Source of the DNA: Phycisphaerales bacterium
GTDB lineage: Bacteria; Planctomycetota; Phycisphaerae; Sedimentisphaerales; Anaerobacaceae
Direction of reading: 5' to 3'
Assembly (NCBI GenBank): GCA_003141275.1
Contig: PLLM01000059.1
Location: 1-64,000, forward strand
Length of the DNA: 64,000 bases
Numbering within the stretch: the stretch's first letter is position 1; each line of letters begins with the position of its first letter. The notes under the pieces are model-generated. The model did no database searches, was not told the DNA's origin, and saw only the letters and a list, made by a program, of their open reading frames with translations. The position numbers and the translations under genes are program-made. Below are positions 1 to 64,000 of this stretch, piece by piece.

Positions 1-2
1 GC

Positions 3-470
3 AGACAGTTAAGTCGAACAAGCGAGCATCGCATAGCGTTGCGTCGCAATCTGGCGGTAGCTCTTTTTGAGCATGAGACGATTTCGACGACTATCCGAAA
101 GGCAAAGGAAGTCAAGGGTTTCGCTGAAAAGCTGATTACGCTTGCCAGGAAGGGGACATTGGCGGCAAGACGGCAGGCAATTTCGCAGTTGGGCGACCGT
201 AACATATACAAGGAAGAAGAAGGTCAGCAGGTTCGCAAGGGTACGATAATCGGCAAATTGTTCAGTGAGCTTGGCCCGCGGTATCTGGACAGGAAAGGCG
301 GATATACGCGAATTATTCACCTGGCAAAAAGACGGCTGGGGGATAACGGCGAGCTGGTTTTGCTCCAGTTGGTTGGCTCCGAGCACATTGAGAAAAAGCA
401 TAAGGGCGAAAAAGGCGAACATTCGAAGGCCAAGCAGAAGACCAAAGTTGCCGCCGGCGCAAAGCAGTAA
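3..470 (+). CDS. rplQ: 50S ribosomal protein L17, 5' end truncated by window start
   Basis: Frame is open to the left edge: ...RQLSRTSEHRIALRRNLAVALFEHETISTTIRKAKEVKGFAEKLITLARKGTLAARRQA matches the L17 N-terminal signature; the track start at 39 (TTG) is internal. Confidence 0.95.
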   Translation, partial: RQLSRTSEHRIALRRNLAVALFEHETISTTIRKAKEVKGFAEKLITLARKGTLAARRQAISQLGDRNIYKEEEGQQVRKGTIIGKLFSELGPRYLDRKGGYTRIIHLAKRRLGDNGELVLLQLVGSEHIEKKHKGEKGEHSKAKQKTKVAAGAKQ

Positions 471-504
471 TCATTTATTAAGTGTTCGGTGAGGGAACCG
501 GCGA

Positions 505-921
505 ATGAGCGCTCAAGAGTGCATTTTCTGCAGGATAGCGTCGGGCCAGATACCGTCGGCCAAAATTTACGAGGACGAAATTGTCTTCGCATTTCTCGAT
601 ATTGGTCCCGTCAGCGATGGTCATACGCTTGTGATGCCTCGTCAGCATTTTGAAAAGGCGCATGATTGTCCGCCTGAGTTGCTGGGACAAATCTGGACTC
701 GTTTAGGGAAAATTGCCGGTGCGGTTGCCTCAGCGACCGGTGCTGATGGGTATAATGTGTTGTGCAACAACGGCAGGGCTGCGGGACAACTTGTGGACCA
801 TTTGCATTTTCATATAGTGCCTCGTAAGACAGGCGACGGGGTTTTTGCACACTGGCCTTCGTATAAGTACAGACCGGGGCAAGTGGAAATAATTGCGGAA
901 AAGATTAGAAAGCATCTATGA
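505..921 (+). CDS. HIT (histidine triad) family protein
   Basis: CIFCRIASGQIPSAKIYEDE and HLHFHIVPR histidine triad motif. Confidence 0.95.
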   Translation: MSAQECIFCRIASGQIPSAKIYEDEIVFAFLDIGPVSDGHTLVMPRQHFEKAHDCPPELLGQIWTRLGKIAGAVASATGADGYNVLCNNGRAAGQLVDHLHFHIVPRKTGDGVFAHWPSYKYRPGQVEIIAEKIRKHL

Positions 922-977
922 CCGGTTTTTTTCTTGCTGAGAAGTCGGTTTGGTGATATGTTTGATTTACAAATGAC

Positions 978-1051
978 CGCGGGGTAGAGCAGTCTGGTAG
1001 CTCGTCGGGCCCATAACCCGGAGGTCGGAGGTTCGAATCCTCCCCCCGCTA
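978..1051 (+). tRNA. Initiator tRNA-fMet (CAT)
   Basis: CGCGGGG acceptor, GAGC/GCTC D stem, CCCATAA anticodon loop flanked by three G-C pairs, GGAGG-TTCGAAT-CCTCC T arm; unpaired 1:72 position typical of initiator tRNA; CCA not encoded. Confidence 0.93.
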
Positions 1052-1133
1052 GTGGTTTACAGAGATAACTTCCTGGTCAACGGGAAGTTATCTTTTTTTC
1101 TTTATACCCAAATTGACCCGCTATCAACCTCCG
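1043..1133 (+). repeat. Left copy of direct repeat flanking the island (attL-like)
   Basis: 91-bp gapless alignment to 51575-51665, about 80% identical by eye, with an identical 24-nt core TGGTTTACAGAGATAACTTCCTGG. Confidence 0.75.
1063..1099 (+). terminator. Rho-independent terminator of tRNA-fMet
   Basis: AGATAACTTCC...GGGAAGTTATCT stem followed by a T run. Confidence 0.85.
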
Positions 1134-1148
1134 AGGTCTATTGACGTG

Positions 1149-1613
1149 TTAAAATTCCCAGCCTTCGTAGCGATTTGGTATAGCGCTGTTTAATGGCGGC
1201 ACTTCACCGAATTTCTTAAAATACGCCTTTATCAATTGTTCCTCTTTGCTCTTGCTTTCGGCAACGCCATAACATTTACAAAACGAATATTGAAAATTTG
1301 CATCTTTGAACCTATTTGAGAAGTTAGTATGGTCCCTCAAATAGTAAACAAGGTTCATTTCCGAATGGCCGCTCGCTCTGTTTATGGCAGATACGAATTG
1401 TGCCCTTCTTTGTTTCATGTTGCTGGTATGTCCGATACACATTATGCCTTCTTTATCCGCCGTCAGTAATCTTGCCAGTGTACATGCTTTGCCGTTGGCA
1501 TTGGTTAATCTCACTTTATAGACTGCCGGCCCTTGATAATTACATTTATCATTGATATTAAGCCAATCCGTCCATTTATTTGTCATGGTTTTACTCTTTA
1601 TTTTATTGGCCAC
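1149..1613 (-). CDS. GIY-YIG nuclease-like protein (degenerate motifs)
   Basis: GPAVYKVRL ... GIMCIGHTSNMKQRRAQF ... EEQLIKAYFKKFGEVPPLNSAIPNRY; alternative ATG start at 1586. Confidence 0.5.
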   Translation of the reverse strand: MANKIKSKTMTNKWTDWLNINDKCNYQGPAVYKVRLTNANGKACTLARLLTADKEGIMCIGHTSNMKQRRAQFVSAINRASGHSEMNLVYYLRDHTNFSNRFKDANFQYSFCKCYGVAESKSKEEQLIKAYFKKFGEVPPLNSAIPNRYEGWEF

Positions 1614-1623
1614 TTAACTTGAT

Positions 1624-1866
1624 TTAGCTTGTTAAAAGCTTCGGGCCTTTATTGCCGCCTTGGCATTTGGGGTTGGGGCATTTCCTTTGAAAGATGTCAG
1701 AGCCATTCGAGCCGTATATGCAGCCGCATTTTGTGCAGTTCATTACATAGACATATTGCTCGTTGTCAGTCCCGGCTTGCTTAGGTTCAACTCGGCCAAG
1801 ATTCTTTTGGCTGTTCTCGTTAATGAACCCTGGTATAGTCGTGCTCTTATTTGCCCTTTTCTTCAT
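1624..1866 (-). CDS. Small zinc-ribbon protein
   Basis: CTKCGCIYGSNGSDIFQRKCPNPKC double CxxC. Confidence 0.5.
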   Translation of the reverse strand: MKKRANKSTTIPGFINENSQKNLGRVEPKQAGTDNEQYVYVMNCTKCGCIYGSNGSDIFQRKCPNPKCQGGNKGPKLLTS

Positions 1867-1923
1867 TTTGCGTTGTCTTTTTTTATTTTATTGGCCAGGC
1901 GCCGAACGGAATCACTTCTACAC

Positions 1924-2352
1924 TTAACAATCCTTTTGGCACTTTTCTTGTTTCGGCCACCATAATTCAAAACGCTCTTTTAATACCACATCATTTCTCT
2001 TGGGATCAGTCAGTCGCTTTTCAGGAACAGCACAAAATAATGCCTTCCAGAATTCCAGGGCAGCTATACCACGAGGACTTTCTCTAATAAATTTAAGCCT
2101 TGTTTTAAACCAATTACTTAAAAGGGCATAAGCATACCCGGGGAGTGGCATAGAAAGATCATGGAACCACTTTTCAAATGCTTCGGATGCTCTCTTATTA
2201 AAATGTATGACTTTCCGCCAATTAGCCGAACTGGTTTCTACCTTTTTGAGTAATCGCTTTAGATGGATTTTATCAACAGCTTCAGGATTTTCGAGTTGCA
2301 GGTTAAAAGTATTATCTACTCGTTGCCAGATGAGTTTCTTACGGTTTACCAT
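1924..2352 (-). CDS. Hypothetical protein
   Basis: 142-aa ORF in a co-directional gene series; preceded by the shared TGGCCAATAAAATA motif. Confidence 0.5.
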   Translation of the reverse strand: MVNRKKLIWQRVDNTFNLQLENPEAVDKIHLKRLLKKVETSSANWRKVIHFNKRASEAFEKWFHDLSMPLPGYAYALLSNWFKTRLKFIRESPRGIAALEFWKALFCAVPEKRLTDPKRNDVVLKERFELWWPKQEKCQKDC

Positions 2353-2366
2353 TTTGTCTTCCTATT

Positions 2367-2828
2367 TTATTGGCCAGACGCTATGGACGTCATAGGCTCT
2401 TTGAAATGAGCCAGGACCTTCTCCATTACATCACGTCTGTGAACAGGATGTGGTGCCGGTACTCCTGAGGCTAACTGTCCCATTGCCGCACCAGCCTTAT
2501 TTAGAATATACGTAGCATCCTTTATCCGCTGGAGTTCGCCAATAAGTTCTACACGTACCTGTGCAGGAAACTTTCCATTCCAAGCTTTTGGTTCTATGTC
2601 AAACTGGGCTTTGGAACAAGCTCTAAAAATCCCCATCAGCTCATCTTTGTCAAAATTAAAAAGTAACCCTATATCTCCTGGTTTTATCTCATTCAAATCT
2701 TGAAGTTTCTTGGTCTTGTCACCGAACAAATTACGCCTGAGACACTCTTCTTCGGTGTTGGCATCGCATAACATTATAAAGCCTCTATCAAACTGAAGCA
2801 TTAAATACTCCGTTGTTAGTAATTCCAC
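2367..2828 (-). CDS. DCD-like (Development and Cell Death, PUA-like fold) domain protein
   Basis: GFIMLCDANTEEECLRRNLFGDKTKKLQDLNEIKPGDIGLLFNFDKDELMGIFRA...KFPAQVRVE matches the DCD pattern. Confidence 0.7.
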   Translation of the reverse strand: MELLTTEYLMLQFDRGFIMLCDANTEEECLRRNLFGDKTKKLQDLNEIKPGDIGLLFNFDKDELMGIFRACSKAQFDIEPKAWNGKFPAQVRVELIGELQRIKDATYILNKAGAAMGQLASGVPAPHPVHRRDVMEKVLAHFKEPMTSIASGQ

Positions 2829-3532
2829 TCCGTATGACTAATTGGAAATCGGTTTAACTCATCTTTGTAAGCACGCCACTGGGGCATGAATTTGTCCATA
2901 TAGGTCTTAAACCGTTCATTGTGACGATGTTCCAAGAGGTGCACCATCTCGTGAATCAGAATATATTCCAAACAATGGACCGGCTTTTTGGCCAGTTCCA
3001 GATTGAGCCAAACCCTCCTGGCTTTAATGTTACAGGTGCCCCAGCGTGTCCGCATTTTCTTTATGCCAAACTGTTCCACGCTGACCTGCATTTTCTTTTC
3101 CCACTCGGCTATCATTTCCGGTAGTATCTCTTTGAGCTTGCAGCGATACCATTCTTCTAAAATCACCTGCCGTTTTTTGGTCGGTATGTCGGGACGAATA
3201 TGCAGCTCAATCTTTTCATGCTTGAGAATTACGTTGGCCGGGGCATTTTCTTCGATCACATCCAACAGATACCGTTTGCCCAGATAAAAATGACTCTCCC
3301 GTGTAATATAATCCCTTGGGGTTTCCCGCTGCTGACCGCGGAGTTTGTTCTGCTGTTTTTTGATCCAGCTTATTTTAGAGATTGCAAAAACCCGGATGGT
3401 ATCCAAGCCCATCCGCAACGGCGCAGATATGCGAACTCTGCCGGTCGGTGGGTAGATGCTGAGATAGACATTTTTGATATTTTTCAGCACCACATCCACC
3501 GCGATGTCGCCAAGTTTAACCTGCTTGACCAT
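2816..3532 (-). CDS. YgjP-like (DUF45/SprT-like) metallopeptidase
   Basis: MRTRWGTCNIKARRVWLNLELAKKPVHCLEYILIHEMVHLLEHRHNERF: HExxH with downstream H. Confidence 0.9.
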   Translation of the reverse strand: MVKQVKLGDIAVDVVLKNIKNVYLSIYPPTGRVRISAPLRMGLDTIRVFAISKISWIKKQQNKLRGQQRETPRDYITRESHFYLGKRYLLDVIEENAPANVILKHEKIELHIRPDIPTKKRQVILEEWYRCKLKEILPEMIAEWEKKMQVSVEQFGIKKMRTRWGTCNIKARRVWLNLELAKKPVHCLEYILIHEMVHLLEHRHNERFKTYMDKFMPQWRAYKDELNRFPISHTEWNY

Positions 3533-6500
3533 TAGTATTCTCTCTGCGCTTTGATGATTAGGAAAATGCGCTCCACCTCGGCTTCATTCCGCAATACACC
3601 ATACATCGCAGCCTTTATAACTTGCTCGCGGGCACGAACACCGCGCCAGTCATCAGGCCGCACTTGTCTGACTGTTTCGTCAATCTTCAGCGCCAGCTCT
3701 TCATTCTGACCCAGGTTGTTGTATATGGCGCGTTTGCCGGGTGTATTCAGCTTTTCCGGTGTTTCTTCCGCATAACCTGCTCCCACTCTTTTCGCCAGTT
3801 CGGCGATGCGCTTCAGGTATTCCTCATACTCGATGGCCTTCGCCTTTCGGGCGGCAATAATCTCGTCCAGCAACGCAGACATCTTCTCGTAGTAGGCCGG
3901 GTCGTTCAGGTGTTCCTTGATAATCTTGCTGCGAACGTTGTTCTCAATGGTTTCAGCCACCGCATTCCTGTCTCCCTTCAGTCCGCCAAGCTGGGTCGTG
4001 ATAGCATTGGCGATGCCGGTCTTCACAATCAAATCCAGCAGGCTCATGTTGTCGAAGGGCGAAATCTTCCGCGGCTCATCGGCTTCAATGTAGGTGTCGA
4101 TGAGATGCCGCATGTCTGCTTCGTAAGCTTTGAGGTCGAGACTTTCGCCGCTGGCCTTGCGAATGATCTCCCGGACATTCAGGTAGTAGTCAAGTTGTTG
4201 TTTGATCCGTTTGATGTCGTCACTGCTATATCCTGCGCGTTCCAGTTCGTCTGCAATATTGGCGTAGGCTCGCACCAGCGCCACAGTCGCCTTGTAAAGC
4301 GCGGCCCGTTGCGGTTCCCGTTCCGTCAGGTCCGTCGCAATCTCCGTGTTGCCGCAGAAGTAATGGATGTGCTCCAACTCGCCCTTAGGCGGCTCGACCG
4401 CCTCGCATACCAGGACAATAACTTCCACCGCGTTGTCGAGACGTTCCTTACCTTTTTTGAGGCGATCCTGTAGCAGCACCTCCGGATTGACCCCGCCTGC
4501 GCTGTGATCCAGCTCGGAGGTATAGACCTCGATGGCATCATGAACCTTATTGAATAGGTCCTTGTAGTCCACGATATAGCCGAAGTCCTTATCCTCGCCG
4601 TCCAGCCGATTCGTTCGGCAGATGGCCTGGAAGAGGCCGTGGTCCCGCATTGACTTATCGATATAGATATAGGTGCATGGTGGCGCGTCGAATCCGGTGA
4701 GGAGCTTGTCCACCACAACGAGCAGCTTCATGTTCGCCGGCTCTTTTTTGAACAGATTCTTTGCCTGTTTCTCGTAGGTTTCAGTCCTCGTCATGTTTGG
4801 CTTAGCTTCGATGTCTTTCAGCAGTTCGTCATATGTGTTGAAAATGAACTGCTTGTCGGTCTCGGTGTTTGCGCCGATCTCTTCCATGGTCACATCCTGC
4901 GCCTGGGGGCCATATGAAGTTATCACTGCACACCTACCCTTGAACGGGGTCTTTTGAAAAAAGGTGAAATACTTGCACGCCTCGTAGATGCTTGATGCTA
5001 CCAGAATGGCATTGCCACGTTCGCTGGAAAGGCGAGGTTTGACGCTGAAGTCGAAGACAATGTCGTTCACCACCCGCTCCACGCGAGAGCGGGAGCTGAG
5101 CACGCTCTGCATCGTGCCCCATTGTCTCTTCAGTTCTTCCTTCTGCCAGTCGTTCAATCCTTTGGTCTTGGCCTCGAACCATGCATCGATTTTATCCTCA
5201 GATCCGAGACGCTGGTCAATATCACGCGCCTCATAGACCAGGTCGAGTATCACCTCATCTTCAACGCCCTCGCTGAATTTGTAGGTGTGGATGTAACTGC
5301 CGAAGACTTCAAGGCTTGTCTTCTTGTCTGTCATCAGCAGCGGCGTTCCGGTAAAACCGATGAATACGGCGTTCTTCATGATAGCCTTCATCGTTTTATG
5401 AAGCTTGCCGCTTTCGGTTCTGTGGCATTCGTCCACGAATACAAAAATTTCACCGACGGTCTGGCAAGGTTGCTCTTCCAGTTCCTTGATGAACACGTCG
5501 AAGTCGTTTACATTCTTCCTGCCGAATTTGTGGATGAGTGAACAGAGCAGTCGCGGCTTCGCTTGACCAAGTTGGCTCATCAGGTCGCGTCCGCTGCTGG
5601 TTCGTATGATGGGTTCGCCCGCCTCAGTAAAAACACGCTCAATCTGTTCATCCAGCTCATCGCGGTCGGTGATGACGGCCACGCGGGCATTGGGATTGTT
5701 CTCCAGAATCCATTTGGCCAGCAACACCATCACAATGCTCTTGCCGCTGCCCTGGGTGTGCCAGATGATGCCGCCCTTGCGCTCATACACATGCCGCTGG
5801 GCGGCCTTGACACCGAAATACTGATGCACACGCGGCAGTTTCTTTACACCGCCGTCAAAGAGCACAAAGTCGTGCATCAGTTCGATGAGTCTATCCTGAT
5901 TGCACATCTTCAGCAAATACTTGTCCAGTTTGAAGCAGGTGTCGTCTTTCTCGTCTTCCTTCCACTTCATAAAATACTTTTCTGGTGTTCCGATTGCTCC
6001 GTATTGCATACCCTCGGAATCATTGCCCGCGAAGATGAACTGCACTGTGCTGAAGAACCATGCGTTGAACTCCGTCTGCTGGTTGGAAAGGTTCTGGCGA
6101 ATGCCGTCGCCGATGGTGACACGGCTGTTTTTAAGTTCCAGCACGCCGACGGCGATGCCGTTCACATATAGCACAATGTCGGGCCGTCGCTCGTGGTTGC
6201 CGAGCAGTGTGACCTCCTCGGCGATAGCGAAGTCGTTTTTCTCCGGCTCATTCCAGTTGATGAGGTGAACGGTTTCTGTGACCTTGCCCGCCTCAATCTT
6301 AACCGGCACGCCGTAGCGCAGCAGTTTGTAAACGGCCTGATTGTTGCCGTAGAGACCGCGGTTGTAGTTGTCTGCCTCAGTGTGCAGCTTGTGCAGGGCA
6401 ACGCTGATTTGCGCCGGGGTGTAGCCGCACTTCGACAGATAAACTGTGAGGAGTCCTTCCTCGATATTGCTGTTGCCCTCGCGGTCAGTCCAGTCGCCGA

Positions 6501-6582
6501 GGTAGCGGTAGCGAAGCTCATCGCAGAACAGGGCGATAACGCGGTCCTGTGTAATGCGTTCGGGTTTGCCTATGTCGCTCAT
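3532..6582 (-). CDS. hsdR: Type I restriction enzyme R subunit (HsdR)
   Basis: N-terminal nuclease PDIVLYVNGIAVGVLELKN, Walker A TQGSGKS, VDECHRTESGKL, FIGFTGTPL, ICRTNR. Confidence 0.97.
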   Translation of the reverse strand: MSDIGKPERITQDRVIALFCDELRYRYLGDWTDREGNSNIEEGLLTVYLSKCGYTPAQISVALHKLHTEADNYNRGLYGNNQAVYKLLRYGVPVKIEAGKVTETVHLINWNEPEKNDFAIAEEVTLLGNHERRPDIVLYVNGIAVGVLELKNSRVTIGDGIRQNLSNQQTEFNAWFFSTVQFIFAGNDSEGMQYGAIGTPEKYFMKWKEDEKDDTCFKLDKYLLKMCNQDRLIELMHDFVLFDGGVKKLPRVHQYFGVKAAQRHVYERKGGIIWHTQGSGKSIVMVLLAKWILENNPNARVAVITDRDELDEQIERVFTEAGEPIIRTSSGRDLMSQLGQAKPRLLCSLIHKFGRKNVNDFDVFIKELEEQPCQTVGEIFVFVDECHRTESGKLHKTMKAIMKNAVFIGFTGTPLLMTDKKTSLEVFGSYIHTYKFSEGVEDEVILDLVYEARDIDQRLGSEDKIDAWFEAKTKGLNDWQKEELKRQWGTMQSVLSSRSRVERVVNDIVFDFSVKPRLSSERGNAILVASSIYEACKYFTFFQKTPFKGRCAVITSYGPQAQDVTMEEIGANTETDKQFIFNTYDELLKDIEAKPNMTRTETYEKQAKNLFKKEPANMKLLVVVDKLLTGFDAPPCTYIYIDKSMRDHGLFQAICRTNRLDGEDKDFGYIVDYKDLFNKVHDAIEVYTSELDHSAGGVNPEVLLQDRLKKGKERLDNAVEVIVLVCEAVEPPKGELEHIHYFCGNTEIATDLTEREPQRAALYKATVALVRAYANIADELERAGYSSDDIKRIKQQLDYYLNVREIIRKASGESLDLKAYEADMRHLIDTYIEADEPRKISPFDNMSLLDLIVKTGIANAITTQLGGLKGDRNAVAETIENNVRSKIIKEHLNDPAYYEKMSALLDEIIAARKAKAIEYEEYLKRIAELAKRVGAGYAEETPEKLNTPGKRAIYNNLGQNEELALKIDETVRQVRPDDWRGVRAREQVIKAAMYGVLRNEAEVERIFLIIKAQREY

Positions 6583-6583
6583 G

Positions 6584-7507
6584 TCATCCCTTCAGCAGCT
6601 TGAAGATGATTTGATAGCGGTAGAACTGGATATTCGACACCATTGTCAAAGCCCTTCGGATTCTTGGGTCATCTTCCAACGCGACGATGATGCCATGAAC
6701 AGTCTGGTTATTCTCGGCCAGCATCTCCTGCACAAAACTCATGTATCGAAGAGTTTGTCCCACCACGGTATCACTGGCACGTCCCTTTTTCAATTCGACG
6801 ACAAGCAGCTTCTTCTTGTCTTTGCTAACGGCGAGTATATCGAGCGGGCCGGTATCGGTTTGGTATTGCTGCCCCTTTTCGCCGTCTTCCTCGTAAATAT
6901 CATATTCCTTGCCGAGTTCGGTATGTGCCCAGTTTTTCACAAGGAAATCCTCAAGATGTTCCTCCAAGGCAAAAGCCGAAGGGTCTTCCACCGTTTTGTC
7001 TGTGGAAATAAGTTTTGGAGCGGAAATACCACCGATTAGTTTTTCAATTTCTTCGCTGTGGGGTGTAATGTTACTGACCGTGCCGATTGATCCTGTGGAG
7101 TTTTGCAATGCTTCACTCATGCCAGATCGGTCAATGGTCACATTCAACCAACTTACAGGTCGTCGATGATAAAGAATTTTGCCAGGCTCGTAAGTATAAT
7201 CACCACTAACTTCGCCTACACGATACTGGCCTGAGCCATTGGGGCATAGCAATATATCTCCCTTCTTAATTCCTTTGGACACCGTCCACAATGCTCCGCA
7301 CGCCAGCCCTGCGCCAATTCTCGTTTTGTGGGGGCGAGCTGCCAGATAGATGGGAATAAACTCCTTGTTGAAGGCACGCCACTCCTCCGGCAACTTATGC
7401 GTAAGGTCTTGGTTGATACCGAAATCGACGCCGATGAAGTTCCCCGCGAAGCATTCTTCTGCATGAACACTCTTCTGCCCCAGCATAACGCGGTAGTAGC
7501 TTTTCAT
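6584..7507 (-). CDS. NucS/DUF91-type PD-(D/E)xK endonuclease-like protein
   Basis: C-terminal FALEEHLEDFLVKNW...GPLDILAVSKDKKKLLVVELKKGRASDTVVGQTLRYM; sits between hsdS and hsdR. Confidence 0.7.
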   Translation of the reverse strand: MKSYYRVMLGQKSVHAEECFAGNFIGVDFGINQDLTHKLPEEWRAFNKEFIPIYLAARPHKTRIGAGLACGALWTVSKGIKKGDILLCPNGSGQYRVGEVSGDYTYEPGKILYHRRPVSWLNVTIDRSGMSEALQNSTGSIGTVSNITPHSEEIEKLIGGISAPKLISTDKTVEDPSAFALEEHLEDFLVKNWAHTELGKEYDIYEEDGEKGQQYQTDTGPLDILAVSKDKKKLLVVELKKGRASDTVVGQTLRYMSFVQEMLAENNQTVHGIIVALEDDPRIRRALTMVSNIQFYRYQIIFKLLKG

Positions 7508-8628
7508 ACGAGTCTTATCCTCCCTGTTAAAAGTTCCTGCATCATACCCTGTTTGAGCATTTTATATTTATCCAGCTTTTGCTCCAATCGCTCAATCTCC
7601 AAATCCATGTCGCTCAGGATGGCGGCGATGGCGGTCTGTTCGGCGAGAGAAGGAACCTTAAAAGTTCGTTCTTTGAGAAACTTGAAGTGTCGGTTGTATC
7701 CAGTGGTGGGAATCCCCGAATGCTGTAGCTGAAAAGCGTGGAACCGAGTATTTTGGCCGGACTTTGCCGCCAAGATTTGAGTGCCATCAGCACCAACAAC
7801 AAAGTCAAAATCTACAAACTTGACGATACAAGTGTGATCCCCAAATACGATCACGCCTCCTTGAGGACATTGAAAACGCCTATCATGCCTATCGGAATAT
7901 CCAATCACAGATTCCTTCCCCTGATCAACAACCGGGTAGCTGCCTATTGGCTGATAATCGATTGTCTGTATTTGATGTTCCTTAGCATTCAACCGCAATA
8001 AGACATCGCCAAAAGGCTGATATTCCCACTCCCCGCTAAACCCAGGTAAGCGTTTTTTGCCGGTGAGGAGTTGCTGCATTGCTCCTTGCTTAATATTTCG
8101 CTTTTTGGCAATGAGTTTTTCTAAGGCAGTAATCAGTTCATCCGCATCGCGCAACGCCCCTGCGATGGCTTCTTGTTCGGCTTTGGTGGGCGGGATGGGG
8201 ATCAGCATTCTTGCAATCATTTCCCGGCGAACGGAATCAACGGACGACTTTGCAGTCATCTGCATGATCCGGTTGTAGAAGTGGCTGCTGAAGTAGAGGT
8301 AGAAGAAGTATCCGTTTATGCGATCAGTAAACTCAGAGATACGGTAAACGCGCTGGTGGGCGTCAAACTTGTCATTGATGTAGTGGAACACTTTTCCCGT
8401 GCCAACTCCATCGCCGGCTGTTAAGACCGCCTCTCCGTCAAAGGAATAGCTGTTGATGTGTTCAACATTCTGCGAGCGGACAAAGAACGGATACTGACCG
8501 TCATCGACACGATCCTGCGTGTTTTTTCCGCCTGTGGTGATGTGTGCGAGATTCTCGATGCAATCGACCTCCCAATCCTCCGGGATCACCCCCACCTCGG
8601 TCTGCTTGTAGCATTTCTTTACTTCCAT
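7504..8628 (-). CDS. hsdS: Type I restriction specificity subunit (HsdS)
   Basis: Two target-recognition-domain halves with IPPTKAEQEAIAGAL...KRNIKQGAMQQLLTGKKRLPGF and VPSLAEQTAIAAILSDMDLEIERLEQKLDKYKMLKQGMMQELLTGRIRL. Confidence 0.97.
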   Translation of the reverse strand: MEVKKCYKQTEVGVIPEDWEVDCIENLAHITTGGKNTQDRVDDGQYPFFVRSQNVEHINSYSFDGEAVLTAGDGVGTGKVFHYINDKFDAHQRVYRISEFTDRINGYFFYLYFSSHFYNRIMQMTAKSSVDSVRREMIARMLIPIPPTKAEQEAIAGALRDADELITALEKLIAKKRNIKQGAMQQLLTGKKRLPGFSGEWEYQPFGDVLLRLNAKEHQIQTIDYQPIGSYPVVDQGKESVIGYSDRHDRRFQCPQGGVIVFGDHTCIVKFVDFDFVVGADGTQILAAKSGQNTRFHAFQLQHSGIPTTGYNRHFKFLKERTFKVPSLAEQTAIAAILSDMDLEIERLEQKLDKYKMLKQGMMQELLTGRIRLV

Positions 8629-11018
8629 GCGAACCCCATTTTTTTCAAATGAGCATTTACTTTGCCAGTCAATTCCTCGACCTTTTCAGTAAAATTCGGC
8701 ATGGGAATTTCGTAGCGTTTGGCCAGTTCCTTCACTCGCTGCGTAAGGGCTTGGCTGATTCGATCCATCTCGCCGTGGATAATGGCATCTAGCGCGGCAA
8801 GCCATTTGTCGTCCACCACCAGCGTTTTCACTTCCGCTTCGGTTAGCTTGGGGTATTTTGCATAGGCCAGCGCGTCGAGTTCTGTTTCAGCATCTTTAAT
8901 CCGTTTCTTAAGGTCGGCTTCCTGCTCGGAGAGTTTCAGCCATTCGTTGAGCACGGCGGCCTCGTCCTTGGCCTCCTTGTCGCCTTTAATCTCCTTGAGC
9001 CGGGCGGTGACGTTGGCCTTGTTGACCTTGTCGAGTTCGGAGAACGCGCCTTCATCACCTCCGTTTTCTTCTTCCAGCTCAGTAATCTGGGCTACGACGC
9101 TTTCCATCTCGGCGGTGAGCTTGTCGATGGCCTGCTGCTCTTTGGCAAAATAATGGGCAACAATGAGGGCCTTTGGGATGAGGTCGCAGCTCCAGCCCTT
9201 GTCTTTCTCCTTGCCCTTTTTATCCTTCTCGATGATGCGGTAGGTTTCGGCTTTCCAGCCATCGGCGGCGATGATGTAGCAGTCATCCTGCATCGTCTCG
9301 GCCCAGTAGTCCATGAGATGCTGGTAGATGTCGTATTTGTCGATGAGCGATTTACCGGTGTAGTAGGCCAGAAGATTTTCGGAGAGTTCCACGATAACCT
9401 GCTTCGGGTGGCAGCCGCTCTTAAGGGCCTTCAGATTGGCGGCGTTTTTCTTCCGCCAGGAGGTAAAGTGGGCATTCATCCTCTCTATGAACGCGGCAAA
9501 CTCAGGGTGTTCGAAAATCGTGGGCTTTATCGCTGACTTGTCCACGGCGAGGTCGAGGTAGCCGGAGCGCTTGGCCTTGAACAAGACCTTGCGTAACTGC
9601 GGACAAACGTCCCAGTAGCGCTGGAGGGCATCGACATCAGCGGTGGGAATACCGCCCTTGAGATGTCCCTCGATGTCCTGGAGGTCCTCAGGCGTCTGGC
9701 TGTCGATATATCGCGGGAGGTTGAGGTTGAACTCATTTTTCTCGACCTCCTCGACGCTGACCATGCGGGAGTATTTGGGGATTTCGAGCCGCTTGTTGAA
9801 AGTATCGACTATCTTGTGGATGTCCTGGGCACGGAGGCGGTTTTTGGGGCCGTCTTTCATAAAGCCCTGGCTGGCGTCAATCATGAAGATGCCCTTGCGG
9901 GCGTGAGCGTCCTGCTTATCCACGACTACGATACAGGCGGGGATGCCGGTGCCGTAGAAGAGGTTGGCGGGCAGGCCGATGATGCCCTTGATGTAGCCCT
10001 TGCGGATGAGATTGCGGCGGATGTCGGCCTCGGCATTGCCGCGAAAGAGGACACCATGCGGCAGAATGCACGCGCCTTTGCCGGTGCTCTTGAGCGAGCG
10101 GACGATATGCAGCAGATAGGCGTAATCGCCCTGTTTGCCGGGGGGCGTGCCAAAGGGCTGAAATCGCTCGTAGGGGTCATTGAGCGGTTCAAGGCCGGTG
10201 CTCCAGCGTTTGTCGGAAAATGGCGGATTTGCGACGACATAGTCGAAGGTTTTGAGCGTGCCGCCGTCCTTAAACTTGGGATCGGTCAGCGTGTTGCCTT
10301 GCACAATCATCGCCGTTGGGTTGTTGTGCAGGATCATGTTCATACGCGCCAGGCCGCTGGTGGCGGCGTCCTTTTCCTGCCCGTAGAGGGTGACCTTGGC
10401 GCTGGCTTCATCACCCACCTTCAGCAGCAGCGAGCCGGAGCCGCAGGTAGGGTCATAAACGGTGGTGGCGTTGGTGGTCTTTGCGTCGCGAATGCCAATA
10501 ATCTTCGCCATTATGCGGCTGACCTCAGCGGGGGTATAGAACTGGCCCTTGCTCTTGCCGCTCTCCGTGGCGAAGTGCCGCATCAGGTATTCGTAGGCGT
10601 CACCCAGGATGTCGTCACCCTCGGCGCGGTTCTTGGAAAAATCGAGTGCTTTGTTCTCGAAGATGGCGATGAGGTTGGTAAGCCGGTCCACCATTTCCTT
10701 GCCGCTGCCGAGCTTGGCGGCGTCGTTGAAGTCCGGCAGGTCGGACAGCTTATTGGCATTGGCCAGCGGCGCGATAATCTTCTTGTTGATCTGGTCGCCG
10801 ATGTCTGGCTTGCCCTTGAGCGCGACCATGTCCTTGAAGCTGGCGCCCGCTGGGATAGTGATCGGCGCATACTGCACGCCGGCGTATTTGTCGCTGACGT
10901 ATTTGATGAAGAGCAGGACGAGAACGTAGTCCTTGTATTGGCTGGCATCCATGCCACCGCGAAGTTCATCGCAGCTTGCCCATAAGGAGCTATACAACTC
11001 AGACTTCTTTATTGCCAT
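8619..11018 (-). CDS. hsdM: Type I restriction methylase subunit (HsdM)
   Basis: GKSKGQFYTPAEVSRIMAKI, DPTCGSGSLLLK, VVANPPFSDK. Confidence 0.97.
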   Translation of the reverse strand: MAIKKSELYSSLWASCDELRGGMDASQYKDYVLVLLFIKYVSDKYAGVQYAPITIPAGASFKDMVALKGKPDIGDQINKKIIAPLANANKLSDLPDFNDAAKLGSGKEMVDRLTNLIAIFENKALDFSKNRAEGDDILGDAYEYLMRHFATESGKSKGQFYTPAEVSRIMAKIIGIRDAKTTNATTVYDPTCGSGSLLLKVGDEASAKVTLYGQEKDAATSGLARMNMILHNNPTAMIVQGNTLTDPKFKDGGTLKTFDYVVANPPFSDKRWSTGLEPLNDPYERFQPFGTPPGKQGDYAYLLHIVRSLKSTGKGACILPHGVLFRGNAEADIRRNLIRKGYIKGIIGLPANLFYGTGIPACIVVVDKQDAHARKGIFMIDASQGFMKDGPKNRLRAQDIHKIVDTFNKRLEIPKYSRMVSVEEVEKNEFNLNLPRYIDSQTPEDLQDIEGHLKGGIPTADVDALQRYWDVCPQLRKVLFKAKRSGYLDLAVDKSAIKPTIFEHPEFAAFIERMNAHFTSWRKKNAANLKALKSGCHPKQVIVELSENLLAYYTGKSLIDKYDIYQHLMDYWAETMQDDCYIIAADGWKAETYRIIEKDKKGKEKDKGWSCDLIPKALIVAHYFAKEQQAIDKLTAEMESVVAQITELEEENGGDEGAFSELDKVNKANVTARLKEIKGDKEAKDEAAVLNEWLKLSEQEADLKKRIKDAETELDALAYAKYPKLTEAEVKTLVVDDKWLAALDAIIHGEMDRISQALTQRVKELAKRYEIPMPNFTEKVEELTGKVNAHLKKMGFAWK

Positions 11019-11394
11019 ATTTCTCCCTGTTTTTCGATAAACGGATTTAGCCAGATGCTACCACTTAAAGCTAGGCAAGGCAATTTGTTTAATAGAGAAG
11101 GTCTTCTGTTGGTTGCGGTGATTTTGAGAAGAAAACGCAGTTAAGCTTGATTTTCGATGCAGGTCTATCTATCCAACCATGGGTAATTTGTCCAAGCGGG
11201 TGGTATAGTATTGGGTGTGGCCAATAAAAAGTGAGAACACATTTGCCAGGATTGTCCGCTTTGGCGGGTATTGTCCTTCTATTCCATTTTGCCAGTTTTT
11301 AAGCCGAAATTGTGGTTGCATTTTACGGCTGATCGGTTCTAATTGTGACGATTTGAAGAGGTTAAAATAGGAAACACATTAAAGGAGAGTTAAA

Positions 11395-12543
11395 ATGAAA
11401 CGCTTGGTTTATTTATTTAACCGCAGTGCAATCCTTTTCAGCGTCTTATTGCTTATTGTTTTTTCCCTCCCCGCCTGCTCAAAAAAGCAACCGCAAGATA
11501 ATATCATAAAGTTGGGCGCTAGCTTTCCTCTGTCGGGAGATAATGCCTCCTATGGCAACGATGCAAGACAAGGGATAGAGCTTGCGCTGGATGAAATAAA
11601 TGCAAGTGGTGGTATAAAAGGAAAGAAGGTTGTTGTAGACTTTGAAGATGATGTGGTCGATCCCCAAAAGGGTGTCAGTATTATGCTCAAGTTTGCGACT
11701 GCTGCGAAGGTACCTGTTGTTATTGGTTCCGCTGGTACAGGAGTCACATTGGCTATGGCTCCGATTGCAAATAAAGAGAAAGTTGTGCTGATAAGCCCAA
11801 TCTCTTCTGGGGCTGCAGTAACAGAAGCTGGCCCTTTTGTGTTCCGAACATGTCCCTCTGATGCTGCACAAGCGGAAATAGTAGTGGATTGGATGTTAGA
11901 GAAAAACCTCAAAAATGTTGGGGTGTTGTATGTTAACAACGCTTGGGGTGTCGGCCTACAGAAAGCGTTTAAAAAGTACTTCGAAGCAAAAGGCGGCAAA
12001 GTTTTAATTGAAGAAGGGACTGAAGAAACAGTTACTGATTATCGTAGCCAGCTAACAAAACTGGTCTCAGCTAAATGTGATGCCGTATACATTCCTACTT
12101 ATTCGAAACAAGGGGGCAGAATTTTAAGACAAGCGAAAGAGCTAGGTATCTCTATACCTATCTTCGGGGGAGATACATGGGGTGCGCAAGAGTTGCTTGA
12201 TGCGGCTGGTTCGGCATCTGATGGAGCTTTTTTTGTTGTACCTGAGAAGTACGAAGGAAAAGAATATAAAGACTTTGCCAAAAAATACGAAGCAAAATAT
12301 CATACAATTCCAAATTTTAATGCCTCTTCCAGCTACGATTGTATGCACATAGTTGCTATTGCGATAAGTAAAGTTGCTGAATCAGGTCTTCCTGTAACCG
12401 GGGACAACGTGCGTAAGTCACTGCAGGAGTCGAGTTTTGTGGGTGCAACTGGATTAACAAAGTTCGACCAGAATGGGGACGTTCTTGGTAAAGTGTTCGG
12501 TCGCAGGGAGATTCGAGATGGAATGGCAAAGTCGATACAGTAG
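11395..12543 (+). CDS. Branched-chain amino acid-type ABC transporter substrate-binding lipoprotein
   Basis: Lipobox LPACSKK; IKLGASFPLSGDNASYGNDARQGIELALDEINASGGIKGKKV. Confidence 0.92.
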   Translation: MKRLVYLFNRSAILFSVLLLIVFSLPACSKKQPQDNIIKLGASFPLSGDNASYGNDARQGIELALDEINASGGIKGKKVVVDFEDDVVDPQKGVSIMLKFATAAKVPVVIGSAGTGVTLAMAPIANKEKVVLISPISSGAAVTEAGPFVFRTCPSDAAQAEIVVDWMLEKNLKNVGVLYVNNAWGVGLQKAFKKYFEAKGGKVLIEEGTEETVTDYRSQLTKLVSAKCDAVYIPTYSKQGGRILRQAKELGISIPIFGGDTWGAQELLDAAGSASDGAFFVVPEKYEGKEYKDFAKKYEAKYHTIPNFNASSSYDCMHIVAIAISKVAESGLPVTGDNVRKSLQESSFVGATGLTKFDQNGDVLGKVFGRREIRDGMAKSIQ

Positions 12544-12553
12544 GGTGATGTAG

Positions 12554-13132
12554 ATGCGATTATCGGGAAGAACCCATTTCATCTATACAGCTGAGGAGGC
12601 TGTTTTATACGATACTGTGATCGAAAGGGAAATACCTTGTTATCACGAATTGCATAGAGTCATACGTGATGTTTTCCCATACGACGACACCATTCAAGAA
12701 TTACGCTACTTAGAGTTAGGAATAGGCACTGGCAATCTGACCAAATATATTATTGAAGCACACGCCAATATTAGGGTTGATGGTTATGATATTTCACATC
12801 AGATGCTAGAGATTGCGCATTCCAAGTTGCAGAACTATAGCGAAAGAATTCAGCTTCATTGTGCTGATGTTTTTGAGGTTAGTTTTTCCAACAATTACCA
12901 TGTAGCATCAATATTTCTATGCGAAGACCAAGAGCGTATTTTCACAAAAGACTTTTTGAGTCGAATTTACCATTCACTGCTATCGAAGGGCGTTTTCATC
13001 GTTTGTTGTAGTGCAAAGATCCCAGAGGATTCGATAGAATATCCTAAAACATTTTTAAATACTAGATTGTGGGCAGTTCGGGTGTTGTGGGAAAACAGCC
13101 CTTTTATGCTGTACGAATTTCGCAAGCTCTAA
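12554..13132 (+). CDS. Class I SAM-dependent methyltransferase
   Basis: RYLELGIGTGNLTKYII...VDGYDISHQMLEIAHSKL. Confidence 0.85.
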   Translation: MRLSGRTHFIYTAEEAVLYDTVIEREIPCYHELHRVIRDVFPYDDTIQELRYLELGIGTGNLTKYIIEAHANIRVDGYDISHQMLEIAHSKLQNYSERIQLHCADVFEVSFSNNYHVASIFLCEDQERIFTKDFLSRIYHSLLSKGVFIVCCSAKIPEDSIEYPKTFLNTRLWAVRVLWENSPFMLYEFRKL

Positions 13133-13193
13133 TTTTAATTAAGTATATGTTGCGACATTTTTATGCAAACCATAAAATCAGAAGGGAGTAGTT

Positions 13194-14849
13194 ATGACAA
13201 ATGTCGGCCCAGTAGGAAGAAAGAATAATCCGAGCACAAAACCAACTATTTCAGAACGATTAGATACCGCATTAGAAATTATAATGAAAATGTTATTTAG
13301 CATTACTTGTGTATTATGGATCATATTCTTGTTTTTTGTAGCGTCGGGAATGATAACTGAATTCCATTTTGCAAAAAAGCTGATTAATACAAATAGCAAA
13401 ATGGCCCCCAAAGCAATTAAATCCTTGTCTAATTCAAATCCAGCTTTTGATTCAAACGCAGGTCTTGATCCAAACATAGATATGGTACGTAATGGAGATC
13501 AGCAGTTTATTGAGGCCCCAAATCAAAACAGCGAAACTGTTAATATAACAAAAATGCATCTCGCCCTTATTTCTCTTTTTATTACAGGATTTGGTGTGGC
13601 AGGTGGTTGGTGGGCCAAAAGCCTACAAGATATGCTTAGAGAATCAGACAAAAGAATCAAGGAATTCCAAGAAGAAGGTAAAGAAGAAAAAATTGTATTC
13701 AATGAAACTAAAAAATTTGTCGTCAAAAATATTTTGCAATCAGCCGAAATAGCCATACATCAATTGATGCCAAATCCTGCTTATACTCAACAAATACCCA
13801 GTGGGATTGTTCGTGGATTGAGGTTTCTTGAGGACCTCTTAAATCCAAATGAAGAAGCTTCGATGGAATTGATTGAATCGATTGGTACTTCCGACAATTA
13901 TGTAGCGTTACTATATGCGAATGCCCTATATCATATAGGGCTCAATTCAGAAGATCCTTCAGTGTTAGATATACTGAAAGAGACGATAGGGCATTCTAAA
14001 AGAAATTACGAGATCTATCTTGCCGCACAATATCGGATGGCCATGTATTATCGGCAAATGGGGATGTATGATTTGGCAAATGAAATATATGCGAAAGTTA
14101 GTGGCGATCCCAAAATAAACAATACAGAATATCGTACATGGAAAATAAGAATGGAAACGGGGAATCTGATTACCGAATTGGCTCGGTCTTCTTTTTGGAT
14201 GATTGAAAATAACCAAATAATACTGCCAGATCTGAAACGACCAGAAAAAGTAAAGGAAATCATCGCAACCATTCTTGGCTATGAGGCAGGAGAAAATAGA
14301 CCCATGGAATATAATGTTAGATATTATTTACTAAAAGCATCGGCTCGGCTAAGATTGTATGACAAAAAGCATAACAGAGATGCGTGGTGGGGAAGTCTCC
14401 TCGATGGAGCCAAAAGGTATATAATGGGCTCTGTTCAAGCGGTTGATGAACGGTACCAGCGTATCGAGGATAGTAGTGGAGCAGAATGCAGACAATCTCC
14501 TTATAAATGCGTTGACGGCTACTGTATTATTATGCTTGAGAATTTTAGGTTCTGTCGTATTTTGCTTAAGCTCTATAACGCAATTTTACAGCAAGATAGT
14601 ACAGGAACGGCTGGCGTGCTATTGCAGATACGTGATGAATTTCAACATATGAAGAATGTATATCAGGAAGGCTTTCTACACCATGTAAATGAAATGATGA
14701 CTACCTTGCCCGGCACATACCAAAAAACTATATATAGCGAGAACTTGGAGCGAGAAGTAATCCTCGAAAGATTCAAAGAAGAAATTGATACCTTGGCAGA
14801 TAATAACTGGCAAGGTATAGTAGACCGAATTGTAAGGCCTATAGATTAA
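13194..14849 (+). CDS. Membrane protein with TPR-like helical repeats
   Basis: Two N-terminal TM segments (MLFSITCVLWIIFLFFVASG; LALISLFITGFGVAGGWW) followed by AAQYRMAMYYRQMGMYDLANEIYAKV. Confidence 0.6.
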   Translation: MTNVGPVGRKNNPSTKPTISERLDTALEIIMKMLFSITCVLWIIFLFFVASGMITEFHFAKKLINTNSKMAPKAIKSLSNSNPAFDSNAGLDPNIDMVRNGDQQFIEAPNQNSETVNITKMHLALISLFITGFGVAGGWWAKSLQDMLRESDKRIKEFQEEGKEEKIVFNETKKFVVKNILQSAEIAIHQLMPNPAYTQQIPSGIVRGLRFLEDLLNPNEEASMELIESIGTSDNYVALLYANALYHIGLNSEDPSVLDILKETIGHSKRNYEIYLAAQYRMAMYYRQMGMYDLANEIYAKVSGDPKINNTEYRTWKIRMETGNLITELARSSFWMIENNQIILPDLKRPEKVKEIIATILGYEAGENRPMEYNVRYYLLKASARLRLYDKKHNRDAWWGSLLDGAKRYIMGSVQAVDERYQRIEDSSGAECRQSPYKCVDGYCIIMLENFRFCRILLKLYNAILQQDSTGTAGVLLQIRDEFQHMKNVYQEGFLHHVNEMMTTLPGTYQKTIYSENLEREVILERFKEEIDTLADNNWQGIVDRIVRPID

Positions 14850-14876
14850 TTTGTCCTCTCAGAATGCGAACAAATA

Positions 14877-16085
14877 ATGCTATCTACAAATAAGAATATG
14901 TTTGGCTTTAGGAACCTTCTTGAGCCGCAGGTTTTTTCTCCTTTGGAAGAAACAGAAGCTATTGCAAATACAATAGCTTTCGACAAGGAATTAAATGGGA
15001 TGACGGCTGACCTTGAGAGTTGGATTTCCCAAAGAGTGAGTGTTGCCCAATCTAAGAGACCGGATCGGAGCCATTCATTACTACTAACTATGATTATGCT
15101 TACAGGCAAATGCAACGCTAAGTGTGAAGTGTGCTATACAGCACAAAGAGAACGCGAAAAATCTCTTACATGGCCCGAGATTAAAGAAATTATTGATCAA
15201 TGCCTTAAGCTTGGTTCCAGAACAGTCTATGTAGCTGGAGAAGGCGAGCCGACTTTGGACCCAGCTTTCTTCCAATTAGTCGACTATGTCAAAAAGGTTG
15301 GGACGAGGTTGCTTGTGTTCACAAACGGCATACTTCTATCTAATGATAATGCTGCTCTAAAACAATGGGGGATGACAGGGGATGAAATGGTCAAGAGGCT
15401 TGCAGAAAGCCCCGTGTGGATTTATCACAAATTCTGGAGTACCAAACCCACCAAGAACGCTGAACTGATGGGACTTGATTCGACAGATACTTTGCCATAC
15501 TGTATGTACTCGTTAGATTCTTCTAAACAAATCAAGATGCCATTAGGGCTTCGACGGATGTTAGAGTATTTCCCTCGAGATAGAGTAGGAGTGCAGGTTA
15601 TCGCAGAGCGAAGGAATGCTGAGGAGTTGCTTGAAACGATACTGCCTTTCATAAAAGAATCCGGAGTTAAGAGTTATATTGAGCCTGTGATTCACTCTGG
15701 TAGGAATTTTAAGAACCATAGTTTTGACCCACCGCAGGACCTATATGAAAAAATCCAGCCTTACATGGTTCGACAAAATTGCACGCGGGTGGCGTATCTA
15801 TTTGCGGTTCACAACAATGGGTTCGCTACGCCTGGAATATCTATACTACCCGAGTTCCTTGAAATGGTACCAGGTTATCAGGACTTGAATCTGCGCAATC
15901 CAGATGGGACGATAAAAGATATATTCACTTTGCGGCACACTCATCCTTTTCTTGTAAAAGCCCGATATTGCATAAAGGGCTGTCTCTGTGAAGAATTCAA
16001 CCTTAAGGTAGCTGAGCACATTAATAATGGAAAAGTTTCAGTCGGACGGAGAGAATGCTTAAAATATGAAGATATTCTTTATTAG
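14877..16085 (+). CDS. Radical SAM protein
   Basis: TGKCNAKCEVCYTA (CxxxCxxC), VAGEGEPTLDP, C-terminal CIKGCLC cysteines. Confidence 0.9.
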   Translation: MLSTNKNMFGFRNLLEPQVFSPLEETEAIANTIAFDKELNGMTADLESWISQRVSVAQSKRPDRSHSLLLTMIMLTGKCNAKCEVCYTAQREREKSLTWPEIKEIIDQCLKLGSRTVYVAGEGEPTLDPAFFQLVDYVKKVGTRLLVFTNGILLSNDNAALKQWGMTGDEMVKRLAESPVWIYHKFWSTKPTKNAELMGLDSTDTLPYCMYSLDSSKQIKMPLGLRRMLEYFPRDRVGVQVIAERRNAEELLETILPFIKESGVKSYIEPVIHSGRNFKNHSFDPPQDLYEKIQPYMVRQNCTRVAYLFAVHNNGFATPGISILPEFLEMVPGYQDLNLRNPDGTIKDIFTLRHTHPFLVKARYCIKGCLCEEFNLKVAEHINNGKVSVGRRECLKYEDILY

Positions 16086-17505
16086 ACCTGCGCAAATTCA
16101 TTGGAAAAACGAAGCAAAAAGAGTAGGAACGCCTTTGGGACTCTTAAGCTTGGCAGCTACGGTAAGGGCAAACCATCAAGTAGCGTTTCTAGACGCATGT
16201 GTTGAAGGTTATGACAATGAGGAGGAAGTGGCTCCTAATGTTTTTAGGTTCGGTCTGTCTGTATCCGAAATACGTGCAAAGATTGAAGCTTATAGCCCAG
16301 ACGTGGTGGCGATAAGTAATTCGTTTACATCGTATTGGAGGCAAGCGTTGGAGGTTGCTGAGATTGCCAAGAATGTCAGCGGTGATATAGTGACAATAAT
16401 GGGTGGGCAACACGCGACTGGGGCAGCAAAGGAAACACTATCTTTAGATTCTGATAATGCCATAGACTATATTATATTAAAAGAAGGGGAAGCAACATTT
16501 GGTGCGTTGTTGAAGTCTATTCAAAACAAAATTGTTCCTGAAATTAACGGCGTAGTATATCGATGTGATGGTAACGTTGTTGGAAATGACATTGAATACA
16601 GAAGAATCGATTTAAAAACTATTCCATATCCTGCTTTTGATTTGCTTAAGCCGTATCTGTACAAGTCTCAAATGTCGCACTTCGGCAAGCCAAGAGGTGC
16701 TAATTTTATTGACATAATGTTCTCCCGTGGATGTCCGATCGGGTGCAGTTATTGCACTACAGGAAGCCACTTCGGGAAATTAACCCGTCAATGCAAAGAA
16801 GATGATGTGCGTGAGATTCTGAGGATAATTGGCTCCCAAGAGTGGAAAGAGATTGTAGTAGAAGATGATAATTTTGCTGCTCTACCCTTTTCTTTTCAAG
16901 AGTCTGTGGCAAAGAAGCTATCTGAATGCGGATTACACTGGAACCTAGACGGCGGCTTATACTACCCATACATTAACCGCCGATTAGTTGAGATGCTGGC
17001 GAATAATGGGTGCTATCGTGTTTTTCTTCCTGTTGAGTCGCCTGATTTAGCTTTAATGCAGTCAAACCATAAGTACTTGGAATTGGACGCGGTTGTAGAT
17101 TACTATGAATATCTTGAGAGTATTTGCAAACTGCTCAGTACGTATAATATCGAGTTCTATGTAGCCGTTATGCTTGGTTTTCCCGGCCAAATGAAACGCG
17201 ATATTCAAAAGGCGTGTGATCTCGCCGAAAAATTTGTCAGAGATTTCGGGGCTATCGGTGTTAGTTTGCATTGGGTTCACCCATATCCTGGAACTGAATT
17301 CTATAGAAGGTATTACAGTGAGTGTTCACAGAAGAGAAAGTGGCAGTTATCGCCAGAATATTACAGTTTTGTAAAACCAGTCTTTCCGTTATCTGATATG
17401 TCGTTAGAGGAAATGGAAGAAATAGCAATGAATACATTGCATCAAGCCAATAAAACCAATGTGGTAAATGCAAGCGAGTTCATTGGGGCATCCTGCTATC
17501 AGTAA
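16066..17505 (+). CDS. B12-binding-domain radical SAM protein
   Basis: IMGGQHATGAAKE, DIMFSRGCPIGCSYCTTG, IVVEDDNF. Confidence 0.92.
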   Translation: MKIFFIRPAQIHWKNEAKRVGTPLGLLSLAATVRANHQVAFLDACVEGYDNEEEVAPNVFRFGLSVSEIRAKIEAYSPDVVAISNSFTSYWRQALEVAEIAKNVSGDIVTIMGGQHATGAAKETLSLDSDNAIDYIILKEGEATFGALLKSIQNKIVPEINGVVYRCDGNVVGNDIEYRRIDLKTIPYPAFDLLKPYLYKSQMSHFGKPRGANFIDIMFSRGCPIGCSYCTTGSHFGKLTRQCKEDDVREILRIIGSQEWKEIVVEDDNFAALPFSFQESVAKKLSECGLHWNLDGGLYYPYINRRLVEMLANNGCYRVFLPVESPDLALMQSNHKYLELDAVVDYYEYLESICKLLSTYNIEFYVAVMLGFPGQMKRDIQKACDLAEKFVRDFGAIGVSLHWVHPYPGTEFYRRYYSECSQKRKWQLSPEYYSFVKPVFPLSDMSLEEMEEIAMNTLHQANKTNVVNASEFIGASCYQ

Positions 17506-17577
17506 ATTATTTCTTGGATTTTTGCTACAGAGAGTTCGTTAACCATGAAGGACCAACAACATAAACAGAATTGAAAA

Positions 17578-18483
17578 ATGTTAAGTCAACTGATTTGCAA
17601 CGGCTTAATCTCTGGTACTATTTATGCCCTTGTAGCCTTGGGTTTCGCCGTTATTTATCGCACTGTGCGATTTTTTAATTTTGCTCACGGCGTGGTGTAT
17701 GCAGCAGGAGCATATTTTGCTTACGCAGCTTTTAGTAGTTGGTTTTTAGTTTTTAGTGGAGAAGGATGTTATTTAAATTGGATTTCAGCGGTTATCACAG
17801 GAATAATTGGGGCGGGGATAGTCGGCATCCTTATTGACCGGATGGTATATAGACCATTAAGAAAGAAAAAGGCACCTAATCTGGTTTTTCTCTTGGCTTC
17901 CTTCGGTGTGTTCATTTTCATCCAAAACCTAATTCAGCTTATCTTCGGGGCACAGATTATTTCAATCCGAACTGGGCCAGTCAGAGAAGGTCATCACATT
18001 TTAGGGGCAGTAATCACAAATATTCAGATTCTGATTCTGGTTGTCTCTGTGTTTCTCTGTGTAACCCTGTGGCTATATATTAAGAACGCAAAATTAGGAA
18101 AGGCGATGAGGGCGGTGGCGGATGACCCGTTGGCGGCAAGCGTTGTTGGGATAAATCCAGAGAAAATTACTTTAGTGGCTTTTGCAATTGGCTCGATGTT
18201 AGCTGGTGCGGCGGGGATACTTGTCTCTTTAGAAACAAATATCGAGCCGACAATGGGAATGAATGCAATCCTAAAAGGCGTAATCGCTTCAATAATCGGC
18301 GGAATCGGCAGTATCCCCGGCGCGATGTTCGGGGGGCTATTCCTCGGCCTTGCCGAAAACTTGGGAATATGGAAGATTTCTGCCGGATGGAAGGATTGTA
18401 TCGCCTTTGTGATTTTGATTGTCTTTTTGCTATTTAGACCCAAAGGTATAGTTAGCACAAGCTTAAGGGAAAATGAAGCTTAG
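17578..18483 (+). CDS. Branched-chain amino acid-type ABC transporter permease (LivH-like)
   Basis: ICNGLISGTIYALVALGFAVIYRTVRFFNFAHG; VASIIGGIGSIPGAMFGGLFLGLAEN. Confidence 0.95.
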   Translation: MLSQLICNGLISGTIYALVALGFAVIYRTVRFFNFAHGVVYAAGAYFAYAAFSSWFLVFSGEGCYLNWISAVITGIIGAGIVGILIDRMVYRPLRKKKAPNLVFLLASFGVFIFIQNLIQLIFGAQIISIRTGPVREGHHILGAVITNIQILILVVSVFLCVTLWLYIKNAKLGKAMRAVADDPLAASVVGINPEKITLVAFAIGSMLAGAAGILVSLETNIEPTMGMNAILKGVIASIIGGIGSIPGAMFGGLFLGLAENLGIWKISAGWKDCIAFVILIVFLLFRPKGIVSTSLRENEA

Positions 18484-18494
18484 AAGAAAAACAT

Positions 18495-19658
18495 ATGCAA
18501 ATTAATATAGGGCCGGTGTCCGTTGAGTTTTCCGAATTAGAGCGCCTTTTAGAAGGTTGTGTCCAAAAGTTCTACAAACATAACAATCCTTTTAATGGAG
18601 TTACTGAAGTTAGCATACAAAAGGCACTTACAACAGTTTTATATTACTTACTTAATGATAGGCTAACGGAAGGAGTGGGTAAGGGAGGATGGGGGAAATC
18701 AGAGAAGAATTATGCCTATGATGTATATGGAAAAGAAGCTGCGAACATGGCCGAAGATAGCATTACAACCTCTGCCCTTGCTATCCTGGGTATAGAACAA
18801 TATATAGCTCTTCTTCGCGAGTACGGACAAGAAGGATGCGGGCGGGCACTTGTTGAAGCATGGGAAAGTCGATGGCCAGAAATAGATGTTTACCTTAAAA
18901 ACAGGTGGAATGAGAGGATAGGATGGGGAGGTGTAATTTTTTATGGGGGCCATGAATTAGAACAGGGCATTCGACCTTCTTATCGCCATACAGCTTGGTT
19001 ATTGCGTTTATGGTTAAAATTACCACATCATCTTTATGTTGAAAGGGCTAAAAAAACAGCTAAATACTTTATTGAATCATACCAAAATTATGATTGGGCA
19101 CAAGAAAAGGCTTTCACTTCAATAGTTGCGCATTCAACCCTCACAGAACTTAAACGTTGCGAATGGTTGACTCACATCCTTGATATGGGACAAATAATGT
19201 TCTTGCAGGAATTCTTCGAAAAAGAAATTATTGATAAGTATGATTATCAATTTGATGGATGGGTTTCTGGATCAAATCATGAAATAGGGCGACAATCATA
19301 TACGCTTTCAGCAATGTGTGAAATGCCATATATATTTGAAGATACCAATAGTGATTTGAATCGAAAATTTCAAAAGGCTTGGAATGAAACATTGTTTGGG
19401 AAATGGAAAAGCAAAGATGGTATTGGGATACCAAAACAGCTAGGTGGTCCATCTGATATAAACTTATCCTGTTTAGCCGTAAGTGCGTTAATGAGAAGAA
19501 AAGAACTAAGTAAAAAAGAAAAAATATTTTTGTCGGACACCGGCTCTTATTTAATCAATTTATTTGCAAATAAATCGCAAGAAGCTCTGAAAGGAACATA
19601 TTCGTGGACATTAGGCTATCTCTTACATGATATGTGTCAGTTTATAGGAAGTCGGTGA
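18495..19658 (+). CDS. Hypothetical alpha-helical (possibly alpha/alpha-toroid) protein within the liv operon
   Basis: 387-aa ORF; KGGWGKSEKNYAYD, YRHTAWLLRLWLKL; no confident family. Confidence 0.45.
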   Translation: MQINIGPVSVEFSELERLLEGCVQKFYKHNNPFNGVTEVSIQKALTTVLYYLLNDRLTEGVGKGGWGKSEKNYAYDVYGKEAANMAEDSITTSALAILGIEQYIALLREYGQEGCGRALVEAWESRWPEIDVYLKNRWNERIGWGGVIFYGGHELEQGIRPSYRHTAWLLRLWLKLPHHLYVERAKKTAKYFIESYQNYDWAQEKAFTSIVAHSTLTELKRCEWLTHILDMGQIMFLQEFFEKEIIDKYDYQFDGWVSGSNHEIGRQSYTLSAMCEMPYIFEDTNSDLNRKFQKAWNETLFGKWKSKDGIGIPKQLGGPSDINLSCLAVSALMRRKELSKKEKIFLSDTGSYLINLFANKSQEALKGTYSWTLGYLLHDMCQFIGSR

Positions 19659-19661
19659 TAT

Positions 19662-20531
19662 ATGGAGTATTTTCTTCATATTCTTGTTATAACTGGCATT
19701 TATATCATTCTCACTTTGAGCTTGAATCTTGTCGTGGGATATACGGGATTGGCTTCACTTGGTCATGCCGCGTTTTCCTGTGTCGGGGCATATACATCGG
19801 CTTTATTGGCTTTGAATTATGGGGTATCGCCTTGGATAGGTTTAATTATCGGTGCGTGCGTTGCGGCTGTCTTGGGAATTGTTATAGGAGCACCTTCGCT
19901 TCGGTTAAAGGGTGATTATCTTGCGATTGCGACGTTCGGGCTGGGTGTGATTGTATATTCAGTGGCGAAGAACTGGGTATCGGTAACACGCGGGCCGATG
20001 GGATTGCCGGGGATACCAGGATTTTCATTTTTTGGTATGCAGATTTCAGCAGTGTGGGCATATTTGATTTTGGTGACGGTCTTTGCCATGCTAACGTTTT
20101 TTGTGATACAGCGTATAGTTAATTCGCCGTTCGGAAGGATACTACGGGCGATAAGAGAAGATGAGACGGCTGCGCTTGCGGTCGGCAAAAACGTGAACAA
20201 ATATAAAATTATTGTTTTCGCCATTGGCGCATTTTTCGCAGGGATTGCAGGCAGTTTATATGCCCATTATATAACTTTTATCGACCCTTCAAGTTTCACA
20301 GTAATGGAATCGATAACGATACTCTTAATGGTGGTCTTTGGGGGGATGGGCAGTTTAAGCGGCTCATTTATTGGGGCAGCGGTGCTTGTGATATTGCCTG
20401 AACTGCTTCGCTTTGTCGGTATGCCAAGCTCGATTGCTGCACCGCTTAGACAAATGATATATGGCCTTTTGCTTGTTGTTTTAATGCTCAAACGACCGCA
20501 GGGGATTGTGGGCAAATACAGGTGGACTTAA
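19662..20531 (+). CDS. Branched-chain amino acid-type ABC transporter permease (LivM-like)
   Basis: [22 protein letters not shown]...[20 protein letters not shown]. Confidence 0.95.
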
Positions 20532-20535
20532 GCCA

Positions 20536-21321
20536 ATGCATGATAGCGAAAACATATTATCGGTAAAAGGATTGAGCAAGGTGTTTGACGGCGTTAAGGC
20601 CGTGGATAATGTCTCCTTCGGGCTTAAGAAAGGAACTGTCAATGCATTGATAGGGCCAAACGGCGCGGGCAAGACGACCATGTTCAATATCATCACAGGT
20701 TTTCTTCAGCCGGATGCGGGAGAGGTTTATCTTGACGGCAGGAAAATCAGTTCAGCAAGTCCTCACAGAATTGCCCGGCTTGGCTTGGTAAGGACTTTTC
20801 AGAACGTTCGCCTGTTCCCTCAAATGTCGGCGATTGAAAACGTTATGCTCGGATTAAAATACAACAGGGGGGAAAGTTTGTATGCGGCCCTGTTAAAGAC
20901 CAAAGCAATGAAAAAGGAAAACGGGGCCAACACTGAACGCGCCTTAAATTACCTGCGGCAAGTCGGCCTTGAACAAAAGAAAGACGAACTGGCGGGTAAT
21001 CTTTCCCACGGACAACGCAAACTGCTTGAAATGGTCAGGGCTTTGGCATTAGAGCCGGAGGTTCTTTTGCTCGATGAACCGGCAGCCGGATTATTTGCCG
21101 AGAATATTACCGAAATGAAGCGGGTAATCCGCGAAATGCGGGATTCAGGCAAGACAATTCTATTCATCGAGCACGATATGAAAACGGTTATGGACATCGC
21201 CGAACATATAATCGTCTTAAATTACGGAAAGAAAATAGCCGAAGGAACGCCGAAGCAAATACAACAGAATGAGGCCGTAATAACGGCATATCTTGGCAGG
21301 AGGAGAAGCATTGCTTCTTGA
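20536..21321 (+). CDS. ABC transporter ATP-binding protein (LivG-like)
   Basis: [33 protein letters not shown] at 20536 preferred over the track start at 20506. Confidence 0.95.
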
Positions 21322-22039
21322 GGTTAAAAATCTGACAGTTCGCTATGGTGCGGTTGTCGCGCTCAAGGATGTCTCCTTTGGGGTTGACGAAGGGGAGATT
21401 ATAGCATTGATTGGCCCAAACGGCGCAGGTAAATCAACCGCTCTCAAGGCCGTAAGCGGCCTGCTCAAAGCATCGGATGGAACTATAGATGATGGCGAGA
21501 TTTTCTTTGAGGGCAAAAACATAAAGGATTTACGAACCGACCAGCTTGTTACTGAGGGGTTGTCTTTAGTACCGGAGGGCAGACGCGTTTTTTCCACGAT
21601 GACCGTTTTGGAAAACCTTGAAATGGGCGCGTTTACCCGGAATGATAAAGCTGCTGTAAAAAACGATGTGGAAAACGTATTGGCGTTTTTCTCTCCTCTA
21701 AAAGAACGGCTTTACCAAAAGGCCGGTACTCTTTCAACCGGTGAGCAGCAAATGCTTGCCATAGGCAGGGCTTTAATGCTTAAACCGAAACTGCTTTTGG
21801 CTGATGAACCGTCGCTGGGACTTTCGCCAAATTACGTTGAGCTGATTTTCGATAAGTTTACAGAGATCAATAAAAATGGCACCAGTATCTTGCTCGTCGA
21901 GCAAAATGCAGTAGAGGCCCTGCGAATTGCCCACCGCGCTTACGTCTTTGACATCGGCCATATCGTAATGCACGACACCGGTAAAAATCTTGCAGCTAAC
22001 GAAGAAGTGCGACGCACATTTCTTGGCCAGCGAGATTAA
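21293..22039 (+). CDS. ABC transporter ATP-binding protein (LivF-like)
   Basis: [36 protein letters not shown]. Confidence 0.95.
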
Positions 22040-22169
22040 GAGGTATGTTGATTGGTAGCCTGAAGAATTCATTTGAGTCGAGTAGTTTGTTTCCGTGTGT
22101 TGTTCAAATTTATCAAATTTCCTTGCCCTATTTGTTGGCGAACTGAGGTGCTATCAAGTATCGGGTGAG

Positions 22170-24002
22170 CTAGATAGAAATGCTCTTTTCCTGAACTGTG
22201 TTAAGACCACCTACCGGAACCATCCGAATTGCCAAAATGGCTTTCTTGGCAGGTTTATTGATATGAATCTTTTCGATGCATCGGCGCAGGGCAGTGAGTT
22301 TCTCTTCAGGCAGGCCATTACGAAGGGTAAATTCCAAACAAGCTAAGAACCTCATTCCTTCTGTGACTATCGTATCAATCTCGGCCTGCGACAGCGACAG
22401 CCGCTCCAGTTCTTCCAGCCGGACCTCGATTTGCTGCTTTTTGGTGGTCAGGTCGTTTAGCCGTTTGTCTACATGCTCACGATTGGTTTCTGTAAGATTG
22501 TCCAACAGGTTATTTATTATTTTGGTTATATTTTCCAATTCAGCCTGCGCCCTTTGACGTGCTGAAGTGATGTCTTCTTTTTCTGCTCCCGTCTGTGACT
22601 TAACGGCCTCAGCGAGCTTCTGGCGACCATCTTTTTCAAGATACGGCTTATAAAAGTCCAGCACCATTTCGATGACCTTTGATTCAATCGCCTCTTTTGG
22701 AATGGCATTCATTTGGCAGATGGTTGTTCCTTTGGTTATGTAGCCGCCACAACCATAGTAGTAGTTTTTAATTTTTGTACCATCCAGCCGTTTTTTGCCT
22801 TTCTCGCGGGTTACTCCCTGGTAACGGTTGCCGCACAGGGAACATCTTAAGAGTCCCGAAAGTATGAACCTGCTCCGCTGGCCGTTCCATGTCCTGCCGT
22901 GGTTGTTTTGTTTTTGCTCAATTGACTTTGGATGATTTTCGAGCCGCTGCTTGGCTTGTTCAAATAAACGCCTGTTTATCAAGGCGGGGTGGGCATCTCG
23001 AATGACAATCCAGTCGCTTTGGTCATTGGGAACGAGCCTTGCCCCGTGTACATTTTCGCGGTCTACGGCCCGGCCCTGGCTAATCCTATGGAAGCGTGCA
23101 TCGGTCCGCCGGTTCCAGACCATATCCCCGGCGTATATTGGATTGACCAGTATGGCCCTTATGGTTGTATCGGTCCATTTACCCTTGTAGATGTGTGCCC
23201 ATTGTGGTCCTCTCGCCGTAGGGATACCTTCCTGATTTAGGGTAGCGGCAAGGGATTTGTAACCTTTGCCTTGCTCTGCGTACATCTGGAAAATTTGCCG
23301 GGCTGTCTTTACTCGCTGGTTATCGCTGAATACAAGTTTTGCCTGGTCACGTTTGGATATATTGAGTGATTCACCTTTTGTTAGTGTGCGGATTGCATTA
23401 CCTTTTTCGTCGAAAAGCTGTTTTGTGCCATCGGGCATAAAGCGTAGTATAAATAAAAACTTGCCTTCGGCGTTTTCGTAACGGAGGTCATAGCCGTAGG
23501 GGGGCGTGCCTCCCATCCACCAGCCGCCTTCGACCTTTGAAAGTAGCCCTCTTATCGTTACCTTCGACAGGTCTTTGGATTCCTGCCTTGCCTGCCATTG
23601 TTTGACCGGTCGAAGTAAGTCATCGGTAACATCTCCGTTAAAATTCTCGGAGACGTAAATAACTTCGACTCCGTTGGTCCTTAAGATATGACGATAGTAG
23701 CCTGCCTCATCGTTATCAATTCGACCAAAACGTTTCACATCGTAGACTACTATCTTGTCGAATTGACTGTTTGTCTTCTGGGCATCTGCCATCATCTCTT
23801 GAAAGGCACGCCTGCCAATGGTGGATGTGCCGCTTATGGCATCATCTACATAGAACTTTGAAAGGCGCAGGTCGTGCTCGGCGACGTAGTTTTCAATGGC
23901 CTTCTTCTGGTCGGGGATAGACTGCTCCTGGCGGTCCGTAGAGCGCCTGACGTAGCCGACTGCCCGGTTTGTTGGGCGATGTTCGGTGTTGGCCCTTATC
24001 AT
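22170..24002 (-). CDS. Large serine recombinase
   Basis: VGYVRRSTDRQEQSIPDQKKAIENYV resolvase catalytic N-terminus, zinc-ribbon LRCSLCGNRYQGVTREKG, coiled coil. Confidence 0.93.
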   Translation of the reverse strand: MIRANTEHRPTNRAVGYVRRSTDRQEQSIPDQKKAIENYVAEHDLRLSKFYVDDAISGTSTIGRRAFQEMMADAQKTNSQFDKIVVYDVKRFGRIDNDEAGYYRHILRTNGVEVIYVSENFNGDVTDDLLRPVKQWQARQESKDLSKVTIRGLLSKVEGGWWMGGTPPYGYDLRYENAEGKFLFILRFMPDGTKQLFDEKGNAIRTLTKGESLNISKRDQAKLVFSDNQRVKTARQIFQMYAEQGKGYKSLAATLNQEGIPTARGPQWAHIYKGKWTDTTIRAILVNPIYAGDMVWNRRTDARFHRISQGRAVDRENVHGARLVPNDQSDWIVIRDAHPALINRRLFEQAKQRLENHPKSIEQKQNNHGRTWNGQRSRFILSGLLRCSLCGNRYQGVTREKGKKRLDGTKIKNYYYGCGGYITKGTTICQMNAIPKEAIESKVIEMVLDFYKPYLEKDGRQKLAEAVKSQTGAEKEDITSARQRAQAELENITKIINNLLDNLTETNREHVDKRLNDLTTKKQQIEVRLEELERLSLSQAEIDTIVTEGMRFLACLEFTLRNGLPEEKLTALRRCIEKIHINKPAKKAILAIRMVPVGGLNTVQEKSISI

Positions 24003-24249
24003 AATAAGCCTCCATAAAAGGGTTAATATTACCCCCTATATGGGCTCTATATGCGGGCTTATATCAAGTTGATTAGGCCGATATTGTGCAGATATATCGC
24101 GATTTTTGGGCCAATAATGCGGCTTTTTGAAGGTTGTCGGATTGATGCCAGATTTCGGCTATGAGTGCCAGAAAGTTAGAATTTTGGGCCAAGGTGAGCC
24201 AACTAAACGCCCCTCTCCTCGAACTGTTTGGCGATCAGAGGGGCGTATT

Positions 24250-25869
24250 CTAATAAAGGGGATCGACCCTCCAATTGCATTCCGGTTGGCGGGCCATTTC
24301 TACCGCCATCTCCAAGGCATCAGGGCCATCATCATGAGCGGCCTTTGGAAATTGCCGTAACTGGTCCAAAAGGGTTCTGTGCCTGCGTGAAAACCTCAGC
24401 GTTCCCGTCGAAACCAGCGGCTCAAGCGATTGGATACGCCCCAGCTTGTCGGAGGTATGCTTGATTTCCTTTATGGGAACATAGGCTCCTTTCTGGTCAC
24501 TGATGCGTTTCAGTTCGCTTGCCAGGAAATTTTGAAACTGGTTTGTCTCGATGGCGAACTTCTTAAACTTGCGAATACGGTGATACTCTATAATCGTTTC
24601 GATTGTGTCATTTGGCTTTCGTTTGGAAATGTCTGCATCCAAGACATACAGATGCCCGGTTGGCTTATGTTTTAACAAGGTCACGATGGCGGTAAAGTCA
24701 CGGTTTTTGCCTTCCATCCCCAGGCTTGGATCACAGGCACCATAGATTTTGGCATCTCCACCGAGCTTGGCGAGTAGTTCATCGACGGAGCTATATTCAT
24801 CATCCCAGTACTTGAAACTATTGGCGTTGAAAAAGCATGATTCGGGGTCTATGGGCTCATTTTGTTTTTCACTATCGAAGCTTGCTTGGCCATCACGCAG
24901 TCGAAGCTCCATAAGCTGATAGTAATTTTCCCTCTGCGGCCAAAGGACCTGTGTTCCTTCGAGCATTTTTTCGGTATTGGCCTTGTAAAAAGCCAGCGCT
25001 GCATCTGGGCCGGATTGATTGTTGTACTGGCCCTGATAAACGTAAATATCCTGCCACTGCTGCCAAAGGTTCTCGTTTTGGGCCCAGGATAAGACCGCCT
25101 GGTATTTTCTGGTAATCCAGCCCGGCATAGTTCGACCATCGAGCAGTTTTGCCAATAGCGAGTCGTAGTGTAACAGGGTGCCTACGACAATTACATTGGT
25201 CTGTGCCGTAGTTCCCGCCTTCAGGACCGCCTTTTTAAACCACTGGGCCTTGGTCTCCCGCTGCTCGGCGGATACTACCTCTGTTTCATTCTCAACATCG
25301 TCGAGGATAATAAGAGTTGGCCTGTGCTGTTTATGCTTTCTGCCGCGGATTTTCTGGCCGGCACCTATGGCTATGACCTTTATGCCGTTACGCGTGATGA
25401 TATCGTTTTTACGCCAGCGTTCAGGCCCCGGCTTTATGTCCGGCGGCTCAGCCACCTCGGCAAAATCTTGAATCAGCAGGGGGTTGGACTCCAGCTCATT
25501 CTTTATAGTCGCCAATAAGTCTACCGCCTGATCACCCGTATTGGAGATAAGCACAATATGCTGCTCCAGCCCATAGCAGATGCACCACAGAACATAAGCT
25601 AAGCTGACCAAGGTGCTCTTGGCATGCCCGCGTGGTGCTGCCACTGCGATATGAAGGTTGCGTTTGTCGGTTGCTTGTTCAAGTAGCCCAAAAAGCTCTT
25701 TGTGCATTGCCGATGGCGGCAGATTGAAGTGAGCCGATAAGTATGTTTGTGCAAATAATTGTAGCGAAGACCTACAAACCTGGCGTCGCAGAGTGCCTAT
25801 TTTGTGCCATAATGCATTAGCCGTAGCGACATTTGTCGTTTTATCATTTGCGATCAGCATCTCTATCAC
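24250..25869 (-). CDS. Phage terminase large subunit-like protein
   Basis: Walker A AAPRGHAKSTLVSLAYVLW, LIILDDVENE, RNase H-like GACDPSLGMEGKNRDFTAIV. Confidence 0.85.
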   Translation of the reverse strand: MIEMLIANDKTTNVATANALWHKIGTLRRQVCRSSLQLFAQTYLSAHFNLPPSAMHKELFGLLEQATDKRNLHIAVAAPRGHAKSTLVSLAYVLWCICYGLEQHIVLISNTGDQAVDLLATIKNELESNPLLIQDFAEVAEPPDIKPGPERWRKNDIITRNGIKVIAIGAGQKIRGRKHKQHRPTLIILDDVENETEVVSAEQRETKAQWFKKAVLKAGTTAQTNVIVVGTLLHYDSLLAKLLDGRTMPGWITRKYQAVLSWAQNENLWQQWQDIYVYQGQYNNQSGPDAALAFYKANTEKMLEGTQVLWPQRENYYQLMELRLRDGQASFDSEKQNEPIDPESCFFNANSFKYWDDEYSSVDELLAKLGGDAKIYGACDPSLGMEGKNRDFTAIVTLLKHKPTGHLYVLDADISKRKPNDTIETIIEYHRIRKFKKFAIETNQFQNFLASELKRISDQKGAYVPIKEIKHTSDKLGRIQSLEPLVSTGTLRFSRRHRTLLDQLRQFPKAAHDDGPDALEMAVEMARQPECNWRVDPLY

Positions 25870-26560
25870 CTCCTTTATCGAGTGCTGCAGTAAGCTGTTT
25901 GATTTGGGTGCTCATGGCGAATTGTTTGAGTGTTGTTTTCAGTTCGGTGAATATATGCATGGTCTTCTCGTCCGTTTTATCGCCTTGTTCGATTAGAAGC
26001 TCAAGCCGTGCTACTTCCATCTGCATCTGGTCGAAACTCGGTGGTTCATCTATGTGATGGGTCAAATCGGCCCTGATCTGATGTGCTGCAGTTGGCAGAT
26101 AGCCGAGGTGTTGTAATAGCTCAGTCAGCTCCTTAACTACAGTCCAGGTTCCACGGACTGCCTCGACACGTGCGGCATGGGGGCAATCTTTTTCCCTGGC
26201 GATTCGGCGCAGACGTTGTACTGCCTGATCAGCGTGCTGTACCAGTTGGCCTACCTGCTGTTCGGCTATATCAGGCGTGAAACCAACTGCGTGGGCAGCC
26301 TTAATTTGATCGCGGTCCCTGTGTATTGTTCTAATACTTATCTTCAACACCTCGGCAATCTCACCGACTGAATAACCTTCATTGCCTAGGTATTCCACAC
26401 ATACCTGCCGGGCTTCAGTAGATAAGGAAGATGCTGATATCTTGCCGCTTTGGAGATCCCTTACCAGAGTAATAGGTGAAGGGGTTTCTTCAGCCATTAC
26501 TGGCTCTTGTTTTGTTTTGGTTTTTTTGTTGGTATCCATAAGCCCACCTCCTAATCGCAA
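25844..26560 (-). CDS. HTH protein, terminase small subunit-like
   Basis: EGYSVGEIAEVLKISIRTIHRDRDQI helix-turn-helix; overlaps the terminase large-subunit gene. Confidence 0.55.
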   Translation of the reverse strand: MRLGGGLMDTNKKTKTKQEPVMAEETPSPITLVRDLQSGKISASSLSTEARQVCVEYLGNEGYSVGEIAEVLKISIRTIHRDRDQIKAAHAVGFTPDIAEQQVGQLVQHADQAVQRLRRIAREKDCPHAARVEAVRGTWTVVKELTELLQHLGYLPTAAHQIRADLTHHIDEPPSFDQMQMEVARLELLIEQGDKTDEKTMHIFTELKTTLKQFAMSTQIKQLTAALDKGGDRDADRK

Positions 26561-27819
26561 TAACGCCGAACCAGCTTTAGTGAGATGGTGCTACGGCCTA
26601 CCAGTGCGATATAGCGGCGAACTATACAATCACAGTATCTTGGCTCAATCTCAAGGCCAAAGCATCTTCGGCCCAGTCTGGCAGCAGCGATTAGGGTGGT
26701 TCCACTGCCTAAGAACGGATCAAAGATGATGTCGCCTGCCTTGGATGAGTTACGAATAGCTCGTTCTGCTAATTCAAGGGCCTTCTGAGTAGGATGCCGA
26801 TATGCCGTGGTTCTATCCCGGTGAACTTTCCAGAGGGTGGATTCGTTTCTGGGGCCGTACCATTGGTGTCTTGCGCCAGTCTTCCAGCCATAAAGACAAT
26901 GCTCTATCTGTTCATTGTAGTCGCCGAAACTAGGGCTAAAGCTTTCCTTTGCCCATGTTATGACAGAGGCAATCTTAAAGCCTCTTGTTGTAAGCAAATC
27001 GTGCATCAGGCCGAAATTCTTATGACTGTTCCATATGTAGAATGGTGCTCCGGCCATCATTACATCATCCACGACATCGACCACTTTGGAAAACCAGCAG
27101 GCGTAGCGTTTAGGGGTTAAGTCATCGTTTTGAATCTTAGGGGAGGATGTTCTGTTATTCCTTGGACTTTTCGTGGAAGGGCGGTTACCGGGGTCATAAT
27201 TGACACCATAAGGAGGGTCGGTATGGCATAATCTTGCTTTGCTGTTACCTATTAATTTAGCGATATCAGAAGGATTAGTTACATCGCCACAAAGCAACCT
27301 ATGCTCGCGATGCAAGCCGAGTTCAATTAAATCACCTGGTTTTGTGATTATTGGCAGGTTTTTACCAAGTTCCGCCTCAAGGTCGAAGTTATCATCGCTA
27401 TCGGCATCATCAAGAGTATTAGCGAACAACTGTTCAACTTCGGGCATGTTGAAGCCTGTCGATTCAAGGTCGGCTTCAGGTGATTTAACCAGTTCATCAA
27501 GCAGTTCTGTAAGTTTTTGTTGATCCCACTCACCGCTTATTTTGTTTAAAGCGATATTAAGGGCCTTTTCTTTTTTGAGAGGTAGGTTTACGACACTGAC
27601 CTGAATCTCTTTTAATCCTTGGGCTACCAGTACCTTAAAACGCTGATGACCTCCGACAAGATTGCCGGTTCGTTTGTTCCAGACCAACGGCTCAACGCAG
27701 CCGTATTCTTCCATACTTTTAACAAGCTGCTTGTATTCCCTATCGTCTGGTTTAAGGTCCTTACGGGGATTGTAAAGTGCCGGGTTAATTTTATTGATAG
27801 ATACTTTTTGAATGTTCAT
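26551..27819 (-). CDS. ParB-like N-terminal domain fused to DNA (N4/N6) methyltransferase
   Basis: LYNPRKDLKPDDREYKQLVKSMEEYGCVEPLVWNKRTGNLVGGHQRFKVL; DPPYGVNYDPG; DPFLGSGTTLIAAARLGR. Confidence 0.9.
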   Translation of the reverse strand: MNIQKVSINKINPALYNPRKDLKPDDREYKQLVKSMEEYGCVEPLVWNKRTGNLVGGHQRFKVLVAQGLKEIQVSVVNLPLKKEKALNIALNKISGEWDQQKLTELLDELVKSPEADLESTGFNMPEVEQLFANTLDDADSDDNFDLEAELGKNLPIITKPGDLIELGLHREHRLLCGDVTNPSDIAKLIGNSKARLCHTDPPYGVNYDPGNRPSTKSPRNNRTSSPKIQNDDLTPKRYACWFSKVVDVVDDVMMAGAPFYIWNSHKNFGLMHDLLTTRGFKIASVITWAKESFSPSFGDYNEQIEHCLYGWKTGARHQWYGPRNESTLWKVHRDRTTAYRHPTQKALELAERAIRNSSKAGDIIFDPFLGSGTTLIAAARLGRRCFGLEIEPRYCDCIVRRYIALVGRSTISLKLVRRYCD

Positions 27820-28547
27820 TGTTTTTCCTTTCTGTAGTCATTTTTCGATAGTCTTCGGGCGCAGTATCTGTGCCATTTTTTTAGAGAGGAAGTGCCCAAA
27901 ACAACTAAGTCAAATCTTGCTGTATCAAGCCAAAAAGAGCTTTCGCAGCCAGACCGCTTCCTGTTGTGTCAGGTGTCATCTCACGAACGAATTGTTTTCT
28001 ACTGCGTGCTAATCTGATTTGGCATCCCGCCGCACCAGATTAGTGCTGGCATCCCGCCAGCGGTATGATACGTCTCAGCCCCCTTCACCCAAGGCGTCCC
28101 GCCGTGGGTTAGAGATCCCCTCATTAGGGGCTTCGTTCTGCTCATCGGCTATTATACACTGAGAACTATAAAAAACGTGAAAGAATTAAAAAATTTTCAG
28201 CCAACGCAAAGTTCCGCTGTATATGATTTCTTCCGTCATTAAATTAATTGCGATTGGGAAAGTTCCCTAAGTATTTGATTATTCAGGAAATACGGGGTTT
28301 AAGCGTTGGATAGCTGAAACGTGAAGCGGTGTTCGGCTCTCATTTGTAGAAGTATGATATATGGAACAATAGGAAGCGATTGCAGCTACGGCAGAAGAAC
28401 GATAATATGAGGTTTCAGGAAACCAATTCTTTTATACGAAAGAAATGACTACAGTTTAAGCAACACTTACTACTTTTATGATTAATGGCGTGTCCGAGCT
28501 TCGATTGGATTTAGACTTCCAGTAAACAGGTTGAAAGGAGACATAGA

Positions 28548-28910
28548 ATGCGACGACAAAAACGGCGACCAACGTATTATTCCACAATATGCCTTCATGA
28601 CGGAGCGGTTATAGCAGTCTATCCCGTTCGCAAGCCGATTCCTAAGACCATCAAGCGAGATAAGCTAAGAATTGACGAAGATGGGGTCTGCCACGAGATA
28701 GTGGAGGCAGGTAAAGAATTGTCTGATGTGCACAATGAGGTAAGGATGCGGTTTCAGGATATTATTGCAACTCGTCTCAATACGCGTCGAGCAATCCGCG
28801 AAATTGTGTGTCCTTTGCTTCTCAAGTTACAAAAAGACATTGACGATGTGCGTAACCAACTTGACAATATTCAGCGATTGCTCAAGGGCCAACCAGATGT
28901 GGCACCTTGA
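28548..28910 (+). CDS. Hypothetical protein
   Basis: 120-aa ORF with upstream GAAAGGAGA ribosome-binding site. Confidence 0.45.
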   Translation: MRRQKRRPTYYSTICLHDGAVIAVYPVRKPIPKTIKRDKLRIDEDGVCHEIVEAGKELSDVHNEVRMRFQDIIATRLNTRRAIREIVCPLLLKLQKDIDDVRNQLDNIQRLLKGQPDVAP

Positions 28911-28947
28911 GCCCTTGTGTTTTGTGCAGATGCGATTGATCCGCCCA

Positions 28948-29415
28948 TTAGTCTTCTGGACCAACCCCATTCTGACTCAGACGGTCCTTTAACTGTCGGC
29001 GAACGTCCTTTATAAGTGCTTCGTGTCCTGTCTTTCGTAATTGCTCAAGGTAGCTGATGGCCTCCGTTCCTGGGATCTTGCCGTCCTTTTTCAACCACTC
29101 AAGGGAAGGATTGGGTTTGCCAAAATCCTCGGTTGTGCCGTCAGGCAAAATGTGTCCAACAACTTTTCGTTTGATTTCGCCTTTTTTCGTGATGATTTGC
29201 TCCTCGCTCTTGATAGTGAGATGATCTTGATTATTTGTTGAAGGGGAACCGTGCCATCCAGCCTCGTCTCCTTTCACATTTAAATACGTCTGGACTTCGA
29301 GCCTTCCAGCCATGCTCTTACAAAGGTCGTGAAGGCAATCAACGTGTCTTCGGAATTGACGTTGATGTCGTAGGTCGATGAATGGATTTTCGGACCTGGG
29401 ATATGTACTTGGCAT
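28948..29415 (-). CDS. Hypothetical protein, third gene of the helicase/topoisomerase-like operon
   Basis: 155-aa ORF whose start overlaps the stop of the upstream gene. Confidence 0.6.
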   Translation of the reverse strand: MPSTYPRSENPFIDLRHQRQFRRHVDCLHDLCKSMAGRLEVQTYLNVKGDEAGWHGSPSTNNQDHLTIKSEEQIITKKGEIKRKVVGHILPDGTTEDFGKPNPSLEWLKKDGKIPGTEAISYLEQLRKTGHEALIKDVRRQLKDRLSQNGVGPED

Positions 29416-31646
29416 CAGAACTCCGCTCCACCAAGATAAAGTGATTCAGCAATCTGGGCAGTGGTCTCAAAGGGCATAGCATATCTATCATACATAGTTG
29501 CAAGAAGAGTGTCAAACGTGTGCGCCGTTCCAAATTCAAACGGATCTACTCTGCAAAAGTCAAGTTTGCCACACTGGAACGAGCTAAGCAGTTCCTGACC
29601 GGACTCCTGGGCATCAAGCAAGTTTATGGTATATTCATAGGGTCGCATATATTCCTTGGCGACCAGTAATGCATCCGGCCCCCACATATCCGCTGGGCAT
29701 GGGTCGAAAATCTCTAGTGGGGGATGCGGCTTGGTAGATGATGGTTCATCTGTTGATACCTTAACTTCTAATCGCAGAGGCTTATCGATCTTCGCCCCAG
29801 GTCTAGTGACATAACGCAGTACTTCCGGGAGCTTGCGAATATCACAATCCGCTCTGAATAATGTATATGGAACTGCTTCAAGTTCCAAGAATCGATTGAG
29901 ATTCACCGAGTCAACAAGCCGAAAGGCGACTTCTCGCTCGAGTAGCAATAGTCTTCGAAGCATACCATCCCAATCCCGTTCAGGTTGAGACATTCGGCGA
30001 GATATACTGATGCTACCATTCGTAGACAATGAATTGCCTTTGATGTTTACATATGAGGCAAGTTCATCCATGGATACCGCGCCTTCCATGCCGAGTCCGT
30101 TCAGGTTCTGGTGGTTCGCACACTTGTAGGATTCGTCGTTGCTTGTAACTAATTTTTGGGCCTGATCTTCTGGTGGCAGAGTGTTCAGAGCATCCCATAG
30201 TTTCTGTACAGCTGAGCCACAAGAATCCAACACCGAACGGAACGAGACCAAAAATTCTTGGAGAAAATCGTCGACTTGGCGCTCCAACTCTGGCAGAGGA
30301 GTTCCTACTCGACTGTCGGCGGATGCGAGGAACTGAGCCATCCTGTGTTGCCACTGCCATAACGAAAAATTGGGGCTTTCTAGATGCTTGAGAAGATGTT
30401 GTTCGACAGCCAAACCTTTAGGAGAAGGTGCGAGCCATTGGCCATTTTCTCGAATGAGATCCTGACGAAGAAGCGAGGCGATCATTTTGTACCGTGTCGA
30501 GACGGTACCAACATCCCATCGTAACAATTCACGCAAAAGACCTGACTGGCTGTAGGGCCCTCGCTGAAGCTCTACAGAAACTGCGAGAGCCGAGCCCTCA
30601 TGCATATCCTTATCGATACGGGAGCGATCGCCAGCTCCTGGAAACAGAAGAAAAATATAGCCCCGGGTCTTGAACTGGCCCGCTTCCAGCCATCGTCTGC
30701 ACAGGCAATCCAACGCTAGCAGACGCACGCGGCCGACTGTAAATCCTGGGCTTCGTCTCTCCCCACCAGGGATTTGGCGAATGACGTGGTTTAATGTGCC
30801 ACCAATGACAAAGTCCATCGTGTCCCGCAGACGACCGGCTTCGGCGTTGTGCCAGTCGAATTCCCCGGCGTCCTGAATGGCTCGTCTGACTCCAGATACA
30901 CTGGTTTCATTCAAGCAAACCCTAAGAGGCCTATTGGCCATGGTCCTGAATCCTGGTAGAACCGATGCTAGGAATGTTCCAGCAATGTCTAGGTCTGTCG
31001 CGACGTAAAAGCTGTGCCCAGTGTTTCGGTTCATGTGCAACAGGTGGCGTATGTGGGCCATACGCATCCGCGTGGACTTGGACTCTGAATGAAGAGGTAG
31101 GCGCCTCATAGTGGTAGCCAACTGTCGTGGATTGGTTGTGATAGTTGTCGCTGCTGTACCTCTCATTGATGGGAACACAAGGTGCATGTCCAAGTGCTGT
31201 GGATTACCATCAGTATGCAGCACTAGCCAATCTCGGCCGAGATATCCGTCGCGGATCGTATACCAATCGACGCGCTCCATGACCGTAAACGGAGTGATGG
31301 CACCATACTTGCGCGACAGTACATGACGTAGGCTCTTAGTGACCTCTCTTTCTCCCGACCCGTGTGCCGAATCGGCAAATATAAGGCTCACGCATGACCA
31401 GTTAATTCTCTCTTCGTTCCAGTAAGAACGCCATTGTTTCTTAGGTAGGGAAGACAATTTGCAGCGCAGAAGTTGCACAGGGTGGTTCTCCTTGTCTGTT
31501 TCGGCCAAGTGATGGACGAAAATGTCTACATGGTATTGGCTGCATTCTCGGTCATTGCATGGGTAGAGAGGACAGAGGGCACATGCCACTCTCTTGGCCA
31601 TACCTGGCTTTTCGGTAATGATGATGGAGAAGCTCTGGTCATTCAT
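29415..31646 (-). CDS. Divergent type IA topoisomerase-like protein
   Basis: TOPRIM SIIITEKPGMAKRVACAL and FYVATDLDIAG (DxD); ETSVSGVRRAIQDAG; SPGFTVGRVRLLALDCL; LLRELLRWDVGTVSTRYKMIASLLRQDLIREN resembles the GIGRPSTYAxII region. No canonical YxRTDS catalytic-Tyr motif found. Confidence 0.65.
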   Translation of the reverse strand: MNDQSFSIIITEKPGMAKRVACALCPLYPCNDRECSQYHVDIFVHHLAETDKENHPVQLLRCKLSSLPKKQWRSYWNEERINWSCVSLIFADSAHGSGEREVTKSLRHVLSRKYGAITPFTVMERVDWYTIRDGYLGRDWLVLHTDGNPQHLDMHLVFPSMRGTAATTITTNPRQLATTMRRLPLHSESKSTRMRMAHIRHLLHMNRNTGHSFYVATDLDIAGTFLASVLPGFRTMANRPLRVCLNETSVSGVRRAIQDAGEFDWHNAEAGRLRDTMDFVIGGTLNHVIRQIPGGERRSPGFTVGRVRLLALDCLCRRWLEAGQFKTRGYIFLLFPGAGDRSRIDKDMHEGSALAVSVELQRGPYSQSGLLRELLRWDVGTVSTRYKMIASLLRQDLIRENGQWLAPSPKGLAVEQHLLKHLESPNFSLWQWQHRMAQFLASADSRVGTPLPELERQVDDFLQEFLVSFRSVLDSCGSAVQKLWDALNTLPPEDQAQKLVTSNDESYKCANHQNLNGLGMEGAVSMDELASYVNIKGNSLSTNGSISISRRMSQPERDWDGMLRRLLLLEREVAFRLVDSVNLNRFLELEAVPYTLFRADCDIRKLPEVLRYVTRPGAKIDKPLRLEVKVSTDEPSSTKPHPPLEIFDPCPADMWGPDALLVAKEYMRPYEYTINLLDAQESGQELLSSFQCGKLDFCRVDPFEFGTAHTFDTLLATMYDRYAMPFETTAQIAESLYLGGAEF

Positions 31647-34600
31647 ATGTAGAACTCACTCAGCATATCCAACATTGCCGGAAAGTCGATTATTTCTGGT
31701 GGAGTTGGAACGTTCCGAAACACTCGCTGGATATGGGCTTGAGCATCGTGATTGTCCCCGTCATTCATGGCCGGGGGTATCACAACGCGCAAACTCTCCC
31801 GAATTCTCGTCTGTATTATATCCCAGTGGCGGCGTGAGTTCTCAGGGCTGAGGTATTCGTAAGTCACCGCGCCCAACCTACCGGTATTCTTAACGCCCAG
31901 TAGCCGCTCATCAAAAAATATTACAGCACCCCTGTCGTCCTGTGTCCGGTGAACCCTTCCCGCTGTCTGAGCCACCTTGCGCAGAGCGCTCTGTCGATAG
32001 GCCAGGTCCTTACCGATCTCATCATCTCCTCTTCTCATTTTGAAAAGGGAGGTCCGGAGGTTGTTAAGCCAATCCATGTCACCCGCACCCTCATAGGGGA
32101 TGCCAATTATAATTGCCAACTCCATCAACTCACCCCGGAAGTCGACTCCTTCTCCAAAGCCGCCGCCAGTTACACCACATAGGACCGCTGGGATTTTCCC
32201 CGCCAGTTCCTGATAAATCTGCAGCCGCGCGTCGAAATCTCCTAAGCCCTTCAAGGCCTTCTGGTCGACCTGGCTTCGCAACTGTTCAAAGTCGTCGTTC
32301 ACAGGTTTGCGATCGCTGCGGGCAATCAGTAATCGCATCCCATACCGGGACACGTACTCTTTGGTAATGATACCCACAACATGATCTAGAACCCTGTGAC
32401 TTGCGCAGTACAATCCTGTGTGCACGTGCGTTTTTGCCAAGATGGGACCGATCGTGTTTTCTAGCATAGCCTCTTCGGCCTTGCTCAGTACAGGCGCATC
32501 AACGTTCTGGCTGGCAGCACTATGGCAGCCTAAAAAAGCAAATGATAGGTAGTTTTTGACTGGGAAAACAGGATTAATTTTCGCCCGGATACCATGGCCC
32601 AAACCCAGCAAATAAGCAACATCCGAGACTGGCGATAATGTTGCGCTCGCCAATATTGGCGGCCGCAAATCATACCATACGTCCTGGAATCGTTCTGCGG
32701 GATCTAGCGAGTAAAATGAGATTTTCGGCGCGTTTTCTTTCTTGTCCAGAGATGCAGCGAATCCATAAGGTGCCGAGCGAATCCTCCAGAGAATACGGAA
32801 CATTTGCCGCAGACCGTATATGGGCATGCCGTTCCAAAATCCTGCAGTATTTAACATGCTGGCTTCGAATTCAGTGATGGCTCCTTCGCAACGGATAAGA
32901 AACGTCTCAATGCTTCCTCCACCATGTGTCACCAACCGTTCGTCAAGTTCCCTCAACATCAAACTAAGCGATGCGTCTTGCACTGGGCCTGCTTGCTCCT
33001 GTGCAAGTAGTTCTCGAAATACATCCCGGAATGCAACAAGGAAGTCAAACAGGGAAAACGCCTGTTTTAGTACATCCAGTGGCCATTGCTCTGCGGAAAT
33101 ACTCACCGAGTTGTAGAAACTATCGAATTCTTCGTCATGGGCTTTCTCGCAGTTGATAGCTTCCTGTAGTTCAGTCCATGTTCGCAGCGTTGCGTCAGCA
33201 TGCTCATGGAATCGGTCTATTTCCGCTTGCATAGCATCGATTTGCTTCGATAGCCGGACAATCTCATCTCTTCGTTTATCAACATCCCGCTCCCGATCGT
33301 CAAAGATCTCTTGGATGACCTGTTGAGCATCCTGATAAACCTTGTTCTGTTCCGTTTTTTTCGCCTGGATGGCCTCTGCTAGTTCTCTGATACTGGTCGA
33401 CAGGGGATCGACCTTGGAGGCAAGGTCAATCATAGCTTCGTGGAGATCGCTTGCCGCCTGCTGCTTGTTCATCGCGGCCGTGTGGTGGATCTGTCTGATA
33501 GCCCCCGTTGATATAGTTCTTCGAGCTCTATATTCCCTGGCCTCATCCTGAAGTCCATCGCGTCTTTGTTTCAATGCGGATACTTCCTTGCATAGCTGCT
33601 TGTGCTCGGCACAAAGATCGTTGTGTTCTTGCATGAGCCTTTTCGTATCTGCTGATAAGGAAGCCGCGGCACTAAAGATTGTTTGTGCATGATAGATCTG
33701 TGCGGACCATGGAAGGTTCTGAGGCAAATCGGGATCTTCGCCTGCCCTCAGCTTCGGCAGGGCTTTCTTGAAATCGTCGAACGCTTCGTGAATTTCCCTG
33801 TCTTCTGAACGAAGGGACTTGTAGCGCTTTCGCAGGACATCTATTTGGCAGATAAGATCATGTAGCTGCAACTCCTTATTCTGCTTGTCCTGTTCGAACA
33901 GTGTAGTAAGATAACCCACCACGGCACCCTTGTAACCATATTTTAGGTCTTCGACCAAACTAGCCAGATAGTATGAGTTTCCAGTAAGGTCCATGCCTTG
34001 GCCGGGCTCGAGTTCGTTGGTCAGGCAGAGTGAAAGGGCTGGACTCTTCGAAACCATCTCCACCATGTTGTGTGCTTCGTCGATTATTGGCAAGCAAAGA
34101 GATCGCGTTTCTGCACGACCAAGGATGGTCGCTTTCCAGAAGTCATTCAGCATGTAGGGGTAGGTTGTCAGCACTAGACGCGCCTTGCGAGCGCTGGCTC
34201 GCATAAGTGGCACAGGGCATTGACCTCTGTATAGACATGCTTCCATCTCCTGAAGACCACAATTGCCCTTTTCACAAAGATCTTCATCCTTAAAAAAGCG
34301 TGTCTTGCTGTCGTGGATGTGACAGTCTGGGCAAAGCTCCAGTCGCTCTGGATCATCTGAAATTCTCCTCAGGTAATCTAGCTCCTCCTCATTCATGGTA
34401 ATCCCGTCCACAATCCGCTGACACAGTAGACGCCTAAGCGACTTGATGCCAATGTAAACGCTGAAGGACATGTAATCTTCCGGGACAAGATTTTGCGACG
34501 GTACCTTCAAAGTGATCTCTCTCAGGTCTTTCTCTACATTCTGGAGTTGGGGCATCGTCCGTGTCGCATACAACACACGGGAACCAGTATTGGTTGCTAT

Positions 34601-34888
34601 GTAGGCAGCCGCCACCGTAAGTAGTGCCTTGGTCTTACCAAGTCCCGTTGGACCTTCGACAACAGCGGGAATACCGTTAGCTGCAGCCTCGTAGCACGTC
34701 ACCATGAACTGCAGTTGCGAGGGACGAAATGAGTTCTCATGGCCTCCAAGAATTCTATTATATGCCTCGAATAATGGTTGTAGTTTGGTCGTTATCGATC
34801 CTTGATGTACCGTTTTTTCGGCTTTGAGACATTTGAGGTAATTAGGTGTTTGGTAATCTTGACTCACAGGTGTTATTGTTCTTTCCAT
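31643..34888 (-). CDS. XPD/DinG-like superfamily 2 helicase with coiled-coil insertion
   Basis: VVEGPTGLGKTKALL, LCPDCHIHDSKTRFF...CEKGNCGLQEMEACLYRGQCP Cys cluster (Fe-S-like), IIDEAHNMVE, QTAGRVHRTQDDRG. Confidence 0.85.
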   Translation of the reverse strand: MERTITPVSQDYQTPNYLKCLKAEKTVHQGSITTKLQPLFEAYNRILGGHENSFRPSQLQFMVTCYEAAANGIPAVVEGPTGLGKTKALLTVAAAYIATNTGSRVLYATRTMPQLQNVEKDLREITLKVPSQNLVPEDYMSFSVYIGIKSLRRLLCQRIVDGITMNEEELDYLRRISDDPERLELCPDCHIHDSKTRFFKDEDLCEKGNCGLQEMEACLYRGQCPVPLMRASARKARLVLTTYPYMLNDFWKATILGRAETRSLCLPIIDEAHNMVEMVSKSPALSLCLTNELEPGQGMDLTGNSYYLASLVEDLKYGYKGAVVGYLTTLFEQDKQNKELQLHDLICQIDVLRKRYKSLRSEDREIHEAFDDFKKALPKLRAGEDPDLPQNLPWSAQIYHAQTIFSAAASLSADTKRLMQEHNDLCAEHKQLCKEVSALKQRRDGLQDEAREYRARRTISTGAIRQIHHTAAMNKQQAASDLHEAMIDLASKVDPLSTSIRELAEAIQAKKTEQNKVYQDAQQVIQEIFDDRERDVDKRRDEIVRLSKQIDAMQAEIDRFHEHADATLRTWTELQEAINCEKAHDEEFDSFYNSVSISAEQWPLDVLKQAFSLFDFLVAFRDVFRELLAQEQAGPVQDASLSLMLRELDERLVTHGGGSIETFLIRCEGAITEFEASMLNTAGFWNGMPIYGLRQMFRILWRIRSAPYGFAASLDKKENAPKISFYSLDPAERFQDVWYDLRPPILASATLSPVSDVAYLLGLGHGIRAKINPVFPVKNYLSFAFLGCHSAASQNVDAPVLSKAEEAMLENTIGPILAKTHVHTGLYCASHRVLDHVVGIITKEYVSRYGMRLLIARSDRKPVNDDFEQLRSQVDQKALKGLGDFDARLQIYQELAGKIPAVLCGVTGGGFGEGVDFRGELMELAIIIGIPYEGAGDMDWLNNLRTSLFKMRRGDDEIGKDLAYRQSALRKVAQTAGRVHRTQDDRGAVIFFDERLLGVKNTGRLGAVTYEYLSPENSRRHWDIIQTRIRESLRVVIPPAMNDGDNHDAQAHIQRVFRNVPTPPEIIDFPAMLDMLSEFYI

Positions 34889-35037
34889 TTATAACTTTTT
34901 TATCAACTGATCGATATATTACAGGTAAAAGCTCAAACCTTCAAGCCTTTTTGTTCGAATGCATCTTATAACCTCCTGAGAGTTGTGACGGGTCAGGCTA
35001 TATGAAAGAACGCATTGTAAACTGTAATATCATGAAC

Positions 35038-35146
35038 CCGTACCATAAAATACTCATCCGACGTTAAGTATTTAGGAAAGGCAATTTTACAGACAGCTTA
35101 TTTTATTGAAATTGGTCGATTTTCCAATAGTTATGCAGTATAATTC
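35038..35146 (+). repeat. Dispersed ~100-bp intergenic repeat, copy 1
   Basis: CCGTACCATAAAATACTCATCCGACGTTAA...TTTTATTGAAATTGGTCGATTTTCC...TATAATTC. Confidence 0.7.
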
Positions 35147-35203
35147 ATTTGTCAGAAACGCTGTGGTGAGCTTTTGAAGTCATACAGGAGGGCGGCCTGA
35201 TGG

Positions 35204-35380
35204 ATGGCGATGAATATTTTTATAGTACGGGATATCAAGAACCGCACGCTAGACTCCATCCTGTTCCCCGATCCCACCACCATGATCGCCAACGCACCCA
35301 AGATTCTCAGCGACATGAACGCGATGTTCCCGCCTTGCGAAGGCCGGTTTGTGGTTGGACCGATGATCCAACTCGGATGA
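35204..35380 (+). CDS. Possible 58-aa small protein
   Basis: MAMNIFIVRDIKNRTLDSILFPDPTTMIANAPKILSDMNAMFPPCEGRFVVGPMIQLG in a different frame from the listed 35200 ORF; shared leader with 51311-51366. Confidence 0.3.
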   Translation: MAMNIFIVRDIKNRTLDSILFPDPTTMIANAPKILSDMNAMFPPCEGRFVVGPMIQLG

Positions 35381-35480
35381 GGCACACCTAATATTGTTCG
35401 CCGTCAGCGTAAAGTAGGACAGAGAGTAGTAGAGAGGTAATTGTTAGGGACTACTGACACATGGAAAATCAAATGTTTAT

Positions 35481-38207
35481 GTGAGAAAACTCAAGAACAT
35501 GTCACGCAGCAATTACCATTTTGCTCGATTTCACCCCCATCTGCTGAGCGGTGAGAAAGTCGCGTTCTTGGTAGGATCTGGGATTTCCATTGATTCGCCA
35601 GCATGTTTGCCATCTGGTCGGACGTTCTTGAAAGCTCTCATAAGCGGCATCTCGCCGAACAACGATGTTCGTGATAAGATTTTGGATCTCTGCACGGAAC
35701 CTTGGCGTCGAAAATCTGTGCATGCACTGAGTAAGCACAACCTCTTAGATATTCTCAGGTTCGAACAGATAGTTGGCATTGTGGCTGAATCGGTAGATCC
35801 ATATCTAAATGTTCTTCGGCTTTTTGATGCTGAGAATCGCCCGAACGAAAACCACCGATTGTTGGCTTCCCTTGCAAAACAAGGCCACTACATATTCACG
35901 ACGAATTTTGACGGATTGCTCGAAACAGCGATGCCGAATGCAAGGTTGCGCTCTGTTATAACTGCGGAGGATTACTCTCTTGCGCGACGTGGCAGGGTCT
36001 CGCCTGATAAATCTGTTTTCAAACTTCACGGCTCCTGGCGCGATTCCAGCGGACGTCTACGGAGTGACAGCATCAAAGCGACGATAGAACGCGTTGCCAA
36101 GAACGGAATATGCAGGAACTCTGGAAGTTCTTCGCTGCGTTTCTTTCGTGAAGTTCTGCGAAAGCACCATTTGGTCATCGTTGGCTACTCCGGGTGGGAC
36201 GATTTTGACGTTATCGAAACATTGCTCACTACCGACTCAGACAAGACATTGGTCTGGGTTGATCATTCTAAGCATGATGAAGCAAATGTCATGAACGCCA
36301 AAAAATTATTTGATGAATTGGATGATGATTGGTCACGGCCACGATCTAAGGCAGCACTAAATCTCGTTAAGATATTTCAGAACGGTATACGCAAGCCCGA
36401 GAAATTGATTCTCATGGAAGCATCTACGACACCGTACCTCCGCTCCCTGATTGGCAAGGTACAGATCAGACCCGCGAAAGTGCAGAAGCAGGACAGGCAT
36501 ATACGTCCTGACGAGTTCATCCGACGCTGGAGATTTCAGGTGGCTCCCTACAAGGCACAACACTGGTACCTTTGTGGCAAGTTTTTTAATATGATGGGAA
36601 GATGGGACTCTGCGGCAGCTTGTTTCCGGAAATCGGTGTCAGCTTCACGAGGGGAATCCTCGCTAGAACCAACTAAGAAGGCCGCTTTGAGTCTTCTGGC
36701 AGCTATTGACTGCGATATGGGTCGTATTATGCGAGCTGAACGAGCATTTCGCATCCTCCTGCCACACTATGCAGCTATTGGCAACGCTACAAAATACTGT
36801 GACACATTGCACAGTCTGGCCATCTGCGCACACAATCGTGGGGATGATCGGAGCGCCCTCTTAACTGCTAGACGAGCTTTACACTATGCACGTGCAAAAC
36901 AATACAAGTACGGGATTGCATCGATCTCCAACTTTATTGGTGGGATTCATGCTACGCGTGCGTTTTTTTCTGCGTCACGAGACTGCTTTGAGAATTCAAT
37001 TAAGATTTCCCGCAGTCTTGGCGATCTCCGGGGGTTGGCGGCCGTTCTTAGCAACCTTGGAGACCAGTTGATAAGTGAAAAACGCTATCTTCAGGCTTCT
37101 CGGACACTTCTCGAGGCGCTTAACAACTATCGGAAATTAAATGACTACCAGGGGCAATCGATCACTCAGAACAAGTTCGGAATGCTCTACGCTGCCGTGG
37201 GCGACACTAAGAGGGCGAAGAGAGCTTTTCGTGAGCAACTGCATATTGATGACATTCGTGGTGATTTCGCAGGTCAAGCGATTGCACATCTCAACCTCGC
37301 ACTCGTAGCTGACAACAAAAAGGAAGCTTTGATTGAACTGGAAGAAGCCGAGTCGGTTGGGACTAAGATTGATGACAAGAGATTTGAGTCGCGAATCCTC
37401 AAGGGTCGCGGACGAGTCCTAGTGGGAAGGCATCACTGGTTCGAGGCAGCTAATTATTTCAGAAAATCGCTACGTCTCCAAAAGAAGATAGGATACGACC
37501 CCGACGGTCTTTCTACATTTTTCCATTTGGCGGAATGCCTTCAAGAATTAGGGGAGGAAAGGTATGTTCCACGATTGTTGGATACCGCATTTTCTCAGGC
37601 TAAAAACGCCGGACAACATGGTGTGGCCTGGTATTTCCGTCTTGAAAAAGCTCTAATTCTCAAGGATCACGGTTGTGTCCAAGAATGCCTCGACCTTTTA
37701 CATCGTTGTTTTCGCTCAGGCTACCTCCGAGGTGACTTTGAATTGGCTTGCCAATCAGCCTTGAACATAGCTCTAATCGATTGTGATGATGGACGATGTG
37801 TAAATGCGCAGCGTCGAGTGCTTCGACAACTTGTTGAATGCCTACGAATAAAAGATCGTGAGCAACTCGGCTGTTGTTTGTACGCCTTGGGACAGGTTTT
37901 TGAGAAACAAGATTATATCGAGATAGCCTCGCAAAGCTACCTGCTCGAACAGTTTGTCTGGTCTGATCCTTTGTTCGGTACCCACAAAAAGGATGAGGAA
38001 AAAGCGAAGGCGAATTTTGCGAGGACATGTACGCTTGTGCCCCAACGAGTTTCGCGATGGTTGGATAGGCAAAAGCGTAACTTGTCTGCTATACTGGAAG
38101 GGGAACGACTCAAAAACTCTATCTCTCCCGACTGGCTTCCTCAGTGCATAGTTCGTTCTGTGAGGAAACTCGCGGCACGAGCACGTCGTTATGCACGAGA
38201 ATATTAG
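35481..38207 (+). CDS. SIR2-like domain protein with C-terminal TPR repeats
   Basis: VAFLVGSGISIDSP, IFTTNFDGLLE, FKLHGSW, IVGYSGWDDFDV followed by many TPR-like helices. Confidence 0.88.
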   Translation: MRKLKNMSRSNYHFARFHPHLLSGEKVAFLVGSGISIDSPACLPSGRTFLKALISGISPNNDVRDKILDLCTEPWRRKSVHALSKHNLLDILRFEQIVGIVAESVDPYLNVLRLFDAENRPNENHRLLASLAKQGHYIFTTNFDGLLETAMPNARLRSVITAEDYSLARRGRVSPDKSVFKLHGSWRDSSGRLRSDSIKATIERVAKNGICRNSGSSSLRFFREVLRKHHLVIVGYSGWDDFDVIETLLTTDSDKTLVWVDHSKHDEANVMNAKKLFDELDDDWSRPRSKAALNLVKIFQNGIRKPEKLILMEASTTPYLRSLIGKVQIRPAKVQKQDRHIRPDEFIRRWRFQVAPYKAQHWYLCGKFFNMMGRWDSAAACFRKSVSASRGESSLEPTKKAALSLLAAIDCDMGRIMRAERAFRILLPHYAAIGNATKYCDTLHSLAICAHNRGDDRSALLTARRALHYARAKQYKYGIASISNFIGGIHATRAFFSASRDCFENSIKISRSLGDLRGLAAVLSNLGDQLISEKRYLQASRTLLEALNNYRKLNDYQGQSITQNKFGMLYAAVGDTKRAKRAFREQLHIDDIRGDFAGQAIAHLNLALVADNKKEALIELEEAESVGTKIDDKRFESRILKGRGRVLVGRHHWFEAANYFRKSLRLQKKIGYDPDGLSTFFHLAECLQELGEERYVPRLLDTAFSQAKNAGQHGVAWYFRLEKALILKDHGCVQECLDLLHRCFRSGYLRGDFELACQSALNIALIDCDDGRCVNAQRRVLRQLVECLRIKDREQLGCCLYALGQVFEKQDYIEIASQSYLLEQFVWSDPLFGTHKKDEEKAKANFARTCTLVPQRVSRWLDRQKRNLSAILEGERLKNSISPDWLPQCIVRSVRKLAARARRYAREY

Positions 38208-38367
38208 ATATCAAGCACTCAATGAGGGTGCGCTAGGAATGTTTAGCATGGGGTTTAGAGTATACGTCCAGTACGACGCAAATACTTAACCATTTAAATA
38301 TAGGAAAGATGAAAAAGGCAAGAAGCAGATCGGTTAGTTTATTAATCAGTTTAGTTATAATAGTTCC

Positions 38368-41300
38368 TTATTGCCGGAGTTGTGGCAGTTGGATATATTC
38401 AGCAAGTTGAGCCAGAAGTGTTGCTGTAGTATGTAGATTTGATTCCAAACAATTATTTATTTCTATCCCACCAGTGATTTTCATGAATGTTTTAAAGTCA
38501 TTGGAGAGTAGTTCATCGCAACATTCTGAAGCACGTGAAAGATGATAATATATATTGTACACGCATGTTAGATTTTTTGTCGCCGCATATTCTTCTACTC
38601 TATATCCTGCAATCTCGCAGTGCCTTAGTATCGCCGAAATTAGATAAACGTTATAAAACAAATCATAGGATTTTAACTCGCGTCCTTTATATACATCCTT
38701 TTCAAGAAGGTCTTGATAGTATTCACGTAACAACACGTTCTTGTTTGTGGGTTCTATGTCTGTGCCTTCATACTCAAGAAGATTTACCAAATCTATTTGG
38801 GGTGCAGCTAGTAAGTGTGTTTCAAAATCAATTGGTTTAATAATTATGTTTTCTTGGCTTTTCAACACGATCCAGTTCTTCGGATTTGCATCCTTATAAT
38901 ACAAGCGAGGTTCTGAAGCTAACACAGACGATATGTAATTAATCACTTGTGATAAAACCGCCGGGCACTCACTCTGCCATGCTTTTTGGCGCACATACAA
39001 AGGTAATTTATCGATGAATCTATTAAAAAAACGTTTATCATATTCATAAAAACAGAATACACTTTCAGTGGAATGTAATATTGTCCTATTTGTATTTATA
39101 AAATTTACACCAGTAACGGTTATCTTGGCCAACTGCTGAAGAGCAGAACGAAGATAGTGAATGGCGCTTTTATTGACGTCACTATCTTTTATCAACCAGA
39201 AAGAATTCTCATGCTTCGCTTTAAGATCAAGAAATACTTCGAAAAGCGATGTGCCTTCATTTTCGATGATCAGGTAGTTCTTTCCTTTATGTTCTTTTAA
39301 TTGACAGAATACGTGCGGGCAGTTGACTTCGTGTTTTGAAAAGAAAGATATTGCTTCATATTCGTGATCTAAGTTACGGTCTATTGAACGTTTGAAGATG
39401 ATTCGTGTTGCCAAATTTGTATCGCTGTCTTCCGCGACATATACTTCGTTTCTTGAATAACCAATTCGTTTGAATAGTCCTTTGTGCTCTATTATGTCAA
39501 TCATTCGACGCCAAAGAATCTCTGGCGTCTTAATAAAATCATCTATGTCTGCAAAGAACCAGAATCCACTTTCAAATAAAGAATGAAACGTCTTATGAAT
39601 AAAGTATGACAATGAGAGAAGATTTATTGTAGCACTGAGATGATCAGGTTTGTTGTCTAGGACTCTCTTAAGATTGAGTAGGGCATCTCTAAAATTACAT
39701 TCTTCGATATCAATCATTTTGCCCTTGAAGGTAAAGGAAAGTGGATCGGGCCCCTTGGCAATAACGCGTTTATCACCTGTCTCTTCTTTCACTTCAAAAA
39801 GTGTCTTCGGCAGTATATATCCAAGATTGTTATAGGTATCTATATAATCGGGAAAGTTCTTTTTGGCAAATTCAAGTACGCTAACTGAAAATGATGGGTT
39901 TCGTGAAAGATACTGGAATGCAATGTCATTCAACTCCTGGACTGAATATTTTTCTTTTGCACGGCCATTTTCTAATTCCATCAAAAATGCACACAGACTT
40001 ATATCGGAGAGATCGTCGCGTATCACAGTCTTGTGCGATGCCCGGTAAGGCATGATTTTAAATTCATCTAGTATTGGATCTTGATACTGAAATGTAAATA
40101 CCCCTTTGAATGCTGGATGCATCGACTTTTTATCCTTGATGTTTAGTATTGCGTACATGCCGTGTAGACCTATTGCGAGATGGATATTACCTGTGGGATC
40201 AAGATCGAGCGATTTTTCATAAGCCCAACGTGCCTTTTCATAGTCTTTAAGATGTTCATATGCCCCTCCCCATAAATGATAAACTTTTGCGAGTTTTGTT
40301 GTATTTCCTTTAAAAATGTGTATGTTCTTTTCAATAAATGAAGCAGCGGTGTTAGCATCTTTAAGTTTTCCAAAAAAATCTATCGCAAAATCGAATTCCG
40401 ATTCCTCAAGCCATCCATGTTTGTTTAACTCGATAGCATATTCTAAGAGTGCCTCCTTGTCCTTCTGTTGCCCTGAAAGATAAAAGAGGTTTCTGTGTGG
40501 AGCTTTATATAATGGGTCTAATGAAATAGCACGTAGATAGTGCTCTCGTGCACTTTGTAGATTTCCCTTACAATGATAGATGTGGGCTATCATGTAGTGA
40601 TACGCGGATTTACCTTCTGCTATAGGCGTAGCTTTCCTAAGATACTGTTCAGCCTCATCAAATTTATCGAGTTCAAATAAGGCATTGCCTAAGTTGTAGC
40701 AGATTGTGAGATTATCAGGATATTTATTATCAAGCTGTCGGTAGACCTTGAGTGCATTATCAATTTGGTCTAGCGCCATATAATGATATCCCAACTCCCC
40801 AAGAATATAGTCAGAATCGGGAGATAGCTCATGTGCTCGTAAAAGGAAATGAATCGCTTTTCTATACTCTTTTCTATCCGAATGCAAATAGGCCATTAAG
40901 ATTAAATAACTTGGTTGAGAGATCAGATTGCGTACGTCCGACATTCCGATATTGCTGTTGCTATCCTTCGATCCAATTGCGCCCAATATTTCTGTTGCTA
41001 TCTTTGATAAGAGAGGACTATGCTCTGGAATATTCTTACTCATGTATTTAGATATGTACTCATGAATCCATATAAGGCGGGGATAAGTAAGGACGATCTC
41101 TTGTAGGTAATACTTTGTATTATTGTCATCGTCTAATTCGCAATATATCCTATATAGGTCTATGAGCACTTCCTCTCTTATCATTCTATTACTTACAGGC
41201 AAACATTCCTTGAATATTTCTGTAGCTTTAAGTAGATTCCCTTTCTTGCGGTAAGACTTAGCAAGGTTGAATAAAACATCAGGAATGCCAGGAAGTTTTT

Positions 41301-41508
41301 GCTGTGTCTTTTCATACCAAGAAATAGCAGCATCGTAGTTCTTCTCATCGTAAAAAGCGGTCGCCATGGCGGCATAAAACAGGGGGAAATCATCCGCATA
41401 TACCATTAATGCCTCAAGGTGTTTTTTGGCCATTCTTGTGTCCCCTGAGTTAAGCAATTGCACAACTTTCTGGTATTCTTGACTCATGTTCATAGAACAA
41501 TCTTTCAC
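38368..41508 (-). CDS. TPR-repeat protein with C-terminal kinase/APH-like domain
   Basis: Multiple TPRs (YHYMIAHIYHCKGNLQSAREHYLRAISLDP); YYKDANPKNWIVLKSQENIIIKPIDFETHL = kinase-like D..N loop and DFE. Confidence 0.75.
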   Translation of the reverse strand: MKDCSMNMSQEYQKVVQLLNSGDTRMAKKHLEALMVYADDFPLFYAAMATAFYDEKNYDAAISWYEKTQQKLPGIPDVLFNLAKSYRKKGNLLKATEIFKECLPVSNRMIREEVLIDLYRIYCELDDDNNTKYYLQEIVLTYPRLIWIHEYISKYMSKNIPEHSPLLSKIATEILGAIGSKDSNSNIGMSDVRNLISQPSYLILMAYLHSDRKEYRKAIHFLLRAHELSPDSDYILGELGYHYMALDQIDNALKVYRQLDNKYPDNLTICYNLGNALFELDKFDEAEQYLRKATPIAEGKSAYHYMIAHIYHCKGNLQSAREHYLRAISLDPLYKAPHRNLFYLSGQQKDKEALLEYAIELNKHGWLEESEFDFAIDFFGKLKDANTAASFIEKNIHIFKGNTTKLAKVYHLWGGAYEHLKDYEKARWAYEKSLDLDPTGNIHLAIGLHGMYAILNIKDKKSMHPAFKGVFTFQYQDPILDEFKIMPYRASHKTVIRDDLSDISLCAFLMELENGRAKEKYSVQELNDIAFQYLSRNPSFSVSVLEFAKKNFPDYIDTYNNLGYILPKTLFEVKEETGDKRVIAKGPDPLSFTFKGKMIDIEECNFRDALLNLKRVLDNKPDHLSATINLLSLSYFIHKTFHSLFESGFWFFADIDDFIKTPEILWRRMIDIIEHKGLFKRIGYSRNEVYVAEDSDTNLATRIIFKRSIDRNLDHEYEAISFFSKHEVNCPHVFCQLKEHKGKNYLIIENEGTSLFEVFLDLKAKHENSFWLIKDSDVNKSAIHYLRSALQQLAKITVTGVNFINTNRTILHSTESVFCFYEYDKRFFNRFIDKLPLYVRQKAWQSECPAVLSQVINYISSVLASEPRLYYKDANPKNWIVLKSQENIIIKPIDFETHLLAAPQIDLVNLLEYEGTDIEPTNKNVLLREYYQDLLEKDVYKGRELKSYDLFYNVYLISAILRHCEIAGYRVEEYAATKNLTCVYNIYYHLSRASECCDELLSNDFKTFMKITGGIEINNCLESNLHTTATLLAQLAEYIQLPQLRQ

Positions 41509-41526
41509 TTATAATACCCAACCCCC

Positions 41527-42105
41527 CTATTTGAAAATGGTGTAAATAAATAATGGCAGTATCAGAATAAGGTTTACTGCAATTATACGAATACTGACTT
41601 TCAGAAAGCGATAGCGTACATGGTGTGTTGACATGAGAGTATAGTATTCACAGAGAAGAGCATTGTTGAGCTCTTCGAGGGAGATCGCAGAAAAATCCAT
41701 AATAAAATTATCAATGTTTTTGCCATATTTTTCAATTGTATCTTGTTGGTATACGAATATTCTCGGCCGGTGGCCTCCGGTTATTCTCTTTGATGTAGCA
41801 AATAGATTCACCATGCTTCTTATTGCGTAAAAAATAGAAACAAACGATACTGTTATACATAGTAATGCCAAAATTTCTGGGAAAATATTGCTGGCGATTG
41901 TGTGTTGTTCCTTTAGAATAAAGGTGACGACTGCTACCATAATGGAATTTACACTAATTACAACCCCGGCCCTACTTGCGGTTGATTTCCTTAAGTCGTC
42001 GTAGCGAGCTATGGCCCATTTGAGAAATCCCAACTTTTGATCAGTAGATGTATAAACATCCTTTCTTTCCATGATTGTCGGTCTCCTTATCCTATTCAAG
42101 ATCAA
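41527..42105 (-). CDS. Three-TM small membrane protein (SLATT/DUF5706-like candidate)
   Basis: Two adjacent TMs (AGVVISVNSIMVAVVTFIL; ILALLCITVSFVSIFYAI), helical linker, C-terminal TM VSIRIIAVNLILILPLFIYTIF. Confidence 0.55.
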   Translation of the reverse strand: MILNRIRRPTIMERKDVYTSTDQKLGFLKWAIARYDDLRKSTASRAGVVISVNSIMVAVVTFILKEQHTIASNIFPEILALLCITVSFVSIFYAIRSMVNLFATSKRITGGHRPRIFVYQQDTIEKYGKNIDNFIMDFSAISLEELNNALLCEYYTLMSTHHVRYRFLKVSIRIIAVNLILILPLFIYTIFK

Positions 42106-42766
42106 ATACAGCTTTTATTTCTTTAACTCTTTGGTCGTGTTTGCTATCTGCAAGATTTAGAAACTGTTTAAAAGATTCTCTTGACTCATCGTATTTGTTC
42201 AGTACGCCAAGGATAATCCCTTTGAAATACCACGCATCGACATGATTGGGGTCAAGCGAAACTGTCTGTGTGTATGCCGTTACTGCTTCTTCGTAACGTT
42301 TCAGTAACCTGAATGCTTCACCTTTATGAAACCATATTTTAGGATCGTTTGGTTTGAGTTCAGATGCGGTATTGAAACATTGCATAGCGGATGCTGTATC
42401 TCTGATTGTAATGAGCGCTAGTGCTTTAGCCATCAATACGTCAACATTGTCCGATTCAACAGAAAGTATGCTATCATAGTACCGAATAGCCTCTTTGTGT
42501 TTCCCGAGGTGTTGCAATGCTGCGGCCAGATTGAACCTTGCCATCTCAAAGGCATAATCGCTTTCTAATGCTTTCTCATAGGAATGAATGGCATTTTCAT
42601 ATGACTTGATGGCAAGAAACGAATTTCCTCTATTGTACCATGTTTCTGCAGCATGCTGGTTGATCTCCAGTGCTTTATCGAAATAGGATATGGCCTCAGT
42701 ATGATTCTGTTGTAGTGCATATTGATTGCCTATATCGTACCAGTACCATTCATTGCTCTTCGACAT
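42092..42766 (-). CDS. TPR-repeat protein
   Basis: AETWYNRGNSFLAIKSYENAIHSYEKALESD and further 34-aa repeats. Confidence 0.9.
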   Translation of the reverse strand: MSKSNEWYWYDIGNQYALQQNHTEAISYFDKALEINQHAAETWYNRGNSFLAIKSYENAIHSYEKALESDYAFEMARFNLAAALQHLGKHKEAIRYYDSILSVESDNVDVLMAKALALITIRDTASAMQCFNTASELKPNDPKIWFHKGEAFRLLKRYEEAVTAYTQTVSLDPNHVDAWYFKGIILGVLNKYDESRESFKQFLNLADSKHDQRVKEIKAVFDLE

Positions 42767-42880
42767 AAGACATCCTGTCTGAATCAGGTGAATATATAAT
42801 TGTACTTCTTTGGTTTAAATAAGCCAGTCAAAAGACCGTATTTAGTTGAAGATTTTGGCATGTGGTTTTAATTATGTTCG

Positions 42881-42988
42881 CATACTATAAGAACTCATCT
42901 CACGCTAAGGTTTTAATAAATTTAGTGTTGTGAGTAGTTCGTTTTGTTAAAACAGGTCGCTTTTTCGCGGGAATAGGAATATTATTCG
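42881..42988 (+). repeat. Dispersed ~100-bp intergenic repeat, copy 2
   Basis: CATACTATAAGAACTCATCTCACGCTAAGG...GTTGTGAGTAGTTCGTTTTGTTAAAACAGGTCGCTTTTTC. Confidence 0.7.
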
Positions 42989-43120
42989 AAAAGGCTTGAC
43001 GTGAAGTGTATTAGATGGATAAATAAGAAGTCGCGGCAATTTCTTATACAGAAGAAAGCAGTCTGTGTTTCCTATTTTATACAGACGGTATAATCATCGT
43101 TCGGTGTACGGAGATCGCAG

Positions 43121-43933
43121 ATGCCAGTTTGGAAGCATGAGGTAATCACCTCAGTTAAAGAGGCCCCACCACCAATGCGAGGATGGTCAGGCTACGAGGG
43201 TTGGACGGTTCCTGATTGCCCTTACTGTAATTTGCCGCTCCGAACCCTAGGTGAGAAAACGCTAAGGTCTAGCTGGACAGACTATCCTCAGCTAGATGTA
43301 TGCCCACTCTGTGGATGGTGGGTAATCTCTAGGCGGGCAGATCACAATCGCGGCTCGGAAGGTGAGATTCTTCTTTATCGAGCTTGGGGGGCACTGTGTA
43401 AGTTCGATCTCTCAGATGTATCAATCCCAGTGACTGAACTCCGAACCTATCTTCTGGCTAAATACGATGATCGGTTCAAGGTACATCCGAAAAAGTATGA
43501 GGAGCTTGTTGCAAGTGTGTTTTCCGACTTTGGTTACAAAGTAAGGGTAACTTCTTTCTCAGGAGATGATGGTATTGACGTCTTTATTCTTGATGGTGAT
43601 GGCAACGATGTTGTTGGCATACAGGTCAAGAGATACAAGAAGAAAATAGAAGCTGAGCAGATCAGGTCCTTTGCAGGAGCACTAATGCTGAACGGCGTCA
43701 CCAACGGTGTGTTCGTTACGGCTAGTGACTATCGCTCAGGAGCTATTGCGACTTCTCAGAGGTACAATGATAAAGGAATCTCTATTTTGTTGCAGGATGC
43801 AAAAGCCTTCTATGACAGAATGCGAATAGGGCAGCGGCCGCCATATGAATCTAGGGATGACCCCTCGGCACCATTCTTTTTGATGTGCCAATCCCCGGAT
43901 AAGATCCCGTATCTGTGGACGCATGCTTGGTAA
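43121..43933 (+). CDS. Zn-ribbon plus Mrr-type restriction endonuclease-like protein
   Basis: CPYCNLPL...CPLCGWW; YEELVASVFSDFGYKVRVTSFSGDDGIDVFILDGDGNDVVGIQVKRYKKKIEAEQIRSFAGAL (D...QxK). Confidence 0.88.
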   Translation: MPVWKHEVITSVKEAPPPMRGWSGYEGWTVPDCPYCNLPLRTLGEKTLRSSWTDYPQLDVCPLCGWWVISRRADHNRGSEGEILLYRAWGALCKFDLSDVSIPVTELRTYLLAKYDDRFKVHPKKYEELVASVFSDFGYKVRVTSFSGDDGIDVFILDGDGNDVVGIQVKRYKKKIEAEQIRSFAGALMLNGVTNGVFVTASDYRSGAIATSQRYNDKGISILLQDAKAFYDRMRIGQRPPYESRDDPSAPFFLMCQSPDKIPYLWTHAW

Positions 43934-44026
43934 GACAACGAACAAGGGTTTGCAGCCGATGCCCTACATCCTTTGTTCGTTCCTCGCTCCGGCTTTCGGG
44001 CACGGCTGAAACTTGGCGTTAGATGC
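43934..44026 (+). other. Integron attC-like recombination site
   Basis: Begins at the stop codon of the Mrr-like gene; GGCGTTAGATGC right core; CAGCCG(A)TGCCC pairs with GGGCACGGCTG leaving a bulged A; outer arms GTTTG.../...AAAC. Confidence 0.65.
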
Positions 44027-44113
44027 AATGCATGGAATTGGAATTGGTCCGATGAAAAGAACGAGACTTAGCTTATATTGCCTCACAGAATACCTTCTGT
44101 CTGCCGGATCGGG

Positions 44114-44223
44114 CGTACTATAAAAAAAATCGTCCGATGCTAATTTTTGAGTGCAGTTGATTTTATAAGCAGCTTATTTTGCTGAAATTGGTCGTTTTTC
44201 CTTTGGTTCTGCGATATAATTCC
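44114..44223 (+). repeat. Dispersed ~100-bp intergenic repeat, copy 3
   Basis: CGTACTATAAAAAAAATCGTCCGATGCTAA...TTTTGCTGAAATTGGTCGTTTTTCC...TATAATTCC. Confidence 0.7.
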
Positions 44224-44391
44224 TATATTGGGGTCTTGATATATAGAGTGGAGGTGCGATGTTTCTTTCCCATTACAGAGTTAACATATTATTAACTTGT
44301 TTATCAGCAAGGATTATGATATAATGCTCCCCGCTTTAGGAGGACACCCCTGATGGATCGTATTGATATTTAGAAGATCCCTTAGAGATTT

Positions 44392-44583
44392 GTGGTTTTA
44401 GGAGGGCTGGAAGTGAGAAAAAGTTTAGTTGTTCTGTTTGCCGTTGCGGGAGTTGGTTTCTGTCCTACTTCAATCGCATTAGCCGATGTTAGTGGAACTA
44501 TCACTATCAATACAATCTGGGATCTTGCCGGTTCCCCTTATATTTTGGTTGGCGATCTAACTGTTAGATGGAGGAGCCTATGA
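44392..44583 (+). pseudogene. Truncated N-terminus of a secreted repeat protein
   Basis: Signal peptide RKSLVVLFAVAGVGFCPTSIALA then DVSGTITINTIWDLAGSPYILVGDLTV, which normally continues into a long beta-helix protein, stops abruptly. Confidence 0.5.
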
Positions 44584-47500
44584 AATCCTGTTCGATGTCC
44601 ACTTTTTCAATACGTGATACAAAATGCTTCTTACTCAGCACAGTCGTGTTACTTGTTGCCGGAACTTTTGCACATGGTTCTCAGAGAATCGTGCTTTCCA
44701 TTCGAGACCAAGATGGGAATCCATTTGAGATTAAAAGTTATGATTACGATGAAGACTTGCCTGCACCCGCACACATAGGTCAAATGCAAATTTATATGCT
44801 TGGTGAAAGCCAGTTGAATGTCACAAATCCTCCTTGGGACCGCGTTACCGGGTGGTACGGAGAGCAACCGCAATGGACCGAACAGAATGTGCTTGTACAA
44901 GTTTATAGAATGGTGGGGGATACTTTTGATTCGAATGCTCCCATTGATATAAAAACTTGGCAACGTGGCCAGACTACGATGGCCATCGATGGGCTTAGCC
45001 CAGGCACATACATGATTGTAGCATCGTTTGCAATGTCACTCAAGCGCAGCGAATATACGTCTTTCTTCGAAGAAGATCTTGACAGTTGGTCGCCAGGTTG
45101 TGACATGGTCGACTCATATGACCCAATCCATTTGTTTGAGGGCGGGACCGTACAGGATGCTGGCAACGCATCTTCACACGCGGAAATGTATGGGTTCGAT
45201 GGTGGTTTTAAACCGCGGTGTGGAAAACCTTTCGTCTTTCAGCCTGACAAACATGGAACAGACATGTGGGGCGGCAATTTCAGATTGGTCCGTGCTGGAT
45301 TTGATGGGCATCAGTATCCTAACGCTGTTCCTGGTAAATGGGATTTACAGCCCAACTTGCGTATCACAAAGCTGTACAACTACGCGATTAGTGTGGCTAC
45401 AATTACGCATGTGGACATCGGAGAGACCGACAACTGCCACATCATTCTCTCAAACAATCCAGACTCCCTACGCCTTGGAGCTGCACAAGTCGCTAAGAAC
45501 CACATTTACACTTACGACACTGATAATACGCTGGTAGATGTTAACGCTGTATATAATGGACTATTTCTTATCCGGACGATAGCAAGTGCTACGGCCGGTT
45601 CCGGAGTAAACACAGTGGTCGATAACCTAGGAACCAACATGAAGAGTGAACTTGCTGGATTCGGAGCTAGCATAGCCGCAGGTGCTGCATGGAATATTGT
45701 AATGTGTTCCCAAGGGGGGCAGATTGACTGGCTGAAGGTCGGAGGGAAAGAAATCGGCACCCTATTGTCTAAGGAGATTTCTACTTTGTTGGGATTGGGG
45801 TCTACTGGCGGTTTTATTCTAGGAGCTATGGTGTCCTTCACGGTATCAGAGGTATTGGCAGCAATTGAAGCAGACCAACGGTGGCAACGGCTTGCAGATA
45901 TCGTCGTTCCTTCAGTCATTGACGACATTTACGTAGAGGTGAAGCCTGTTGCGTCGACATACGGCATAAAACCTGAGGTCACGGTTCGCAACATGGGAGA
46001 AGCAATCAAGTCCCTTCGAATCGGAAGGGTTTCTTCTACAGTGGTGCCATTTGGGAAATGGTTTCAGGTGCCTCCTAGTTTAGATCAATTGCACTACAGT
46101 TTTCCTGGTGGGTATGATCTGCCGAGCGACGGGCTGGTCGACCTGCTCTTGCTAAAATACGAATCCTCGATGCTCGACTCGGGTCGGGTTGCCTTGGTTT
46201 TCAAAATCGGTCTGAGTGGCGATGATACTATCGAGGTTGCAGTACCACTCTGCAATTTAGCACCTGTACCTAAGAGCCCTGCGGCCAGTACGATCTGTCT
46301 AACAACTCGCCCATGGTTCACGTGGAATGACAGCATGGCCCCAGAGAATCTCTTAGGGTTCACTTGTTACGAGGTCGATGTCTGTCCCGCCAGCGAATCA
46401 TTTGACCCGACGACAAATCGCGTTGTTGGTGCTGTCAGCCCACCTCTGACTACTTGGCAAGTGGGCTGCGATCTTGCTCCTGGAGATTACTTCTGGCAAG
46501 TCAGACGTGTTGGCTCCGGGTGGGTGTCCCCGACCAGTAGGGTTCAGAGATTCAGCGTTGTTTCCCCCGCTGCTTTTCAAGTAGACACGTTCTATCCAAT
46601 CACTTCTTCAACAAATCGTGCGTATAGGGACGAGTGCATTGTAATTGATTTCAACAAGAAGATAGACGTTAATACCTTGACAGGTACCATATCGTTAGTA
46701 GGTTCGTCATCAGGCACCTTGCATCCCTTTCTAACTGTAGGAGATAGTTCGGCAGGGGGAAGTTCTCGGTTGCGTATAAGCACCGTACCTGTCACATACT
46801 ACGAGTCCAATGAAACAATAACAGTCACAATAGCTCCTACTTTGAAAAATGTGAACGGTACTATTCTGGATGGAGATAATGACGGAAATCCTGGGGGCAC
46901 ATTCAGCCGGTCATTCTATGTGGGTACCACCCTGGCGGGTCCTCCTGCACCCACTAACCTTCATGCGACTGTTGCATCAGGAAGTGTAGGCTTATATATT
47001 GATCTGCCGAGCAATGCTTCGCTGGGATCTTGCCGGGTTTATTATGCATCTGGTTCCAATCCAGGAATATACACGGGTATTGGAGCGAATGAAGGGACAT
47101 CTCCACGAGAGATATTGTTGAATAACACCGGAGTTTCCCAAGTACTGGTACCGTTCACCGGTTTGGCTCCCGGTGAATACCATTTCGCTGCCACAAGCGT
47201 TGACCTTTCGGGCCGAGAAAGTGTCTTCTCTCAGGATCTTGAGGTACATCTAATGGCTACAGGTATCCTGAGTGCAAATGCCGGGCCAGACAGAACGATT
47301 GCGTGTAGGCAAGAAGCGACATTAAGTGGGCAGGCATCGGGAGGAACCCCCCCGTATTTATATCGCTGGGATTTTGATGGAGATGGAATAGATGATTGGG
47401 GGCCGTACTCTTCAGGTAATGCTAGTCATACATATACAGTCAGCCAGACTTTCAATGCACGATTAACTGTATCAGATTCTGATTCTCCCCCGGTAACAGC

Positions 47501-50500
47501 AACTGATACAGTTATAATATCGGTTGAAGGCTGCGATCAAGAAGGTCCAATTATCTTAAACGTTCGACATGAACCGGTGAATCCTACCACCAACGATTTT
47601 GTTTACGTCTACGCCGATATTTCGGATATATCAGGTGTTGGAGGTGCCATAACTCATTGGTGGAAACAAGGAACCGTTGTTCCTACAGAAATGGGCTGGA
47701 TACAGATGAGTCGGATAGGTACCAGCAATACGTGGTACTCAGGTAAACCTATTCCGGTATGGCCTGCGGGTACAGTAATCAATTATGAAATCAGTGCTTA
47801 TGATGGAAATCGCTACGTGTCGAACTCAGCGGTCTATTCCTACACGGTCGGCGCGGTGGTGGACAGTCAGGGGCCGGTGCTCTACGGCATGTATCCAGCG
47901 CCCGGATCGATCATCTACTCTGCACGGCCGACAATTGAATGCCGCATGGTGGACAACGGCGGTTCAGGCGATGTGGACGAAAGTCGGATTATTATCAAGG
48001 TTGATGGCGTTAATGTCAGCGCAAGCGCGCACAGAAACGATGATGAGGTAACGTACAAGCCGGCAACGAATCTTACCGATGGGTTGCATACAGTGTGGGT
48101 CAGTATACCGGATATGTCGCACAATGTAAGCACGTACCAGTGGCAGTTCACGGTAGATACGACGCCACAGACAGGTAACCTGATTGAGCATTTCGATATC
48201 ATCGTGCCTACGTATGGGCATATTGTCGACTCTTTTGATATCTGGCAAGATTATGTAGCATGGTTAGATGAGACAGAGCATCGAGTTCGACTTTTCAATT
48301 TGAAAACGCAGCAAGAGATATGGCAATCACCCACAAGTCAAGTTCCAAGCGATAATGACTCTATACACATGAATGGTGGGAAAATTATTTATATCGACAC
48401 AGAGCCCACGCCAGATAAATTCTATGTGTATGATATTAGCAGCAGAACCCTCATGAATACTGTTTGGACCTATGATAACACTCCAATGAATCCTGATATT
48501 TCCGGGAAATATATAACCTTTGAAAGCTTGGATGCTGCACATCAGGATGACTATGTATGGGTCAAGGACATTGCTACAGGCCAAATTTATCAAGGTCCAC
48601 AGAATGGTATGTATCCCAGGATTGAAGGAACAAAAGTGCTCTATCAGACATCTCCGATGTCGGGAGAAGATGTCCGTCTTTGGGATTTTATCTCTGGTAG
48701 TGACACTGTAATCTGTAATCAAAGCGGAGACCAGGAGGGGCCAGCAATAGCGAATGGTCTTTGCGTCTTCGAGAATCAGAATACTAGTCCAGACCATTTT
48801 GCATTGACCACACTTTCAGGTTCAGGATATCAACAGCTCTCGGTTGGCAGGTCTGTCGGTTATCCTGACATCGATGACCGTTATGCCGTGTGGGTTGAGC
48901 TTGGGACAACACCAACTGGTACATATGATAATGTTTGGATAAAAGATTATATCAGCGGACAGAAGTATCAGTTGACGGCCGGCATTGCCGATGTTGATGG
49001 CAGCCCGAAAGTTTCCGGCAACAGGGTTGCATATCGTGACAAAACCGGCATGAACCGATTGCTGGTTGCGGAGTTGGCAACGGAAGCTGTATGGCCTCAG
49101 GCAAAAGTGTTTGCTACAACCGATATGACTCATTTCGATGGTCTTGCGGTTGATGAGGCTGGCAACGTGTATATATCTGGTAGAAGAAACTCGGACGACA
49201 AGGTTGTCAAATACGACCGCAATGGGAATCTCCAATTCGACTTCGGCACAGAAAGCAAGATAGATAATCCACGTAACTTGGATGCCAAGAACGGAACCGT
49301 GTATGTGTGCAGTGCGGGCCTAAAGAGCCTCATCAAGTATTCCGATTTAGGTGTGTATTCCGGAACTGGTCCAGTGCTTTCTATGACTCCAATAGACGCA
49401 GCGATCAGAGGTGATGGTCATGTGTTTGCTCTCACCGGTGGCTATGTCCGGCACTACGATGCCAACATGGTATTCGTTGAGGACGTGACAAAATCTATGT
49501 TAGGGTTGGGCACACTCAATTCCTGTGCCACTACAGAAGACAACAAACTTGTAGTAGCAGACACAAGCGATCGCATTAGTGTATGGGATTTAAATAGTGA
49601 ACACTTAATAGGTTCAGTTTCAAATGCTGGACGTTATGTTGCAATTTGGAAAGACCGGTTTGTGTATGTTACCGACCAAGGCTGTTGCATAAGTATTCTC
49701 AATATCGGTAGTGGTACACCAACTCTTTTGGTTGATGGTCACCATAATATAGGGTGGGATTCTGGAGTATTAAGAGATATCACTGGCCTTAATTATAAAT
49801 ATTTTGAAGACCCCAAATACATCGATATTGGACCTTTGGGAGAAGTTTATTTTTACAACAACTATACAGGTTATGAGGGTGTGGTGAAACTGCCTCCGTT
49901 CTTCTATTCCGATACAAGCGCACCCACGGTAACGGTGCTATCCCCAGCGAATGGCACGAGAACAGCATCTGGGGTTTTGCGATTTCAGATAACCGATAAT
50001 ATGGTCGGTGTTGATGAAGAGTACACGCGGGTTTATCTCGACGATCAGGACATAAGTGGTATGTTTGTGCAGCAAGAAGGGATATACAACGCCGAATTGG
50101 TTGCAGGTTCACATTCCCTGATGAATGGGAATCATGTTTTGAAGATCCGTGCCGCTGACTATGCTGGAAATACACAAGTCACAAATATTGCGTTTACCAT
50201 TGATGCCAAGCCCCCATCTCCGATTACTTTTCTCACGGCGCTCGATACGGGGACAGGTGGCAGCATTCAGCTCGATTGGACATCATATGTTGAGGCAAAC
50301 GAGACCGATCTTGCCGGTTACTATGTCTTTGCCAGTCCATCGCCAATCTCAGTCACAAATGGTTTACAACCAGTCAATTCCGTATTGATCCCATTGGGGA
50401 CAAAGACATACCAGGTTACAGGACTTAACAATAATATAGATTATTATTTCGCCGTCGCAGCTGTTGATAGCTTGGGGAATATAGCGGAGATTGTTGTGAA

Positions 50501-51287
50501 CACTGGCCCAGTAACTCCTCATGCCCAACCTTTGCCAGACCTGTATGTGTCGCCTTCCGATGTTGTTTTCGAGCCAAGTCCGCTGACGCAAGGCAATCGT
50601 AGTGGCATCGTTATCACCATACATAACTGCGGGCTGGCGGCAGCGAATAGCTTTGGGTTGGCTGTTTACTTGGGCGACCCAAATCAAGGGGGAATTCGAA
50701 TTGATGATGGAACGATATTACTGAATGCCACGGTGGGGGGAATCGCAACGGCGAGCATTCCCTATATACCTGTCAATATAGGGTGGGAACAGTTGTTTGT
50801 AATTCTTGACCCATCTAACGCGATTCAGGAGCAGAATAAAGCCAACAACAGCATTGTTATTGGTGGCTATGTCTCGGCGCCCATTGCACCGGCGGGTGAC
50901 TTCAATGGCAATAATTGGGAGGACCTCGCGGATTTTGCCATTTTTGCACGGGCTTGGATGAGCCAGCCGGGCCAGGCGAACTGGAATCCAGCCTGCGATA
51001 TCTCAAGTCCGAAAGATGATATCATTGATTGGTCGGACTTTGCTGTTTTTGTCGAATACTGGTTGGCGGGCATTGAGTATATACCACCAGCGATTTACGC
51101 GGGCGATTTCGATGGCAATGGTCAGGAAGATTTAATGGATTTTGCCATTCTTGCATCAGCATGGATGAGCCAGCCGGGAGAGATAAATTGGAACCAATCC
51201 TGCGACATTTCAGACCCGAAGGATAATATTATTGATTGGACAGACTTGGCTGTCTTTGTTACGGACTGGTTGGTGGGAGCTCAATAA
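44568..51287 (+). CDS. Giant secreted multidomain protein (PKD, beta-propeller-like, FN3/CARDB-like, two C-terminal dockerin-like repeats)
   Basis: PKD YLYRWDFDGDGIDDWGPYSSGNASHTYTVSQTFNARLTVSDS; CARDB-like LPDLYVSPSDVVFEPSPL; GDFNGNNWEDLADFAIFARAWMSQPGQANWNPACDIS...IDWSDFAVFVEYWL twice; likely start 44580. Confidence 0.88.
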   Translation: MEEPMKSCSMSTFSIRDTKCFLLSTVVLLVAGTFAHGSQRIVLSIRDQDGNPFEIKSYDYDEDLPAPAHIGQMQIYMLGESQLNVTNPPWDRVTGWYGEQPQWTEQNVLVQVYRMVGDTFDSNAPIDIKTWQRGQTTMAIDGLSPGTYMIVASFAMSLKRSEYTSFFEEDLDSWSPGCDMVDSYDPIHLFEGGTVQDAGNASSHAEMYGFDGGFKPRCGKPFVFQPDKHGTDMWGGNFRLVRAGFDGHQYPNAVPGKWDLQPNLRITKLYNYAISVATITHVDIGETDNCHIILSNNPDSLRLGAAQVAKNHIYTYDTDNTLVDVNAVYNGLFLIRTIASATAGSGVNTVVDNLGTNMKSELAGFGASIAAGAAWNIVMCSQGGQIDWLKVGGKEIGTLLSKEISTLLGLGSTGGFILGAMVSFTVSEVLAAIEADQRWQRLADIVVPSVIDDIYVEVKPVASTYGIKPEVTVRNMGEAIKSLRIGRVSSTVVPFGKWFQVPPSLDQLHYSFPGGYDLPSDGLVDLLLLKYESSMLDSGRVALVFKIGLSGDDTIEVAVPLCNLAPVPKSPAASTICLTTRPWFTWNDSMAPENLLGFTCYEVDVCPASESFDPTTNRVVGAVSPPLTTWQVGCDLAPGDYFWQVRRVGSGWVSPTSRVQRFSVVSPAAFQVDTFYPITSSTNRAYRDECIVIDFNKKIDVNTLTGTISLVGSSSGTLHPFLTVGDSSAGGSSRLRISTVPVTYYESNETITVTIAPTLKNVNGTILDGDNDGNPGGTFSRSFYVGTTLAGPPAPTNLHATVASGSVGLYIDLPSNASLGSCRVYYASGSNPGIYTGIGANEGTSPREILLNNTGVSQVLVPFTGLAPGEYHFAATSVDLSGRESVFSQDLEVHLMATGILSANAGPDRTIACRQEATLSGQASGGTPPYLYRWDFDGDGIDDWGPYSSGNASHTYTVSQTFNARLTVSDSDSPPVTATDTVIISVEGCDQEGPIILNVRHEPVNPTTNDFVYVYADISDISGVGGAITHWWKQGTVVPTEMGWIQMSRIGTSNTWYSGKPIPVWPAGTVINYEISAYDGNRYVSNSAVYSYTVGAVVDSQGPVLYGMYPAPGSIIYSARPTIECRMVDNGGSGDVDESRIIIKVDGVNVSASAHRNDDEVTYKPATNLTDGLHTVWVSIPDMSHNVSTYQWQFTVDTTPQTGNLIEHFDIIVPTYGHIVDSFDIWQDYVAWLDETEHRVRLFNLKTQQEIWQSPTSQVPSDNDSIHMNGGKIIYIDTEPTPDKFYVYDISSRTLMNTVWTYDNTPMNPDISGKYITFESLDAAHQDDYVWVKDIATGQIYQGPQNGMYPRIEGTKVLYQTSPMSGEDVRLWDFISGSDTVICNQSGDQEGPAIANGLCVFENQNTSPDHFALTTLSGSGYQQLSVGRSVGYPDIDDRYAVWVELGTTPTGTYDNVWIKDYISGQKYQLTAGIADVDGSPKVSGNRVAYRDKTGMNRLLVAELATEAVWPQAKVFATTDMTHFDGLAVDEAGNVYISGRRNSDDKVVKYDRNGNLQFDFGTESKIDNPRNLDAKNGTVYVCSAGLKSLIKYSDLGVYSGTGPVLSMTPIDAAIRGDGHVFALTGGYVRHYDANMVFVEDVTKSMLGLGTLNSCATTEDNKLVVADTSDRISVWDLNSEHLIGSVSNAGRYVAIWKDRFVYVTDQGCCISILNIGSGTPTLLVDGHHNIGWDSGVLRDITGLNYKYFEDPKYIDIGPLGEVYFYNNYTGYEGVVKLPPFFYSDTSAPTVTVLSPANGTRTASGVLRFQITDNMVGVDEEYTRVYLDDQDISGMFVQQEGIYNAELVAGSHSLMNGNHVLKIRAADYAGNTQVTNIAFTIDAKPPSPITFLTALDTGTGGSIQLDWTSYVEANETDLAGYYVFASPSPISVTNGLQPVNSVLIPLGTKTYQVTGLNNNIDYYFAVAAVDSLGNIAEIVVNTGPVTPHAQPLPDLYVSPSDVVFEPSPLTQGNRSGIVITIHNCGLAAANSFGLAVYLGDPNQGGIRIDDGTILLNATVGGIATASIPYIPVNIGWEQLFVILDPSNAIQEQNKANNSIVIGGYVSAPIAPAGDFNGNNWEDLADFAIFARAWMSQPGQANWNPACDISSPKDDIIDWSDFAVFVEYWLAGIEYIPPAIYAGDFDGNGQEDLMDFAILASAWMSQPGEINWNQSCDISDPKDNIIDWTDLAVFVTDWLVGAQ

Positions 51288-51310
51288 TGACCGCGGCGGC
51301 GTATAGATGG

Positions 51311-51366
51311 GCTTTTGAAATCGTACAGGAGGGCGGCCTGATGAATGGGATGAATATTTTTACAGT
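51311..51366 (+). repeat. Second copy of the 56-bp leader-like sequence also at 35170-35226
   Basis: GCTTTTGAA.TC.TACAGGAGGGCGGCCTGATG.ATGG(c)GATGAATATTTTTA.AGT in both places. Confidence 0.7.
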
Positions 51367-51509
51367 TCTAGTGACAGTGTGGCTGCCCTTGATAAATATG
51401 GCTAAAGGCAGGGTGGCCCTTAAAATCATGTCAGGGTATGGAGGCGTTAAATTGGCTAAGTGTTTGACAGATAAAGAGTTACGCGATTTTGTGGTCTTCA
51501 AACAGTGAC

Positions 51510-51538
51510 AAAAGTGCCATCAATTTTCGGCACTTTTT
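51510..51538 (+). terminator. Rho-independent terminator-like hairpin
   Basis: AAAAGTGCC ATCAATTTTC GGCACTTTTT. Confidence 0.7.
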
Positions 51539-51574
51539 GCCAAATATCTGGTATCTCCAGGTCCTTATATGATA

Positions 51575-51665
51575 CCCCCGCTATTGGTTTACAGAGATAA
51601 CTTCCTGGCAAGCAGGGAGTTATCTCTTTCTTTTTGCTCTCAAATTAACCCGCTATTAACCTTCG
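51575..51665 (+). repeat. Right copy of direct repeat flanking the island (attR-like; tRNA-fMet 3' tip plus terminator)
   Basis: CCCCCGCTATTGGTTTACAGAGATAACTTCCTGG...GGGAGTTATCT aligns gaplessly with 1043-1133. Confidence 0.75.
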
Positions 51666-51764
51666 TTTTTTATCAGAAGGGGCACCACACTTCGTACATC
51701 TGTCATTAACCGTAGGGATGGCCTGTTTGACGTTATCCAATACCTCTTATAAGTTTATTGCCCA

Positions 51765-51878
51765 TATATTATGCGCTAAGAGATACCACAAAAAAACGAC
51801 CTGTTTTAGTAAAACGAACCACTCACAACCTCATATTTACCAATACGTTAACGTCGGACGAATTCTGTTATAGTATGG
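51765..51878 (-). repeat. Dispersed ~100-bp intergenic repeat, copy 4 (inverted)
   Basis: Reverse complement reads CCATACTATAACAGAATTCGTCCGACGTTAACG...GTTGTGAGTGGTTCGTTTTACTAAAACAGGTCGTTTTTTT. Confidence 0.7.
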
Positions 51879-51968
51879 GTTGGGCTTGTGAATATAGCGT
51901 TTGCGTGTTATATTTTGCTGATAATTCTGGCTGAAGTTTACAGATATCATTAGAGGGCTATAGCAGCA

Positions 51969-54900
51969 ATGGCTGAGCAGGCGGGAGTGCAAATGAATGA
52001 CCAGCGCAGTATCCGCGTATTCGTATCTTCTACGTTTCGCGATATGCAGGCGGAGCGGGATTACCTTGTCAAGTTCATCTTTCCGCAGCTTCGCAAGCTC
52101 TGTGAATCCCGCGGTGTAACCTGGGGCGAGGTGGACTTGCGCTGGGGCGTTACCGATGAGCAGGCCGCCGAAGGCAAGGTCCTGCCCATCTGCCTTGAGG
52201 AAATCAAACGCTGCCGTCCTTATTTCATTGGCCTGCTTGGCGAACGCTATGGCTGGGTGCCGCAGAGTATCCCTGCCGAACTGCTGGAAAAAGAGGAGTG
52301 GCTAAAAGAGCAGTTCGAAGACCACAAGTCGGTTACCGAACTGGAGATTCTGCATGGCGTGCTCCGCGACCCCAAAATGGCAGGGCATGCCTACTTTTAC
52401 TTCCGTGACCCTAAATATGTTGATGACATACCGGCTGAAGCACGCTCGGATTATATCTGCGAGGACGCACAATCCGCGGACAAATTAAAAATACTGAAGC
52501 AGCAGATTCGGGACAATAATTTCCCCGTCCGCGAGAATTACCCCACGCCCGAGACCCTCGGCGAGCTTGTTCTTAAAGACCTGACGGCGGTTATTGACAA
52601 GCTTTACCCAGAGGGTTCACAGCCCGACCCGCTCACGCGTGAGGCGATGGACCACGAGGCATACGCCGCAAGCAGGGCACATGTGTATATTGGCCGGGAA
52701 AGCTACTACAAGCGCCTGGATGAACACGCCAGCGGGCAGAGTGAACAGCCCCTTGTAATCCTTGGCGAAAGCGGCTCGGGTAAATCCGCTCTATTAGCCA
52801 ACTGGGTCATACGATATCGCAATCAGTATCCTGATGCCTTTATCATTCAGCATTACATCGGCGCGACGCCCTACAGTTCTGACTGGGCGGGAATGATTCG
52901 GCGGATAATGGGAGAAATTAAACGCCGATTCGGCATTCAGCAGGATATACCCGATAAGCCGGATGAGCTGCGCCTTGCCTTTGCAAACTGGCTTCACATG
53001 GCAGCCGCTAAAGGCAGAGTAATTCTTATTATGGATGCCTTGAACCAATTAGAAGACCGTGATGGAGCCCCTGATTTGGTCTGGCTGCCACCAGCGATAC
53101 CGTCGAATGTTTGTTTGATTGTCTCAACTTTACCCGGCAGGCCATTAGATGAACTCAAGAAGCGAAACTGGCCTGTTTTACAGGTAAATCTCCTTGATGC
53201 TGATGAACGAGGGAAGCTGATTGTAGAGTACCTTGACCAATACAGAAAGACGCTTCAAAAAGGACAGATAAATAGGATTCTTGCCGTTAGCCAAACAGCC
53301 AATGCTCTTTATCTGCGGGCATTATTAGAGGAATTGCGGCTGTTTGGTCGGCACGAAAGACTCAATGAGAAAATTGACTATTACCTTTCCGCTCATACGA
53401 TTCCGCAGTTATATGAGAAGATTCTTGATCGCTATGAGCAGGATTACCAGCGTGAGCGTCCCGGTGTTGTTAAAGATACTATGCAATTGATTTGGGCATC
53501 TCGAAGAGGTTTATCTGAGGCCGAGCTTATGGAGTTGCTTGGCAAAGATGGAGAATCGCTGCCAAGAGCTATATGGTCACCGCTTTATTTAGCCGCTGAA
53601 CAATCTTTAGTGAATCGCTCCGGCTTAATTAGCTTCTTCCACGATTATCTTCGTGAAGCCGTTGAACACAAATACCTGTCTTCTAAAAATGAACAGCGTG
53701 ACGCTCATCTGCGTTTGGCGAATTATTTTGAATCAGAAGAACTTGGCCCTCGCAAGATAGAGGAATTGCCCTGGCAATTAGCACAGGCAAAATCCTGGCA
53801 GAGATTGTATGATTTGTTGTCTGATCTTTCTTTTTTCCAAGCGTGCTATAACGTTAATGAGTTTGAGATTCAAGCCTATTGGGCTTTGATTGAAGCTAAT
53901 TCTTCTTTTCAGATGATTGATGCTTATTCGACTATTAATGGAGACCCAGAATCCTGCATAGAATATGCCTGGAGTATTGCTACGCTATTCGCAAATACAG
54001 GACACCTGTCTGAGGCGTTTTCGTTGCATAGTTTTTTGGGGGAGTATTATCGTAGGATTTCTGATAAGACGAATTTAGCAGGCAATTTAGACGGTCAGGC
54101 GCAGATTTTGTATTATTGGGGACAACCCAAAGAGGCAATGAAATACCTTAAGCAAGCAGAAGCCCTTCTCGCAGAGATTGGTGATAATTTGGGTTTGTCC
54201 GGTTGTCTAAATAACCAAGCAGGTATCCTATATGATTGGGGTCAGCCTGAAGAAGCAATGAAGTACCTTGAGCAAGTGGCTGCTATTTGCAAAAAGATTG
54301 GTTTTAAGAAAGGCTTGGCTACTTGTTTAGGTAACCAAGCAAATATCCTGTTTAATTGGGGCAAGCTAAAAGAATCCATGAAATGCCTTAAACAAGCAGA
54401 TGCTCTTTTCAAAGAGCTTGGTGATAAAACAGGATTGTCAAAAGGCCTAGGTGAACAAGCGATGATTCTGAAAGACTGGGGACAACACAAAGAGGCTATG
54501 AGATGTCTTAAGCAAGAAGAGGCTCTCTGCAAAGAACTTGGAGATAAGGCAGGTTTGTCCGCTTGTTTATGTAGGCAAGCGATGATTCTTAAGGAATGGG
54601 GGAAACTCAAAGAAGCTATGAAATACCTTAAGCAAGCAGAGACCATCTCCAAAAAGCTTGACTTTAAGTCGCTTCGATCTCGCTGTTTAGGAGACCAAGC
54701 ATGTCTTTTGAAGGAGTTGGGCCAAGCCAGAGAGGCAATGAACTACCATAAACAACTAGAAGGTTTTTTTAAAGAAATTGGGGATAAGCCAAGTCTGTCC
54801 ATCTGTTTAGGCAAACAGGCCCGGATTTTGGCGGAGCGGGGCCAACTCCAGAAGGCAATGGAATATATGAAGCAACAAGAGGCTCTCTGCAAAGAGCTTG

Positions 54901-55382
54901 GCGATAACAGGGGCTTGTCAGAGAGTTTAGGAAACCAGGCTGCGATTTTGATTGTTTGGAGGCGTTTTGAAGAAGCAATCAAATACCTTAAACAAGTAGA
55001 GACTTTCTGCAAAGAATTTGGCGATAAGGCGAGTCTATCAGCTTGTTTAGGTAATCAGGCGATGATCCTGGCTGAGTGTGGCCAATTCGAGGAGGCAATG
55101 AAGTACTATACACAAGTAGAATTCATTTGCAAAGAAATTGGATATAAAGAGGGGCTTGCCAGAACTTTTTTCAATCAAGCCATTCTATTAACCAAAGATA
55201 TGAGGCGTCCTCAGGATGGATTGCTGTTAGCTCAGAAGGCATTCGACATATCTGTGGAACACGGGTTTAAAGCACTTTCTAGGCAGATCAAGTGGACTAT
55301 GTATTTCATTAATGCTGCGGCACAAGCTGATAAAATAAAAAGTTATTTTCGAAAGATATTTTCATTTTTAAACAATTATTAG
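51969..55382 (+). CDS. DUF4062 - STAND/NACHT-like NTPase - TPR protein
   Basis: IRVFVSSTFRDMQAERDYLVKFIFPQLRKLCESRGVTWGEVDLRWGVT; Walker A GESGSGKSALLANW; ILIMDALNQL; ten or so 40-aa TPR-like repeats. Confidence 0.92.
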   Translation: MAEQAGVQMNDQRSIRVFVSSTFRDMQAERDYLVKFIFPQLRKLCESRGVTWGEVDLRWGVTDEQAAEGKVLPICLEEIKRCRPYFIGLLGERYGWVPQSIPAELLEKEEWLKEQFEDHKSVTELEILHGVLRDPKMAGHAYFYFRDPKYVDDIPAEARSDYICEDAQSADKLKILKQQIRDNNFPVRENYPTPETLGELVLKDLTAVIDKLYPEGSQPDPLTREAMDHEAYAASRAHVYIGRESYYKRLDEHASGQSEQPLVILGESGSGKSALLANWVIRYRNQYPDAFIIQHYIGATPYSSDWAGMIRRIMGEIKRRFGIQQDIPDKPDELRLAFANWLHMAAAKGRVILIMDALNQLEDRDGAPDLVWLPPAIPSNVCLIVSTLPGRPLDELKKRNWPVLQVNLLDADERGKLIVEYLDQYRKTLQKGQINRILAVSQTANALYLRALLEELRLFGRHERLNEKIDYYLSAHTIPQLYEKILDRYEQDYQRERPGVVKDTMQLIWASRRGLSEAELMELLGKDGESLPRAIWSPLYLAAEQSLVNRSGLISFFHDYLREAVEHKYLSSKNEQRDAHLRLANYFESEELGPRKIEELPWQLAQAKSWQRLYDLLSDLSFFQACYNVNEFEIQAYWALIEANSSFQMIDAYSTINGDPESCIEYAWSIATLFANTGHLSEAFSLHSFLGEYYRRISDKTNLAGNLDGQAQILYYWGQPKEAMKYLKQAEALLAEIGDNLGLSGCLNNQAGILYDWGQPEEAMKYLEQVAAICKKIGFKKGLATCLGNQANILFNWGKLKESMKCLKQADALFKELGDKTGLSKGLGEQAMILKDWGQHKEAMRCLKQEEALCKELGDKAGLSACLCRQAMILKEWGKLKEAMKYLKQAETISKKLDFKSLRSRCLGDQACLLKELGQAREAMNYHKQLEGFFKEIGDKPSLSICLGKQARILAERGQLQKAMEYMKQQEALCKELGDNRGLSESLGNQAAILIVWRRFEEAIKYLKQVETFCKEFGDKASLSACLGNQAMILAECGQFEEAMKYYTQVEFICKEIGYKEGLARTFFNQAILLTKDMRRPQDGLLLAQKAFDISVEHGFKALSRQIKWTMYFINAAAQADKIKSYFRKIFSFLNNY
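54079..55180 (+). repeat. Tandem ~120-bp coding repeats (40-aa TPR-like unit)
   Basis: Repeating GDKxGLSxCLGNQAxILxxWGQxxEAMKYLKQxEALCKEL. Confidence 0.85.
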
Positions 55383-55392
55383 GATAAAGGCT

Positions 55393-55861
55393 ATGTCTGA
55401 AATAGATAATAATCTTATAACCAGTTTTGATGAGTACTCGCCGAAGAGCAAGGTTATGAGAGAGGGATATGAGGCGGTGGCGGATTTTGCCAAGGCCGGG
55501 TTTCGGTGCATTTTCTGTGGGCCGCGCGGGGTCGGAAAGGAAATTATCGCCAACTACTATGTCAGGAAGTTCAGGGAAGAACGTCCCGGCAGCGGCAATA
55601 TCTTATACTTGTCAATAAACTGCGCCAGCCTGACTGATTCTCTTGCTCAAAGCGAACTCGGTCGTGATTTTGGCATTTCTTTCGGCTCACGGCAATAGAT
55701 TACTCAATCTCGACCGTTTCGATTTCCTGAAGAACCAGAAACCATTGCCGTTGGCTAAGGAGGAATGTAACATCACCGTGGAAAACGGATTAACAGCACT
55801 TGTGGGGCAGATTAAGCCGATTCTCGATTCTATTCGTGCCGCGGCGGGTGAATCTAAATAA
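55393..55861 (+). pseudogene. Remnant of AAA/sigma54-activator-like ATPase (two frames)
   Basis: FRCIFCGPRGVGKEIIANYYVRKF...LSINCASLTDSLAQSELG then stop; a following frame continues to RAAAGESK. Confidence 0.45.
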
Positions 55862-55933
55862 AACGTTTTTTGTAAATCGAAGTGATTTACTCTTATAATT
55901 TCATCTGCTACACTTGGAACAATGACTGGATAG

Positions 55934-57739
55934 ATGACTGCAGGAAGGTATTCTGGAGATAACATGAAAAACGTCATTGACACGTTCATGAGCTACCTGA
56001 ACCTCTACCCCAAGGCCCTGTCACGCTGGATCGTGAGAGTATTGGCCCTCTGTACAATAGCGGCCCTTGTAACCGGCATAATAGGATTTGTACAGTATGG
56101 CCGCCTTAATCAAAATGAATTTTCGCTCAGTACAGTCCTGTACCAGACCGTGCAGCTTTTCTTTATGCGTTTTTTATATTTTGAGCAGCCTATACCTGTA
56201 ATGCTGGACTGGGCCAGATGGCTGGCAGCCGCTTCGATATTGCTGGCGGTTGTCGAGGTGGCCAAAGCCATGTTCCGGGCGGAGCTAACAGCCTTTCTTT
56301 TGAAACGGCTCAGTGGGCATACGGTCGTCTGTGGACTGAGTCAAAAGACCCAGTTGCTTGTATGTTGCCTTTTGAAAAACAAAGAGCAGGTGGTGGTAAT
56401 CGATAAGGCCCCATTGCCGGACCTTGATAATATATGTCACCATGCGGGGGGCCATGTTATCGAGGGTGATGCCACACATCTCGAGGTGCTTCGAAGGGCG
56501 GGTGTGGAACGCGCAGCCCAGCTTTATGCCTTGTGTCCGGATGACAGCACCAATTGCGAGATAGCGGCTCAGGCCCGTAGTATCAGGTCTCAGGTTAAGC
56601 AGGAGTTGCGTTGCCATGTGCATCTGAGCGATCTGGATCTGCGTCAATCACTGCAGCAGAACCTGACCAAAGACCATCGTAACGTGAAGATTGACTTCTT
56701 TGACTTGTTCGACCTTGAGGCGAGGCGCCTGCTTCGGGAGGACCTGCCTCTCGACAGAGGCGGTCTGCACAAGGACGACCCTCGCCGGGCGCACCTGGTC
56801 ATCCTCGGTTTCGGCCGGATGGGCCGTGCCCTGGCCCTGCGAGCTGTCCAGGTCGGAATCTTTGCCAGCGGCAAACCCATCCGTATCTCGGTCATCGACC
56901 GCTGTGCAGAAGACCGGCAGGCATCACTGTTGTTCCGTTATCCGATGTTTGCCGAGCTATGCGACCTGAAATTCCATACCCTTGATGCCGTGACCCTCCA
57001 GGCCCGCAACCTGATTCGGGAATGGTGCAGTGATAAAGAATACGTCACTTCCGTGGCAATCTGTTTTGACAATGAGCCAAGAGCTCTGGAGGTTGCGATG
57101 CAGCTGTATATGTTGCTTAATACCTTCGACGTTCGTCTGGCTGTGCGAATGGCTCGGCAGAGCGGCCTGGCCCACCTGTTCAAGGAAACTGAAGTCAACT
57201 CGCTTGAATGGATTCGGCCCTTCGGTGTCTATGAGGACTGCTGCGATCCCGAATTACTGAGTGATGCCCTGGACGACCGGCTGGCCAAGAAGATTCACGA
57301 ATTTTACGAAATCAATCTTAGTCCCCAACCAGCTCCCCCAACTGTCTCGGATTTGCCGGGTTGGGATGACATCTCCGAGGATTTTCGCGAGTCCAATCGC
57401 CAACAGGCGGCTCACATTTTTGTCAAACTTCGGACCATTGATTGTGAGGTTGTCGAGAAATCCGACCCTCGGCCGGCCGTGACCGAGTTCAAGCCGGACC
57501 AAATCGAGATGTTGGCCCGTATGGAACACGAACGCTGGGTCATTGAGCGGAAACTGGCTGGCTGGACCTTGGGTCCCAGAAAAGAGGGTAGCAAGACCAA
57601 TCCTTACCTCGACGACTGGGACAAGGTGCCGCCGAAGATTCAGGAATACGATGTAAAATTCGTCCGGCTGATTCCGAAATTGCTCGACGATTTCAATAGG
57701 AAGGCCTGTATCAATAAGCCGAATCCAACAGGGGCTTAG
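55934..57739 (+). CDS. Membrane protein with TrkA-N (NAD-binding) domain and C-terminal RyR domain
   Basis: HTVVCGLSQKTQLLVCCLLKNKEQVVVIDKAP...GDATHLEVLRRAGVERA; second Rossmann LVILGFGRMGRALALRAV; RyR: ARMEHERWVIERKLAGWTLGPRKEGSKTNPYLDDWDKVPPKIQEYD. Confidence 0.85.
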   Translation: MTAGRYSGDNMKNVIDTFMSYLNLYPKALSRWIVRVLALCTIAALVTGIIGFVQYGRLNQNEFSLSTVLYQTVQLFFMRFLYFEQPIPVMLDWARWLAAASILLAVVEVAKAMFRAELTAFLLKRLSGHTVVCGLSQKTQLLVCCLLKNKEQVVVIDKAPLPDLDNICHHAGGHVIEGDATHLEVLRRAGVERAAQLYALCPDDSTNCEIAAQARSIRSQVKQELRCHVHLSDLDLRQSLQQNLTKDHRNVKIDFFDLFDLEARRLLREDLPLDRGGLHKDDPRRAHLVILGFGRMGRALALRAVQVGIFASGKPIRISVIDRCAEDRQASLLFRYPMFAELCDLKFHTLDAVTLQARNLIREWCSDKEYVTSVAICFDNEPRALEVAMQLYMLLNTFDVRLAVRMARQSGLAHLFKETEVNSLEWIRPFGVYEDCCDPELLSDALDDRLAKKIHEFYEINLSPQPAPPTVSDLPGWDDISEDFRESNRQQAAHIFVKLRTIDCEVVEKSDPRPAVTEFKPDQIEMLARMEHERWVIERKLAGWTLGPRKEGSKTNPYLDDWDKVPPKIQEYDVKFVRLIPKLLDDFNRKACINKPNPTGA

Positions 57740-57882
57740 ACGACTATGACCCGCAATCTGTTTATCAGCCACTCGCGATACGCTAAGAATATCTTATGCT
57801 CCCTGGTTGGCTCCCTGGATTCATGTTGGGTTGAGAGACGTGCCTGAGTGAATATGTGAATAGAGATTGGAAAACAATTTGA

Positions 57883-57958
57883 GTTTTTATCAGCAGCACC
57901 TTCCGCGATATGCAGGTGCCCTTGCGACACCGGGAACGGTTGCTGGATAAGCCCCCTG
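57883..57958 (+). pseudogene. Relic of a DUF4062 N-terminus
   Basis: Frame reads VFISSTFRDMQVPLRHRERLLDK, nearly identical to VFVSSTFRDMQAERD of the 51969 gene, then loses family similarity. Confidence 0.6.
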
Positions 57959-58088
57959 TGTTCACGCTGGGAATAGCTTTGTGGAATGTGAAGGAACCAA
58001 GATGGCTTCTGGGAATAATCTGCGAGTTATTCGTCGCTCCGCCTTTGTCTCCGTTACTACCGACAATCCACAATGGTTTTTATAAGGC

Positions 58089-60986
58089 ATGCTCAAAGAT
58101 TTGGTTGTCGTCGACACCGCGAAGAGGTATAATTCAATACACATAGGGAGAACCAGAGCAATGACCGATGGAAAGCCATATAAACCCTTATTTATAAGCT
58201 ACAGCAACAAAGATAAAGCCGTTGCTTACAAAGTTTGTGCCATCCTCGAAAGTCGCGGCCTGTTGTGCTGGATTGCCCCACGCGATGTGCCGCCGGGTAG
58301 CAATTGGGCTGAAGCGATTAGCGATGCCATTGATCGGGCGAACGCGCTCGTGTTGATTTTTTCGGAGCATGCAAATAAATCAAGGGCAATCGTGAGCGAA
58401 GTCGATCAAGCATTTGAGAATGGAATTCCAGTTTTTCCTGTGCGCATCAAGAACGTGGAGCCTTCCCGAGAATTGAAATTCCGTATTCGTACCTCCCAGT
58501 GGGTTGACGCTTTCACGCCGCCAATTGAACAGGAGATAAATCGTCTCGCTGACTCCATTCATTCCTTACTGGGGACACAACAGGAGGATGAAACTTCCTA
58601 TGGGAACAGACCAGCCGGGAAGCCAGTGGAACAAGTCAAAACTTCAAAGAGAAAGCTGAAATGGATTATTGCTATAGCAGCAGCTTGTTTCGTAATTTCG
58701 GGACTTTTCCTGTTTCTACGGAGTGGGCAGAAAGCTCCAACCTTGCTACCTTCCACGCAGCCGCAGTCAGCGCTCACAACGAAACTGGACGAGGCGGGAA
58801 ATAGGAGAGGCAAGGAGTTCGACGAACAGGTGGAACAAGTGCAGAGTTTTCGCAATCTGACTGAGGCCGCCTTTATATATGAAGCCAAAGAGAACTGGGA
58901 GAAAGCGATAGAATCGTATCAAAAGGTCCTTGCAGTCAAGCCGGATGATGCTGAAGCAAAGGACAAACTTGCTACCTGTCAGCATAATCTGTATCTGGCA
59001 AAAGGCGACAGCAGCGAGGCGGCAGGCAATTTAGATGAGGCAATCGATAATTATAGTAAGGCATTGTCATATAAGCAGATTACTTCAACTCAGATAAAGC
59101 TGGATACAGCCAAAAAGGCGTTTCATGACAAGCTTGAATCGGAACGTCGTCAGAGGGAGAGTAACAATTTAATAGCAAAAGCGAAGACCAAGGACAGTAA
59201 GGAGACGGGTAAAGAATCGTTGCAGTTGCTTGAGCAGGCATTGAAATTGTGTCCTGATAATGCTGAAGCGATTGCATTAAAGAAAAAGATATCTGGCTAT
59301 TTCGGGCCAAATGCCGGTGAGATTATCACCAATACCATAGGTATGAAGCTTGTGTATATCCCTGCAGGTGAATTTATGATGGGAAGCCCTTCGAATGATA
59401 AGGATAGCAACGATTGGGAACGACCCCAGCATCAGGCGAAGATAAGCAAGGGCTTCTGGATGGGAGTCTATGAGATTACGGTAGGCCACTTCCAGAGATT
59501 TGTTGACGATACCGGATATAAGACCGATGCGGAAAAAGAAGGGTGGGCTTCTGCGCCGGACGGGAACAGTTGGGGCAAAGTAAACGGTGCCAATTGGAAA
59601 AATCCTGGCTTCTCTCAGACAGATACTCATCCGGTAGTGAATGTGAGTTGGAATGATGCTATATCATTTTGCGAATGGATGAGCCGTAAAGAAAATAAAA
59701 CCTATAGACTCCCTACGGAGGCGGAATGGGAGTACGCATGCCGGGCAGGCAGCACAACTCGGTTTTGTTTTGGTGACAGTGATTCAGGGCTTGATGATTA
59801 TGTGTGGTATGGCTATGATAAATCAGGCAAACAGACACATCCTGTAGGTCAAAAGAAGCCAAACGGATTTGGCTTGTATGATATTCACGGTAATGTTTGG
59901 GAGTGGTGTCAGGACTGGTATGGAGAGAGTTATTACAGTAATAGTCCTGAGGTTGACCCGCAAGGGCCGAGTTCCGGCGAATCTCATGTTCTTCGCGGCG
60001 GGTCCTGGTTAAGCTCCCCGAGGTTCTGCCGCTCAGCGAATCGCGGCAGGAACATGCCAGACGCCCGGCTCTACCACAGCGGGTTTCGTGTTGTCTTGGA
60101 ATCTCAGAATTCTACAGAACAACCTAACGCTAATTCGGCGAATGCATTAAGTAAGTCATCATCCCCCAGTGATTCCAAGAAGGTTGTTATTTCTTCTACG
60201 CCTGCTACTGAGCAAACAACACCCCAAGTGGCTCAGGATAAGCACCGTGGCGATTTAATCACCAATACCATAAATATGAAGCTTGCGTATATCCCTGCGG
60301 GGGAATTTGTAATGGGTTCACCTTCCAACGAGGCCAACAGAAATTCAGATGAAGGTCCACAGCACCGGGTGAAGATAAGCAGGGAATTTTATATGGGCAT
60401 ATGTGAAGTGACGCAGGCCCAGTATAAGGCGGTTATAGGGAGTAATCCGAGTAATTTCAAAGGAGATAACTTGCCTGTGGAGGGGGTAAGCTGGAATGAT
60501 GCCGTGGATTTTTGTAAGAAGTTGAGTCAGAAGGAAGGCAAGACATATAGGTTGCCTACTGAAGCGGAATGGGAGTATGCGTGCCGGGCAGGCAGCACAA
60601 CTCGGTTTTATTTTGGAGACAGCGATTCAATGCTTGGTGATTATGGCTGGTACGTCGAGAATTTTGGTGGTCAGACGCATCCTGTTGGACAGAAGAAGCC
60701 GAACGCTTTTGGTTTATACGACATGCAAGGCAATGTCGACGAATGGTGTAGCGATTGGTATTTGAAAAATTATTACTCGCAAAGCCCAGAGGTAGACCCT
60801 CAGGGGCCCAGTTCCGGCGAAGATCGTGTCCTTCGCGGCGGCTCCTGGTTCGGCGATACGGAGTTTTGCCGCTCTGCTTGTCGCGGTTGTGTGAAGCCCG
60901 TCACCGTCAGCGGCTGGGTCTCGCCCGTCATCCGGCTCGTCAGCAAAGGGTTTCGTGTTGTGATGGAGTGTCAGGCCGTACTATAA
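58089..60986 (+). CDS. TIR - TM - TPR - double formylglycine-generating-enzyme (SUMF1/FGE)-like domain protein
   Basis: KPLFISYSNKDKAVAYKVCAILESRGLLCWIAPRDVPPGSNWAEAI; TM WIIAIAAACFVISGLFLFL; two copies of YRLPTEAEWEYACRAGSTTRF...RGGSW...GFRVV; start may be 58161. Confidence 0.92.
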   Translation: MLKDLVVVDTAKRYNSIHIGRTRAMTDGKPYKPLFISYSNKDKAVAYKVCAILESRGLLCWIAPRDVPPGSNWAEAISDAIDRANALVLIFSEHANKSRAIVSEVDQAFENGIPVFPVRIKNVEPSRELKFRIRTSQWVDAFTPPIEQEINRLADSIHSLLGTQQEDETSYGNRPAGKPVEQVKTSKRKLKWIIAIAAACFVISGLFLFLRSGQKAPTLLPSTQPQSALTTKLDEAGNRRGKEFDEQVEQVQSFRNLTEAAFIYEAKENWEKAIESYQKVLAVKPDDAEAKDKLATCQHNLYLAKGDSSEAAGNLDEAIDNYSKALSYKQITSTQIKLDTAKKAFHDKLESERRQRESNNLIAKAKTKDSKETGKESLQLLEQALKLCPDNAEAIALKKKISGYFGPNAGEIITNTIGMKLVYIPAGEFMMGSPSNDKDSNDWERPQHQAKISKGFWMGVYEITVGHFQRFVDDTGYKTDAEKEGWASAPDGNSWGKVNGANWKNPGFSQTDTHPVVNVSWNDAISFCEWMSRKENKTYRLPTEAEWEYACRAGSTTRFCFGDSDSGLDDYVWYGYDKSGKQTHPVGQKKPNGFGLYDIHGNVWEWCQDWYGESYYSNSPEVDPQGPSSGESHVLRGGSWLSSPRFCRSANRGRNMPDARLYHSGFRVVLESQNSTEQPNANSANALSKSSSPSDSKKVVISSTPATEQTTPQVAQDKHRGDLITNTINMKLAYIPAGEFVMGSPSNEANRNSDEGPQHRVKISREFYMGICEVTQAQYKAVIGSNPSNFKGDNLPVEGVSWNDAVDFCKKLSQKEGKTYRLPTEAEWEYACRAGSTTRFYFGDSDSMLGDYGWYVENFGGQTHPVGQKKPNAFGLYDMQGNVDEWCSDWYLKNYYSQSPEVDPQGPSSGEDRVLRGGSWFGDTEFCRSACRGCVKPVTVSGWVSPVIRLVSKGFRVVMECQAVL

Positions 60987-61087
60987 AAAAATTCGTCTGA
61001 TGTTAAGGTGTTAGTAAATGTAGCGTTGGGAGTGGTTAATTTTGTTAAAATAGGTCTATTTTTTACAGACTCTCGCCTATAATTTCC
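60977..61087 (+). repeat. Dispersed ~100-bp intergenic repeat, copy 5 (overlaps the stop codon of the TIR-FGE gene)
   Basis: CGTACTATAAAAAAATTCGTCTGATGTTAAGG...GTTGGGAGTGGTTAATTTTGTTAAAATAGGTCTATTTTTT...TATAATTTCC. Confidence 0.7.
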
Positions 61088-61138
61088 AACTTTTATTCGG
61101 ATTCATAGGAAACCTTATGAAAATTCGGCCCTTTTATT

Positions 61139-61321
61139 ATGCTGCTTGCTATGTTCGCAGGCTGGATAAACAGACATCCGCAGGACATCATTGAGTATTT
61201 GAAGACGGAAAACACCATTCTCAGAAGCGGAATTGATAAAAAGCGAATGATTCTTACCGATAATTTATTGGCCTTTTTACTATTGATTACACTAAAACAA
61301 TCGAACGAAAGACAGCCGTGA
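61139..61321 (+). pseudogene. N-terminal relic of a rve-type integrase/transposase
   Basis: MLLAMFAGWINRHPQDIIEYLKTENTILRSGIDKKRMILTDN resembles the FAGWxNRHQQxVIEYLxEENRVLRE N-terminus of common environmental transposases; catalytic region absent. Confidence 0.6.
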
Positions 61322-61471
61322 AGTTGACCACTACATAACCTGCAAAAACAGGCAATCATGCTTCTGGACATCCCTTGTCGGGGTCAGTAAAATTGTATTG
61401 TTTTGAGGATTGTTTATGAGGACTGTTTTCCACATATTTCTTGCCGAATTTGAGCTGAAAAAGGCGCAGCG

Positions 61472-61903
61472 ATGCCTGAGAAGCCATTTAAATTAGCGGT
61501 TAGGGCGGTAATAACAGATAAGCAGGGGAGGTGTCTGCTTATTCGGCGGTCGGATGTATGCAAGCACTTTGTCGGCCAGTGGGAATGGCCCGGGGGAAAA
61601 GTCGATGAAGGCGAGACATTCGACGTGGCCCTTCTGCGTGAGGTCCGTGAGGAGACTGGGCTGGAAGTCGAGTTGTTGGATGTAGTCGGGGCCATTGGCA
61701 TAGAGATGGCCGAGGTCCGTCTGGCAGTGTTGTGTATAGAAACCAAGCTATTAGGTGGAACCCTCAGGTTGAGTGAAGAACATGACGATCATGCGTGGGT
61801 TCCCATGGCAGAAGTACCGGAATGGAATCTGACCGGCGGCCTTAAGGAACTGGCCGAATCTTATGTAGCGGCAAAAAAAGATAGGGGAAAGAACCATGAC
61901 TGA
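61472..61903 (+). CDS. Nudix hydrolase
   Basis: GGKVDEGETFDVALLREVREETGLEVELL Nudix box. Confidence 0.93.
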   Translation: MPEKPFKLAVRAVITDKQGRCLLIRRSDVCKHFVGQWEWPGGKVDEGETFDVALLREVREETGLEVELLDVVGAIGIEMAEVRLAVLCIETKLLGGTLRLSEEHDDHAWVPMAEVPEWNLTGGLKELAESYVAAKKDRGKNHD

Positions 61904-64000
61904 AACAAGGGAGGATATCGAAAAGAGGGCGAAATCGCCAGAAGAAGAATGGGTGGCAAAACATGTTCCAAGGTTCGATAAAGTTAGACCTTACTACGTG
62001 AAATATGAAGAGTTTCTAAAGGAGGTTCTCAAAGAGGCTTGCAGCAAGTTTGCCCCGCTGGCCATAATAGAGGCGCGTGCCAAGAGCATACCGAGTTTTG
62101 CTGAGAAGATATTGCGTAAACGCCCCCTGTATATTGACCCGACAGACCCGTTGCCGCCGGATCCATTGATTCGCATAACGGATCTTTGCGGTGGGCGTGT
62201 TATAACTCAGACTTCAGACCAAGTGCACGCTGTGTGCCAGTTCATCGAGCAAGCATTCGATATCGACGGGAAGAACAGCGAGGATGTTAGTAACCGGCTC
62301 AAGCCCACGGAATTTGGTTACCGTTCCGTCCACTACATCGTTCAGATTAATCCCGATAAACTCAAGGCCGCCGGTATAGCTCTCAACATCCCTAAAGGCA
62401 TTCTTGGCTACGGCCCCGATGAGATCGGTCCAGAGGCGGCCAACCGACCGCTCAAAGCTGAGATTCAGGTTCGCACACTTCTCGAGCATGCCTGGGCTGA
62501 TATTGGCCACGAAATGACCTATAAGACGGAATTTAAAGTGCCAGACCGGATTAACCGCCAATTTGCCGCAATAGCCGCCACCCTGGAAAGTACAGATCGT
62601 GAATTTGGGAATCTGATACATGGTTTGGATGAATTCAAATCGAATTTTGGAGCCTATCATACACGAGATGAAGTTGAAGCCGAAATCGCCAAGCTCCGGA
62701 TTGTGCTTGCTAATTGTCCGGATGAAGCGGGATTGGCCGCTAAGGTTGCCCAGCTTGCTTTAGCCATCGGCCGACATGAAATGGCTTTGGAAGAGACTAA
62801 AAAATTCACCACGGGAAATAATAGCGCCATCCATCGGGTTCGTGGTATCGCTCTGACTGAGCTTTACGCAGACCATCCCAAAAGCGATGAATTTATCGAA
62901 GGCCGTGGTGAACTTGAGAAAGCATGTCAAGGACAGGGCCAGGGCCGCGATGCGGAAACGTTGTGCCTGCTGGCGGAATCCTGGGCGTATGATAATAACA
63001 ACGAGGCCCGCAAGTTGTTCTCCGAGGCTATCGAGGTTGATTCGGCCAATCCTATTGCACTGTGCCATTATCTGGAATTTGAGATTGCTCATCTCGGAAA
63101 TAACCTGCCTATCCAGTTGACCAAACCTATGATCAAAGCAGCGATGGCACGGTGCCACAAGCAGATAGAAGGTAAGGTCAATCTGCCGGCGGCATGGTCG
63201 AGTCTATCTATGTTTCATCTGCTACTGGGTGAACCGTTTGATGCACTCGATGCGCTGGCCCATCTGATCTGTTTGTGTGAGACCCCGGCGGATAAGACGC
63301 CATCACGGAATTGTGCCGTAGGGCGTGCGTTGCGGCGTATGCGTAACACTCTCGAACATATCCGCTGTATCAGTGAGAAACTGGAAGGTTTTGGGTGGTT
63401 TGAGCGACTATTGTTTTTGGCGTTATCAGTTCGTGTCAAAGATAAGGCTGCGATATCGAAACTTGCTACATTGGCCTCATGGGCAACTTCAGGCCACAGC
63501 CCCCACTTTACACCGAATCAGGCGATTTTGATTATCTCTGGTGGTTGCGCACCATCCGTGAAAAATATTATCAGCACGTTGAGAGATGACCTGCTGCAAG
63601 CTGCGGATGGATTAAAATTTTCGATAATCAGCGGCGGGACAGCATGGGGTATGAGCGGTCTTGCTGGTGATATCGCAGAAGCTTCTAACAAACGTATTCT
63701 CGCTTATGGCTATTTACCTCGTTCACTACCTCGCGGTGTGGATGAGGAAAAAAATAAAACCCGTTTTGACGATTGTTTCAGCAGTCCCGGTACTGATTTT
63801 ACCCCTTTGGATTCGTTGCAGGGCTGGACAGATCTGGTTGCCGCCGGTGTGGATACCAATCGTGTCAAACTGCTTAGTTATTGTGGTGGCAGAATTTCGC
63901 GGATTGAATTAGTTGCCGCACTGGCCCTTGGTGCCCGTGTGGGACTTGTGCAGGATGCCGCCATACCAAAAGAACGACAGTTTATCGACCCGACATGGCA
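61896..64000 (+). CDS. RelA/SpoT-like synthetase domain - helical repeat - SLOG(LSDAT)-like protein, 3' end beyond window
   Basis: ATG at 61896 overlaps the Nudix stop; open to window end (701 codons, so absent from track). IRITDLCGGRVI, KPTEFGYRSVHYIVQI, AEIQVRTLLEHAWADIGHEMTYK; later LIISGGCAPSVKN...FSIISGGTAWGMSGLAGDIAEASNKRILAYGYLP. Confidence 0.85.
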   Translation, partial: MTETREDIEKRAKSPEEEWVAKHVPRFDKVRPYYVKYEEFLKEVLKEACSKFAPLAIIEARAKSIPSFAEKILRKRPLYIDPTDPLPPDPLIRITDLCGGRVITQTSDQVHAVCQFIEQAFDIDGKNSEDVSNRLKPTEFGYRSVHYIVQINPDKLKAAGIALNIPKGILGYGPDEIGPEAANRPLKAEIQVRTLLEHAWADIGHEMTYKTEFKVPDRINRQFAAIAATLESTDREFGNLIHGLDEFKSNFGAYHTRDEVEAEIAKLRIVLANCPDEAGLAAKVAQLALAIGRHEMALEETKKFTTGNNSAIHRVRGIALTELYADHPKSDEFIEGRGELEKACQGQGQGRDAETLCLLAESWAYDNNNEARKLFSEAIEVDSANPIALCHYLEFEIAHLGNNLPIQLTKPMIKAAMARCHKQIEGKVNLPAAWSSLSMFHLLLGEPFDALDALAHLICLCETPADKTPSRNCAVGRALRRMRNTLEHIRCISEKLEGFGWFERLLFLALSVRVKDKAAISKLATLASWATSGHSPHFTPNQAILIISGGCAPSVKNIISTLRDDLLQAADGLKFSIISGGTAWGMSGLAGDIAEASNKRILAYGYLPRSLPRGVDEEKNKTRFDDCFSSPGTDFTPLDSLQGWTDLVAAGVDTNRVKLLSYCGGRISRIELVAALALGARVGLVQDAAIPKERQFIDPTW

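Follow-up and report, generated by a model that had tools for sequence, protein, structure and literature searches.

The described systems that come closest to the locus considered here are the gene-cassette arrays of integrons, the integrative elements that enter the 3' ends of genes and restore their reading frame, and the defence islands found behind restriction-modification operons. How such islands gain and swap single genes when no mobile element is apparent has yet to be explained. Here we analyse a stretch of 64,000 nucleotides (the window) from a Phycisphaerales bacterium, and consider it probable that the 3' tails of type ISP restriction-modification genes join arrays of single genes, often with roles in defence, which recombine at these tails. 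No description of such a tail-joint system was found in the open-access literature, an absence that is itself weak evidence.

On the minus strand, the window carries three exact copies of a 14-nt string, TGGCCAATAAAATA, at 1599-1612, 1884-1897 and 2363-2376 (a span of 778 bp), placed 12, 17 and 10 nt before the ATG codons at 1586, 1866 and 2352, respectively. This agrees with the preliminary description, which had reported three identical minus-strand copies lying 10-17 bp before an ATG. With up to two mismatches allowed, the window holds 7 matches against 0.82 expected, and none of 100 shuffles reaches 7. Beyond these three, the 3.05 Mb genome has no further exact copy, and it has none of the reversed control pattern; thus, the genome-wide count that had been proposed as a check finds it not frequent but rare, and always at these joints. 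The close plus-strand variant that had also been reported at 11218 did not hold up as a fourth copy: its 12-mer, TGGCCAATAAAA, is found 6 times genome-wide versus 5 for the control, a background-level count, and a model of the extended element described below misses it, marking it as a chance match.

Features of the window array and its surroundings
Feature	Position	Strand	Remarks
Type I restriction-modification operon (hsdM, hsdS, NucS-like gene, hsdR)	3532..11018	-	Upstream of the array
YgjP-like metallopeptidase	2816..3532	-	Array head; PF01863 E 2e-59
Dev_Cell_Death (DCD) domain gene	2367..2801	-	Before the first tail; PF10539 E 2.1e-21
Tail scar 1, ..TATGACGTCCATAGCGTC-TGGCCAATAAAATA	2363..2394	-	Readable as YDVHSVWPIK-stop
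Cassette gene, 142 aa	1924..2352	-	Few relatives; those in G083 and G193 are 45-46% identical
Tail scar 2, GCGCC-TGGCCAATAAAATA	1884..1902	-	Short left arm; exact 14-mer; R1 model E 2.4e-4
Cassette gene, 80 aa	1624..1866	-	Zinc-ribbon-like (CxxC..CxxxxC by eye, without Pfam support)
Tail scar 3	1599..1612	-	Last codons WPIK and stop only; exact 14-mer
Cassette gene, 145 aa	1149..1586	-	GIY-YIG-like by eye, without Pfam match; name unconfirmed
tRNA-Met	978..1051	+	Adjoins the array; synteny with G001 and G002 ends at the tRNA 3' end

In the window, three tail joints thus appear to link the DCD gene and three small genes in a row behind an hsdMSR-YgjP operon and beside tRNA-Met. The first scar consists of a right arm (2363-2376) and a left arm (about 2377-2394) and scores 43.7 bits with a position weight matrix, 25.9 of them from the left arm against a left-arm null maximum of about 14; its R1 model E-value is 3.6e-8. 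It overlaps coding sequence, as the stop codon of the DCD gene is part of it (..S-G-Q-stop = TCT GGC CAA TAA). The third scar retains the right arm only; we accept it as a probable member because it is one of only three copies in the genome and stands in the same row, and taken alone it is the weakest and least certain of the three. The 142-aa gene has no Pfam or PADLOC match. Several of these genes recur beside tails elsewhere: homologues of the 80-aa gene lie behind a tail in G037 (L045) and G001 (L055), and its start also does so in G051 (L043 6093); a DCD homologue directly precedes a tail in G051 (L043 4644-5058), as the DCD gene does in the window genome (G000); and in contig L075 a tail directly follows a YgjP homologue.

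As a separate observation, the 3' end of the tRNA-Met and its terminator hairpin (1043-1132) recur about 50.5 kb downstream (51575-51662). Because of this repeat, and because synteny with both G001 and G002 breaks off at the same 3' end, the segment from 1.05 to 51.6 kb looks like a tRNA-bounded island. A large serine recombinase encoded within it at 22170-24002 (PF07508, E 1.6e-25) may be its integrase, and an open frame of 2239 aa (44568-51287) stops just short of the second tRNA-tail repeat.

In relatives, the flanks of the 14-mer clusters display a longer common sequence with the consensus GACGAAACAATCGACGCCCACGGCGGC-TGGCCAATAAAATA-R, whose right end is fixed and whose left end varies in length; the shared homology stops after TAR, the stop codon of the tail. 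The exact 14-mer is present in 24 of 297 related genomes, in clusters on single contigs and strands, and by our own count it has 41 matches (forward and reverse) in these genomes versus 16 in the control, so that some of the exact matches outside the order are due to chance. Of 19 stretches with the longer pattern, 16 come from Planctomycetota metagenome-assembled genomes (MAGs), and with a weight matrix its copies reach 72 bits, whereas the top score in 1.25 Mb of reversed sequence is 0.1. A sequence-only model of the tail finds matches in 40 of 198 relatives, often several per contig, and in the window recovers the 2363 (E 3.6e-8) and 1884 (E 2.4e-4) copies. The remnant surviving at the joints comprises the last 15-60 nt (about 5-20 codons) between unrelated genes, with left ends graded from 0 to 54+ nt. 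Most of these genomes are fragmented MAGs, in which assemblies break at many tail loci and many tails lie near contig ends.

Read in frame, TGGCCAATAAAATA encodes W-P-I-K-stop, and the extended element in its TGG frame reads ..KIMKQIDETIDAHGG-WPIK-stop, while intact parent genes in related Planctomycetota have the C-terminus ..KIMKQIDETIEAHGGWPIK followed by a stop. Long open frames in L146 (G068), L155 (G100) and L162 (G016) terminate naturally in this tail, and a shorter related end is retained in L164 (G049). The L146 and L155 proteins (1160 and 1166 aa, both ending in HGGWPIK-stop) match the Type_ISP_C domain (PF18135) with E-values of 8.6e-84 and 1.7e-87; intact tail-bearing genes overall fall in the 1e-84 to 1e-88 range for this domain, with a lowest value of 2e-88, and additionally match N6_Mtase and Eco57I. 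The parent proteins match the PADLOC type IIG model (E 5e-223) and are homologous to the solved enzymes LlaBIII and LlaGI. Type ISP proteins of cyanobacterial plasmids align up to residues 134-135 of 135 and end in IPSWPIE-stop or IPGFPIQ-stop. Because these proteins end in related residues, the tail belongs to the gene family, and we take the WPI-type C-terminus to be ancestral to it rather than acquired. The alignments hence identify the motif as the 3' end of a type ISP (type IIG) restriction-modification gene, and because the tail is the natural end of such genes, cyanobacterial relatives included, they indicate that the direction is from gene to scar. The window array itself has no type ISP gene; in the same genome the closest type ISP-like protein, encoded on another contig, is only remotely similar (32% identity across part of the query).

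Certain other arrangements of the type ISP 3' end were seen alongside. In two genomes, the head of the array is a direct fusion of the first ~55 residues of a type IIG-like N-terminus to the type ISP tail (..FIDPFFEELGWDV..NAHGGWPIK-stop; L083 at about 404-610 and L151 at 9859-10047). Genes of toxin-antitoxin type lie directly behind a type ISP 3' end in Synechocystis pSYLA (L197, 1872-2575; nucleotidyltransferase/DUF86) and Nostoc pANSO36D (L198, 1875-2600; DUF2281/VapC), as does a helicase gene in Calothrix (L196). The type ISP 3' end may be an insertion point outside Planctomycetota as well.

The central evidence on the nature of the tails comes from 95 of them, for which, after removal of exact duplicates, flanks of 570 nt on the upstream and 600 nt on the downstream side were compared separately. 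Fourteen tail pairs share the upstream side only, the homology in most cases reaching to 2 nt or less from the tail and the downstream sequence being unrelated; another 10 share the downstream side only, with homology from near the tail and unrelated sequence upstream. No pair shares both sides. Intact type ISP genes account for 5 of the 14 upstream pairs, and the independent groups number about eight upstream (the type ISP group included) and five downstream. For example, an AhpC-like gene with 81-95% identity follows different upstream genes in G025, G027 and G051, and its first 40 nt are also found in G068. Conversely, in G149 one upstream gene has two different downstream partners (L073/L091), and within one genus a single upstream stretch likewise has two (L066/L072). 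Because pairs share the upstream or the downstream side and never both, each tail is a recombination joint rather than a conserved intergenic element, and these comparisons show that genes on either side reassort exactly at the tail.

Within an array the units share a strand and are flanked by tails; each has a single ORF, and most measure 0.3-2.5 kb. Spacing is commonly 4-60 nt from tail to start (ranging down to about 1 nt) and 17-66 nt between a stop and the following TGG; some spacings are longer, and two units are larger. In the longest array (G051:C52), six or seven tails are packed into about 7 kb. The cargo is rich in restriction, toxin-antitoxin and other defence genes, including DarT, DarG, GmrSD/HNH, Mrr, REase-ARP, GIY-YIG with RAMA, Swt1-like HEPN, nucleotidyltransferase, GajB-like UvrD helicase and exonucleases; non-defence genes, such as AhpC-like and ferredoxin-like ones, are present too. 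Some arrays begin behind restriction-modification genes, namely hsdMSR-YgjP in the window, YgjP in L075, an intact type ISP gene in G068 and a type II methylase in G064. As judged from sequence, the variable left truncation, the same-strand one-ORF arrays, the reassortment at the tail and the identity of the parent are all established.

We posit that the mobile cassette would be a unit of 'gene + tail', which a crossover between tails would allow to enter or leave. The first entry would take place at the 3' end of an intact type ISP gene with its reading frame kept, and later ones into existing tails, whereby the array would grow behind the restriction-modification operon. The crossovers most likely occur through short homology and the general recombination of the host, with a site-specific recombinase nearly as likely. 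The L073/L091 and L066/L072 pairs, each with an identical truncated left junction and different downstream genes, suggest crossovers at different points within the tail; because of these and the graded left ends, exchange driven by homology fits. The window copies have only 14-15 identical bp in common, which is short for RecA. Against the best explanation stand the lack of any recombinase found, this short identity, the graded left ends, the breaks in MAG assemblies at many tail loci and the lack of tail homogenisation: tail similarity is 0.659 within and 0.644 between genomes (p 0.15), which does not support frequent local homogenisation. Likewise, as similarity within a genome is not above that between genomes, local duplication was rejected as the origin of the tails.

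The alternative closest to this explanation retains all of it except the motor, and proposes a dedicated site-specific recombinase, integron-like and unrelated to IntI, for which the tail is the site. The integron-like anatomy favours such an enzyme, as do certain signals in the DNA: the third codon position is C in 57 of 62 cases in scars versus 4 of 8 in intact genes (Fisher p 0.007; a small sample of copies that are not independent), and tail conservation dips at -2, -5 and -6 only. Together these hint at constraint or selection on the scars at the DNA level. Against it, the left boundary is not fixed, and no single tyrosine or serine recombinase was found to track with the tails in these incomplete MAGs. 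Of 297 genomes, 22 have an IntI (TIGR02249) match above the cut-off, yet the tail-rich genomes are nearly all without one, and none of the fetched IntI loci has a tail; moreover, eight tails folded as DNA gave z from +0.65 to -1.98 and no common structure, unlike attC. A canonical integron was rejected on these two grounds. Large serine recombinases are missing from the tail genomes G064, G149, G037, G050 and G072, and were discarded as the motor given their absence from many tail-rich genomes. Short (~200 aa) tyrosine recombinases are patchy, being found in some tail genomes only; one is on G051:C52, the contig of the longest array, but the other fetched loci around them have no tails, and they too were set aside. 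On balance, we regard a dedicated recombinase as possible and slightly less favoured than short homology.

The main rival to the explanation as such holds that the tails are passive relics with no role in movement, each gene's own upstream type ISP gene having been deleted down to its last codons. This would account for left ends that are graded rather than fixed, for the position of the tails just before starts, like the end of an operon neighbour, and for the longer 5'-truncated relics of 32-45 codons from another type ISP subclade in G145 (L199), G069 (L200) and G156 (L201), which end in GGGGWPIR-stop, GYGGWPMK-stop and GHGGWPIK-stop, respectively; because of these, 3' ends of the family are taken to be left behind repeatedly. 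Nevertheless, up to seven tails in a 7-kb stretch would mean that a 3.5-kb gene had been inserted and deleted just as often, short tails are far commoner than longer fragments, and the two cases of one truncated left junction with different downstream genes need a crossover inside the tail. Hence, we consider passive relics improbable.

The preliminary description had offered two readings of the string, as a cassette-joining scar or as a translational or regulatory operator shared by the three small genes. The former is borne out, in that the string marks the joints of independently reassorting genes in many Planctomycetota. The latter could draw on the position 10-17 nt before starts and on the AT-rich right half of the motif; yet the genome has no further copy, the string forms the end of a known coding sequence, the copies are unrelated to one another past its stop codon, and the distance from tail to start is ~1-60 nt in many arrays and longer in some, with no consistent structure. 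This leaves an operator very unlikely. A diversity-generating retroelement, or retrocopies truncated at the 5' end but fixed at the 3' end, would fit the fixed 3' and variable 5' ends and the NNC-like variation beside the motif, but is scarcely credible, as RVT_1 is absent in 7 of 9 tail genomes tested (G000, G001, G064, G050, G072, G077 and G149). Two further candidates were also rejected: a functional C-terminal peptide, since the frames differ (the DCD gene uses another) and formerly invariant Gly codons vary; and a viral origin, with one IMG/VR contig only and no viral relative of the parent's C-terminal region.

In its broadest form, which we put forward tentatively and at rather less than even odds, our proposal is that Planctomycetota, chiefly Sedimentisphaerales/Phycisphaerae, possess a gene-cassette system that is not related to integrons and uses the type ISP 3' end as its exchange site, one-gene defence cassettes being gained, shuffled and lost behind restriction-modification operons by a new recombinase or none. 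Should a recombinase be found, integrons would be joined by a second cassette system; otherwise, cassettes would be shuffled by short homology only. In either case, the tails provide a recognisable joint sequence that shows the limits of each unit and by which the gain, loss and exchange of single defence genes could be traced from sequence alone, and the uncharacterised genes between them, such as those for the 142-aa and 80-aa proteins of the window, become candidates for defence tests.

Like integron arrays (IntI/attC, integrase-less clusters included), the tail arrays consist of one-gene units of ~0.3-2.5 kb in one orientation with a short common site at each joint, which reassort freely and carry defence and toxin-antitoxin cargo; unlike them, they are without IntI, and their joint has no stable attC-like fold, comes from where the coding sequence of a restriction-modification gene ends and has a variable left end. 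As in the frame-restoring integrative elements of gene 3' ends, the common block runs as far as the target's stop codon, repeats stand at both ends of units and an array may have an intact type ISP gene at its head (G068), whereas the tail units are far smaller, show no integrase and form arrays that persist without the target gene. In location and cargo they resemble the defence islands behind restriction-modification operons, with the difference that their genes are separated by copies of the 3' tail of one gene. The parent of that tail belongs to the type ISP/type IIG enzymes (LlaBIII, LlaGI; PF18135), of which the joints keep only the last 5-20 codons.
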